64,000 nt of DNA from Hypomyces perniciosus (Eukaryota > Ascomycota > Sordariomycetes > Hypocreales > Hypocreaceae). The position numbers were made by a program, and so were the translations under genes. The DNA is taken from positions 3,162,001-3,226,000 of the forward strand of contig SPDT01000004.1 in assembly GCA_008477525.1 (NCBI GenBank), written 5' to 3'. The notes below the pieces were generated by a model. The model made no database searches and had not been told where the DNA came from. It was given only the letters and a program-made list of their open reading frames with translations. Below are positions 1 through 64,000 of this stretch, one piece after another; position 1 is the stretch's first letter; every line of letters begins with the position of its first letter.

Positions 1-1
1 A

Positions 2-2329
2 TATAGCAGTAAAAAAGTAATATTTAGGGTTTAACGCTACGTTTTAGAGTATCTGTAAAACCTAGATAAAACCTTAATAAATATTGAATTATTGGGATAT
101 ATAATTTTGGCAGTGAAATCAGTCTTTTATTAGGAATTTGCCGAGTTAGTAGGGTACTTGTATAGAATAGAAAGGCGTTAACTGGCTATAGGCAAAATTA
201 TTAAAATCAAAGAATAGGAGAACTATAAAACTATTAATAAAGTTTAATCTTTCTTTAGTCTAATTGGCTATTATAGATACTAGATTGAATATTTTATATG
301 GATTACTAAGCCTTTAATAACCTTATTAAAGAAAGACGCCCTTTAAAAGTAGACTAAGGAATAACAGCAAGCTATAAATAAATTTAAAGAGCTTATTATT
401 TCTGCCCTAATACTAGTAATATTAAATATAAATAAGGGATATAGGGAGGTGATCTTTATAGTTAATGCCAATATAGTAGGCTAGGGGGCTGTTTTAATAT
501 AGATTATAAAAAGGAAAAGACAATTAATTTAATATAAAAGTGGATGCTAGCTTTTATTGGAAATAAAGTATAACGCTATAAAGAAAGAATATAAAGCCTT
601 ACTTTAAGCCTTTAAAAGGCTATATATTTATATTTACAGGCTTTTATTTATATTAGAAATAGATATTAAGGTAGTTATAAATTAAATAAACAATAGAATT
701 AATAATATCCTTAATAGGTATATAACTTAATAGATTAGTTATATTTTTCTTTTTAACTTTACTGCTAAGTATATCCCTAAGAAAGAAAATGTTATAGCGG
801 ACGCTTTATCCTATAAATTAATAACTGCTATAAATAAGGCTAAAGTTAAGAAAGAAAGGGACTTAAAAGATTTTATAAATATATATTTAGGTATAATTTC
901 GTTTATACTGTTAAGGGAAGAATATAGTAAAAAGTTTTAATAAATTGCGCAGTACCTTTAGATAATATAAAGACTATTTAATCTTTTAACTATAGATTTC
1001 TGGCGATTTAGGAATAAAGTAAAAAGGTTTATTATAAAAGACAGGAAGTTATAGGCAAGACTAACAAAACACTGCCGCTAACCTGCATTTATCCTTAATA
1101 GCCTAACCCTAAGGAAAACAGCTGTCTAGTAATACTATACTGAAATAGGCTATAAAGGCTAAGAGGTAACTTTCCGGTTCTTAAAGGAAAGATATTAGTG
1201 GCTGTAGATATAGAATAATATATATAAGGCAGTTATATTATGCCCTTAGTATTAAAGCTTTAATCTACACCGCCTTAAAGAGCCAGCTATTATAATAGAA
1301 TTAACTAGGCCTATAAAGAAAGTCTATTTTAATACTTAATATATCCTAAATAACTATAAATATATTTACTTATTTAAAGGAAAATATAACTTTTATAGAT
1401 AAATAGAAGTAAAACTTATATTTATTTTATTATTAGCAGTAATAATACAGTTTATATTTAAATAAATATATTAATTTAATATAATAATTTAAGCTATTAT
1501 AGATAAGGGACTAGAAATGAAAAAGATACTTTTAAAAGTATTAATTAATTTAGGAGTTAAGATTATTTAGATATTAGTATATAACTTTAAAGCTAATACT
1601 GCAGTAAAGGTTAACTATTAAAGTTTAATATTAGTATTAATAAAGATAGCTAGGCTTAATAAAAAGTAGTTCTAGAATTTAGATAAAGCAATTATAGCTA
1701 ATAGATATATAGTAAAAAGCTTAATAGGGTACTCCGCGTTTTATTTATTATTTAGCTAGGAATTGATTTTTCCTTTAAAGGTAAAACTACCTATTTAGCA
1801 GTTAATTAACTAGGATAAAGTCTATATAATAGAAGATTAATTAATAGTATATATCTATATATTTAAAAGAAAAGAGGGAGATATTAAAATAGCCTAGGAA
1901 AAAGTAACTATATTTCGCTAAATATTAACTAAAAGGATAAATGCTAATAATTAATATTTACTGCAGAAAGCAGCTAAACTACTCCTCTTTAGCGACTTTA
2001 TCTTGCTTTATAATGCAAAGTGTTAAAGGGACCTTTTAAAAAATGCGAAACTGAGGATATATTAGCTAAGCCTATTTAAGATTAAGTCTTAAGCGGATAT
2101 AATAAAAGTATATAAACTAAAAACATTAAATAGGGTCCTGTTTAATAAAATTTACCTAGGCGAATATTTAAAGAAGTTTATAAAAGATAAATTTAGCTAG
2201 TAGGTAGTTAAAGATAATAAAAAGACTTTTATAGATTAGGACCTAGAGGCAGATAAAGACTTACTTAAAGATAAAGCAGTTAATAGAGTGATAATTAAGG
2301 TTATTAATAACTAAGAACTTGAAGAGCTT
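2..2329 (+). pseudogene. Pol of element A: RT end, RNase H and integrase (degraded)
   Basis: Read in the frame beginning at base 2, with stops passed over. Bases 30-230 give the end of a Gypsy RT (NLDKTLINIELLGYIILAVK). Bases 250-350 give the RT/RNase H joint (LIGYYRY, then ITKPLITLLKKDA). Bases 400-840 give RNase H, including KENVIADALS at its end. Bases about 1080-1960 give integrase: a zinc-binding region, FRFLKERY, and a degraded catalytic core. The C-terminal tail follows to about 2330. Most stops are TAG or TAA at places where relatives have Trp or Gln, as RIP would produce. The lineage resembles fungal Gypsy elements whose RT carries an F-L-D-D-I-A-type active site (known from B and C), not the chromodomain lineage of H, D and G3. 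Confidence 0.85.
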
Positions 2330-5300
2330 TACAGCGACTCTTTAGCTATTAAAGGAATGTATAGTTAATAAGATTAAATAGTCTGGCCGAGAATTAGGGT
2401 ATATGCTTATAAGTTAAAGGAAAAAGAGATGTTTTGATTAAGATACAGTCCTTTATAACACTTTAAGGTAGCTATTCCTAAAATAAACTAGATAAATTAA
2501 GACGACTACCTTTATATAAAGGATATATAGGGGAGGATAAGCGGCAATATTTTTAAAAAACAGCTGCTAAATACTATTTTTAAAGGGGAGGAGACAGCCG
2601 CTAACTAAAATCTACTGCCCTGCCTATAAAAATATAACCTAGGTATACTATAAAAAAGAGAACTATAAGATTAAATGATTTATTAACTACGTTTTTTTAT
2701 TAACTGTTTATTTTTTAGTAATAGAAGTTAAAATAAACTTTTAAACCTGCCGAATTGCCTAACTGTTTGCCTTTTCGTTTCTTTTAAAATAAAGAAAGTC
2801 TTTTATAAAATAAAGGGCTATTAAGGGATTAAAATAGTTAAAGACTATTGGCCTGATAGAAGTAGGTGTTTAATCCTTTTTAAGGAAAGTGGTAGCTATA
2901 CCTTGGTTACTTTATTAAGGCTGGTAATTAAAAAGATGTCGCTAAGTACAAGAAGAGGCCTTAGACTAAAGGCAATTTGAATAGTCCTTTTATTGGAAAC
3001 CTAGGATAAAGATACAGTTATAAAAAGGGAATAAAATGTATTCTTTGGCAGTTATAATAGTAATAGACTAAATCTAAAAGCACCTTTAGCAAAACTAAAG
3101 ATTACACTATTTATAAAATAATATAAATAAGGCTTTAATATACTTTATCTATTTAAAAAGAGTATAAAAGAATTATTTATAAATGTATAAAATTTTTACT
3201 GGGATATAGATAGGCTTAAGAAGCTTTCCTTTAATAGTGTATATAATGTTTTAAAGATATAACTAAAAGCCTTTAAAAGTATAGCGCTAAAAATATTCTT
3301 TAAAGGTATAACCTTTTATAAACGATAAAAGTAATAAAGATAATGTAAATAAAAGGGAGAAAGTAATTTTTAAATAGATTAGTAAGTTTAATTAATTAAT
3401 ATTAATACTATTTATAATTTAAATAGCGAAATACTTTTAGATTTAAATAGAGTTAGAATAAGGATATTGATTAAATAATATTTATTTATTAAAGCTTTAT
3501 TTAAGGTAAACAGCTAAGTAAAGAGATAAAGCTAGGTTTAACTTTTCTAGGATAAAGAAATCTCGCTAAAGGTTTTCTCGCCTATAATAGGTATGTTAAT
3601 AAAGTCAGCTATATTAAATAACTAATAGTGGGCTTTTCTAGCGGGATCCTTTATAATTAAATAATAGTTAAAGAAGGATTAAAAGGAAGAGAAAAAAGAG
3701 AGAGAAAAAAAAAAAAAAATTAAGTAAATTATAGAGGCTACTTTAAAGGAATAGTAATTTATATATAATAAAGAAACTACCCTATACACTAAACTATATA
3801 CCTGCACCTATAAAAAGATAAAAATAATATTATACTCTGCCTCTCTATCTTTTTTTTATTTACTTAAATATAATCCCGTTTTACTATAATTAAAATATTG
3901 CCTTTACTTTAAATTTTACTTTAAAACTATTTAATTATACTTTTCTTCTTTCTCTACTATAATATTTTATTTAAAGAAAGACCTTTACCCTTTTACTTTA
4001 TTTTTCTAGCCTATAAAAGAGAAACTGAAAACTTTACTCCTTTATTATATCAGTTAAATATCCCTAGGCTGCGCTAGGAACTTCTTTAAACTAAATAAAT
4101 AAAACTTTACTATTAATCCTATTATAAATTAATATAACTATTAACTATTATAGATCTACCTTTAACTTAACTGGTATACTATTAGCTACCTATAACTACT
4201 AGTTAAAACAATAATTACTTTAAGTTATATTTACTATAAGAATTTTATATTAATACCTGACTTTAAGGTAAATAAATAGTGCTTTTATATTAAAGATATT
4301 TATAACTTCTTATATAACCTTTCCTGTAAAAGATAGGCGTTAAACTTTACTTTAAAGGCAATGCTTTATATAATAGTAAAAGGATTGGCGACTATTAAAG
4401 TGGCCTGAGTTAAGATAATAGTATTTATAGATGCTTTTAAAGGTGCCTTTACTTTTAATTAAATAGTATTTTAAGTTTTCAGTATTCCCAATAAACTATA
4501 AAACTTCCAGTATTTTATTAAAGGATAATAAATTTTTATAGGGTTAATTTATTTCTTTAAGTATTAATATATTTATATTTTTAATAAACGCGGGTACCTT
4601 TACTATTTTGACTTTTATGGATATAACCGCGAGCGCTAAGCGCAGCAGTTCCTCGATTTATAGGCCTATATAGTTAAAAAAGCCGGATTTCCTTATTTAT
4701 TTAGCTTTTGCATAGTCCTATATATAGAATAACCTGGAGCTAATAAATATAGCTATTTAAGCCTATTCTAGATCTAGTAAATGCTTTATGGATTTATTAG
4801 CGTTAAATTAAATTGACTGGCAGGACTTTTAAGCGGGATCTTTATCTTTTTTAGCCTTAGAAAGTATAAAATAACTAATTTAAAGGGATTTGAACTTTTA
4901 CTTTAAGATTAATGCTGGTACCTATACTTTAAGTACTTGGCTAAAAGCTGTATAGATATTATTTAGGTTTTGCATTAATTTTTAATAGTAAATAAACTTA
5001 TTATTATAAATTCTAGGATAAATATTAAAAATATTTTACTTTTTTTAATTAGGTATTATTTAATTAAGTTAAATTAAAGCTAATAGGCTTTTTCTAGAAT
5101 AATTTATAGGAGGAATATAATAAAAATTAGTGGTTAGTGTTTAGCTGACCTAGGAGTACTAGTAAATAACTTTATAAAAGAGAATAGGTTAATCTATTAT
5201 AATAATAGTCTTTTTCAATAATTAATTACTTTTCTACCTTTAAATATCTAAAGAAGATTTTAATAATAGCAGCTAATACCTAGAATACAACTTCCTATAT

Positions 5301-6050
5301 TAATAATACCTGCACCTTTAGCTATATAGCTAAACCAGTTACAGTAAAGGAAAAGAAAAGTATTCTCCTTTACTTTATAAATAGTATTAATAGTAAAGAA
5401 ATAAAATAATACTACTAGCCTAGTAATATAAGCAGTATTTTTTATAAAAATAGTAGTAAAACTAGCAATTAAAAGTAAGTTAATGTATTTCTTAATAATG
5501 CTATAACCTATAAAACCCCCGCTAACTATACTAGCTATCGCTAATAATGTTAAAACTTTAAATACAGAGTTAGTTTCTTTTGAAGAAAGTAATAGCTTTT
5601 TTAATGCATTAAAAGATAACTAAAACTTAAAGGATAGAAGAGTTTTAGGAGTTACTATTAAACTTAACTAGTAAGTAATTAAAGATAATAAAAAGGCTTT
5701 TTTAAAACTAGGCGAAAGAGGGTAAGCTATAATAGTAGCCTTTACAGTAGTAATAGGGAAAACTGCACTTTAATATTTTTAAGTCTAGTGAATTATAGCC
5801 TTAAATATATACTATAGCTTAACTTTACTTAAGCTAATAAATAAATTGGCTTAAAATAATATCTAAGAATAAGTTTATATATTTATATAAATAATAAAAC
5901 AATTAATATAAAATAAGCGGATAGTAACTTAAAATACTTAGCGATAAAGAGATTAATAAAAGGGGATTATTTAATTATAATAATTCTAATAGGGAAGGAA
6001 TAATTTAATATAGATTAAATAAAGAGGAATTAGTAATATAAATAATAGTA
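2330..6050 (+). pseudogene. Long C-terminal extension or third ORF of element A, unknown function
   Basis: About 3.7 kb downstream of integrase still reads as protein in the same frame as pol. I checked phase at bases 134, 1172, 2384, 2744, 2849, 4259, 5147 and 5549; all are equal to 2 modulo 3. Nearly all interruptions are TAG/TAA of RIP type. Readable pieces include DYWPDRSRCLILFKESGSY (about 2843), a Lys/Glu-rich linker with an A-run (about 3680-3720), a short Cys/aromatic segment (about 3890-3935), CFYIKDIYNFL (about 4274) and KAGFPYLFSFCIVLYI (about 4680). No protease, RT, integrase, chromodomain or envelope-like feature is recognisable. It could be one giant Pol polyprotein tail or a separate ORF in the same frame. 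The end is uncertain (about 5990-6060). The same region, equally placed and oriented, occurs in B and C. Confidence 0.6.
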
Positions 6051-6074
6051 GTTCTGCTTTTAATTTTCTTTCCC

Positions 6075-6098
6075 TTTTTTTTTTTTTTTTTTTTTTTT
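6075..6098. repeat. T-run (24 bases) near the 3' end of element A
   Basis: An uninterrupted run of 24 T lies between the end of the extension frame and the polypurine tract. The equivalent tract is about 12 A (11807-11818) in B and about 28 A (26829-26856) in C, so this homopolymer is part of the family and varies in length. Confidence 0.9.
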
Positions 6099-6224
6099 AA
6101 TAATACTTTTTCCGCTATTTTCTTATATTATTTACATTTTCCTTAAATGTTATTATACTAGTATTAAGGGAATTAATAGGAAAAGCGTTTTATTGAGATT
6201 TATTACTTTTATTCGCAAATACTT

Positions 6225-6642
6225 ATAGGGAGGGTTTTATTAAAGGTAGCTGATATACTTAACGCATTAGCATTTTTTCTTATTAGCTTATTTAAGAAAG
6301 GTTAGCTGCTTATTTAAGCAGCTACTGGATTAAGAAAGTATAGGAGTATAAAGATATATAAATAGATTTAGTTTACTAAATAATAACCTTTTCCCCCCTT
6401 TAATATATAACTTTACTTATAAAAATATAGTTGCTAAAGTATATAAAGGTAACTGTTAGTTGCTTTTAGCTGCTGGCATTATGATTAAATAATCTGTAGT
6501 ATCTTTTTAGCCCCTATATTATTTAATCGCTGCATTATGGTTCTGTTAGGAGCGCGGTTCCTGCGCTTGATATTAGTTGTTGTGTGTGGGTGTGTGTATA
6601 TATTGTGTATGTGTTTTGGAGTGCCAATTCCCCCTCGACAAA
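6225..6642 (+). repeat. Polypurine tract and 3' LTR of element A
   Basis: The purine tract TATAGGGAGGG (6224-6234) directly abuts the LTR (about 6235-6642, 408 bp). The LTR begins TTTTATTAAAGG and ends CCCTCGACAAA. Near its 3' end it holds a TG-rich stretch (about 6580-6620) and a GC-rich hairpin at 6550-6568 (GAGCGCGG, TTC, CTGCGCTT). Four other LTRs of this family are in the window: 11249-11655, 22966-23369, 26277-26682 and 45729-46135. The G-run survives because GG steps are not RIP targets. Confidence 0.9.
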
Positions 6643-6689
6643 CTATTTTACCTTTACAGGAATAAATAGCTGCATTAATAAAAAAGCTA

Positions 6690-7720
6690 GACTTTATAGC
6701 ACCAGTAACTTAAAGGCTAAATAGCCAGGAAAACAAAATATTATTCCTTCCGTAACTTAAGTAAAAACTTATATAAGCTATAACTATAAAGCCTATATTA
6801 ACCTTTATAATAGAGTTTATATAAGCTTTTAAAGTTAAAAGGAAGCTATTTTTTAATTTATTTAAATTCTTAAGAAAGTAAAAGGAGTATACTATATAAG
6901 TATAAAATATATATAAAAAGCTTAAACTTAATAACAAGTTCTATAATAGTAATAGAGAATAATAGTACTTTATTAACTTTTACTTAAACGCTATATTTAA
7001 ATAGGTAATTGCTACCTTTTATATATTAAAAGGAACTAATAAAAACTATAACCTAGCAGAATTTATATAATACCTAGACTATATTTATAAAGATTAAAGA
7101 CTTTAAAACTAAACTGTATAAAAACTGCGCACTTTTAAATAAAGAGATAAGACTTTACTTTTATTTTTACTTTTTTACTTTAAATAAAAGCTTTTTAAAG
7201 TAGGCAGTAATAACTAGGCTAATTAAGTTAAAATTATTTTCTTTAAAAAAGTATTATCTTTAAAGCTATAATTCCGCTTAATAATAATAGACCTACTATT
7301 TACCTATAGTAAATAGTTTATTAAAGTCTAAGATATTGCTAACTGTATTAAATAATTAAATTTAGACTAATAGAATACAAGAGCTGCTTTAATAAACTAT
7401 TCCTGGCAGAAAAAATATAATAAGCCTTAACTATATTGCACTTTAAAGGACTATATATAAGCAGTTAATAAGGAGGGCAATACCTAAATAAAGGGTATAA
7501 ACTATATAAAGAACTAGCGCTAATATAACTTTTTAGTAAATAAGGTAAATACTGTTAGGGAGACTATATATTATTATTGTAGGAAGGAGGGATATATTGC
7601 CTAGTTTTACAAAAAAGGCTATAGAGCCTAAGCGCATTAAATCTAGATTACTAACTGTAAGTCTAATAATAATAACTAATATATAAACAGTAAAGAAAAT
7701 AATAACTTTAGCAATAAATT
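6690..7720 (+). pseudogene. Gag of H1 with a degraded zinc knuckle
   Basis: Gag-like reading region upstream of the protease in a Gypsy element. Near its end, around 7566-7612, the frame reads C-R-K-E-G-Y-I-A-stop-F-Y. This fits a retroviral-type zinc knuckle (C-X2-C-X4-H-X4-C) in which TGC/TGT has become TAC/TAT and CAT has become TAT. The second Cys codon survives here at 7578-7580; H2 keeps a different Cys (58157-58159), so the two copies decayed independently. The N-terminal start cannot be fixed. Confidence 0.65.
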
Positions 7721-7739
7721 AAAAGATTAACTTTAATAT

Positions 7740-10700
7740 AAAATTAGGTATTAAAGCCTATAAAGGAAGAATTAAAGGGATAAAAGGAGTTTAAAAAGCA
7801 AATAACTAGTAAATTAATAATATTATAAGCTAAAATAGGGAATATATTTATTATAATACTATTTAATACTAGCTATAACCTTTATATTATTATAAACTCC
7901 TTTTTTACTTAGAAATTATACCTCCTGCAGATTAAGATTACTAAAAGGAAAATTAAAATATTTACTGAAATCTTTAAAAAAGTAAAAACTAGCTATATTG
8001 CTATTATTTACCTAAATCTATACAGCGATATTAAACGTTAATATATTTATATAGTGGATAAACTAGACTATAATTTAATCTTTAATAAACTTTAGGCTAA
8101 GGCTAATTAAGTAATATATAATGCAGTTAAAAAGGAAGTTAGCTATAGAAAAGCTGGCTTATAGTTATAATTGTTAAAATAACAAGGTTATACTGAACCT
8201 TATTTATATATAGCTTCTAGGAAGCTGTATATAATGCAGTAATAAGGAAACGACTAAGAGTTTAGTTGGGTTAATAATGGATAAACAATTGAATTGTAAC
8301 TGATCTAATAGCTAGAAGCTATAGAATATCTAGTTTATATGCGGCTAGTGTAGAAGTGATTGTATAAATAATAGCTTTGTCTTTTACAATAGTCCTCCGA
8401 CTAGATAATAGGAATGTGGCGGCAGAATTGGGTTTATGGCCCTATTCCTATTTTCCGTAAAATTCATTTATATAGGAAATCGTCCAAATCGACTTACGAC
8501 CATATAAACAGGAAACTATTTTAGTCAGGTTTTTCACAATAGCCATTGTGGCCATTGTATTGAGTCTAGGGTAGGCGGGGTAGCTGGTCCTAGCTTAATT
8601 GTTATCGTTAAAGATAACGGAAATTTCCTGACTTACACCAAAGTTCCTCCAGGGACTTAGTCCTAGCGTCGGGCCTAATTCCGGGTCTAGCCGGAATAGG
8701 AAGGTTACCTAATTACATAGAGATCCTTGCTTTTTAGCCCTCCTTTTTAACAATAATTTATAGATAAAGAGGAGTTTAAGAATATTAAGGCTATATAAAA
8801 AGCCTGGCTTATATTAGCTTTAATATTGCAAGTAGAATACTGCTGTATTAAAAGGAATAGTAAAAAGGAAGTATATTTCCTTTAAGCTATTAGTTTATTT
8901 AATATTAAAAAAGCACTTTAACTTAAAAACCCTATAAATCCCTGGGAATATATTCCCTTTAAACTATATAAAGAGTTCTATTTACTATTCTCTATAAAAA
9001 AAGTTACTAAATTTCCACTATACTGCTTTAAAGTTAATTTATAGATTCCCTTAAAAGCTAATAATTACAGTAAAGAATTAGAACTCTATTAAGGCCCCTT
9101 TTACAGTATATTATATAAAGAACTATTAGTATTATAGAAAACCCTTTTTAACTTATTTAATAAGGGATTTATTTAAGTTAGTAGTTTAGCTGCCGCAGCC
9201 TTTATCCTTTTTAGCTAGAAAGCTAAAAGAGGAATTCACTTTTGCATAAATTACTGCGCTTTAAATGCAATAATGCAGTAAGATTACTACCCCTTCCCCT
9301 TTTTTTTAAAACCCTTAACAGTTTAATAAAAGTAAAGTAGTTTATAAAACTAGATATAGTAGCTGTATTCTATAAAATTAAAGTCGCGAAAAGAGAAGAA
9401 TATAAGACTGTATTCTATATACGCTATAGCTTATATAAATAATAGGTAGTTTTATTTAGATTTACTAGTGTATTAATAGTATTTTAACAGTATATTAACT
9501 AAATACTATACCCTTTTTTAAATAACTTTGCGTTTATATACTTTAATAATATTTTAATCTATACTAATAGGTTATAAAAAGACTATATAAAGAAAGTCTA
9601 GTAAATTTTACGCGCCTTTACTAATACTAGGCTATATTTAGATCTTAAAAATGCGCGTTTATATAAAAAAAGATTAAATACTTTAGGTTTATTATATATA
9701 CTGGTAAAGGAATTACCTATAACCTTAAAAAGCAGTAAACTATTAGTAAATAGCAGGCGCCTATAACAGTAATAGGAGTTTAAAGCTTCTTTAACTTTAT
9801 TAATTACTACTAGATATTTAGCTTTAAGTTCTTTTAAATAGCCTACCTACTTATAAAGCTAATTAAAAAAAAACCCCTTTCTAATAGAAAAGTATAGAAC
9901 AAACAGCCTTCCAGGAGCTTAAACGCCTCTTTATTAAAGCCTTTATACTATAAGCTTAAAATCCTATAAAATATACTTTTATTAAAGCAGACTATTTAAA
10001 ATATACTTTAAAAGGAGTCCTTTTATAAAAGAATAAAAAAGGAAAACGCTATCTTATAGTTTACTATTTATAAAAGCTAAGCCCCACTTAATATAATTAT
10101 TTTATTTATAATAAAAAAATACTAATAGTAATTTACTATTAAGAAAAGTAAAGAGTAGAGCTATATAGCTATAACCCCTTTATAGTTATTTTAAATTATA
10201 AAAATTTATAGTTTTTTTATAATATATAGGAAACTTTTTAAATTATAGATATATTAAGTAAAGTTCTTATTTTAGTTTAATTTTATAATTTAATATAGGC
10301 TAGGACGTAAGGCAGCCGCTCTTAATATATTAAGCTATAGGGAATAAAACCTCCCATTTAATAAAGGTAATAAATGTAAATTAAACTGCTATATATAATT
10401 TATTTTAATTGCATTAGCAATATAGTAATTTAAAGACAGTAATATTAATCTCCCTTTAATATATATATTTAATAGAAATAAAAAACTATAAAACCTATAA
10501 AACTTAATAATTTAAAAGGACTTAGTATATTAATAGGTATATACTATAATTAAAAAAGAAAAGTGCTCCCTCCCTATAGACCTTTAACTTAAAGTATAGA
10601 TATTAAAATATATAATTAAAAAGGAATAAAGACTGATATTTTAAGACTATATCTAAGTATTAACTATAACCGAAAAAAAAAGTAAAATACTATATACTTA

Positions 10701-11248
10701 TATTATATAAGCAGAATATAATACTGCAGTCTTAGGCTACCTAGGTTATAACAGAACCTTAACTATTATTTCCTGCAAATTCTTTTAGCTAGGAATTAGC
10801 AGTATAGTCTAATAATTCCTCTATAACTACAGTATATATAAAAGAAGAAGAGTATAGAAAAGCTATAAATAAAGACTCTTTAAACTATTACTTATTCCCT
10901 AATATATCCGCAGTAACTTAACTATAAACTTTATAGTTAACTTACTACCTATAAAATTAATATAAGTATAATACCTTTAAATTATTATTAACTAGCTTAT
11001 TAAAAATATTACCTTTAAAGTAATAGAGAGTATAAAGGCAGAAATATATATAAAAAGGTTCTTTTAATATTACTATTAATTCTATAAAATACTTTAATTT
11101 ATAGTTAACGATTAAAGATTTAATTAAATTAGCTGCTTTTAGAGAGCTTTCTGTAAACTAGTAGGAACCTAGTAACACTTAAGTATAGTATATTACCTAT
11201 AAACTAATAGCAGACTAAAGAAAAATAACTAAAAAGATTTAAATATAC
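7740..11248 (+). pseudogene. Pol of H1: protease, RT, RNase H, start of integrase
   Basis: Protease remnant: F-N-T-S-Y-N-L-Y-I-I near 7860, where an Asp-Thr active site has become Asn-Thr, and a Leu-Ile-Phe-containing C-terminal motif near 8080. The solo LTR at 8172-8752 interrupts the protease/RT linker. RT runs from about 9220 to 9800, with the active site read as Y-F-N-N-I-L-I-Y near 9538-9561 in place of the expected aspartate pair. RNase H follows (about 9950-10330), then the N-terminal zinc region and core of integrase (about 10700-11248). Integrase is cut by B and continues at 23370. Confidence 0.82.
8172..8752 (-). repeat. Solo Copia LTR (581 bp) with 5-bp target duplication
   Basis: Begins TGTTAAAATAACAAGG and ends CTCCTTTTTAACA, so the ends are TG...CA. 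It is flanked by ATAAT at 8167-8171 and 8753-8757; the unbroken H2 copy (near 58750) has one copy of this target. It matches the two LTRs of the Copia element (24711-25291 and 50599-51179) along its whole length, and all three measure 581 bp. No internal Copia sequence adjoins it, so the two LTRs of the parent recombined and left this one. In the Copia sense it is on the - strand. Confidence 0.93.
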
Positions 11249-11666
11249 TTTGTCGAGGGGGAATTGGCACTCTAAAACACACACACAATATACACATACA
11301 CCTATACACAACGACTGGTATCGAGCGCGGGAACCGCGCTCCTGACAGAACCATGAAGCGGCGATTAAGTAATATAGGGGCTAAAAAGATACTGCGGATC
11401 ATTTAATTATAATGCCGGCAGCTAAAAGCAACTAATGGTTACCTTTATATGCCTTAATAACTATATTCTTATAGGTAAGGTTATATATTAAAAGGGGGAG
11501 AAGGTTATTATTTATTAAACTAGGTCTATCTATATATCTTTATACTCCTATACTTTTTTAATCTAGTAGCTATTTAAATACGCAGTTAACCTTTTTCAAG
11601 TAAGCTAATAAGAAAAAATGCTAGTATATTAGGTATATTAGTTACCCCCGACAAAACCCTCCCTAT
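11249..11666 (-). repeat. 3' LTR and polypurine tract of element B
   Basis: LTR at 11249-11655 (407 bp), reading on the + strand TTTGTCGAGGGGG to CCCCGACAAA. This is the best-preserved LTR of the family. It carries a CA-rich stretch (about 11275-11310) that has escaped RIP. The polypurine tract AGGGAGGG, read on the - strand, lies at 11657-11665, directly inside the LTR. Confidence 0.93.
11323..11341. other. GC-rich perfect hairpin conserved in all LTRs of the A/B/C family
   Basis: GAGCGCGG, loop GAA, CCGCGCTC: an 8-bp perfect stem with a 3-base loop. Copies lie at 6550-6568 (reverse orientation, two stem changes), 23040-23058 (one change), 26351-26369 (perfect) and 45803-45821 (perfect). 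It is the most GC-rich spot in otherwise AT-dominated DNA. CG steps are poor RIP targets, which partly explains its survival. A role in transcript ending or structure is only a guess. Confidence 0.85.
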
Positions 11667-11849
11667 AAGTATTCGCGAATAAAAGTAGCAAATCTCGATA
11701 AAACGCTTTTCCTATTAATCCCCTTAATACTAGTATAATAATATTTAAAGAAAATGTAAATAATATAGGAAAATAGTGGAAAAAGTATTATTAAAAGAAA
11801 GAAAAGAAAAAAAAAAAAGGAAAGAAAATTAAAAGTAAAACTACTGCTG

Positions 11850-14800
11850 TTTATATTACTAATTCCTCTTTATTTAATTTATATTAAATTATTCCCTTTC
11901 TATTAGAATTATTGTAATTAAATAGTCCCCTTTTATTAATCTCTTTATCGCTAGGTATTCTAAGCTGCTATCTGCTTATTTTATATCAGTTATCCTATTA
12001 TTTATATAAGTATATAAATTTATTTTTAGATATTATCTTAAGCCGATTTATTTATTAGCCTAGGTAAGGTTAAGCTGCAGTATATATTTAAGGCTATAAT
12101 TTACTAGATTTAGGAATATTAAAGTATGGTTTTCCCTATTACTGCTGTAAAGGCTACTGTTATAGCTTACCCTCTTTCGCCTAGTTTTAAAAAAGCCTTT
12201 TTATTATCTTTAATTACTCGCTAATTAAGTTTAGTAATAACTCCTAAAACTTTTTTATCCTTTAAGTTTTAGTTATCCTTTAATACATTAAAAGAGCTAC
12301 TACTTTCTTTAAAAGAAACCGACTTTGCGTCTAAGGTTTTAATATTATTAATAACAGCTAATATAATTAGCAGGGGTTTTATAGGTTATAGTATTATTAA
12401 CAAATATATTAACCTACTTTTAATTGCCAGTCCTGCTATTATTTTTATAAAAAATGCCGCTTATAGTATTAGGCTAGCAGTATTATTTTATTTTTTTATT
12501 ATTAATACTATTTATAAAGTAAAGGAGAATACTTTTCTTTTCCTTTACTGTAACTGGCTTAGCTATATAGTTAAAGGTATAGGTATTGTTAGTATAGGAA
12601 ATTATATTCTAGGTATTAGCTGCTATTATTAAAATCTTCTTTAAATACTTAAAGGTAGAAAGGTAATTAATTATCGAGAAAGATTATTATTATAATAAAT
12701 TAACTTATTCTCTTTTATAAAGTTATTTACTAATACTTTTAAGTCAGCTAGGCATTAACTATTAATCTTTATTATATTCCTTTTATAAATTATTATAAAA
12801 GGAGCCTATTAGCTTTAATTTAATTTAATTAAATAGTATTTAATTAAAAAAAGTAAGATATCTTTAATGTTTATTTTAGAATTTATAATAGTAAATTTAT
12901 TTACTATTAAAGATTAATATAAAACTTAAATAATATTTATATAGCTTTTAGCTAAATACTTAAAGTATAGGTATTAGTATTAATTTTAAAGTAGAAGTTT
13001 AAATCCTTTTAGGTTAATTGTTTTGTGCTTTTTAAGGCTAAAAGAGATAAGGATCCCGCTTAAAGGTCCTACTAGTTAACTTAATTTAATGCCAATAAGT
13101 CTATAAAGCGTTTACTGGATCTAGAATAGGCTTAAATAGCTATATTTATTAGCTTTAGGTTATTCTATATATAGGATTATGCAAAAACTAAATAAATAGG
13201 GAAATCTGGCTTTTTTAATTGTATAGGCCTATAAATTAAAAAACTGCTGCGCTTAGCGCTTATAGTTATATCTATAAGAGTTAAAGTAATAAAGGTATTT
13301 GCATTTATTAAAAATATAAATATATTACTATTTAAAGAAATAAATTAACTTTATAAGAATTTGTTATTTTTTAGTAAAGTATTAGAAGTTTTATAGTCTA
13401 TTAAAAATACTGAAAGCTTAAAGTACTATTTAATTAAAGGCAGGGGTACCTTTAAAAGTATCTATAAGTATTATTATTTTAGCTTAGGCTGCTTTAATAG
13501 TTACTAATCCTTTTACTATTATATAAAGTATTGCTTTTAAAGTAAAGTTTAATATTTATTTTTTGCGGGAAAGGTTATATAAAAAATTATAGATATCTTT
13601 AATATAAAAACACTATTTATTTACCTTAAAGTTAAGTATTAGTATAAGATTTTTATAGTAAATATAGCTTAAAGTAATTATTATTTTAACTAGTAATTAT
13701 AGGTAGTTAGTAATATATTAGTTAAATTAAAGGTAGATTTATAATAGTTAATGGCTATATTATCTTGTAATAAGATTAATAGTAAGGTTTTATTTATTTA
13801 GCTTAAAGAAGTTTTTAGCGCGGCTTAGGAATATTTAGCTAATATAGTAAAAGAGTAGAGTTTTTAGTTTATTTTTTATAGGCTAGAAAAATAAAGTAAA
13901 AGGGTAAGGGTTTTTCTTTAAATAGAATATTATAGTAAAGAAGGAAAAAGGGTATAATTAAATGGTTTTAAAGCAGGATTTAAAGTAAAGGCAATATTTT
14001 AATTATAGTAAAATAGGATTATATTTAGGTAAATAAAAAAAAGAAAGAGAGGTAGAGTATAATATTGTTTTTATTTTTTTATAGGTGTAGGTGTATAGTT
14101 TAATATATAGGGTGGTTTCTTTATTGTATATAAATTACTATTCTTTTAAAGTAGCCTTTATAACTCGTTTATTTTTTTATTTCTTTTTCTCTCTTTTTCT
14201 TTTCTTTTCCTTTTAATCTTTCTTTAACTATTATTTAATTATAGAGGATTTTACTAGAAAAGCCTATTATTAATTACCTAATATAGCCGACTTTATTAAT
14301 ATATTTATTATAGGTAAGAAAACCTTTAGCGAGATTTTTTTATTTTAGAAAGGTTAAACCTAGCTTTATCTCTTTATTTAGCTGTCTACTTTAAATAAAG
14401 CTTTAGTAAATAGGTATTATTTAATCGATATCTTTATTTTAATTTTATTTAAATTTAAAAATATTTTACTGTTTAGATTATAGGTAATATTAATATTAAT
14501 CGGTTAAATTTACTAATCTATTTAAAGATTACTTTCTCTTTTTTATTTATATTATCTTTATTGCTTTTATTATTTCTAAAAGGTTATACCTTTAAAGAAT
14601 ATTTTTAGCGCTATACTTTTAAAGGCTTTTAGTTATATCTTTAAAATATTATACGCGCTATTAAAGGAAAGCTTTTTAAGCCTATTTATATCCTGGCAGA
14701 GATTTTGTATATTTATAGGTAGTTCTTTTATACTCTTTTTAAGCAGATAGAGCATATTAAGGCTTTATTTATATTATTTTATAGATAGCGTAATCCTTAA

Positions 14801-15568
14801 TTCTGCTAAAGGTACTTTTAGATTTAGTCTATTATTATTATAACTGCTAAGGAATATATTTTATTCCCTTTTTACAACTATATTTTTATTTTAGGTTTTT
14901 AATAAAGGGATTATTTAAATTGCCTTTAGTTTAAAGCCTTTTTTTATACTTGGCGATATCTTTTTAGTTACTAGCTTTAATAAAGTAATTAAAGTATAGC
15001 TATTATTTTCTTTAAAAAAGATTAAATATTTACTTTTATTAAGCTAATAGTCTTTAGCTATTTTAATCTTTTAATAGCTTTTTATTTTATAAAAGACTTT
15101 CTTTATTTTAAAGGAAATAAAAAGGCAGAGAGTTAAGCGATTTAGCAGGTTTAAAAGTTTATTTCAGCTTCTGTTATTAAGAAATAAGCGGCTAATAGGG
15201 AAATATAGTTAATAAATTATTTAATCTTGCAGTTCTTTTCTTTATAGTATACTTAGGTTATATTTTTTATAGGCGGGGCAGTAGACTTTAATTAATAGCT
15301 ATCTCCTCCCCTTTAAAAACAGTACTTAGTAGCTGTTTTTTAAGAATATTGCCGCTTATCTTCCCTTATATATCCTTTATATAGAGGTAATTATCTTAAT
15401 TTATCTGGTTTATTCTAGGAATAGCTACCTTAAAGTATTATAAGGGACTGTATTTTAATTAAAATATCTTTTTTTCTTTTAACTTATAAGTATATACTTT
15501 AATTCTCAGCTAAACTATTTAATTTTATTAACTATATATTCTTTTAGTAGTTAAAGAGTCGCTATAAA
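11850..15568 (-). pseudogene. C-terminal extension or third ORF of element B, unknown function
   Basis: Reverse-strand counterpart of the region at 2330-6050 in A, with the same position after integrase, orientation and length. Landmarks match on the reverse complement, for example the Tyr-Ile-Lys-Asp-Ile-Tyr stretch near 13600 and the Pro-Tyr-Phe region near 13190. Many RIP-type stops. No domain recognised. Confidence 0.6.
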
Positions 15569-18500
15569 GCTTTTTAAGTTTTTAGTTATTAATAACTTTC
15601 ATTGTCGCTTTATTAACTGCTTTATCTTTAAGTAAATCTTTATTTACCTTTAAATTTTAATTTATAAAAGTTTCTTTATTATTTTTAGCTATTTACCAGC
15701 TAAATTTATCTTTTATAAACTTCTTTAAATATTTGCCTAGGTAAATGTTATTAAACAGGACCCCATTTAACGTTTTTAGTTTATATACTTTTATTATATC
15801 CGCTTAAGACTTAATTTTAAATAGGCCTAGCTAATATATTTTTAGTTTTGCATCTCTTAAAAGGTCCCTTTAGCGCTTTATATTATAAAGTAAAATAAGG
15901 TTATTAGGGAGGAGTAGTTTAGCTGCTTTCTACAGTAAATATTAATTATTAATATTTATCCTTTTAGTTAATATTTAGTAAAATACAGTTACTTTTTCCT
16001 AGGCTATTTTAATATTTCCCTTTTTTCTTTTAAGTATATAAATATACGCTATTAATTAATCTTTTATTATATAAAATTTATTTTAGTTAATTAGCTGCCA
16101 GATAGGTAGTTTTACCTTTAAGGGAAAAATCAGTTTTTAGTTAAATAATAGGTAAAACGCGGAATACCCTATTAAGCTTTTTACTATATATCTATTAGCT
16201 ATAATCGCTTTATTTAAGTTCTAGAACTACTTTTTATTAAGCTTAACTATTTTTACTAGTATTAATATTAAGCTTTAATAGCTAACCTTTACTATAGCAT
16301 TAGCTTTAAAGTTATATACTAATATCCAAATAATCTTAACTCTTAGATTAATTAATACCTTTAAAAGTATCTTTTTTATTTCTAGTCCTTTATTTATAAT
16401 AGCCTAAACTATTATATTAAATTAATATATTTATTTAAACATAAACTTTATTATTGCTGCTAATAATAAAGTAAATATAGGTTTTACTTTTACTTATCTA
16501 TAAAAGTTATATCTTCTTTTAAATAGGTAAATATATCTACAGTTACTTAAAATATATTAAGTATTAAAATAGACCTTCTTTATAGGCTTAGTTAGTTCTG
16601 TTATAATAGCTAGCTCTTTAAGGCAGTATAAATTAAAGCCTTAATACTAGGGGTATAATATAACTGCTTTATATATATTGTTTTATATTTGCGGCCACTA
16701 GTATTTTTCTTTTAGGAATTAGAAAGTTACCTTTTAGCCTTTATAGCCTATTTTAGTATAATATTACTAGATAGCTGTTTTCCTTAAAGTTAGGCTATTA
16801 AAGATAAATACAGGTTAACGGCAGTATTTTATTAATTTTACCTATAATTTCCTGTCTTTTATAATAAACCTTTTTGCTTTATTCCTAAATTGTTAGAAGT
16901 CTATAGCTAAAAGATTAAATAATCTCTATATTGTTTAAAGGTATTGCGCAATTTATTAAAACCCTTTACTATACTTTTCCCTTAACAGTATAAATAAAAT
17001 TATATCTAAATGTATATCTATAAAATCTTTTAAGTCCCTTTTTTCCTTAGCTTTAGCTTTATTGATAGCAGTTACTGGTTTATAGGATAAAGTATTTACT
17101 ATAATATTTTCTTTTTTAAAGATATACTTAACAGTAAAGTTAAAAAAAAGGATATAATTAATCTATTAGGTTATATACCTGTTAAAGATATTATTAATTT
17201 TATTATTTATTTAATTAATAACTACTTTAGCGTCTGTTTTTAATATAAATAAAAGCCTGTAGATATAAGTATATAGCTTTTTAAAGGCTTAAAATAAAGC
17301 TTTATATTTTTTCTTTATAGTATTATACTTTATTTCTAATAAAAGCCAGTATTTACTTTTATATTAAATTAGTTATCTTTTCCCTTTTATAATCTATATT
17401 AAAATAGCCCTTTAGCCTATTATATTAGCATTAACTATAAAGATTACCTCCCTATATCCTTTATTTATATTTAATATTACTAGTATTAAGGTAAAAGTAA
17501 TAAGCTTTTTAAGTTTATTTATAGTTTACTATTATTCTTTAATCTACTTTTAAGGGGCGTTTTTCTTTAATAGGGTTATTAAAGGCTTAATAATCTACGC
17601 GAAATATTTAATTTAATATTTATAATAGTTAACTAAACTAAAGAAAAATTAAACTTTATTAATAGTTTTATAGTTTTTTTATTTTTTGATTTTAATAATT
17701 TTACTTATAGCTAATTAGCGCTTTTTTATTTTATATAGGTACTTTATTAATTTAATAGACTTTTAATAAAAGATTGATTTTACTATTAAAATTATATATC
17801 CTAATAGTTTAATATTTATTAGGGTTTTATTTAGGTTTTGCAGATACTTTAAGATATAGTGTTAAACTTTAGGTATTACTTTTTTACTGCTATATATAGA
17901 CTTTAAACCTTATACTGCAATATTATTTAAAAATAGTCAGTAAACTATAAGTATAAGATTAAATAGTATTTAAAGAATAATATATTAAAATTGTATTACT
18001 AAGTTTATAGCGCCTATTAAAAGAGTGAAGTATTTTAAAAGGCTAATAGGGCTTATAAATATAGTTATATCTCAGCTTTTTTTATTAAAAGGGATTTAAT
18101 TATAGCCTAAGAAAAAGTCTAGTAATAATAGTATTATATAACCTATAAAGTCTTTACTGAATTAGTCTGCGCTTAAGGGAATAAAGGTATCTTTAATAGT
18201 TACTTTATTTATCTGTATAATAGAGTTAATAAAGCGAAAGCCGCTGCCTTTTTTCTGCATTAAGAAAAACAGGTTTCTATATAGCCTATAGCCTTCCTTT
18301 AAAAGACCTTTTTTAATATATATTTATAGCAAGTTAATTACTTTCTTCTCTATACCTTTAAGGATTAAGATATTACTGCTTTGCCAAGCGTTATACTCTA
18401 CTATATAAATAGTTTATAGTAGGGTAATTTTATGGTTTAGCTTTTTATATTCCGTGAAATCCTAACAAAATGCTATTTCCCTGTTTTTTAAGATCTATAT

Positions 18501-18700
18501 TAAGATTGCGGTTTTTTATATTATCAGTTTCCTTTCTACTGTCTTTAAGATCGCTGCCAGGCGGTCTAGTGTAAGTCTTAACTTAGCTTTAATTAGTAAG
18601 AATTTTAATGTAATATATTCAGCGAATAGGGTATTAGGGTTTAAATTATCCTTAACTTTATCCTACTTTTTTTATTTTTAATAAAGACTCCTAGCAGGAA
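15569..18700 (-). pseudogene. Pol of element B: RT, RNase H and integrase (degraded)
   Basis: On the - strand, RT enters near 18330 with a sequence reading GSGFRFINSIIQINKVTIKD and continues through L-L-D-F-F-L-G-Y-N. The active site reads F-L-N-N-I-A-V at about 17913-17933, where fungal relatives have F-L-D-D-I-A. RNase H follows at about 17640-17050 and integrase at about 16840-15940. The RT is of the fungal Gypsy type that lacks a chromodomain. Most stops are TAG/TAA. Confidence 0.82.
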
Positions 18701-21700
18701 TAAAACTATTAGACAAAGTATTATCTACTAGATGGATTTTTATGCCTTTCTTTTTATATATAGTATTAATTCTAATCCGCTTACACTTCCGCGCTCTTTT
18801 TTAAAACCTTTTCTTTTATTCCTCTACTCCTTTAAATTCCTCTACTGCTTTTTTTATTACTTTTATTTAATCTTTTAATTTATTAGCTAATAGTAGCTAA
18901 ATTAAATCCTCCTTAGTTTACTTTAATAGTCTACATAAAACCTCTTCCTTAAAAGTAAAGTAAAGGTTTTCCAAGCTTTCTTCCGCTTTATTAACTTTAT
19001 ACTTAAATATAAAGTTAATATTTATTTTAGCTTTAGGTTATATAATGCCTCTGTTTTATATTCTTAATAGATAGCTCTAGCAGCTAAGGTAATAACTTAA
19101 ATATTCTTTATTCTGCATTTTATATATAAATCCCTGTCTTTTAGTATATAATTAAATATTAACTGCGCAGCTTAAATAAATAGTATTTTAAAGATAAAGG
19201 GCATTAAGATATTATTAAATATAATATAAAATCTAGCTGCTATTTAAGTATTGCCTATAAATACCTAAATAATAGTTTCGCTATATATATTTACTTGCCT
19301 ATTATTAAATGCAGTATTAACTGCTTTATAAAAGTATATTATTATACTATATTTTACAGCTAACTAATAAAAGATAATATTTCCCTTTAACTTTAAATCT
19401 ATAAATACTTTAATAAATATACTGTTAGGCTCTTTTAAATATATTTATATTTATAATAGGTTTTGTAAATAGTAGAGGATCTTTCCTATTTAAACTAGAT
19501 AAATCCAGGTTATAGACTTCTATAACCGATTTGCCTTATAGTTAATGGCTATATATAGTTACTTTAGCTTATAAAAGTATATTTTTAAAGGTAATGATAG
19601 GTTTAGGTCTTTAAGATTAAATAACTCTTTATTTAATAATCCCTTTACTAGTAAAGGTTATAAAGTTATAGTTTTAAAAGGTTAATCCTATAGCAACTAA
19701 ACGATTTATATAGTTAATTCTATATATACAGCTATTGCATTTAGTTTTTTTTATTAGTTGTTCCTTTAAAGGATATTACTTAATATAAAGTATATTTAAA
19801 GATAGTTAAGTTAGTTTTCTTATAAAACTGTATTTCAGTAATCTTTTATAATTTTACAATTAAGTTTACTTTTAAAGTATTTGCGAGTTTTAGAATAATA
19901 TTTAAAAAAATGCTAGTTTTAAGTTTAATTGCATTGTCTAGAATTGCTGCTTAGATTATTATTTTAGCTTGCTTTGCTTTTAGTAATTCCTCTTTATTTT
20001 CAGTGCCTTTAATTTTACTTTCTTTATTGCATTACAGTCTAAATAGTATAGCCTTTAAGGTTATAGGTATAAGGTCTAAATACAGTTACTTTTTCTTAAT
20101 TAGTTTTTTTATTTAAGGCAATAATAGCTCCTCTTTAACTTACTTATCCGCTTTATTAATTATATAAATATACTTTTATCCCCTGCTAGTTATAAAGTTA
20201 GCGAAAAGAGTTTAATTAAATAATTCCTTAGTTAAACTGGCCTGGTTATATTTATCTAAAGGTTTTTTTAAAGAGGCTATCTTAACTAGGTTTATAGAAA
20301 AATTCTTAACCCCTTTTACTTATATATTATCCCTTTTTTTAATAATTATTTAATCTTTGCCTATAAAGTATATAATATTTATTATTAATCCCTTTACAGG
20401 AATTATATTTAATCTTTATAGTGCCTAGATTTTAAATATCTCTTTATATACTACTTTATTATAGATAATATTAAAGAGTTTAGCTTTATAGGTAGTCGGT
20501 TCCTAGTTAAAAAAGCTAAGTTTTATCTTTTTTATAAATAATAAACTTAAAGAAACTTTATTTTAAACTCTAAATAATTCTACTTAAAGCACTAGTATTT
20601 TTTATATATAAATCTTAATAATTATAACTAATATAATAAATTGAGGTGGGATTAAAGTTTTCTATAAGCTTACCTAAACTATTTTTACTGCTAGGTTATA
20701 TATTATAAACTTATAGCCTTTATTATAAATTAACTTAGCGCAGTTTTAAGGAAAATAGTCTTTATCTTTACAATACTAATAATATTTAATATTAATAACT
20801 GCCTTTAAATAGTTAATAAAGAAGGTATTCAATATATTATTATATAAAAAGTTTATTATATTAATATTATTAATAGCGATTATTAAAGTAAAAGGTCCTT
20901 GTTTAGGTTTATTACTACTAATAGTAATATAATGATATTCTCTTTCTTTTAGGTTAATTGCTGTTTCCTTTTATTAAAAGAGTTAAATTGTTAGTGTATT
21001 GAATTTTTTAGATAAAGCGTTTATTTAATCTTTAAGCTGTAAAGTTGTAATTAATTCTATAGGTTTAAGCTATTCTTCTTTTCACTTTCTCGTCTTTAAG
21101 CTTAACTCTAACTCAAATAAATCTAATAAGTCTTTAATCTTAAATAGTCCTTTATTAAACTCTTAAAAATAGGCTCTTTAAATATTAAACTCTGCTAATA
21201 TTTTATTATAGAAAAGTATCTAGACTTTAATATACACTAAATCCTCGAAATTGTTAATTTCTTTAATCCCTTTAAAAGCTATTATTAGCTAAAGCAGCTC
21301 TAATAGTATTGCTTTTGCGATATTATAGGAATATAGTATCGCTATCCTTTAATGTTTTTATTAAGCTTTTAACAGAAATATTAGTATTAAAGCAATTAAT
21401 CTATTATAAACTGTATTCCTATAGGTTTATAGCAATAAAGGTTTTAAAGTTATACTATATATAATTCTAATTAATCCTTATCCTATTGCTTATAATATTA
21501 TAAACGTTTTTTCTTTATTTTATTTTAACTAATACTGTCCTTAATAAAAATCTAAACTATCTTCTATTCCTTTACTTTTATAAATAGTTCTAGGTACCTC
21601 CTTTAATCCCTAGTTAAAATTCCTTAATCTTCTAGTTCTTACTTATAGTTTTTTAAGAACTAAGATATATTCTTACTATTAAATTTACTTATAAGGTTAA

Positions 21701-22930
21701 TCCCTATTAGTAGCTTTATACCTTAGATATTTTTAAAGGTTTAAGTAAAGAAAAGGAACTTTTAGGATAGTGATTTTCCTTTTTCTGCTAAAAAGCTTAA
21801 TCTTTCTTTAAATTCTATTATAATAGATATAGATATTATTAATATTAGGTTAAGTATATGATTAAATAATTCCTTATATTAAAGGGTTAAAGATAAAGTT
21901 GTATTTAATATTTTAGTAAAAGGAGGTTATTAATTTAATTTAAACTCTTTTACTTTAAGTTAAAGTAAGTTATTAGAGTCTCAATTAAATAGTTCTTTAG
22001 TAAAAGAATACCTTTTCTCCTGCAGATTAAAGTTATCCGATTTAGATAACTGGCCTTTAAAAGAATATTCTTCTCTCAGTTAAAAAAAGGATGCATTCCT
22101 TTAATAATAAAGCTATAGTAATATATTCTATTAATATAAGGAGTTTTTTTATAAAGAAAAAGGGTCGCGTTTATTTATCTAGGATAAAGAAATCAGCTAG
22201 TCTTTTAAGGATAATTTCCTGCATTAATACTAGTTATAAGATATTAAATTATTATTGTTTTTATATCTTTTTTAAATATCTTTAATATAAATAAAGACAG
22301 CCTATATACTAAAGATTATAAAAGCAGTAAAAATAGTATTTTTATTTAAAGTTAAAAAAAACCTAGCTAAAAATATTAATAAAACTAAAATAAAGTCTTT
22401 ATATTAAAAGATTAAATAATTAATATATCCGTTATCGGCCCCCTATAGCTATTCTACCTATTAACCTACCTGCTAGTAAATAAAATAAAGGTTATAATAG
22501 TATATTAATAGTTTAAAGGGGCTTAAATTATATAATATTAACTGTTTTACCTATATATTTGCTTTTACTATAGCGACTAGTCTTTCAGTAATTTTCTTTA
22601 AAATCTTAGCTTTTAATTAGCAGGTATTATTAACTAGTAGTTTCTTAAAGTTCCGCTCTTTTATTATATTTTAGCGCGTTATACCTAAGTTAATTAATCC
22701 TGATATCTTTTCGGAAATTATAATTAAATAACCTGCATTTTTAAAATTAAATATTATATTAATTTATATTAAATAGTTATAGAAAGGGTTTTAGGCTATT
22801 TCCTTTAGCTAATTATTTTATATTTATATAAAGATTAAGTAAAGCTAGCCTATAATTCTATTAGTAGTTAAGTAAAGGTAGGTTTTAGTGGCAGTGTAAA
22901 AGTGCCCTTAGTAATTACTTCTTAGGATAT
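18701..22930 (-). pseudogene. 5' coding region of element B (gag and protease expected), not resolved
   Basis: About 4.2 kb between the primer-binding region and RT. On the - strand it gives protein-like stretches with RIP-type stops, for example KERNFKKLLVNNTC from about 22662 and KILKKITERLVAIVKANI from about 22600. Gag and protease must lie here by position, but I could not find a convincing zinc knuckle or an Asp-Ser/Thr-Gly protease site. The matching region in C is 41435-45660. Confidence 0.5.
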
Positions 22931-22935
22931 AATCC

Positions 22936-22963
22936 CTGAGATTTCCCCCTATCTCAGTCACCA
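22936..22963 (-). promoter_or_regulatory. Primer-binding site of element B overlapped by a hairpin
   Basis: On the - strand, two bases after the 5' LTR end, the sequence reads TGGTGACTGAGAT (22951-22963). This begins with TGG, as expected for pairing with a tRNA 3' CCA end. On the + strand, CTGAGAT (22936-22942) and ATCTCAG (22951-22957) form a 7-bp stem with an 8-base loop that covers half of the primer site. The C copy has the same structure with CG pairs. Confidence 0.65.
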
Positions 22964-22965
22964 GT

Positions 22966-23369
22966 TTTATTAAAGGGGAATTAGCACTTTAAAATACATA
23001 TATAATATATATATACACCTATATATAATAACTGGTATTAAGCGCGGGAACCGCGCTCCTAACAGAACCATAAAGCAGCGATTAAATAATATAAGGGCTA
23101 AAAAAATACTGTAAATTATTTAATTATAATGCCGGCAGCTAAAAGTAACTAACAGTTACCTTTATATACTTTAGCGACTATATTCTTATAAGTGGGGTTA
23201 TATATTAAAGGGGGGAGAAGGTTATTATTTATTAAACTAAGTTTATCTATATATCTTTATACTCCTATACTTTCCTAATCCAGTAGCTGCTTAAATAAGC
23301 AGCCAACCTTTCTCAGGTAAACTAAGAAAAAATGCTGGTGCGTTAGGCATATTAGTTACCCTTAACAAA
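22966..23369 (-). repeat. 5' LTR of element B
   Basis: 404 bp, + strand TTTATTAAAGGGG to CCTTAACAAA; more mutated than its partner at 11249-11655. In particular the CA-rich stretch has become TA-rich here (about 22990-23030). The hairpin is kept at 23040-23058. The right flank ATACC is the resumed H1 sequence. Confidence 0.92.
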
Positions 23370-24199
23370 ATACCTTAAAGTATATATAAACTACTCTTAA
23401 AATAATTAAAAAGACCTCCTTTTAATAATGCAGCTAGCTTTAAATAACCGTAAATATATAGCTATTTAAATAAACCCTTTTTTCCTTAAATATAGCTACT
23501 ATATAAAACCCCTGCAGCTATATATAAAAGAAAATAAAGCTATTAAATTAAAAGACTAGGAAAAAAAAGCTATAAAAAAAGTAATTAAAAGACTAGAAAA
23601 AGTAACTGCCTTTGCCTAAATAATATTTACTACTATATAATAATATTATAAAGACTCTATAAACTAGCAGCAAAGCCCCTTTAAAAGATATAAAATAAAA
23701 GATAAAGTTTAGCTATACTTTAATAACTATAATACTCCCTAGCCTTTTAAAAAGCTTAATATTTTATATTATAAATATATAGTAATAAATGTTATTAGCC
23801 TTTATATAGTAGAACTAGGTATATTAACTAGTATATACCTGCAATTTTATATTAACCTGCTAAAAAAAGCAGCTAATAACCCTGTTTTAGGCTAGATTTT
23901 AAATAACCTTTAACTACTACTAATATAAGTAAATATTAAAGATAAATAAAAAGTTAAAGAGGTCCTTTATATAAAGATTAAGCAGTAAAGTTACAGCTCT
24001 TTCCGTAAAGTATTAATATAGTAGAAAGGATATATAAAGCTAACCTAAAAATTAATATATATACTTAAAGATATAATAGCCTTCGATAACTATATATCTA
24101 AATATAGCCTAATTAAATTTAATAACAGGCTATTTAATAGCTATATACTAATAAAGTAATAACGCCTAAAAAAAAAGCTACTGTAAAAAGGGGGGGTAA
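23370..24199 (+). pseudogene. H1 pol, 3' end: rest of integrase, chromodomain, polypurine tract
   Basis: Continuation of H1 after B. It reads as the end of the integrase core and its C-terminal region (A-L-N-N-R-K-Y near 23441, KRYKIKDKVWLYFNNYNTP near 23687). A chromodomain remnant follows at about 23990-24090 (FRKVLI, two stops, KGYIKLT). H2 has FREVLI, KGYIKLTWEP at the same place. Chromodomains in fungal Gypsy integrases are known to bind methylated histone H3K9. The polypurine tract AAAAAGGGGGGG (24186-24196) precedes the LTR. Confidence 0.82.
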
Positions 24200-24426
24200 T
24201 ATTACAGGCTAAGCTATATCTCCCGGAATTATAACTACGCCAAATCTAGAAATACAACTAATACTAGACTACTTGCCTGATTAAGAAACCACCTTAACTA
24301 TAACCCTATACGCATAACTATATAACGTATATATAGCTAGTATAAAGCTTCCTTCCTTTAGCTATAGATAGATAAATACAGAGGTGCCCTAACTGTATAC
24401 TTTCCAGTTAGGCTATACCTATTATA
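24200..24426 (+). repeat. 3' LTR of H1
   Basis: 227 bp, starting TATTACAGGCTAAGC and ending CCTATTATA. The better-kept H2 copy starts TGTTACAGGC and ends CTGTTACA. The right flank is AGATA; the matching left duplication is outside the window. Confidence 0.9.
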
Positions 24427-24710
24427 AGATATATATTAACTATAATAAAGAAACTTTAATATTATTATTAAAAGTTTTAATAACTTTATTTAATAGTATT
24501 AAAAGATTAATATAATACTTTTCGTTAATTTTAATAAGTAATATAAAACAATTAACCTCTCTTAAAAGGTATTACAGTTTTTTAATAACCTATATATATT
24601 AAATAAGCCTTTTTAGAATTTTATAGTAAAGTTATTTATATTAAGCAGTAAATGCAGTAAAACTATTAAATAAATAGTAAAGGCTTTAAAGATAAAGGTC
24701 TTTTAAAAGT
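24427..24710 (+). mobile_element. G3 fragment between H1 and Copia
   Basis: Very AT-rich, with no motif of its own. Its assignment rests on the Copia target duplication: AAAGT at 24706-24710 and again at 51180-51184. This stretch was therefore continuous with the G3 Gypsy sequence that resumes at 51180. By position it would be 5' leader or early gag of G3. The G3 5' LTR is not visible and must lie beyond H1, left of the window. Confidence 0.65.
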
Positions 24711-25301
24711 TATTAAGATAATAAGGTTATACTAAACCTTATTTAAGTGCAGCTTCAAGGAAGGTGCACCCAATACAGCAATAAGGAAACGACTAAGAGT
24801 TTAATTAGGTTAACAATAGATAAACAATTAAATTGTAACTAAACTAATAGCTAGAAAGCTATAGAATATCTAGTGATATGCGGCTGGTATAGAAGTGAAT
24901 TGTATAAACAATAGCTTTGTCTTCTATAATAGTCCTCTGACTAGATAATAGGAATATAGCGGCAGAATTAGGTTTGTGGCCCTATTCCTATTTTCCGCAA
25001 AATTTATTTATATAGGAAATCGGCCAAATCGACTGATGGCTATATAAACAGGAAACCATTTTAGTCAGATTTTTCACAATAGCCATTATGGCCATTGTAT
25101 TGAGTTTAGGGTAGGCAGGGTAGCTGGTCCTAGCTCAATTGTTATCGTTAAAGATAACAGAAATTTCCTGACTTACACCAAAGTTCCTCCAGAACTCGGT
25201 CCTAGCGTCGGGCCTAATTCCGGGTCTAGCCAGAATAGGAAGGTTACCTAAATACACTAAAATCCTTACTTTTTAGCCCTCCTTTTTAACACTCCCTCTG
25301 G
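24711..25301 (-). repeat. 3' LTR and polypurine tract of Copia
   Basis: LTR 24711-25291, + strand TATTAAGATAATAAGG to CCTTTTTAACA. The adjacent CTCCCTCTGG (25292-25301) reads CCAGAGGGAG on the sense strand, a polypurine tract touching the LTR. The LTR keeps relatively GC-rich blocks, for example CGTCGGGCCTAATTCCGGGT near 25207. Confidence 0.92.
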
Positions 25302-25489
25302 AATAGATACTATCCTATATAACTTTAAAGTAAATATAGGATTTAGATATAGGAAAGTAACTAGGATATAATAATAAAAAGGATAGCTAAATATAGCTGA
25401 AAATAACAGGAATAACCAGGATAACTAATAACTAAAAATAGCTAGTAACTATAAGAAAGAAAAAGGTAAGAACCTTAAGTATAGACCTT

Positions 25490-26276
25490 AGGTAAAAGCT
25501 TAAGATTAAAGAGACTTATAAAATTCCTTAATTTCGGACCTGGAAAAGGCTTAGTAAGCCTATCAGTAACCATTTTACTGGTTTCTAAATAGCTGACTGT
25601 AATAACACTATTTTTAACCTATTCCCTAATATAATTAAACCGCAATAAAGTATATTTTATTCAATTATAAAGGGTAGGGTTATTTAAGGTAGAAATAGCA
25701 CCTTTATTGTTATTAAATAAAGAGATTAGCTGTTTAATTGGTTGATCTACCTCTTTATATAGGCTAATAAGCTACTAAATCTCCCTAGTAGCTTCTATAA
25801 AAGCTATAAACTCTACTTCTAGCATAAAAAGACAGATAGTTAAGCCCCTTTTCGATTTCTAGCTAATTAGCCTATTAGTAACCATAATAATATAGCTATA
25901 AGTCGATTTACTTAATTCTTTATCCTTAGCAAAATCACTATTGCAATAACTAATAGGTATAGGACTAGATTTTCTAGTATATTAAATAGCTAGATCCTAG
26001 GTACTATTTAAATACTATAATAGGTTGCGGGCTGCGTTTAAATACTCTTTATATAGGCCTTATAATTGTCTAGCTAGCTACTAGACTAGAAAGCTAGTAT
26101 CTACTCAAGTATAAATTGTTAAGTAGATAATAGTATTAATAATAGCTTAAAAAAGCTTAGTATTAACTTTATTTAGTTTAATTGTGGTCTTATTAATTAA
26201 AATAAAAGGCTATAAGGGTAATTGGATAGGCTTAGAGTTTTAAAGGTTAAAAAACTCTATAGCTTTAGTAATATAC
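25490..26276 (-). pseudogene. Copia pol, 3' end: last part of RT and RNase H
   Basis: On the - strand, continuing from 46136 across the C insertion. It reads LINKTTIKLNKVNTKLF, then Copia RNase H around 25930-25530: NSDFAKDKELSKSTYSYIIM, ISxKSKRGLTI, EVEFIAFIEATREI, ending TSKMVTDRLTKP. These match the conserved Copia RNase H landmarks (the S-T-S-G-Y, A-E-Y and L-T-K-P motifs of the family). Stops are few compared with the Gypsy elements. The final stop is probably near 25490. Confidence 0.85.
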
Positions 26277-26693
26277 TTTATCGAGGGGGAATTGGCACTC
26301 CAAAACACACACATAATACACACATACACCCATATACAACGACTGGTATCGAGCGCGGGAACCGCGCTCCTAACAGAACCATAAAGCAGCGATTAAATAA
26401 TATAAAGGCTAAAAAGATACTGCAGATCATTTAATTATAATGCCGGCAGCTAAAAGTAATTAATAGTTACCTTTATACGCCTCAGCAACTATATTCTTAT
26501 AAGTAGGGTTATATATTAAAAGGGGAAAAAGGTTATTATTTATTAAACTAGGTTTATTTATATATCTTTATACTTTTATACTTTTTTAATCTAGTAACTG
26601 CTTAAATAAATAGTTAACCTTTTTTAAGTAAACTAATAAAAAAAATACTAATATATTAGGTATATTAATTACCTTTAACAAAACCCTCTCTAT
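26277..26693 (-). repeat. 3' LTR and polypurine tract of element C
   Basis: LTR 26277-26682 (406 bp), + strand TTTATCGAGGGGG to CTTTAACAAA. The CA-rich stretch (about 26303-26340) and the perfect hairpin (26351-26369) are intact. The inner flank ACCCTCTC is a polypurine tract on the sense strand, with one change from B (GAGAGGG against AGGGAGGG). Confidence 0.92.
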
Positions 26694-26887
26694 AAGTATT
26701 TGCAAATGAAAGTAGTAAATCTTAACGAAATACTTTTCCTATTAATCCCTTTAATACTAGTATAATAACATTTAAGGAAAATATAAATAATATAAGAAAA
26801 TAGTAGAAAAAGTATTATTAAAAGAAAGAAAAAAAAAAAAAAAAAAAAAAAAAAAAGGAAAGAAAATTAAAAGCAAAACTACTGCTA

Positions 26888-29800
26888 TTTATATTATTAA
26901 TTCCTCCCTATCTAATCTATATTAAATTATTCCCTTTTTATTAGAATTATTATAATTAAATAGTCCCCTTTTATTAATCTCTTTATTGCTAGGCATTCTA
27001 AGCTGCTATTTATTTATTTTATATTAATTATCCTGTTATTTATATAGGTATATAAACTTATTCTTAAATATTATCTTAAGCCGATTTATCTATTAGCTTA
27101 AATAAAGTTAAGCTGCAGTATATATTTAAGGCTGTAATTCGCTAGACTTAGGAATACTAAAGTATAGTTTTCCCTATTACTATTATAAAGGCTACTATTA
27201 TAGCTTACCCTCTTTCGCCTAATTTTAAAAAAGCCTTTTTATTATCTTTAATTACTTACTAGTTAAATTTAATAGTAACTCCTAAAACTCTTTTATCCTT
27301 TAAGTTTTAATTATCCTTTAATATATTAAAAAAGCTATTACTTTCTTTAAAGGAAACTAACTTTATATTTAAGGTTTTAATATTATTAATAATAGCTGGC
27401 ATAGTTAGTAGGGGTTTTATAGGTTATAGCATTACCGAGAAATATATTAATTTACTTTTAGTCGTTAATCCTATTACTGTTTTTATAAAAGATACTACTT
27501 ATATTGCCAGGCTAACAGTATTATTTTATTTCTTTACTATTAATACTATTTATAAAGTAAAGGAGAATACTTTTCTTTTCTTTTACTGTAACTAGCTTAG
27601 CTATATAGCTAAAAGTACAGGTATTATTAATATAGGAAATTGCATTCTAAGTACTAGCTGCTATTATTAAAATCTTCTTTAAATATTTAAAGGTAAAAAG
27701 GCAATTAATTATTAAAAAAGACTATTATTATAATAGATTAACCTGTTTTCCTTTATAAAGTCATTTACTAATACTTTTAAGTTAATTAAACATTAACTAT
27801 TAATCTTTATTATATTCCTCTTATAAGTTATTCCAGGAAAAGCCTATTAGCCTTAATTTAATTTAATTAAATAATACTTAATTTAAAAAAGTAAAATATT
27901 TTTAATATTCATTTTAAAATTTATAATAGTAAGTTTATTTACTGTTAAAGATTAATATAAAACTTAAATAATATTTATATAGCTTTTAGCTAAATACTTA
28001 AAGTATAAATACGAGCATTAATCTTAAAGTAAAAGTTTAAATCCCTTTAGGTTAATTGTTTTATACTTTTTAAGGCTAAAAGAGATAAAGATCCCGCTTA
28101 AAGGTCCTGCTAGTTAATTTAATTTAACGCTAATAAGTCTATAAAGTATTTACTAGATCTAGAATAGGCTTAAATAGCTATATTTATTAGCTTTAGGTTA
28201 TTCTATATATAGGATTATATAAAAGCTAAATAAATAGGGAAATCCAGCTTTTTTAACTATATAGGCCTATAAATTAAAGAACTGCTGCGCTTAGCGCTTA
28301 TAGTTATATCTATAAGAGTTAAAGTAATAGAGGTACCTGCATTTATTAAAAATATAAATATACTAGTATTTAGGGAAATAGATTAACTTTATAAGAATTT
28401 ATTATCCTTTAATAAAATACTAGAAATTCTATAGTCTATTAAGAATATTAAAAGCTTAGAGTATTATTTAATTAAAGGTAAAGGCACCTTTAAAAGTATT
28501 TATAGGTATTATTATTTTAACTTAAGCTATTTTAATAATTATTAATCCTTTTACTACTATATAAAATATTACTTTTAAAGTAAAGTTTAATATTTATTTT
28601 TTATAAGAAAAGTTATATAAAAAGTTATAGATATCTTTAATATAAAAATACTATTTATTTACTTTAAAGTTAAATATTAATATAAAATTCTTATAGTAAA
28701 TATAACTTAAAGTAATTATTATTTTAACTAATAGTTATAGGTAATTAATAGTATATTAATTAAGTTAATGGTAGATCTATAATAGTTAATAGCTATATTA
28801 ACTTATAATAGGATTAATAGTAAGGTTTTATTTATTTAGTTTAAAGAAGTTCTTAGCGTAGCTTAGGGATATTTAGCTAATATAGTAAAAAAGTAGAGTT
28901 TTTAGTTTATTTTTTATAAGCTAGAAAAATAAAGCAAAAAGGTAAAAGTCTTTTTTTAAATAAAATATTATAGTAAAGAAAAAAGAAAGGTGTAATTAAA
29001 TAGTTTTAAAGTAGGATTTAAAGTAAAGGCAATATTTTAATTATAGTAAAATAGGATTATATTTAGGTAAATAGAGAAAAAAAAAAGAGGCAGAGTATAA
29101 TATTATTTTTATCTTTTTATAGGTGCAGGTATATAGTTTAGTATATAAGGTGGTTTTTTTATTATATATAAATTACTATTCCTTTAAAGTAGCCTCTATA
29201 ACTTATTTATTTTTTATCTTCCTTTTTTTCTTTCTTTTTTCTCTTCCTTTTAATCTTTCTTTAACTATTATTTAATTATAGAAGATCCCGCTAAAAAAGC
29301 CCGCTATTAATTGCCTAATATAGCCGACCTTATTAATATACCTATTATAAGCAAGAAAACCTTTAGCGAGATTTCTTTATTTTAGAAAGGTTAAATTTAG
29401 CTTTATTTCTCTGCTTAGCTATTTACTTTAAATAAAGCTTTAGTAAATAAATATTATTTAATTGGCGTCTTTATTTTAACTTTATTTAAATTTAAAAGTA
29501 TTTCGCTATTTAGATTATAAATAGTATTAATATTAATTAATTAAATTTACTAATCTATTTAAAGATTACTTTCTCCCCTTTATTTATATTATCTTTATTA
29601 CTTTTATTATTTATGAAAAGTTATACCTTTAAAGAATATTTTTAGCGCTATACTTTTAAAGGCTTTTAGTTATATCTTTAAAACATTATATACACTATTA
29701 AAAGAAAGCTTTTTAAGCCTATCTATATCCTAGCAGAGATTTCGCATATTTATAGGTAATTCTTTTATACTTTTCTTAAATAGATAAAGTGTATTAAAGC

Positions 29801-30606
29801 CCTATTTATATTATTTTATAGACAGCATAATCCTTAGTTTTGCCAGGGGTGCCTTTAAACTTAGTCTATTACTATTATAACTGTTAAGGAATATATTTTA
29901 TTCCCTTTTTACGACTGCATCTCTATCCTAGGTTTCCAATAAAGGGATTATTTAAATTGCCTTTAATTTAAGGCCTTTTTTTATACTTGGCGATATCTTT
30001 CTAGTTACTAGCTTTAATAAAGTAATTAAAGTATAGCTACTACTTTCTTTAAAAAGGATTAGATATTTACTTTTATTAGGCTAGTAGTCTTTAGTTATTT
30101 TAATCCTTTAATAGCCTTTTATTTTATAAAAGACTTTCTTTATTTTAAAGGAAATAAAAAGGCAGAAAGTTAAGCGATTTAATAGGTTTAAAAGTTTATT
30201 TTAACTTTTATTATTAAAAAATAAGCAGTTAAGAGGGAAATATAGTTAATAAATTATTTAATTTTGCAGTTCTTTTCTTTATAATATATTTAGGTTATAT
30301 TTTTTATAGGCGGGGCATTAAACTTTAATTAATAGCTATCTCCTCCCCTTTAAAAATAATACCTAGCAGTTATTTTTTAAAAATATTACTGCTTATCCTC
30401 CCTTATATATCCTCTATATAAAGGTAATTGTCCTGACTTATTTAGTTTATTTTAGGAATAGTTACTTTAAAGTATTATAAAGGATTGCATTTTAGTTAGA
30501 ATATCTCTTTTTCCTTTAATTTATAAGTATATACTTTAGTTTTTAGCTAGACTATTTAATTTTATTAACTATATATTCCTTTAATAATTAAAGAGTTACT
30601 GTAAAG
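26888..30606 (-). pseudogene. C-terminal extension or third ORF of element C, unknown function
   Basis: Counterpart of 2330-6050 (A) and 11850-15568 (B). Offset to B is constant (about +15,038), so there are few length changes. On the reverse strand near 28640 it reads Phe-Lys-Val-Asn-Lys, stop, Tyr-Phe-Tyr-Ile-Lys-Asp-Ile-Tyr-Asn-Phe-Leu, as in A with one substitution. The three copies together would allow a majority consensus. No known domain seen. Confidence 0.6.
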
Positions 30607-33265
30607 TTTTTTAAGTTTTTAGTTATTAATAACTTTAATTATTACTTTATTAACTGCTTTATCTTTAAATAAATCTTTATTTGCCTTTAGGTTTTAATCT
30701 ATAAAAGTCTCTTTATTATCTTTAGCTACTTACCAGCTAAATTTATCTTTTATAAACTTTTTTAAATATTTACTTAAATAAATTTTATTAAATAGGACCC
30801 TATTTAATATTTTTAGTTTATATACTTTTATTATATCCGCTTAAAACTTAATTTTAAATAGGCCTAGCCAATATATCTTTAATTTTATATTTTTAAAAGG
30901 TCCCTTTAGCGCTTTATATTATAGAGTAAAATAAGGTTGCTAGGGAGGAATAGTTTAGCTGCTTTCTGCAGTAAATATTAATTATTAGTATCTATCCTTT
31001 TAGCCAATATTTAGTAAAATACAGTTACTTTTTCTTAAGCTATCTTAATATCTCTTTTTTTTCTTTTAAGTATATAGATATATACTATTAATTAATCTTC
31101 TATTATATAGACTTTATCCTAGTTAATTAGCTACTAAATAGGTAGTTTTACCTTTAAAGGAAAAATTAATTCCTAGCTAAATAACAGGTAAAACGCAAAA
31201 TACCTTATTAAGCTTTTTACTATATATCTATTAGCTATAATCGCTTTATTTAAGTTCTAGAACTACGTTTTATTAAGCCTAGCTATCTTTATTAGTGCTA
31301 ATATTAAACTTTAATAGTTAACTTTTATTATAGTATTAGCTTTAAGGTTATATATTAATATCTAAATAATTTTAACTCCTAGATTAATTAATACTTTTAA
31401 AAGTATTTTTTTTATTTCTAGTCCTTTATCTATAATAGCTGAAATTATTATATTAAATTAATATATTTATTTAAATATAAACTTTATTATTACTGCTAAT
31501 AATAAAGTAAATATAGCTTTTACTTTTACTTATTTATAAAAGTTATATTTTCTTTTAAATAGGTAGATATATTTATAGTTATTTAGGATATATTAAGTAT
31601 TAAAATAGACTTTCTCTATAAGCCTAATTAATTTTATTGCAATAGCTGGCTCTTTAAAGTAGTCTAGATTAAAGCCTTAACATTAGGGGCATAATATAAC
31701 TGCCTTGCATATATTATTCTATATCTGCAGCCACTAGTATCTTTCCTTTAAGAACTGGAAAGTTACTTTTTAGCCTTTATAGCTTATTTTAATATAGTAT
31801 TGCTAGATAGCTGTTTTCTTTAAGGTTAAGCTATTAAGGATAAGTGCAGGTTAGCGGTAATGTTTTATTAGTTTTGCCTACAATTTCCTGTCTTTTATAA
31901 TAAACCTTTTTACTTTATTCCTAAATTATTAAAAGTCTGCAGCTAACAGATTAAATAATCTCTGTATTATTTAAAGGTACTGCGCAATTTATTAAAACTC
32001 TTTACTATACTCCTCCTTTAGCAGTATAAACAAAATTATATTTAAATGTATATCTATAAAATCTTTTAAATCCCCTTTTTTCTTAGCTTTAGCTTTATTT
32101 ATAGCAGTTACTAGTTTATAGGATAAAGCGTTTACTATAATATTTTCTTTTTTAGGGATATATTTAGCAGTAAAATTAAAAAAAAGGATATAATTAATTT
32201 ATTAGGTTATATACCTGCCAGGGATATTATTAATTCTATTATTTATTTAATTAATAACTACTTTAATGTCTATTTTTAATATAAATAAAAGCCTATAAAT
32301 ATAAGTATATAGCTTTTTAAAGGCTTAGAGTAAAGCTTTATATTTTTTCTTTGTAATATTATACTTTATTTTTAATAAAAGCCAGTATTTACTTTTATAT
32401 TAAATTAGTTGTCTTTTCCCTTTTATAATCTATATTAAAACAGCCCCCTAGCCTATTATATTAGCATTAACTATAAAGATTACCTCCTTATATCCTTTAC
32501 TTACATCTAATATTACTAGTATTAAGGCAGAAATAATAAGCTTTTTAAGTTTATTTATAGCTTACTATTATTCCTTAATCTACTTTTAAAGGGCGTTTTT
32601 CTTTAATAGGGTTATTAAAGGCTTAGTAATCTATATAAAATGTTTAATCTAGCATTTATAGTAGTTAACTAGATTAAAGAAAGATTAAACTTTATTAATA
32701 GTTTTATAGTTTTTTTATTTTTTTATTTTAATAATTTTACTTATAGCTAGTTAATGCCCTTTTATTCTGTATAGGTAGTCTATTAACTTAGCGGATTTTT
32801 AATAAAAGATTAATTTCACTGCTGAAATTATATATCTTAATAGTTTAATATTTATTAAGGTTTTGTCTAGGTTTTATAAATACTTTAAAATATAGCGTTA
32901 AACTTTAAGTATTACTTCTTTACTGCTATATATAGACTTTAAACCTTATACTGCAATATCGTTTAAGAATAGTTAATAAACTATAAGTATAAAATTAAAT
33001 AGTATTTAAAAAATAATATACTGAAATTATACTACTAAGTTTATAGCGCCTATTGGAAAAGTGCAGTATCTTAAAAGGCTAATAGGGCTTATAAATATAA
33101 TTATATTTTAGCTTTTCTTATTAAAAGGGATTTAATTATAGCCTAAGAAAAAGTCTAGTAATAACAGTATTATATAACCCGTAAAGTCTTTGCTGAATTA
33201 GTCTGCGCTTAAGGGAATAAAGGTGTCCCTAATAGTCACTTTATTTATCTATATAATAAAGTTAA
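30607..33265 (-). pseudogene. Pol of element C: RT (part), RNase H, integrase
   Basis: Collinear with B 15569-18237. The RT active site near 32953-32972 reads F-L-N-D-I-A-V on the - strand. Only the first catalytic Asp has become Asn, so C is slightly less damaged than B at this point. Integrase lies at about 31900-30980. The RT is interrupted at 33265 by D, with target GTTAA, and its N-terminal part continues at 40977. Confidence 0.82.
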
Positions 33266-33652
33266 TGTCACGACCCGACTATTATAAGAACGTGACATGG
33301 TATGTACCCGGAGGAACCTTGGATAGATGAACCAATTAGCATTAAATCACTCGGGTTACTATAAACTATAAAGTAATCCCAGTAAATTAATAGAAGGACT
33401 TACTATAGATCGTTAGGAAAACAAGTATAATCTAAGGTGATTTAAGATTATTCCCTTTATATATATATAACTGGCTTATTACTCATTTAATATAGTTACT
33501 TAAATAGTTGTTAATTAATTGCATTTACTAAAACCGCCTATTCTATAGAATTATAACTATATTACCCTATTTAGTATTTATCTTTAACCTCTTTATTAAT
33601 ATAAACCTATAAACTTTAGTTTATCCCTTAAAGATTAACCCGGATTATTATA
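33266..33652 (+). repeat. 5' LTR of element D
   Basis: 387 bp, starting TGTCACGACCCGAC. Within its first 32 bases there is a perfect 7-bp inverted repeat, TGTCACG (33266-33272) and CGTGACA (33291-33297). The left part is almost free of RIP and the right part is heavily changed (ends CCCGGATTATTATA against CCCGGATCGTTACA in the other LTR). No TGG-type primer site is apparent just after it. Confidence 0.94.
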
Positions 33653-33779
33653 TATTAATAACTTTTATTTAAAAGGCCACTAAGAATCCTAAGTAATATC
33701 GCAAGTATATCCACTGCAGTATCCTCTTCCAATAATCCTAATACTCTACCCTCCGCTCCACCTCTTTATTAAAGACAGG

Positions 33780-36330
33780 ACTATAATAGAGACAATAATA
33801 TAAATGGAAGTAAAGATAAAAATAAAGTCGATAAAATAGAACAACTCTGTATTTATATAGAGGAAGCCTTTTAGCATATAGAAGCCAACTGCATAAAATA
33901 GGAATAACGCTATTAGTACTTAGTCGCTGAAAACGCTAGACTTTAGCAGGTGATTTACTAACAGTAAGCAGCCATTATAGACTTACAGAACCAAGCACTA
34001 CCTGCACCTAATCCAAACCCTATACTAAACCTTAAAGGGAACCGACCTTTAAAAGACTTAAAAAAGTCGCTTAAGATATAACCCCTTAAATACTTTAATA
34101 AAAATACTATAGCACTTTAACCGTTTCTCACTTAACTATATAACTATTTCACTTACTTCCTAACCAGCTTTAATATAAAGATTAATAAACTTTTCCTAGC
34201 CGCTAAACAACTTAAAGGGAATGCCTTAAAATAGTTTAAACCCATTTAAAGGGATTTTTTTAATAATAGAGCTAATACTAACAAGTAAACGCAAACTATA
34301 TTTATTAGTTATAATTGGTTTAAAGAAAAGCTAAAGAATATCTTTAATAATATTAATAAAGAATATACTGCAGAAAATAAATTTATAAACTTAATTTAAA
34401 AAAGGAGATATTCTAACTATACTATATACTTTAAGAACTATACTTTTAAGGTTAAATAGGGAAATTCTGCTTTTATTAAATATTTTTATAATAGACTTAA
34501 ACCGAAAGTTAAAAGGGAAGCCTATAAATTCCCCTGCAATAAAAGTATTATTAAGTTTATTAAAAAATATATAGATATACATAATTTACTTTATAAACTT
34601 TATTTAAATATAAAAAAAAGATAACAGTAATCTAGATAAGTTTATAAATATTAAAGATATATAAATTAAAGTAAAAAGCAATAAGAATATATTGCTAGCT
34701 TTAACAATAAAAGACCTAGTTAAATAGATTTAGATGCTATTTAAAAGGGAAAGGCGAAGGTTATTTATTATAACTATAATAAACCAGGACACTTTTTAAA
34801 AGACTGTAAAGCTTTATAAAAGCCAAGAAATAATAAACCCTGGAAGCTTGCGCTAAAACCTAGATAAAAGGTTAATATAGTTTTAAAGGCTATTAATTAT
34901 ATATTACTTAGCTAGACTGTATACTATAATAATAGCTGCTTTATTTATAAATCTAGTAAAGATAAAAGTAGATAATACTTAAAATAACCTAAAAAGATAT
35001 TTATAATAAACTAAAAGGGATACTGGTTAAAACTTAAATCTTTAACTCTTAAAGATATTTTTAGAGAAAATAAAGTAAATAAGTATTTACTATACTTAGA
35101 CAGTTTAATAGAATAAAACCTAGACTCTAGCTATATAAAGTTAGATAAAGATAATAGTATCCCGGATAGATAAATAGTTACTGTAATTAACTATTAATAT
35201 TTTAATTAAATTACTGCAGGCAATAAAAGATAAACTAGCAGCAGTAACTCCAATAATAAAAATAAAAATAACCCTTTATAATATAAACTGTCACTATATA
35301 GTACTATACCTTTAAAACTAGAAAACATACTGCCTATAAACAATAACCTTAAAGGTAAACTAAATAAATACTACCTAAACCTAGTTAAAAGAGTTGCTAT
35401 AGGTATACAGTAAAATAGGTTAAACCTATGCCTATATAAACAGCTCTATACGCAAAATAGAGCTAATAATAAGATAGCTGTTAAAGCTATCCTAGTTACT
35501 TTAACTATATGCAAGGAACCTGTATATTTCTATATATAAAAAGACTATGCTGCAAATAACCCTATTTATAAAGAGCATTATACTATATTTTAGGTTACTT
35601 GTATTGTATATAGGTGTATGGTACACTTTCAAGAGAAAGTGAAGTATAATGCATTCCCGATTAGAATCCTGTTCTACCTTATAGAGCAGGTATAGGATTA
35701 TAACGCTTTTAAAGAATAGATTATAACTATATAGTATTAAGACTTTAAAATTATTATTATTAAGCCAAATACTAAAACTTTAAAGGAATATCGTTAACTA
35801 TAAAGATTTAAGGGATATAAGTTTAAAGGATATTATATTTACTGCCAGGAAAAACTAATAGAATAGTATTTCCGCTATAATAAAAGGTTTAAATGCAATT
35901 AATAACACTACTTAAAATGCAATAGCCTAAAGTATATTATATATAAGCAAAATAAATTACAAGATTAGCACTTGCAATAAACTAATAACACCCTATATTT
36001 ATCACTAGACTATATATACTATTAAAAGGATAAATACACTACCTACCTACAGGAAAAACTCTAAAAATAGTAAATATAAAAGTATATAGGGTATAAACCT
36101 ACTTTAAAAGACAGAGAGATTAATTAGATTATAAAAGAGCTATACTAAAACCAATTTAACTTTATTACTTATGAAAAAACCGCCTATAATAAAAGAAAAT
36201 AGCATTTACTTTAAAGAACCTTAACTAACTGCGAAATCTATATAAAAAGAGAAGAATTAGGAAATAACTAATATTACTTATAAAAAGGCTACAGGGTAAT
36301 AATCAATAAATTATATCTCTTAAAATATTA
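33780..36330 (+). pseudogene. Gag of element D with zinc knuckle
   Basis: The best reading starts near 33803 and gives NGSKDKNKVDKIEQLCIYIE. This is followed by a Gln/Ala-rich, possibly coiled-coil segment and a Pro/Asn stretch (LQNQALPAPNPNP near 33982). The retrotransposon Gag core lies at about 34040-34620, including FKEKLKNIFNNINKEYTAEN. A zinc knuckle follows at 34759-34807: Y-Y-N-Y-N-K-P-G-H-F-L-K-D-C, where the first two Cys (TGT/TGC) have become Tyr. The region 34810-36330 remains protein-like (for example CMVHFQEKVKYNAFPIRILF near 35618), so Gag or a Gag-protease linker is long here. Stops are mostly TAA/TAG. Confidence 0.78.
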
Positions 36331-39300
36331 GATAATAAAAGTAATAATAAAGATTTACTATATTTTAAATTAAAGATAATAGTTAAAGGATATCGGCTAT
36401 ATATATTAATAGATAATGGAGCAATAGGCAATTTTATTACACCTATAACTATAAATCGCCTACAGTTACCTTAAAAAGAGAAAACTAAACTATATTAACT
36501 TTATTAGGCAGAAAGAGGAGCCTTTATATATAATAATAGATAGGTTAAGTGAAAGATTAATTATCTTGAACTTGGAATTGCTAAATGTAAAGGAGTAGTT
36601 TTTTATAATATAGTAAATATCGATAAGTATAATATTATTCTCGGGTATCTTTAGTTAAAACGCAATAACCCTGATATCGACTAGGAGAACGGCTAACTTT
36701 ATTGGCGCAATAATAAAGCTCCCCTAGTAATTAAAACTATTAGAAAGGCTTTAGCTGTAAGGCAGAAATCTTATATAAAACCTTTAGGTATACTAAAAAA
36801 AGGAATTAAGAAAGTTACCTTTAATTTAATTACAGAAATAATCCACCTAAAAATAAAACTTAAATAGAGTAAGGGGAAAAATAAATAAATCCGAAAAACA
36901 ATTGCCTTTTTACAGAAAGCATTTGATAATATTAATGAAATACTTAAAATAAAAAGTCCTAAAATAGTAGTATTACTAGAACAGCTATAGAATATCTTTA
37001 AAGAATACCAGAAATATAATAAGCTATTTAAAGAAATACTTAATATAAAACAACTAGAATACAGTTAATAGGACTATATAATTAAGCTTAAAGATAGTGC
37101 AAGCACTACCTTTTATAAGATTTACAATTTAAATAAAAAAGAACTTAAAAGCCTACGCAACTATTTAAACAATATATTAGCTAAAAGGTATATTTAACCC
37201 TCTTTATTAAAAGCAGGCTACCCTATTATATTTATACTAAAAAGAAAAAATAAACTATAGTTAATTATAGACTACTGACAGCTTAATAAAGCTACTATTA
37301 AAGACAGAACTCTACTACTATTAATCGCAGAATTGCAGGATAGACTATATAAGAAAAGATAGTTTATAGTACTAGACCTTAAAGGCGCTTATAACTTTAT
37401 TTAAATTAAAAAAGGATATAAATAGATAACCGCCTTTTGAACTAAATACAGCTTATTTGAATATTTAGTTATACCTTTTAGTTTTATTAACGCTCTTGCA
37501 ATATTTTAAAAGATAATTAATAATATATTAAAAGAATACTTTAATATCTTTATAGTTATTTATTTAAATAATATTTTAATTTTTTTAAATACTTTTAAAA
37601 AATATAAAGTATATATTTATAAAGTATTATAGACACTATAAAATGCTAAACTATTTATAGAACTAGAGAAATGTAAATTCTATATATAGAAAGTCACTTT
37701 CTTAAAGTATATTATTACCTTTAAAGAAATTCGCATAGATTTATTAAAAGTATAAGCAGTAAAAGACTAGCCTATACCTATAACAGTTAAGGAAGTTTAA
37801 AGCTTTTTAAAACTTGCTAACTATTATTAACAATTCATTAAAGGCTATAGAAGTATTATATAAACTCTCTATAAACTTACCAAAAAGGATTAAAAGTTTC
37901 TATAAGCACCAGATATATAGGATACCTTTAATAAACTTAAGCAGTTTATTTTAAAAGAACCTGTATTTATTATATTTAACCTATTTAAAGAAATAAAAGT
38001 TAAAACAAATACTTTTAACTTTACTGTAAAAGCTTAACTTAGCCAGAAAGATAAAAACAGTAAATTATACCCTATTACCTTTTACTCTAAAGCACTATAC
38101 AGTATAAAACTAAACTACCTAATATACAATAAAGAATTCCTCGCTATTATCCTTACATTTAAAAAATAGCGATATTACCTGCTAAAAAGAATATATAAAG
38201 TTAAAGTATATACCGACTATAAGAATATCGTATACTTCGCGATAGTTTAATAACTCTTTAAAAGATAGATCTGCTATATAGAATATCTCTCAGAATTTAA
38301 CTATATCCTAATCCATTAAAAAGGATCTAAAAACAAACAAGTAAACGCGCTTAGCAGATAAGCCGATTATAACCAGGGAAAAATTAAGTATATTAGCCAA
38401 ATCTTAAAATAAACCCCTAAAAGACACTACTAATAAATAGCACTTTAAGCTATATATAAGGTATCCAGTAATAATACTATACTTTAGCGCATTAAAAAGC
38501 ACTATACTACCTAAAATAACAATAGATTCCTAAAAGATATAGAGTTTAATAATAAAAAAACTTAATAATAAAATAAAAAGATTTAAATCCTAAATAAACT
38601 TTAAAAGAATATAGTTATAGAAGTTTACTAATACCTAGTATATAGATATAAAGGTATTCGCAAAACCTGTAAATAAATATAAAAGTACTTTAAGTTTTAA
38701 AGGCTTAAAAAAGTAATGCAAGATATTATCTCTCGCTATATAATTTATAGAACAGTTAAACCTTTAAAACATAAACTATATAGTAAACTCTAACCTTTAC
38801 TAATACCAGAACAACTATAAAAGTCAATTTTATTAAACTTTATTATTAAACTACTATTATCTATTAAACCTAAAATAAAAATCAAATATAATAGTATTTT
38901 AATAATTATAGATTAATTTACTAAATACTTTTACTTCTTTTTATATAAAAAAGTAACAGATATAGAGACATTAGCTTATATATTCTTGCAATTTATTATA
39001 GCCAATTATATAATTCCAGCCAAGATTATTTCTAACTAAGGATTAACCTTCGCGTTTAAATTCTAGCAAGCACTTATAAGTCAGTTAAGTATAAATTATA
39101 AGCTTAATACTATATACTACCTATAGATAGACAGACAGATAGAACGCATTAACTAGATTATTAAAGCCTATTTAAGGAGTTATATTAACTTTAACTAAAA
39201 CAATTAAATAGAAAAGCTATTAATTATATAAATATCCTATAACAGTAACATTTTAAAGTTAACTGGACTTAGCCTTATATACGCCAACTATAGCTTTATA

Positions 39301-39895
39301 TTAAATATATATAAAGCGCTAAAAAAAGGCCTATATATTAATAAAGTATAAATTAAAGCTAAAAATATAAAGCAGTTATATAAAGAAATATAGGTATACC
39401 TTTACTTTATATAGGAAAGAATAAAAAAGTATACCGATAAGTATAGATTAAAGGGACCAATCTTTAAAGAGGGAGATATAGTTTACCTATACTATTACTC
39501 GCTAGGAAAAAAGACTATAAACATTAAAACAATATAACTAAGCAATAAATTAGATTTTAAGAAACTTAAACCTTACCTAGTTAAAAAAGTTATTTTAAAA
39601 GTTACTTATAAATTTATACTATTAAACAGTATCCAAATTCACCTAATATTTTATATTTTACTACTTAAAAAAGTATTATAAAATAAATTAAAAAATAAAC
39701 TAATTATAGACTTAATTAAAGTCTTACTAGTTAAAAAAGAATATAAAGTTAAAGAAATTAAAGCTATAAAAATAAAAAATAATAAACGCTAGTATTTAAT
39801 TAAATAAAAAAACTATAAAGAAAAATACAACTCCTAGGAACTTAAAGAATACCTTAAATACTCCTAGACAACTCTATAACAATTCCACCGAAATC
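36331..39895 (+). pseudogene. Pol of element D: protease, RT, RNase H, integrase, chromodomain
   Basis: Protease active site near 36407: L-I-D-N-G-A, where Asp-Ser-Gly has become Asp-Asn-Gly. RT from about 37190 (IIFILKRKNKLQLIIDY-like start, with one stop) through F-I-V-L-D-L-K-G-A-Y near 37363. The RT active site near 37558 reads I-Y-L-N-N-I-L-I, with both Asp lost. RNase H at about 37980-38370 (YPITFYSKALYS). Integrase zinc region near 38640-38760 and core at about 38880-39260. The chromodomain at 39745-39895 reads N-N-K-R-stop-Y-L-I-K-stop-K-N-Y, then E-L-K-E-Y-L and Q-F-H-R-N-L. About 1,190 codons, normal for Gypsy Pol with a chromodomain. Confidence 0.87.
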
Positions 39896-40584
39896 TTAGC
39901 CTACTAATAACAGATCGAGTAACCTAAAGGCAGTCCAATTAATTACATTAATAGCCCCGAAGGAATATATATCGATAGCAGCTTCTGCTTTATAATATTC
40001 CGCCTCATCTAACTTATTTAGAGATTTAAGACTATATTAAACTATCTTATAATTATAAGACACTATAGACCAATACTATTGCCTTAAACGCGCCAATTTC
40101 GCAAAAGCCTTATTTACCTTTTATTAAGCGCGGAGTAAATAAGCTTTAGTCTCTTCTTTTTCCTACTCTATCTTTTACTTCTTTAAAATTATATATTATA
40201 CTATACTATAAATTAAAAAAATTTAATACAAATTAACGAAAAATAAACCTGCAGAAAACATAATGCCAGAACTATTATATAAACAACCTTACCGTATGCA
40301 TTTACTATAATATAAATTATCTGCAATTATTTTATAAGAAAAATTGCGACTATAGCAGAATAAATAAGGTATAATAAAATTACTAATAGCCTCGATTAAT
40401 AAAAAAAGAGCTAGGCGCTGTTTAGTTTTATAAGAACAAGATTTCACTATGCAACCCAATATTCTATTAGCAGGAAATATAAAACACAAAATAAAAGCAC
40501 TATACCTATAAACTATAAAAGACAGTAGTATTTATAAAGGTACTAATAAGTTTTAAGGATAAGATTAACAGGAAGGGGATATTA
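39896..40584 (+). other. Element D, region between pol and 3' LTR
   Basis: Some 690 bases with weak coding character in the pol frame, for example PKGSPINYINSPEGIYIDSS near 39927. It may be a Pol tail or untranslated leader to the 3' LTR. It ends in a purine tract, GGAAGGGGATA, at about 40571-40581. An open stretch on the other strand (40289-40489) has no homology I recognise and runs against the element. Confidence 0.5.
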
Positions 40585-40971
40585 TATTATAACCTAACCA
40601 TTATAAAAACATAATATAGTATATATCTAGAGGAACCTTAGATAGATAAACTAATTAATATTAGATTACTCGGGTTACTATAAACTATAAAGTGATTCTA
40701 GTAAGCTAATAGAAGGATTTACTATAGATTATTAGGAAAATAAATATAATCTAAGGTAATTTAAGATTATTCCCTTTATATATATATAACTGGCTTGTTA
40801 TTTATTTAGTATAGTTACTTAAACAGTCGTTAACCAATTATATTCACTAGAACCGCCTGTTCTATAGAATCGTGACTATATTACCCTACTTAGTATTTAT
40901 CCCTGACCTCTCTGTTAATATAAACCCATAAACCTCGGTTTATCCCTTGAGAATCAACCCGGATCGTTACA
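40585..40971 (+). repeat. 3' LTR of element D
   Basis: 387 bp. Its left part is heavily changed (TATTATAACCTAACC against TGTCACGACCCGACT) and its right part is nearly intact (ends CAACCCGGATCGTTACA). This is the mirror image of the 5' LTR. The flank GTTAA begins at 40972. Confidence 0.94.
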
Positions 40972-40976
40972 GTTAA

Positions 40977-41434
40977 TAAAGCGAAAGCTGCTGTCTTTCT
41001 TCTGCATTAAGAAAAACAGGTTTCTATATAGCCTATAGCCTTCCTCTAAAAGACCTTTTTGAATAGATACTTATAGTAGGTTAACTACTTTCTTCTCTAT
41101 GCCCTTAAAGATTAGGATATTACCGCTCTGCCAAGCGTTATACTCTACTATACAAATAGTCTATAGTAGGGCAATCTTAAGGTCCAGCTTTTTATATTCT
41201 ATAAAATCCCAGGAAAATACTATTTCCTTATTTTTTAAAATCTGCGTCAAGATCGCGGTTTCTTATATTATCAGTTTCCCTTCCATTATCTTTAGGATCG
41301 CTACTAGGCAGTCTAGTATAAGTCTTAACTTAGCTTTAATTAGTAAGAACTTTAATATAATATATTCAGTAAATAGGGTATTAGGGTCTAAATTATCCTT
41401 AACTTTATCTTACTTTTTCTATTTTTAATAAAGA
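40977..41434 (-). pseudogene. Element C, N-terminal part of RT
   Basis: Resumes the C pol frame after D. On the - strand it reads the RT entry region including K-K-S-S-F-R-F-I-N (B has G-S-G-F-R-F-I-N). An open stretch on the + strand at 41099-41428 is the antisense shadow of this RT and is not a gene. Confidence 0.78.
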
Positions 41435-44400
41435 CTCCCAGCAAAAATAAAATTATTAAATAAAGTATTATTTACTAGATGGATTTTTATACCCTTCTTT
41501 TTATATATAGTATTAGTTCTAATCTATTTATACTTCTGCGCTCTCCTTTAAGACTTTCTCCTTTATTCCTTTACTCCTTTAAATTCCTCCACTACTTTCT
41601 TTATTGCTTTTATTTAATCTTTTAACTTATTAGCTAATAGTAGCTAAATTAAATCCTCCTTAACTTACTCTAATAATCTATATAAAACCTTTTCCTTAAA
41701 AGTAAAGTAAAGGTTTTCTAAGCTTTTTTCTACTTTATTAACTTTATATTTAAATATAAAGTTAATATTTATTTTAGCCTTAGATTATATAACGCCTTTA
41801 TTTTATATTCCTAATAAATAGCTTTAATAGCTAGGGTAATAACTTAAATATTCTTTATTTTATATTTTATATATAAATCCCTATTCCTTAATATATAATT
41901 AAATATTAGCTGCGCAGCCTAAATAATAATATCTTAAAGATAAAAGGCATTAAGATATTATTAAATGTAATATAAAATCTAGCTATTATTTAAGCATTGC
42001 CTATATATACCTAAATAACAGTTTTACTGTATATATTTACTTGCCTATTATTAAATACAGTATTAACTGCTTTATAAAAGTATATTATTACATTATATTT
42101 TATAGCTAGCTAATAAAAGATAATATTTCCCTTTAACCTTAAATTTATAAATACTTTAATAAATATACTATTAGGCTCTTTTAAATATACCTATATTTAT
42201 AGTAGGTCCTATAAATAATAAAGGATTTTTCTTATTTAAACTATATAAATTTAGGTTATAGACTTTTATAACCGATTTACTTTATAGTTAATAGCTATAT
42301 ATAGTTACTCTAGCTTATAAAAGTATATTTCTAAAGGTAGTAATAGGTTTAAGTCTTTAAGATTAAATAACTCTTTATTTAATAATCCTTTTATTAATAA
42401 AGGTTACAAGGTTACAGTTTTAAAAGGTTAGTTTTATAGTAACTAAATAACTTATATAGTTAATTTTATATATACAGCTATTACATTTAATTTTTCTAAC
42501 AGTTTTTCCTTTAAAGGATATTTATATATAAAAATAAATATTATTTAATATAAAGTATATTTAAAGATAATTAAGTTAGTTTTCCTATAAAACTATATTT
42601 TAGTAATCTTTTATAATTTTACAATTAAGTCCGCTTTTAAGGCATTTGCAAGTTTTAGAATAGCATTTAAAAGAGTGCTAGTCTTAAGCTTAATTGTATT
42701 ATCTAGAATTACTGCTTAGATTATTATTTTAGCTTACTTTGCTTTTAGTAATTCCTCTTTATTTTTAGCGCCTTTAATTCCGCCTTCCTTATTGCATTAC
42801 AGTCTAGATAGTATAGCCTTTAAGGTTACAGGTATAGGGTCTAAATACAGTTGCTTTTTCTTAATTGGTTTTTCCACTTAAAGCAGCAATAGCTTTTCCT
42901 TAGTTTATTTATCCGCCTTATTAATTATATAAATATACTTTTATCCCCTACTAGTTATAAAGTTAATAAAGAGAGTCTAATCAAATAATTCCTTAATTAA
43001 ACTAGCCTAGTTATATTTATCTAAAGGTTCTTTTAAAGAGGCTATTTCAGCTAGGTTTATAGAAAAATTCTTAACCCTTTTTACTTATATATTATCCCTT
43101 TTTTTAACAATTATTTAATCTTTGCCTATAAAGTATATAATATTTATTATTAATCCCTTTATAAGAATTATATTTAACCTTTATAGTGCTTAAATCTTAA
43201 ACATTTCCCTATATATTACTTTATTATAGATAATACTAAAGAGTTTAGCTTTATAAGTAGTCAATTCCTAGTTAAAGAAGCCAGGTTCTATCTTTTTTAT
43301 AAGTAATACGCTTAAAGAAACCTTATTCTAAACTTTAAATAATTCTACTTAAAGCGCTAGTATTTTTTATATATAAGTTTTAATAGTTATAATTAATATA
43401 ATAAATTAAAGCAGGATTAAGGTTTTCTATAGGCTTATTTAAGCTATTTTTACTGCTAGGTTATATATTATAAACCTATAGCCTTTATTATAGGCTAACT
43501 TAACGCAGTTCTAAAGAAAATAATCTTTATTTTTATAATACTAGCAGTATTTAATATTAATAATTGCCTTTAAGTAGTTAATAAAAAAAGTATTTAATAT
43601 ATTATTATATAAAGGGTTTATTATATTAATAGTATTAATAATAATTATTAAAGTAAAAGGTCTTTATTTAGGTTTATTGCTATTAATAGTAATATAATAA
43701 TATTCTTTTTCTTTTAGGTTAATTACTATTTCCTTTTACTAAAAGAGCTAAATTTCTAGTTTATAAATTTTTTTAAATAAAGCATTTATTTAATCTTTAA
43801 GCTATAAAGTTATAGTTAATTTTATAGGTTTAGGCTATTTTTTTTCGCTTTTTTATCTTTAAGCTTAACTTTAACTTAAATAAATCTAATAAGTCCCTAG
43901 TCTTAAATAGTCCTTTATTAAACTTTTAAAAATAGGCTTTTTAAATATTAAGCTCTGCTAGTATTTTATTATAGAAAAGTATCTAGACTTTAATAGATAC
44001 TAAATCTTTAAAATTATTAATTTTTTTAATCCCTTTAAAAGCTATTATTAGCTAAAGCAGCTTAATAGTATTACTTTCATAATATTATAGGAATACAGTA
44101 TCACTATCCTTTAATTTTTCTTATTAAACTTTTAATAAAAATATTAATATTAAAGCAATTAATTTATTATAGACTATATTCCTATAGGTTTATAGCGATA
44201 AAGGTTTTAAAGTTATAATATATATAATTCTAATTAATCCTTATCCTATTACTTATAGTATCGCAAAAGTTTTTTCTTTATTTTATCCTAACTAATACTT
44301 TTTTTAATAAAAATCTAAATTATCTTTTATTCCTTTACTTTTATAAACAGTTCCAGGTACCTCCCTTAATCTTTAATTAAAATTCCCTAATCTTCTATTT

Positions 44401-45698
44401 TTTACTTATAGTTTCTTAGGAACTAAAATATATTTTTACTATTAAATTTATTTATAAAGTTAATCCCTATTAATAGCTTTATACCCTAAATATTCTTAAA
44501 GGCTTAAGTAAAAAAAAGGAACTTTTAAAATAATAATTTCCCCTTTTCCGCTAAAAAGCTTAATCTTTCTTTAAATTTTATTATAATAGATATAAATATT
44601 ATTAATATTAAATTAAATATATAATTATATAATTCTTTAAATTAAAGGGTTAAAGATAAAGTTATGTTTAGTATCCCAGTAAAAAGAGGTTATTAGTTTA
44701 ATTTAAACTCTTTTACTTTAAGTTAAAGTAAGTTATTAAAGTTTTAATTAAATAGTTCTTTAATAAAAGAATGCCTTTTTTCCTGCAGATTAGAGTTATC
44801 CGACTTAAATAACTGGCCCTTAAAGGAGCATTCTTCTTTTAGCTAAAAAAGGGATATATTCCTTTAGTAATAGAGCTATAGCAATATATTCCGCTAATAT
44901 AGGGAGTTTTTTTATAAAGAAAAAAGGTTGTGTTTATTTATTTAAAATAAAGAAATTAGCTAATCTTTTAGGGATAGTTTCCTGCATTAATATTAATTGC
45001 AAAATATTAAGTTATTATTATTTTTATATCTTTTTTAAATATCTTTAATATAAATAAAGATAGCCTATATACTAGAGATTATAAAAGTAGTAAAAATAAT
45101 GCTTTTATCTAGAGTTAAAAAAAACCTGGCTAAGAATATTAGTAAAACTAAAATATAATCTTTATATTAAAAGATTAAATAATTAATATATCCCTTATTA
45201 GCCCCTTATAGCTATTCCACTTATTAACCTACCTGCTAATAAATGAAATAAAGGTTATAATAGTATATTAATAGTTTAAAGGGGCTTAGGTTATATAGTA
45301 TTAACCATTTTACCTATATATTCGCTTTTATTATAATAACTAATCTTTTAGTAATTTTCTTTAAAATCTTTACTTTTAAATAATAAATATTATTAATTAG
45401 TAGTTTCTTAAAGTTCTGCTTTTTTATTATATTTTAGCGCATTACGCTTAAATTGATTAATTTTAATATCTTTTTAGAAATTATAATTAAATAATCTACA
45501 TTTTTAAAGTCAAGTATTATATTAATCTATATTAAATGGTTATAGAAAGGGTTTTAAGCTATTTCCCTCAGCTAATTATTTTATATTTATATAGAGACTA
45601 GGTAAAGCTAGCCTATAATTCTATTAGTAGTTAAATAAAGGTAAATCTTAATAGCAGTATAAAAGTGCCCTTAGTAATTACTTCCTAGGATATAATCC
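41435..45698 (-). pseudogene. 5' coding region of element C (gag/protease expected), not resolved
   Basis: Counterpart of 18701-22930 in B, aligned end to end with few length changes. Protein-like on the - strand with RIP-type stops. The strong conservation of length between B and C argues that it was a long coding region, but no Gag or protease motif could be confirmed. Confidence 0.5.
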
Positions 45699-45726
45699 CC
45701 GAGATTTTCCCCTATCTCGGTCACTA
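45699..45726 (-). promoter_or_regulatory. Primer-binding site of element C overlapped by a hairpin
   Basis: On the - strand the site reads TAGTGACCGAGAT (45714-45726), that is TGGTGACCGAGAT with one RIP change, placed two bases after the 5' LTR. On the + strand CCGAGAT (45699-45705) and ATCTCGG (45714-45720) form a perfect 7-bp stem with an 8-base loop. B shows the same stem with a T:A pair in place of one C:G pair. A tRNA could not be named from memory. Confidence 0.65.
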
Positions 45727-45728
45727 GT

Positions 45729-46135
45729 TTTGTCAAGGGGGAATTAGCACTCTAAAACATATATACAATATATATATACACCCATATACAACAACTAGTA
45801 TCGAGCGCGGGAACCGCGCTCTTAACAGAACCACAAAGCAGCGATTAAGTAATATAAGGGCTAAAAAGATACTGCAGATCATTTAATTATAATGCCAGCA
45901 GCTAAAAGTAACTAACAGTTACTTTTATATACCTTAGCGACTATATTCTTACAGGTAAGGTTATATATTAAAAGGGGAAAAAGGTTATTATTTATTAAAC
46001 TAAGTCTATCTGTATATCTTTATACTCCTATACTTTCTTAATCCAGTAGCTGCTTAAATAAGCAGCCAACCTTTCTCGGGTAAGCTAATAAGAAAAAATG
46101 CTGGTGCGTTAAGCATATCAGTTACCCCCAATAAA
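45729..46135 (-). repeat. 5' LTR of element C
   Basis: 407 bp, + strand TTTGTCAAGGGGG to CCCCAATAAA. The CA-rich stretch is partly mutated to TA (about 45756-45790). The hairpin at 45803-45821 is perfect. The right flank ATAC (46136-46139) is resumed Copia RT. Confidence 0.93.
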
Positions 46136-46780
46136 ATACTATTTCTGGGAAAGCCAAAGAAAGCCTCTTTTTCTATCCTTAATTATCTGAACCTTTAAAA
46201 AAAAAGAGGCAGCGCCTTTATCTTTTATAGTATAGACTTTATTAAAAGCTAACTTTAACTAGGCTATCACTTCTTTATCTAGTCTAATAAAAAGACAGTT
46301 ATCTATATAAGTAACAATAAAAATACCATTATTTAGATTATAGAAAATAGTAAAGTCAGAAATTAAAGGATTATATCCTAGTTTATTTCCTAAGGCTTAT
46401 AGAGCCTGTTACTATTCTTTAAGGGACTGTTTCAGGCTATAAAGAGCTTTCTATAGCTAAATAACCTAATTTATATTAGGGTTATAACCCAGCTTTCTAA
46501 GAATAGACTTAATCTTAAGGGAAGCTTGACTGGCATAGTCTTTAAATCCTTTAAGGAAGTTAAAGAAAATAGTTTCCTTAAGTATCCTATTAAGGAATGC
46601 ACTAATAAAGTCGATTTATTCGATTTCCCAGTTATAGATAGTAGCTAGGGCTAATAAAAGCCGCCAGGTAAAAGGAACAGCTATTAAGGCGAACGTTTAG
46701 TTGAAATCTATTCCTTTTAATTATTAAAAGCCCCTAACAACTAGCCTAGCTTTAAATTTAACTATTTTATTATTTTAGTC
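46136..46780 (-). pseudogene. Copia reverse transcriptase, N-terminal and central part
   Basis: On the - strand the RT starts near 46760 with A-R-L-V-V-R-G-F, a hallmark of Copia RT. It continues through I-D-F-I-S-A-F-L near 46610 and LGYNPNI near 46490. The active site at about 46295-46320 reads T-Y-I-D-N-C-L-F-I, where the second Asp of the usual D-D pair has become Asn. The insertion of C interrupts it after a K-G-A-A-S-F-F-F segment; the end is at 26276. Confidence 0.87.
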
Positions 46781-47229
46781 TTTTTTAGTCTTTAAAACTA
46801 ATTAACTAGTGATAGGATTCCTGCCTTTAAGAATACTATTACATTTAATAAAAGTAAAGGTATATTATTTGACTAGCTAGTTAAATTTACTATAAATTGC
46901 TGCTAGCCACTTAGTTTTATTAAGACTATAAAGTATTTATTTAAGCATTTAAGGGTCTTAAGCTGCAGCAGCTAGAAAGGCTAGCTTTTAATGCTATTAT
47001 AGAGAAAGTAAGATATATCTATATCTATAGGATCCTCTATAACTGCAGAGTCTTATATAACTGGTATAGGAATAAGACTAGGAATAGGGGGAATAGTAGT
47101 AGGTACTCCCTCTAAAATAAGGTTAGGGAGTAAAGGATTAATATCCTAAAAGCTAGTTCTATTTCTCCCTCTAATTCCTTATTATCTTAACTTATAGTAG
47201 GCTCTAGGATTTAAAGCTTAAGAATCTTA

Positions 47230-48105
47230 TCTTTATATAGCTTTATAGTTAATAATTTAAAGACTATATATCTAGTTAAAATATAAATAAGATAAGTATT
47301 ACTATTTAAGACTGCTAATAGTCTTTTAGTTTTAGTCTTAAAGGCTAATTTATAGCCTTTAGCCCTTTGTTCTTATAAAACAAATACTTTATAATAAAAG
47401 CTAATAATCCTATATCTTTATAGATGAGGTTTATGATCCTTATTAAAATCTAAGTCTTTATATAATTGTTAATAAAGGGTAAAATCCCTATTAGTAACAG
47501 CTATATAGTTAATTAATTTAAGAACTGTAGTAATAATAAAATTCTAGAGATATAATAGCAAGTTAGCTGCTATAATAGTAGCCTATAGCTTGTTTAATAA
47601 AACTTTAATAAAGTATTTTATTAGACTATTCTATTTATAAATATAAAGGCTGCTATAGGAATATATAATTCCTAAAGAAAAGAACTAGGTCTAAAGTTCC
47701 TAATTAATTTCCTTTCCACTATTATAATAAAATTCCTTAAAATACCAGTTATATTGCGTTTTCAGGCTATTTATAAAGCCTTATATAGTAGTTAAAAGGG
47801 TAGGTCCACTATAATCTCTTAAAAGGAATAGCCACCTATATCTTAATTTTCTATTAATAATTAAAAGACTAATAAGGGCCTTATTATAAGGCACTAGCTT
47901 TATAGAGAAAGTATCAGCTTCTAGACAATTTAGAGAGGCTAATAGATTAGGAATTAGCTTTAAATAAAGCCTTTTAATAGCTTTTCCCTTATTATATACT
48001 AGGCAATAGAATTTAGTCTCTTTAATAGAATTAAAGTTAAAAATTCCAGTTATTATTTTAGCAGTCTTCTTTAATAGACTTAAGTTAATATAACCTAGTC
48101 TTTTA
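47230..48105 (-). pseudogene. Copia integrase with pre-integrase zinc region
   Basis: On the - strand it begins at about 48105 with Y-K-R-L-G-Y-I-N-L-S-L-L-K-K-T, the Gag-pre-integrase signature in which a His has become Tyr. A zinc-type K-F-Y-C-L-V-Y-N-K-G follows near 48010. The integrase core near 47740 reads F-Y-Y-N-S-G-K-E-I-N, then F-F-S-L-G-I-I-Y-S-Y-S-S, matching the conserved D-N-G-x-E-F and G-I-x-H motifs of Copia integrases. The catalytic Asp here reads Asn or is displaced. The C-terminal part leads into the linker before RT (46780-47230), which reads as low-complexity acidic sequence. Confidence 0.8.
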
Positions 48106-48107
48106 TA

Positions 48108-48474
48108 CTATAAGAGGGCTAGCTTTAGCAGTTTATGGCTAGAATTACTATTAATAATAGTATCTCCCTTTAGTTTAAATAGCTTAACAACTTCTAGATC
48201 TTCAGTAATAGAGGATTCCCTAGGTATACAGGGCCTTTCCTCCATAAGGGTATCCTCTATAGGCTTATTCCCCCCTATTTCCTTAGGCAATAGGGGCATA
48301 TAAGGCCCCTCTTCCTCCACTTGGCCTAGGGTTTCGGGGAGTTCAAAGAGATCCTTTCCTTTAGGATTATTCTTCTTTATAAGCCTAGGACTAGATCTAG
48401 TCGGTTGTTTTAAAGTAACTGCTTCTGGAATAGCTATATATTCCTTAGCCTTTTCCTTGCTAATAGCAGGAATT
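48108..48474 (-). pseudogene. Copia protease-integrase linker, longest stop-free stretch (about 122 codons)
   Basis: A frame on the - strand free of stops for about 370 bases, from ISKEKAKEYIAIPEAVTLKQ at the top end to HKLLKLALL. It runs straight into the pre-integrase motif after one TAG at a Trp position. It is rich in Pro, Glu and Lys (for example LFELPETLGQVEEEGPYMPL) and poor in Gln and Trp, the codons RIP turns into stops. It is therefore a real fragment of the Copia polyprotein, probably a flexible linker, and not an independent gene. Confidence 0.75.
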
Positions 48475-48479
48475 TAAAC

Positions 48480-48900
48480 CTATATAAAGCTATACGCTCT
48501 ATAGCTATTTATATAGCTGTATAGTATAGTATATCCTTTAATTATAAGAAAAAAACAATATTTTAAGGGATTTAATAACCCTATTAGCTGCATAGTTTTT
48601 ATAAAAAGAGTATTATACTATATATCCTCCAGCTTAATAATACTTTAAGCTACTTATAAGGTTTACATCTAGCTGTAGGTAATAGAGGGTATTTAGCAAC
48701 TTTATCTCTTTATAGTTATTATCTTTATTAAAGATATTAAAAGTAGCTATTCCTATTCCCTTAAAGGTAACAAGGCCCCTGCTAATATAGACAACACCTA
48801 GGTCCCCTTTATTAAATCTATAATCTATAAACCATTTCCTAGAATTAACTATATAAACTATAGATCTAGTATTATATAATAGACTATTTTAAATAAAAAG
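48480..48900 (-). pseudogene. Copia protease remnant
   Basis: On the - strand near 48865 the frame reads Y-I-V-N-S-R-K-W-F-I, placed where Copia proteases have an Asp-Ser-Gly active site (Asp to Asn, Gly to Arg). It is followed by LGVVYISRGLVTFKGIGIAT and, near 48680, YYLQLDVNLISSLKYY, matching the usual L-x-x-V-L-Y-x-P-x-L-x-x-N-L-x-S region. A few stops only. Confidence 0.75.
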
Positions 48901-49127
48901 TCTAAAGGGTTTAGGTTTTTTAAAAGATTTAAAAGGCTTAAAAAGATTAAAAGACTTTTCTCCTTTCTTAGCATTTAGAGTATATAAAAGATCTCGATTA
49001 CTATCTAAACTACTAATAGATTCAGTAAAAGAATCTTTTAATAGCTTTTTTAAGCTATACTCCCCAGTAGCTAGATAATATATACTAGCAAAAGCAGTAT
49101 CCTTTATAGTTTACTTCTAGTTTTATT

Positions 49128-49190
49128 AATTCTAATTCTTTTAATTCTTTTAATTTCTTTAATTCTTTTAATTTCCTTTCCTCTTTTAGG
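49128..49190. repeat. Degenerate TTCTTTTAA-type tandem repeat
   Basis: Short imperfect repeats of the unit AATTCTTTT(AATTTCTTT), about five to six copies. On the Copia sense strand it would encode a Lys-Glu/Arg-Ile run within Gag. Confidence 0.75.
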
Positions 49191-50417
49191 AATTAAAAGC
49201 TGGCTTTTAATTAGGGGACTTAGAAGGCCTTAAGGCCTTATTAACCTTGTATACAGTTAAAGACAGATTCCTAGTCTCTTTTAATATATCTGCCATAAAG
49301 AACTAAATATTGAAACCTTTAGTAGATTGCCTAATAGCTCTGCTAAATCTAATAGTTCCTTTAATTCTTTCAGCCTATTAAAGATAAGTCTTTTCTAAGG
49401 CATTTAAATATTAATTTACTTAATTTAGTATATTAATATTAACCTTTAAAATAGCTAGCTTAGCTAATAAGCTATTAAAAGTAATATTAAATTTAGTTAA
49501 AGATCCTTTATAATTACTGTAATTTAATAAGTGAAATTCCCTATAATGGGAATTTCTTTACAGAGTATTAAAGTAACTATATTATCTCTTTAATGCTAAA
49601 AATGCTTCTTTTAGGCTTTGAATCTAAGTAATAGATGCAGTAGAAATAGCTATTAAACTATCCCTAATTAATATAAATAATAAAGCTTATTTTAAATTAA
49701 ATAAAGAATTAGTAACTATAGGATTTTCTATAAAAGTATAGTAATCTATAGCCCTTAATATAATACTTAAAGACTGTTTCTATTAATTAAAATTATCAAG
49801 GCCTACTAGCTTATAGCTTTCTAGAAAGCTATAAACCTTTTTTAATACCTCTTTAATAAAACTACTATTTAAAGTTGAAATAGTATTTTAGGGTTAAGGA
49901 ATAAATATAAATAAAACCTGGACTAGTATAGGAATAGGAGTAGGAGTTTATATTGGCACTAGTATAAGGGCTGTAGGATTAATTTCTATTAGACTAGTAG
50001 TCTATTAAGATTAAAGACTTAAAATAGCAGCAGCTAGGCTAATTAGAGTATTATTTAGCTAGGTTATAGTATTATTTTAACCCTTAAGCTATGCCTTAAT
50101 AGTCTCAGTAAAAGCCCTCTATACCTAAAGCTTTTATTCTATATTCTACACTTAAATAAATAGATCCCTTTACTGCTAGGGAGAGCTATTATCCTTAATT
50201 AAGGAAATAGGGCTACTAAAAGCCTTAATAAGTCAACTTATACTACTATTAGGCCTATATCCTATTAAAATAGGGAACATATAATATAGTATATATAAAT
50301 CACTAAAACTAGTGAAAATAGTAGCAGTACTACTATAACTGTAATAGTATTTACAGTAGAAGCCTAGGAATAGCTTCTAATAGCCAAAAATCCTAAAAGT
50401 ACTAATATAAGTATTAA

Positions 50418-50549
50418 GATAAGCACTATAAAAACCCGCTATAAGTGCTGTAGTAGCGCTAGGGGAAGTGCTGTAAATACTAGGATAAGCACTATAAAAA
50501 CCTGCTGTAAGTGCTATAGTAGCGCTAAGGGAAGTGCTGTAACCACTAG
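50418..50549. repeat. Two tandem copies of a 66-bp unit in Copia gag
   Basis: Copy 1 is 50418-50483 and copy 2 is 50484-50549; they differ at about six bases, mostly C/T or G/A. On the - strand each encodes a 22-residue unit (YSTSxSATxALxAGFYSAY pattern) in an open frame. The unit is itself built from shorter AAGTGCTGTA-like elements. Confidence 0.88.
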
Positions 50550-50581
50550 AAAAATCCACTAATAAAGACTTAAGGAAAACT

Positions 50582-50598
50582 CTCCCGGGCTCATAACC
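50582..50598 (-). promoter_or_regulatory. Copia primer-binding site matching the anticodon arm of initiator tRNA-Met
   Basis: The sense (-) strand reads GGTTATGAGCCCGGGAG, directly touching the 5' LTR. GGTTATGAGCCC is complementary to GGGCUCAUAACC, the anticodon stem-loop of eukaryotic initiator tRNA-Met (anticodon CAU). Drosophila copia and yeast Ty5 are known to prime from a half-molecule of this tRNA cut in the anticodon loop. The match beyond the first 12 bases depends on the species' tRNA. Confidence 0.78.
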
Positions 50599-51179
50599 TA
50601 TTAAGATAACAAGGTTATACTGAACCTCATTTAAGTGCAGCTTCAAGGAAGGTGTACCTAACGCAGCAATAAGGAAACGACTAAGAGTCTAATTGGGTTA
50701 ACAATAGATAAACAATTGAATTATAACTGAACTAATAGCTAGAAAGCTATAGAATATCTAGTGATATGCGGCTGGTATAGAAGTGAATTGTATAAATAAT
50801 AGCTTTGTCTTCTATAATAGTCCTCCGACTAGATAATAGGAATATAGCGGCAGAATTGGGTTCGTGGCCCTATTCCTATTTTCCGCAAAATTCATTTATA
50901 TAGGAAATCGGCCAAATCGACTTATGGCCATATAAACAGGAAACCATTTTAATTAGATTTTTCACAATAGCCATTATGGCCATTATATTAAGTCTAGGGT
51001 AGGCGGGGTAGCTGGTCTTAGCTCAATTGTTATTGTTGAAGATAACAGAAATTTCCTGACTTACACCGAAGTTCCTCTGGAACTCGGTCCTAGCGTCGGG
51101 CCTAATTCCGGGTCTAGCCAGAATAGGAAGGTTACCTAATTACACAGAAATCCTTGCTTTTTAGCCCTCCTTTTTAATA
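50599..51179 (-). repeat. 5' LTR of Copia
   Basis: 581 bp, + strand TATTAAGATAACAAGG to CCTTTTTAATA. Followed by AAAGT (51180-51184), the target duplication. Slightly better preserved than its partner near the gag side. Confidence 0.93.
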
Positions 51180-51184
51180 AAAGT

Positions 51185-52050
51185 TTACTAATACTATAAA
51201 GATTTAAATAATTAAATTAAATAAATTTAACTTTATTAAATAATATTAACTTTACTAAACTATTTATAATAGGCTTTAAAAATGCATTTACTATAATACC
51301 CTTTATACTACTTAAATAAACTAGTATTAATAAAGCTATTAATAATAGTAATATTAACACTAATAGCAATATTATTAACGCTAGCAGAATAACTAAACTA
51401 TTACTTTAGCGCTAGCTAGCAATTTAATATAATTAAATGCTATATATACCCTATTACTTTACCTTTAAGTCTTTTATAAAGAATATATTGCTAAAAGACT
51501 TTACTTTTATTATAAAAAAGTAAACTATAGCTTTAATAAATACAATAAAACAAAGCAGTTTAATATATACTAAAGCAATCTATATTAAATATAAAATTAA
51601 AACTGCTAAATTTAGCTATATTAGCTATACTTTAACTTAGCAGTACTTTAAGGCTAATAATAAAATAGTTTAGTATAGTATAATAACTAAACTTTAATAG
51701 CGCGCTAATATTACCCGCAATACCTAAATAACCTATAAATCTAGGCTTTAAATAATATACCTTTTCTAAATATTAATAAAGATAATAATAATAATACTGC
51801 CTTATTAACTTTTAATCTATTTTAATTTAATTAGACTTACTTATTAAAAACCTAGATTTAACTTATAAATTAAAGAAAAGATTAACTTTTACTAAAAGTT
51901 ATAAATAAAGGTTAACTGTAAATAAAACTATTATTTTAAAATAAATTTACTACTATTTTTGTAATTAAAAACCTTTTAAATTTAAATTAATAGATAGTAA
52001 ATCCCTTTTAATATAAACTATATTATTTTTTATATATAATATTTATATTA
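51185..52050 (+). pseudogene. Gag region of G3 (poorly resolved)
   Basis: Very AT-rich sequence between the Copia joint and the protease. By position it must be gag. Protein-like fragments occur, but no zinc knuckle could be confirmed and no frame stays open for more than a few dozen codons. Confidence 0.45.
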
Positions 52051-55000
52051 ATATAAAAGCTTTAATAAATAGCGGCTATATACTTTAAACTTTTATTAGC
52101 TATACTTTTATTAAACAATTTCATATTATTATTTAATAACTATTATTTACTAGGAATTTTATATTTATTAATAAAAGTATAGTTAATAAAATTTTAAATT
52201 TCTTTATTATATAAACTATAATTAGCTTTTATGAAAAACTCTACTTTCTTTTTTATTATAAATATCTTTAATAATATACCTATAATCTTTAGCCTTTTAT
52301 AGCTAAGAAAATATAACTTTAATATTAACTAGGAGGAGTTAATTATTATTTTTAAATCCTATTACTATTATAACTACTATCTTTTAAAAAATATAGCCAG
52401 CTTTATATAAGTTTTAATAATAGTTAAAATAAAAAATAACTTTACTAAAGCTAATATAAGGAATATATATTACTAATAACTAATAATTAAAAATGCCTTA
52501 AATAAAGCAGAGCTTAACTTAATTAAATCAAAAACTATATTATATTAATAACTATTAATCAAAAATATTTTAAAAGAAATAAACTATAACTTAATTAAAG
52601 AGGGGGCCTTTAAACTATATATTCTATAAACTTTAATACTAAACCAAGATTACTATATAACCTATAAATATAGTAGAATTAATAATAAAAGAATATAGGT
52701 ATAAATAATCTTAAATTAAATATATATAAAGCTACTGCCTGCCTTTATAATCTATAGTTAATAATACAAAGGGAAACCCTTATTAAAGCTATTACTATTA
52801 CTTTTTAATATATTACTTCTATAAAATTAAATTAAACTCTAAAATTAAAAAATATACTTAAATATAGCAGATATATAAATAATAGCAGCTATAAACTTTA
52901 TTACCTTTTATTAATAATTATATATCCATATAATAAAAGTAACTTAAAAGGAGATTAACTAAACTATTAAAACTAAAAAACTAATACCTACTACTTTACT
53001 AAAGCTTTTAAATAAGTTTTTCTAATAAATATTTATAAAATAAAAAGACTATATTAAAGCAAAAATAATATTATTTAAAAAAATATATAGCTTTATCGAT
53101 AAATGCTATTCTTTAATATAACTAAAAAACATTATAGCTGCTAATATTAAGAAATTTATAGTAGGGAAACTTAAACTTAATAAGCCAGATATCCTAAAAA
53201 AACTGCTATCTTAACTATATAATTTATATAATACCTTCCTATTAAAGACAGTAAATAGGCTTCCCTTATAATAGGCCTAGGATTATAAAATTAAAATACT
53301 ATTAAGAAAAAACTTATTATATTAAAAGAATAGGCTATTTCTACTTAATAAATTATAGGTAATAAGAAAATAGTTAAATAATAACTTAGTGAAAGGATTT
53401 ATCTATAAATTGCAAATATAATATACTACTCCCCTCCTTTTAGCCGCAAAACTAAAAGGCAGTATTTATATCTATTAAAATTACTAAAAGTTAAATAATA
53501 TTACTATTAAATATTAATATTTATTACTATTAATCTAGGAAACCTTTAATGCCTTAAACTATATAAAAGTATATATAAAACTTAATATTATTACTGTATT
53601 TAATAACCTTTATATTATTAAAGGGGATATATAAAAAACAGCGTTTATTATAAAGTTCAGCCTCTTTAAAATATTAATTATACTTTTTAGCCTTTATAAT
53701 ATACTTACTATATTTTAATATTATATTAACTATACTCTCTATAACCTCTTTAACTATATTTATATAATATACTTTAATAATATCTTTATATATTTATTAT
53801 ATTAAAAGGAATACTGAAAATATATATATAAAATAATAGCCTGCCTTTAAAACACTAGCCTTTAGATTAATATTATTAAATATAAGTTTAAGATAATAAA
53901 AATAAAATACTGTAATTTAATTATTACTTTAAAGAGACTAGAAATAAATCCTAAGAAAATTAAAGCTATATTAAACTAGCAATTACTTAAAAGAGTAAAA
54001 GACCTATAAAAGTTATTTAACTTTATAAATTTCTATTACTATTTTATTTAAAAATACTTTAAAATAGCTGCACTATTAAATAAACTTTTAAAATAGGATT
54101 AATTATATATTTAAAGAAAAAAATAGTAAAAAGCCTTTAATTTAATTAAATATACCTTTAAATTAGCTTTAATCTTAGCCCTTTTTAACTATAATAAATA
54201 AATAGTCTTTAAAACTAATACCTTTAACTAGGCATTAAGTAGTATTTTATTGCAGTATAATAAAAAGGGCATTTTATACTTTATTATATTTTTTTCTATA
54301 AAGTATAACGCTTAAAAATGCAATTATAAAATTTATAATAAAAAACTTTTAGCTATTATCAAAGTAATAAAAGAATAGCGCCTAAAATTATAAAACTTAT
54401 AAGAGTTTAATATTATTATAAACTATAAAAACCTTAAATATTTTACTTTAATAAAAGCCTTAAACTAGCAGTAAGTTTAATAGTCTAAATTCCTTTCTAG
54501 CTTTAACTTCTATATTATTTATTAACCTAGCTTTAAGGCTATAAAGCTTAATACTTTAAGTAGAAAAATGGAAAATAAACCTATAAAATTAGACCCCTTT
54601 AACGACTAAATTAAAAACAGGCAATATACTATCCTCCTATAAAGTTCTTTTAGCTTTAAAGCTTAAGCGATATTCTAAAAAAAGGTCTTATTAAATATTA
54701 AACTGTCTATAAAGGCTGCCCCTATAGCTATAATAATATTAGCAGAAAATAAACTAATTAACAATTTAATTACAGTAATATATAAATAAAATACTATAGT
54801 AAAAGAAATAATAACTGTGCTTTAAACCGTTAATATCTACTAATAGCTAAAACAGCTTTATAAAGAACTCTGGATTATAATATATAACTACTAAATAAAT
54901 AATTAATAAAATTTACTACTAAAAGTAGCTTTTTATTTCCCTTAATAATAAACTTTAAATATAAATCTTATTTAAAAGCTATTTAAGTAGGCTAGCTAAA

Positions 55001-56310
55001 TACTTAGGTAAGTTTAAAACTTTAAACTTTATTAGCTAAATATACTAATAGCTATAGATCTTAAAAGATATTAAAGTATTTATATAAGCCTGTAAACTAT
55101 ATATTAAAATAAAGGCTTTACAATCCTTACTATATAACTTCCTTTAACTATTACTAGTTTTATTTTATATATAGTTAAATATCTTTATTAACTATATTAT
55201 ACTACTGCCTAAATCCTATTAATATAATATTATTTATAAGTATTTACTAGTAATAGTCTACTGCTTTATAAAAATATATTATTTTATACCTATTACTTTA
55301 CTATTAATAAAAGAATTGGCTAATATATTTATTAATAGGATTTACTGCCTTTATAGTATACTTAATAATATTATATTAGACTATAGTATATAGTTTATAT
55401 TAAAATTCTAAAAATAACTTTTAAAGTAATTAAAAGTTATATTAAAATAATTATTAGCCTTTTACTTTAAAACTAATAGCTAAACTAAAACAATTAATAT
55501 AAATATAAAATAATACCTATAAGCTTTTATTAACTTTTACTAAAATAATTAAGCTTATTGGCTTTTATTAGCTGAATTTACTATAAATAATATAATATTT
55601 AAAACTACTAGTATATTATTATTTTTTGCTAATTATAGTTTTAACCTTTATTTAAGGATAAAGCCTTTATAACCTTACCTACTAAACCTCTTTATAGTAA
55701 AGAAAAAGAGTTTTTCTACGCTAATACTATTACTAAGCGATTTAAATATATTATTATATAGCTAAAAGCCTTTATTAAAGCCTTAAAAAGAAAATATAAA
55801 GAAAATGCAAATATATAAAAAAAGGTATTACTAGTCTATGTTATTAGGCAGGAAGTTTTTATTAATATATAGAATATAAAGATTAACTAGCTAATAAAGA
55901 AGCTAGATTATAAATAGGCAGGGCTTTATATAATAATTAAAGTATACCTATAAGCCTATACTGTTAGCCTGCTGGAAAGTATAAAGATTTTCCTAGTTTT
56001 ATATAACTTTATTTTGCAATTTAAGATAGCTACTTTACTGCATTTTAAGTAAAAGATAATTAATAAAGTTAAGTTAAGGAATATTTAAGGCAGAATATTA
56101 AAAAGAGAAGATAGTATAGATAAAGTATAGGAGAAATAAGAGTTTAAAGTACTTTTAAATTATTATAATAATAATAGATTTTACTACTTTATTAAATAGA
56201 AATACTATACTGTTATATAGTAACTAGTTAAAGACTTATAAGGCTAAAAGAGGGTAATATAAAACTTTTATAAAAGAAACTTAAAAAAGCTAGGCCTATT
56301 ATAATAGGCA
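52051..56310 (+). pseudogene. Pol of G3: protease, RT, RNase H, integrase, chromodomain
   Basis: Protease at 52058-52110 reads A-L-I-N-S-G-Y, with active-site Asp now Asn. RT begins near 53260 (D-Y-K-I-K-I-L-L, then V-I-R-K, N-N-N-L-V-K-G-F-I). It passes I-K-L-N-I-I-T-V-F near 53580. Its active site near 53764 reads Y-F-N-N-I-F-I-Y in place of the Asp pair. RNase H at about 54210-54570 includes F-F-L-stop-S and L-L-A-I-I-K-type motifs. Integrase core lies at about 55220-55560 (for example A-F-I-N-F-H/Y near 55530). The chromodomain at 56117-56300 reads N-Y-Y-N-N-N-R-F-Y-Y-F-I-K-stop-K-Y-Y, then L-V-K-D-L. About 1,400 codons, normal for the family. Confidence 0.82.
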
Positions 56311-56545
56311 CTAAAAGGAATTATAAAACAGGAAAAAAAGGAAATAGCTAGAAAGAAACTAATACCTGCAAAGTGTTAACTAAAGCCTATACTGCGCTAA
56401 AGCCTATAACTAAACTATATATTATTAACACTAAAAACTATATAATTCGCCCTATTTACCTTTAGATTAAAAGTATTAAAATAGATTACCTGGAATTTTG
56501 ATTTATATAAATAATATAGCTATTTGCGGCTAAATAGTGTAATAA

Positions 56546-56695
56546 AAAGGGGGGGTATTATTACAGTATTAACTATAACGCGATATTAATGCCCTGTTAT
56601 ATGAGCCCTGGTTATATAACTAGGCCCTAATATATTCCTAGCTATAGCTTTCTATAGAGCCTTAAGGCTTTCTCGCTCTCTATAGTATAATAACA
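56546..56695 (+). repeat. Polypurine tract and short 3' LTR of G3 (end inferred)
   Basis: The purine tract AAAAAGGGGGGG (56544-56555) is followed by TATTACAGTATTAAC (LTR start at about 56559). The likely end is ATAATAACA at 56695, giving an LTR of only about 137 bp, because from about 56704 the sequence already reads as G4 coding frame. An 18-bp near-palindrome, CCTGGTTATATAACTAGG, lies at 56607-56624. The partner LTR is outside the window, so the end is not proven. Confidence 0.5.
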
Positions 56696-56877
56696 ATATT
56701 TGCCTTAACCTGCCTTTCTATACTATAATAACTTCTTTTTATAACTAGTAAATAAACTTCCTTTTAAGAGATTATAAAACTATAAAATTAAACTTTTATT
56801 AAAAAAGGAATTATTAGATTAAAAAAACTATTTAATATTATTAAATAAACTTTAAGTTATAAGACAATAGTTAAATA
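56696..56877 (+). pseudogene. G4 Gypsy pol: N-terminal edge of RT
   Basis: Reads in one frame F-Y-T-I-I-T-S-F-Y-N, L-L-R-D-Y-K-T-I-K-L-N, then K-K-E-L-L-D-stop-K-N-Y-L-I-L-L-N-K-L-stop-V-I-R-Q-stop-L-N-K. This is the region just upstream of the first RT motif in Gypsy elements. The frame continues exactly across H2 into 62298 (N-L-A-I-R-F-I-K-E-F). The upstream half of G4 lies outside the window. Confidence 0.72.
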
Positions 56878-57103
56878 TATTACAGGCTAGGCTATATCTC
56901 CTAGAATCACAACTATGCCGAATCCGGAAATACAACCAATACTAGACTGCTTACTTAATTAGGAAACCATGTCGGCCATAACCCTATATATACAACTATA
57001 TAACATATATATAGCTAATATAAAGCTTCTTTCCTTCAGCTATAGATAAACAATATAGAGGTGCCCTAACTATATACTTTCCAGTTAAGCTATACCCATT
57101 ATA
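56878..57103 (+). repeat. 5' LTR of H2
   Basis: 226 bp, from TATTACAGGCTAGG to CCCATTATA. More mutated than the 3' copy. The sequence after it (TATTTATAGCTTAGC) does not start with TGG, so no standard tRNA primer site is evident. Confidence 0.92.
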
Positions 57104-57215
57104 TATTTATAGCTTAGCTACTACCTAGCCAATAAATAACAGAACTCTTACTGTAAAAGGAAAATAGCGAATTTCAGAGACTAAGCCTTTAAAGGCAATA
57201 ATATATAGTCGCAGA

Positions 57216-58260
57216 TCAAGCAAGCTGTTTTACTTTTACAGGAATAAATAGCTGTATTAATAAAAAAGCTAGACTTTATAGCATTAGCGACTTAAAGGCT
57301 AAATAGCTAGGAAAATAAAATATTATTCCTTTTGCAACTTAAATAAAAACCCGCGCAGGCTGCAACTATAAAGCCTGCATTAACCTCTATAATAGAGTTT
57401 ATATAAGCTTTTAAGGTTAAAAGGAAGCTACTCTTTAACCTATTTAAATTCTTAAGAAAGTAAAAGGAGTATACTATATAAATATAAAATATATACGAAA
57501 AGCTTAAACTTAATAAAAAGTTCTATAACAGTAATAGAAAACAGTAATACTTTATTAACTTTTATTTAAATACTATATTTAAACAGGTAATTGCTACTTT
57601 TTATATATTAAAAGGAATTAATAGGAACTATAACCTAGTAGAATTTATATAATACCTAGACTATATCTATAAAGATTAAAGACTTTAGAACTAAGCTGTA
57701 TAAAAGCTGCGCACTTTTAAGTAAAGAGATAAAACTTTGCTTTTATTTTTCTTTCCCCGCTTTAAATAAAAGCTCTTTAAGGCAGGCGGCGATAATTAGG
57801 CTAACTAAGCTAAGATTATCTTCTTTAAAGGAGCGTTATCTCTAGAACTACAATTCCGCTTAATAATAGTAGACTTACTGCTTACTTATAGTAAATAGCT
57901 TACTAAAGTCTAGGATATCGCTAGCTATATTAAACAATTAAATCTAAACTAATAGAATATAGGAGCCGCCTTAATAGGCTACTTTTAGCAGAAAGAATAT
58001 AATAAGCTTTAACTATATTATACTTTAAAGGACTATATATAAGCAGTTAATAAGGAGGGCAATACCTGGATAAAGGGCGTAAACTATATAAAGAACTAGC
58101 GCCGATATAGCTCCTTAGTAAGCAAGGCAGACACTGCCTAAAAGGCTATATATTACTGTTATAGGAAAGAGGGATATATTGCCTAGTTTTGCAAAAAAGG
58201 CTATAAAGCCTAGGCGCATTAAATCTAAATCGCTAACAGTAAGTCTAATAATAATAATTA
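57216..58260 (+). pseudogene. Gag of H2
   Basis: Collinear with 6643-7690 of H1. The zinc knuckle at about 58148-58190 reads Y-Y-C-Y-R-K-E-G-Y-I-A-stop-F-C; it keeps the final Cys and a different upstream Cys from H1. Read together, the two copies support a C-X2-C-X4-H-X4-C knuckle. The start codon is not certain. The leader 57104-57215 is non-coding. Confidence 0.7.
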
Positions 58261-61200
58261 ATATACTAATAGTAAGGAAAACAGTAACTTTAATAATAAA
58301 TTAAAAGATTAGCTTTAATGTAAAGTTAAGTATTAAAGCCTATAAAAAAAGAATTAAAGGGATAAAAAGAGTTTAAAAAGTAAATAACTAGTAAATTAGT
58401 AATATTATAAGCTAAAATAAAGAATATATTTATTATAATACTATTTAATACTAGCTATAACCTTTATACTATTATAAACTCCTCCTTTACTTAAAAATTA
58501 TATTTACTATAAATTAAAATTATTAAAAGGAAAATTAAAATATTTATTAAGATCTATAAAAAGGTAGAAACCAGCTATATTACTATTATTTACCTAAATC
58601 TATACAGCTATATTAAATGTTAATACACCTATATAATAGATAAATTAAATTATAACCTAATCTTTAATAAGCTTTAGGCTAAGGCTAATTAGGTAGTATA
58701 TAATGCAGCTAAAAAGGAAGTTAACTATAAAAAAGCCAGCCTATAACTATAATTTATAAATAAAGAGGAGCCTGGGAATATTAAGGCTATACAAAAAGCC
58801 TAGCTTATACTAGCTTTAATATTATAAGCAGAATACTACTGTATTAAAAGAAACAGTAAAAAGGAAATATACTTTTTTTAAGCTATTAGCTTATCCGATA
58901 TTAAAAAAGCACTTTAGCCTAAAAAACCTATAAATCCCTAGGAATATATCCCCCTTAAACTATATAAAGAGTTCTATTTGCTATTCTTTATAAAAGAAGC
59001 TATTAAGCTTTTATTACACTGCCTTAAAATTAATTTACAGATTTCCTTAAAAGCTAATAAATACAGTAAAAAACCAAAACTCCTTTAAGGCCCCCTTTAT
59101 AGTATATTACGCGAGGAACTATGAATATTATAAAAGACCCTCCTTGACTTACTTAATAAAGGATTTATTCAAGCTAGCAGCTTAGCTGCTGCAGCCTCTG
59201 TCTTTTTTATTTAGAAACCTAGAAAAGGAATTCGCTTTTATATAGACTATTGCGCCTTAAACGCAACAACGCAATAAAATCGCTACCCCCTCCCCCTTTT
59301 TTCCAAAACCCTTAATAGCTTAATAAAAGCAAAGTGGTTTATAAAGCTAGATATAATAGCTGCATTCTATAAAATTAAGGTTATAAAAAGAAAAGAATAT
59401 AAAACTGTATTTTATATATACTATAGCCTATATAAATAGCGGGTAGTTCTATTTAGATTTACTGGCGCACTAGCAGTATTTTAATAATATATTAACTAAA
59501 TACTATACCCCTTTTTAAACGACTTTACATCTATATACCTTAACAATATCCTAATCTATACTAATAGGTTATAAAAAGATTATATAAAAAAGGTTTAGCG
59601 AGTTTTATATACCCTCGCTAATACTAGGCTATACCTAGATCCTAAAAAGTACGCGTTTATATAAAAAGAAATTAAATACTTTAGGTTTATTATATATACT
59701 AGTAAAAGAATTGCCTATAACCTTAAAAAACAGTAAGCTATTAGCGAATAACAGGCATTTATAATAGTAATACAAGTCTAAAGCTTCCTTGGCTTTACTA
59801 ATTATTACTAGATATTTATCCCTAGGTTCTCTTAAATAGCCTACCTGCTTATAAGGTTAATTAAAAAAAGGACCCCCTTTTAATAGAAAGGTATAGAAAA
59901 AGCAGCCTTTTAAAAGCTTAAATGCCTTTTTATTAAAGCCCCTATATTATAAGCTTAAAATCCTATAAAATATACCTTTATTAAAGTAGACTGTTTAAGA
60001 TATACTTTAAAAGGAGTCCTTTTATAAGAGAATAAAAAGGGAGAACGTTATACTATAGCTTACTATTTATAAAAGCTAAGCCCTGCTAAATATAACTATC
60101 TTATCTATAATAAGGAAATGCTGGCAGTAATTTACTGTTTAGAAAAGTAAAGAGTAAAGCTATATAGCTGCGACCCCTTTATAGTTATTTCAGACTATAA
60201 GAACTTACAGTTCTTTATAATGCGCAGGAAACTCTTTAAATGATAGACGCGCTAGGTAGAGTTCCTTTCCTAGTTTGATTTTATAATCTAATATAAGCTA
60301 GGCAGCGAGGCAGCCGCTTCCAATGCATTAAGCCGCAGGGAATAAAACCTTCTATTTAATAAAGGCAATAAACGCAAACTAAGCCGCTATATATAACTTA
60401 TCCTAGCTGCACTAGCAATATAGAGATTTAAAGATAGCAATATTAATCTCCCTTTAATGTATATATTTAATAGAAATAAGGAACTATAAGACCTATAAAA
60501 CCTAATAATTTAAAAGGACCTAGTATATTAATAGGTATATACTGCAGTTAGAAAAAAAAAGCGCTCTCTCTTTATAGACCTTTAATTTAAAGTATAGATA
60601 TTAGAATATATAATTAATAAGGAATAGAGATTAATGTTCTAAGACTATATTTAGGTACTAGCTATAATTAAAGAAAAAGGCGAAATACTGTATACTTATA
60701 TTATATAAGCAAAATATAATACTATAGTTTTAGGTTACCTAGGTTATAATAGAACTTTAACTATTATTTCTTATAGGTTTTTTTAGCTAGGAATTAATAG
60801 TATAGTTTAATAATTCTTCTGCAATTATAGTATATATAAAAAAGGAAAAGTATAGAGAAGCTATAAGTAAAGACTCTTTAAACTACTATTTATTCTTTAG
60901 TATATCTGCAGCGACTTAACTATAGACTTTATAGTTAACTTACTACTTATAGGATTAATATAAATATAATACCTTTAAGTTATTATTAACTAGCTTATTA
61001 AAAATATTACCTTTAAAGTAATAGAGAGTATAAAGGTAGAAGTATATATAAAAAGGTTCCTTTAATACTATTATTAGTTCTATAAAATACTTTAGTTTAT
61101 AGTTAGCGATTAAGGATTTAATTAAACTAGCCGCTTTTAAAGAGTTTTCTGTAAACTAGCAGGAACCTAGTAATGCCTAAGCACAGTATATTACCTATAG

Positions 61201-62057
61201 ACTAACAGCAGACTAAAGAAAAGCAACCAAAAGATCTAAATATACCTTAAAGTATATATAGTCTACTCTTAAAGCAATTAAAGAGACTTCCTCCCAGCAG
61301 CGCAACTAGCTTTAAATAACCGCAAATATACAGCTATCTAAATAAGCCCCTTTTTCCTTAAGTATAGCTACTATATAGAACCCCTTTAGCTATATATAAA
61401 AGAAAATGAAACTATTAAATTAAAAGACTTAAAAGAGAAGGCTATAAAAAAAATAGTTAAAAGATTAAAAGGAGTAACTGCTTTTGCTTAAGCAGCACTT
61501 ACCGCTATATAATAATACTATAAGGATTCCGCGAACTAGCAGTAAGGCCCCTTTAAGAGATATAAAGTAGGAGATAAAGTCTAGCTATACTTTAGCAACT
61601 ATAATACTCCCTGGCCTTCTAAAAAGCTTAATGCCCTATATTATAAATATACAGTAATAAAGGTTATTAGCCTTTATATAGTAAAACTAGGTATACTAAT
61701 TAGTATATACCCGCGATTTTATATTAACCTATTAAAAAAAGCAGCCAATAACCCCCTTTTAGGCTAGATTTTAAATAACCTTTAACCACTATTAATATAA
61801 GTAGATAGCGAGGATAAATAGGAAGTTAAAGAGGTCCTCTGCGCGAGGATTAAGTAGTAAGGTCGCGGCTCTTTCCGCGAAGTATTAATATAGTAGAAAG
61901 GATATATAAAGCTAACCTGGGAACCAATATATATACTTAAAGACATAGCAGCCCTTAACGACTATATATCTAAATATGGCCCAATCGAATCTAATAACGG
62001 GCCACTTAACAGCTATACGCCAGCAAAGCAACGGCGCCTAAAGAGAGAGCCACTATA
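58261..62057 (+). pseudogene. Pol of H2: protease, RT, RNase H, integrase, chromodomain
   Basis: Protease near 58440 (F-N-T-S-Y-N-L-Y-T-I-I) with a Y-N-L-I-F-N-K-L motif near 58653. RT from about 59210 (KGIRFYIDY, then C-A-L-N-A-T-T) through F-I-K-L-D-I-I-A-A-F-Y-K-I near 59340. The active site near 59530 reads Y-L-N-N-I-L-I-Y, so both Asp are lost. RNase H at about 59960-60300. Integrase zinc region near 60720 (LGYNRTLTIIS) and core at about 60920-61330 (IVSD near 61104, ALNNRKYTAI near 61310). Integrase C-terminal SH3-like part is YKVGDKVWLYFSNYNTPWPS near 61563. Chromodomain at 61880-61975 reads F-R-E-V-L-I, K-G-Y-I-K-L-T-W-E-P. About 1,260 codons, normal length. Confidence 0.88.
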
Positions 62058-62297
62058 AGAAAGGGGGGTAATGTTACAGGCTAGGCTATAACTCCCGGAA
62101 TCACAACTACGCCGAATCCGGAAATACGACCAATACTAGACCGCTTACCTAATTAGGAAACCACCTCGGCCATAACCCTATACGTATAACTATATAATGC
62201 ATATATAGCTAGTATAGAGCTTCCTTCTTTCAGCTATAGATAGACAATACAGGGGTGCCTTAACTGCATGCTTTCCAGTTAGGCTATACCTGTTACA
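62058..62297 (+). repeat. Polypurine tract and 3' LTR of H2
   Basis: The tract AGAAAGGGGGGTAA (62058-62071) touches the LTR TGTTACAGGCTAGGC...CCTGTTACA (62072-62297). It is the best preserved of the three LTRs of this family, with canonical TG...CA ends. The right flank AAATA is the target duplication. Confidence 0.94.
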
Positions 62298-64000
62298 AAA
62301 TAAAAACTTAGCTATAAGATTTATTAAAGAATTTAAAGCGAGATATACTGCCCTTTTACTTTTTACTATAAAATTTAAAAAAGGCATTTATATTTATTAA
62401 AACTATTAAAGCTTTAATAATATTACTATAAACAATTATTCTTTATTACTTTTAATTTAAAAGATATTAAATACTTTATATAATATTAGATTTTATATTA
62501 AACTAGATATAATAGCTGCCTTTAATAAATTTAGAATTATAAAGGGATATAAATAAAAGATAATGTTTATAATTTAATATAAGTTATTTAAAACTTTTAT
62601 TATACCTTTTAGTCTTTATTATAGCTTACTTTAATAATATTTTAATTTATTTAACTATATAAAAGGAATACTGATAATATATATAAAAAGTTATAGATAA
62701 ATTAATTAATATAGGTTTTTAAATTAATATTAAAAAATGTAAATTTTAAATAATAAAAATAAAGTACTTTAACTTAATTATTATAAATAATAATATTAAA
62801 ATAGACTTTAAAAAAATAGCTACAATTATAAATTAAAAAAGACCCTTAAACCTTTATAAACTTTAATGCTTTTTAGGCTTTATAAATTTGTATTAGCAGT
62901 TTATTAAAGACATTTTTAACATTTATAAACCTTTAAATAGCCTTTTAAGAAAAGATATTTTATAGAAGTAAATAGAACTTTATACTACTATATTTAACTG
63001 TTTTAAAATTTAATTTATAAATACTTTAATTTTTACCTTTTTTAACTATAATAAAAAGATAATTTTAAAAATAAATACTTTAAATTAAGTATTTTATATT
63101 ATTTTCTTTTAATATAATAAAAATAATATTTTGCGACTAATAATATACTTTTTATTAAAGCATTTATTTATTAAATGCAATTATAAATTTTAAATTAAAA
63201 AACTGTTAGCTATTATTAAATTATTAAAAGAATAGCGCTTTAAGCTTTAAAGTATAGAATATAAATTTAAAATTATTATAGACTATAAAAACCTAATATA
63301 CTTTATAACTATTAAAGTATTAAATTAAAGATAAGTTTATTAGTTTAAATTTTTATTTTAATATAATTTCTAGATTATTTACTAGCTTAAATTAAAAGCA
63401 GTAAAGCCTAATATATTAAATAAAAGGTTTTAAGATATTCTAGTAAAGTTAAATTAAGATAATAGTTAATTAAAAGAAAGAAAGAAAACTTTACTTTTAA
63501 AAAACTACTTTAATCCCTATATTTATATTAATATTATAGAAAGTATAAATAATAAAAACCTATTTACCATAATAACTAGCACTTTAATTTTAGATTTAGA
63601 GATATTAATTAATAAAATAATTAATAAAGCCTATAAAATATTAAATATAGTAAATATTATAATATAGGCACTTTAAAACTTAACTATTTAATAATAGGCT
63701 AAAAGTATTTAAAGTAATTTAAAGGCAGTAATATAAAACTTTTAAATCTATAATAATTAAATATATTACTAAAAATAACTTTTCCTTTTATTTATAAATA
63801 AAGTAAAGATATAAGTTATATATTAAATATACTCTTTTAAGTTAAAGGGATATTTAAAATAAATAAAAATAGTAAAAATTTTTAACTATATATATTAATA
63901 GCTATAAATATTAACTAATATTAATATTTTTATTAAAGGTTAGAATTTATACTTTTAAATAAAGTTAAGTAAATCTGTTTTATTAAGATTTCTAAAACTA
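62298..64000 (+). pseudogene. G4 Gypsy pol: RT, RNase H, start of integrase region
   Basis: Continues the frame of 56696-56877. RT opens with N-L-A-I-R-F-I-K-E-F-K-A-R-Y-T-A, then F-K-K-G-I-Y-I-Y and F-Y-I-K-L-D-I-I-A-A-F-N-K-F (about 62490). The active site near 62623 reads A-Y-F-N-N-I-L-I-Y. RNase H at about 63190-63430 reads K-L-L-A-I-I-K-L-L-K-E, I-I-I-D-Y-K-N-L, V-K-P-N-I-L-N-K-R. After 63450 the sequence should lead into integrase but is too AT-rich to read. The element is cut by the window edge. It is the oldest layer and the most AT-rich. Confidence 0.75.

What the first reader, a model, noticed from the sequence alone, without database searches (positions are those of the whole stretch)
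2330..6050. A roughly 1,200-codon extension downstream of integrase in the A/B/C Gypsy family, in frame with pol, with no recognised domain
Gypsy Pol normally ends at integrase or a chromodomain. Here protein-like sequence continues for about 3.7 kb in the same frame (phase checked at eight points between 134 and 5549), broken mainly by RIP-type TAG/TAA. The same region is in B (11850-15568) and C (26888-30606) with the same place, orientation and length. It contains a Lys/Glu linker and a Cys/aromatic segment but no domain I can name. It may be a captured host gene, a new accessory protein, or the tail of a giant polyprotein. This is the strongest candidate in the window for something undescribed.
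Basis: partly seen in the sequence, partly recalled or inferred. Interest (0 to 1): 0.75.

Follow-up and report, generated by a model that had tools for sequence, protein, structure and literature searches.

The report
Gypsy element with orphan 3' region
A mutation-riddled 12-kb jumping gene of a fungus carries a 3.5-kb stretch after its normal genes; it is not one giant protein extension, but it seems to hold the remains of one, perhaps two, small extra genes of unknown function.

Summary
Copies A, B and C in the window belong to a Ty3/Gypsy element. A is complete: 12.1 kb, 408-bp LTRs, a polypurine tract before the 3' LTR, and a short target duplication. The genome holds on the order of 100 matches to it; all 40 copies profiled were heavily RIP-mutated. 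The 3.5-kb region between pol and the 3' LTR is real and belongs to the element. Nothing in the searches made resembled it.

The claim of about 1,200 codons in frame with pol fails. From pol to the tail, 36 of 40 measured copies differ in length from A by a number not divisible by three; 30 have exactly one extra base, in an A-run near 2630. Pol's register meets stops fixed in all copies by 2635. A looks in frame because it lacks that base.

Three-base periodicity is found at 5100-5760 (strong; 1 of 4000 shuffles reach it) and 2702-3300 (weak; 70 of 4000), not in the 1.8 kb between. The two islands keep A's relative register in 12 of 38 copies. The "Lys/Glu linker" is a purine tract.

Best reading: a dead Gypsy family with one, perhaps two, sense additional ORFs between pol and the 3' LTR. 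This is a known kind of arrangement; the protein is an orphan in these searches.

The parts
1..6642 (+). Copy A, the part inside the window; the whole copy runs from C16:3156502 (L047:502) to window 6642, 12,141 bp
   Evidence: LTR matches L047:502-909 and 6235-6642, 84.8% identical; CTATT on both outer sides
353..694 (+). RNase H part of pol
   Evidence: Pfam RT_RNaseH_2 E 6e-7 and RT_RNaseH E 7.7e-5 in the frame starting at 2, stops as X
1106..1252 (+). Integrase zinc-binding part, weak
   Evidence: Pfam Integrase_H2C2 E 0.066, below its cut-off
2450..2703 (+). End of pol, not placed exactly
   Evidence: Codon score and periodicity fade from about 2400-2450; stops in pol's register at 2528, 2606, 2627 (each 39 of 39), then 2635 (41 of 41) and 2701 (39 of 40)
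2627..2632 (+). A-run where most copies have one base more than A
   Evidence: Insertions at 2627 (6 of 40) and 2632 (31 of 40); net +1 in 30 of 40 measured copies
2702..3299 (+). Island 1: weak coding signal, about 200 codons
   Evidence: Periodicity 2.58, reached by 70 of 4000 shuffles; 4 unrecoverable stop columns in 200 codons
3300..5099 (.). Middle region without codon periodicity
   Evidence: Periodicity 0.97, reached by 1467 of 4000 shuffles; single windows rise to 1.78 at 4200-4559; indels 52-71 per kb at 3300-4220
3681..3719 (+).
   Evidence: Sequence; found in 40 of 42 copies, 23-51 nt
5100..5759 (+). Island 2: strong coding signal, about 220 codons, sense orientation favoured
   Evidence: Periodicity 5.07, reached by 1 of 4000 shuffles; 3 unrecoverable stop columns in 220 codons; first-position G at 5400-5760
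6064..6098 (+). Pyrimidine tract of variable length
   Evidence: Sequence; found in 37 of 42 copies, 18-47 nt
6227..6234 (+). Polypurine tract AGGGAGGG directly before the 3' LTR
   Evidence: Sequence and LTR start
6235..6642 (+). 3' LTR of A, 408 bp
   Evidence: copies lose similarity from 6643
11249..23370 (-). Copy B, about 12.1 kb, with both LTRs; the finding's region is about 11845-15566
26277..46136 (-). Copy C, interrupted by a nested insertion of about 7.7 kb; the finding's region is about 26882-30602

Best explanation
The region is the 3' part of a RIP-killed Ty3/Gypsy retrotransposon of 12.1 kb. Pol ends somewhere between about 2450 and 2701. About 3.5 kb follow, up to the polypurine tract and 3' LTR. 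This stretch held at least one sense additional ORF (island 2, about 220 codons, near the LTR) and perhaps a second (island 1), with 1.8 kb between them that was probably not translated. Shown: the element's anatomy, the loss of pol's frame, two islands of codon periodicity, no common register between them. Inferred: island 2 was translated as a separate accessory protein, from the genomic RNA or a shorter RNA, and helped the element's RNA or particles on their way, as CERV does for the Gypsy-type element Cer1 of C. elegans. The function is a guess from position and from its presence in most copies.
For: Complete element with the region between pol and polypurine tract. Ty3 reverse transcriptase-RNase H profile match, E 6.5e-15 and 9.7e-15. 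Region in 32 of 37 further copies. Periodicity 5.07 at 5100-5760 (1 of 4000 shuffles), 2.58 at 2702-3300 (70 of 4000), pol control 3.47 (21 of 4000), middle 0.97. Unrecoverable stops 3 of 220 codons in island 2 and 4 of 200 in island 1, pol 5 of 320. Sense favoured by pol-trained codon score, first-position G 0.26 against second-position 0.10, and because antisense hydropathy of island 2 (0.93) equals that of pol's antisense (1.00). Additional ORFs in this place are a known kind (PMC7264820, passages); CERV seen as title and start of abstract only (PMC10309623).
Against: No copy read has an intact ORF. The antisense frame of island 2 has fewer stops than the sense frame (1.2 against 4.3 per 100 codons at 5400-5760). 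Shared transversions favour one phase over the whole tail (20 of 34), including the middle (15 of 29), which would speak for coding throughout; the same test fails in pol (9 of 23). Island 1 is marginal after about ten segments were looked at. No homologue was found, so nothing outside the family confirms that island 2 is a gene.
Confidence: 0.58

Rival explanations
1. Island 2 is part of an antisense gene read leftward from about 5760, like brtn of Boty in Botrytis.
For: Fewest stops of all six frames at 5400-5760 (1.2 per 100 codons); the only stop-to-stop ORF of 80 aa or more in the first 9 kb, 119 aa at 5260-5619 on the - strand; antisense additional ORFs in this place are known in a fungus (passages).
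Against: This frame shares third positions with the sense frame and looks the same in pol, where it is a shadow: hydropathy 1.00 there, 0.93 here. Codon score negative. Searches of old copies score it about like the sense frame. No Pfam match at its cut-off was seen (best DUF3938 E 0.012 in 4 of 12 members) and no PDB match; this frame was not searched in the large protein collection.
Confidence: 0.2
2. The tail was never coding; the islands are chance periodicity or leftovers of old genes that were already dead when the family spread.
For: No homologues; the middle 1.8 kb and 5760-6060 show no periodicity; long non-coding 3' regions occur in LTR elements (recalled).
Against: Island 2 is stronger than pol itself and reached by 1 of 4000 shuffles; few unrecoverable stops; few indels, 6.1 per kb against 21.9 in pol and 46.7 in the LTR.
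Confidence: 0.12
3. The tail is a captured host gene or another element inserted between pol and the LTR and carried along.
For: No relation to gag or pol was seen; purine and pyrimidine tracts stand at 3681-3719 and 6064-6098 and composition changes at about 3720.
Against: No Pfam or PDB domain, no protein relative, and no similarity to the rest of the window at protein level. The purine tract is not a poly(A) tail: its longest A run is 10 or less in 36 of 40 copies. Diverged hits fetched (3) were old copies of the same element. A single-copy host gene could have been missed.
Confidence: 0.08
4. One reading: pol continues as one giant polyprotein of about 1,200 more codons.
For: In A's coordinates the pol frame has the fewest unrecoverable stops of the three forward frames over 2700-5760: 33 against 74 and 63 in 1020 codons. 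Shared transversions, 20 of 34 at its third positions.
Against: Out of frame in 36 of 40 copies; fixed stops at the end of pol; no periodicity at 3300-5100; register between islands kept in 12 of 38.
Confidence: 0.02

Closest known systems
Boty (BcGypsy1) of Botrytis cinerea with the additional gene brtn (passages of PMC7264820, PMC4227169, PMC8365987)
   Same: Fungal Gypsy element with an extra gene between pol and the 3' LTR; RIP-damaged copies
   Different: brtn is antisense, here sense is favoured; Boty pol has a chromodomain, none was detected here; no sequence comparison with brtn could be made
Plant Gypsy elements with additional ORFs between pol and 3' LTR, such as Grande, RIRE2, Retand (passages of PMC7264820)
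   Same: Place of the extra ORF and its presence in most copies of a family; no similarity to known proteins
   Different: Those named are antisense and intact in some copies; host group differs
Cer1 of C. elegans with CERV (title and start of abstract in a listing, PMC10309623)
   Same: LTR retrotransposon with an extra protein besides GAG and POL
   Different: No sequence comparison made; function here untested
Ty3 of budding yeast
   Same: RT-RNase H profile match, E 6.5e-15 and 9.7e-15
   Different: Ty3 has no such 3' region (recalled)

Membership tests
Ty3/Gypsy LTR retrotransposon | RT-RNase H related to Ty3 | tested here: met
   PDB 4ol8 and 7q5b, E 6.5e-15 and 9.7e-15; Pfam RNase H
Ty3/Gypsy LTR retrotransposon | Integrase after RNase H | tested here: inconclusive
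   Only a weak Integrase_H2C2 match, E 0.066, in that order; the core was judged by eye
Ty3/Gypsy LTR retrotransposon | Two LTRs, short target duplication, polypurine tract | tested here: met
   LTRs of 408 bp, CTATT on both sides of A (GTATT/GTATA at B), AGGGAGGG before the 3' LTR
Ty3/Gypsy LTR retrotransposon | Primer binding site for a tRNA | tested here: inconclusive
   ACTGGTGACTGAG after the 5' LTR in B, mutated in A; not compared with a tRNA
Chromodomain-bearing Gypsy | Chromodomain at the end of pol | tested here: inconclusive
   No Pfam match, but Pfam also missed RT in these copies
Gypsy with additional ORF between pol and 3' LTR | Region between pol and LTR present in most copies | tested here: met
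   32 of 37 further copies
Gypsy with additional ORF between pol and 3' LTR | Open reading frame there | tested here: inconclusive
   Coding-like periodicity at 5100-5760, but every copy read has stops
Boty-like with brtn | Antisense orientation of the extra gene | tested here: inconclusive
   Sense favoured by three measures, antisense has fewer stops
Boty-like with brtn | Similarity to BRTN protein | not testable with these tools
   No BRTN sequence at hand; protein searches found nothing
Env-carrying (retrovirus-like) Gypsy | Signal peptide, transmembrane anchor | not tested
   Only mean hydropathy was computed: sense reading of island 2, 0.40; pol 0.16

The most novel reading that the evidence does not exclude
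An orphan accessory gene family of fungal Gypsy elements: the two islands are parts of one protein joined by splicing across the 1.8-kb middle, and the conserved internal purine tract there serves as a second primer for plus-strand DNA synthesis.
Probability: 0.07. Interest if true: 0.6.

Novelty: new member of a known kind. Interest (0 to 1): 0.27.

Why it matters
Additional ORFs between pol and the 3' LTR have no agreed function, and few fungal examples were met in my reading. This family, with on the order of 100 matches in one genome, would add one, probably in sense orientation and without known relatives. It also shows how a phase check on one RIP-damaged copy can suggest a giant polyprotein that the other copies contradict.

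Tried and rejected
Led nowhere: Pfam on six frames of A 2001-6300 (best OHA, E 0.083). Profiles or members of both islands, of the antisense reading of island 2 and of 4505-5770 against PDB and Pfam: PDB gave only weak matches for island 1 (best E 0.033). Two searches of the large protein collection with the tail, none at E 0.1 among the 7,998 and 8,000 candidates scored. Protein comparison of the tail in four copies with the rest of the window and two upstream loci. AlphaFold on 4505-5770 (mean pLDDT 27.5), uninformative because an RNase H control from the same family also fails (30.3). Rfam, no match in the window at gathering scores. An rRNA search to place the host did not complete.

Considered and rejected: a poly(A) tail at 3704-3719 as a sign of a captured mRNA; a sister family in the genome (three diverged hits fetched were old copies); Gnomoniopsis castaneae as host (assemblies of 39-40 Mb in 10-21 pieces). 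The host species is not known; Leptosphaeria, Botrytis and others were recalled guesses, none confirmed.

Tests without a working control: the transversion phase test does not succeed in pol; transitions outside the main RIP context gave no signal. The codon score was trained on pol, so only its values in the tail count. One search used a wrong frame (+0) by my slip and served as a third frame for comparison.

Full report
What is there. The window is C16:3162001-3226000 of a genome of 44.0 Mb in 23 contigs; no species name is given, and a fungus is inferred from the RIP pattern. Copy A is on the + strand, B and C on the - strand. The 5' LTR of A lies outside the window at L047:502-909 and the 3' LTR at 6235-6642, so A is 12,141 bp long; its LTRs are 84.8% identical. 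CTATT stands on both outer sides, and AGGGAGGG stands directly before the 3' LTR. After the 5' LTR of B comes ACTGGTGACTGAG, a possible primer binding site, mutated in A and not compared with a tRNA. B spans about 11249-23370, C about 26277-46136 with a nested insertion. The region of the finding is thus inside a complete LTR element, between pol and the polypurine tract.

Copies and their state. One DNA query had 94 candidates, 40 of them scored; a protein query of island 2 gave 115 matches, some of them pieces of one copy. I aligned 40 copies to A's coordinates (A itself, B, C and 37 loci), later 42. Of the 37 loci, five (L016, L030, L034, L040, L045) were truncated or interrupted; they were masked outside their match. 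In the 40 copies GC was 0.175-0.301, and TA was 3.3 to 9.9 times as frequent as CA plus TG, the mark of strong RIP. No copy read was free of stops in the pol frame or the tail frame.

What kind of element. A profile of the RT-to-integrase stretch from A, B and C matches Ty3-type RT-RNase H in the PDB, E 6.5e-15 and 9.7e-15. Pfam finds RNase H in A and B but not RT, and the integrase zinc finger only below its cut-off. In the protein collection that profile gave six distant Gypsy proteins at E 1e-5 or better among 7,996 candidates. The island profiles do not match those six beyond chance (best E 0.0097 in a set of six, 4.1 bits).

Is the tail in frame with pol? Not in the family. In an A-run most copies have one base more than A: 6 of 40 at 2627 and 31 of 40 at 2632. 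Measured from 2550 to 2790, 30 of 40 copies differ from A by exactly +1 and 36 of 40 by a number not divisible by three; four keep A's register; one more copy could not be measured. Stops in pol's register are fixed at 2528, 2606 and 2627 (39 of 39 each); in the family's register they follow at 2635 (41 of 41) and 2701 (39 of 40). Fixed TAA also occurs at three places well inside pol (1919, 2024, 2090), so RIP alone can fix a stop, and which of these is pol's own stop cannot be told. Codon score and periodicity fade from about 2400-2450. Pol therefore ends between about 2450 and 2701.

Is the tail one long coding stretch? Three-base periodicity, averaged over gap-free copies and set against 4000 block shuffles: pol 1502-2459, 3.47 (21 reach it); 2702-3300, 2.58 (70); 5100-5760, 5.07 (1); 3300-5100, 0.97 (1467). 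At 5760-6060 it is 0.57 and in the LTR 0.75; the highest single 360-base window lying wholly in the middle is 1.78 at 4200-4559. The copies are related, so the mean is one observation, not forty, and about ten segments were looked at; island 2 stands this, island 1 barely. Stop columns in at least half of the copies and without CAA, CAG, TGG or CGA in any copy, over 2700-5760: 33 of 1020 codons in the pol-strand frame, 74 and 63 in the other forward frames; 4 of 200 in island 1, 3 of 220 in island 2, 26 of 600 between; pol 5 of 320. The register between the islands equals A's in 12 of 38 measured copies and is off by one in 9 and by two in 17; three could not be measured. No fixed frame joins them.

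Results against this reading. Shared transversions (in two or more copies) fall on one phase in 20 of 34 cases over 2702-5760 (P 0.002), 15 of 29 in the middle. That would favour coding throughout, but the same test in pol gives 9 of 23 (P 0.35), so it has no working control. In the middle the pol-strand frame has somewhat fewer unrecoverable stops than the other forward frames (26 against 39 and 32). Some coding in the middle stays possible.

Strand. The sense frame and one antisense frame share their third positions. The antisense frame has fewer stops (1.2 against 4.3 per 100 codons at 5400-5760) and gives the only stop-to-stop ORF of 80 aa or more overlapping the first 9 kb (119 aa). Three measures favour sense: the codon score trained on pol (at 5100-5400 it is negative for both strands), G at first positions (0.26 against 0.10 at second positions at 5400-5760; pol 0.19 and 0.09), and hydropathy, since pol's antisense is as hydrophobic (1.00) as that of island 2 (0.93). 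In searches of the genome's copies sense and antisense score about alike, and in many diverged copies both score above a third frame.

The Lys/Glu linker is a pure purine tract: 39 nt in A, most often 33-35 nt, found in 40 of 42 copies. A pyrimidine tract stands at 6064-6098 in A and was found in 37 of 42. 3720-4220 is C-rich and G-poor in all three phases, unlike the coding stretches.

Homology. Nothing was found at E 0.1 for island 2 (7,998 candidates scored) or for 4505-5770 (8,000); Pfam and PDB gave nothing convincing for either island. This is weak evidence of novelty: the candidate step needs shared five-letter words, which RIP destroys, candidates are limited by length, and Pfam missed RT in the same copies. 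Island 1 and the antisense reading were not searched in the large collection. AlphaFold failed for 4505-5770 (27.5) and as badly for RNase H (30.3).

Comparison with the known. A review read in passages says that additional ORFs are most often between pol and the 3' LTR, in sense or antisense, in most copies of a family and mostly of unknown function, and that Boty of Botrytis has an antisense one (PMC7264820; brtn also in passages of PMC4227169, and PMC8365987). Place and constancy here match that kind. A survey of fungal LTR elements, read in four passages, mentions additional domains and complex elements (PMC3248453). In the listings of six library searches and the passages read I saw no description of this element; the listed papers were not read through, the Leptosphaeria genome paper is not held, and the host is unknown, so this is no proof that it is undescribed.

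Verdict. A real, conserved region that belongs to the element. The giant in-frame extension is an accident of copy A. What remains is a probable small sense accessory ORF near the 3' LTR, and a weaker second one, in a dead Gypsy family.

Noticed in passing
33273-40891: Nested insertion of about 7.7 kb in copy C, bounded by 300-nt direct repeats 84% alike, probably another LTR element.
   Followed up: no
6639-10512 and 57221-60510: A second repeat family, copies about 50 kb apart; it begins right at the end of A, so A may have inserted into it.
   Followed up: no
5260-5619: Stop-free 119-aa antisense ORF in spite of heavy RIP, hydrophobic; the antisense of pol is similarly hydrophobic.
   Followed up: partly
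3681-3719 and 6064-6098: Purine and pyrimidine tracts about 2.35 kb apart, seen in 40 and 37 of 42 copies; role unknown.
   Followed up: partly
3750-4199: Strongly negative GC skew (-0.58 and -0.49), opposite to the rest of the element's + strand.
   Followed up: partly
L052, L053, L054: Older copies with main matches about 74-79% identical to A, pointing to more than one round of spread or mutation.
   Followed up: partly
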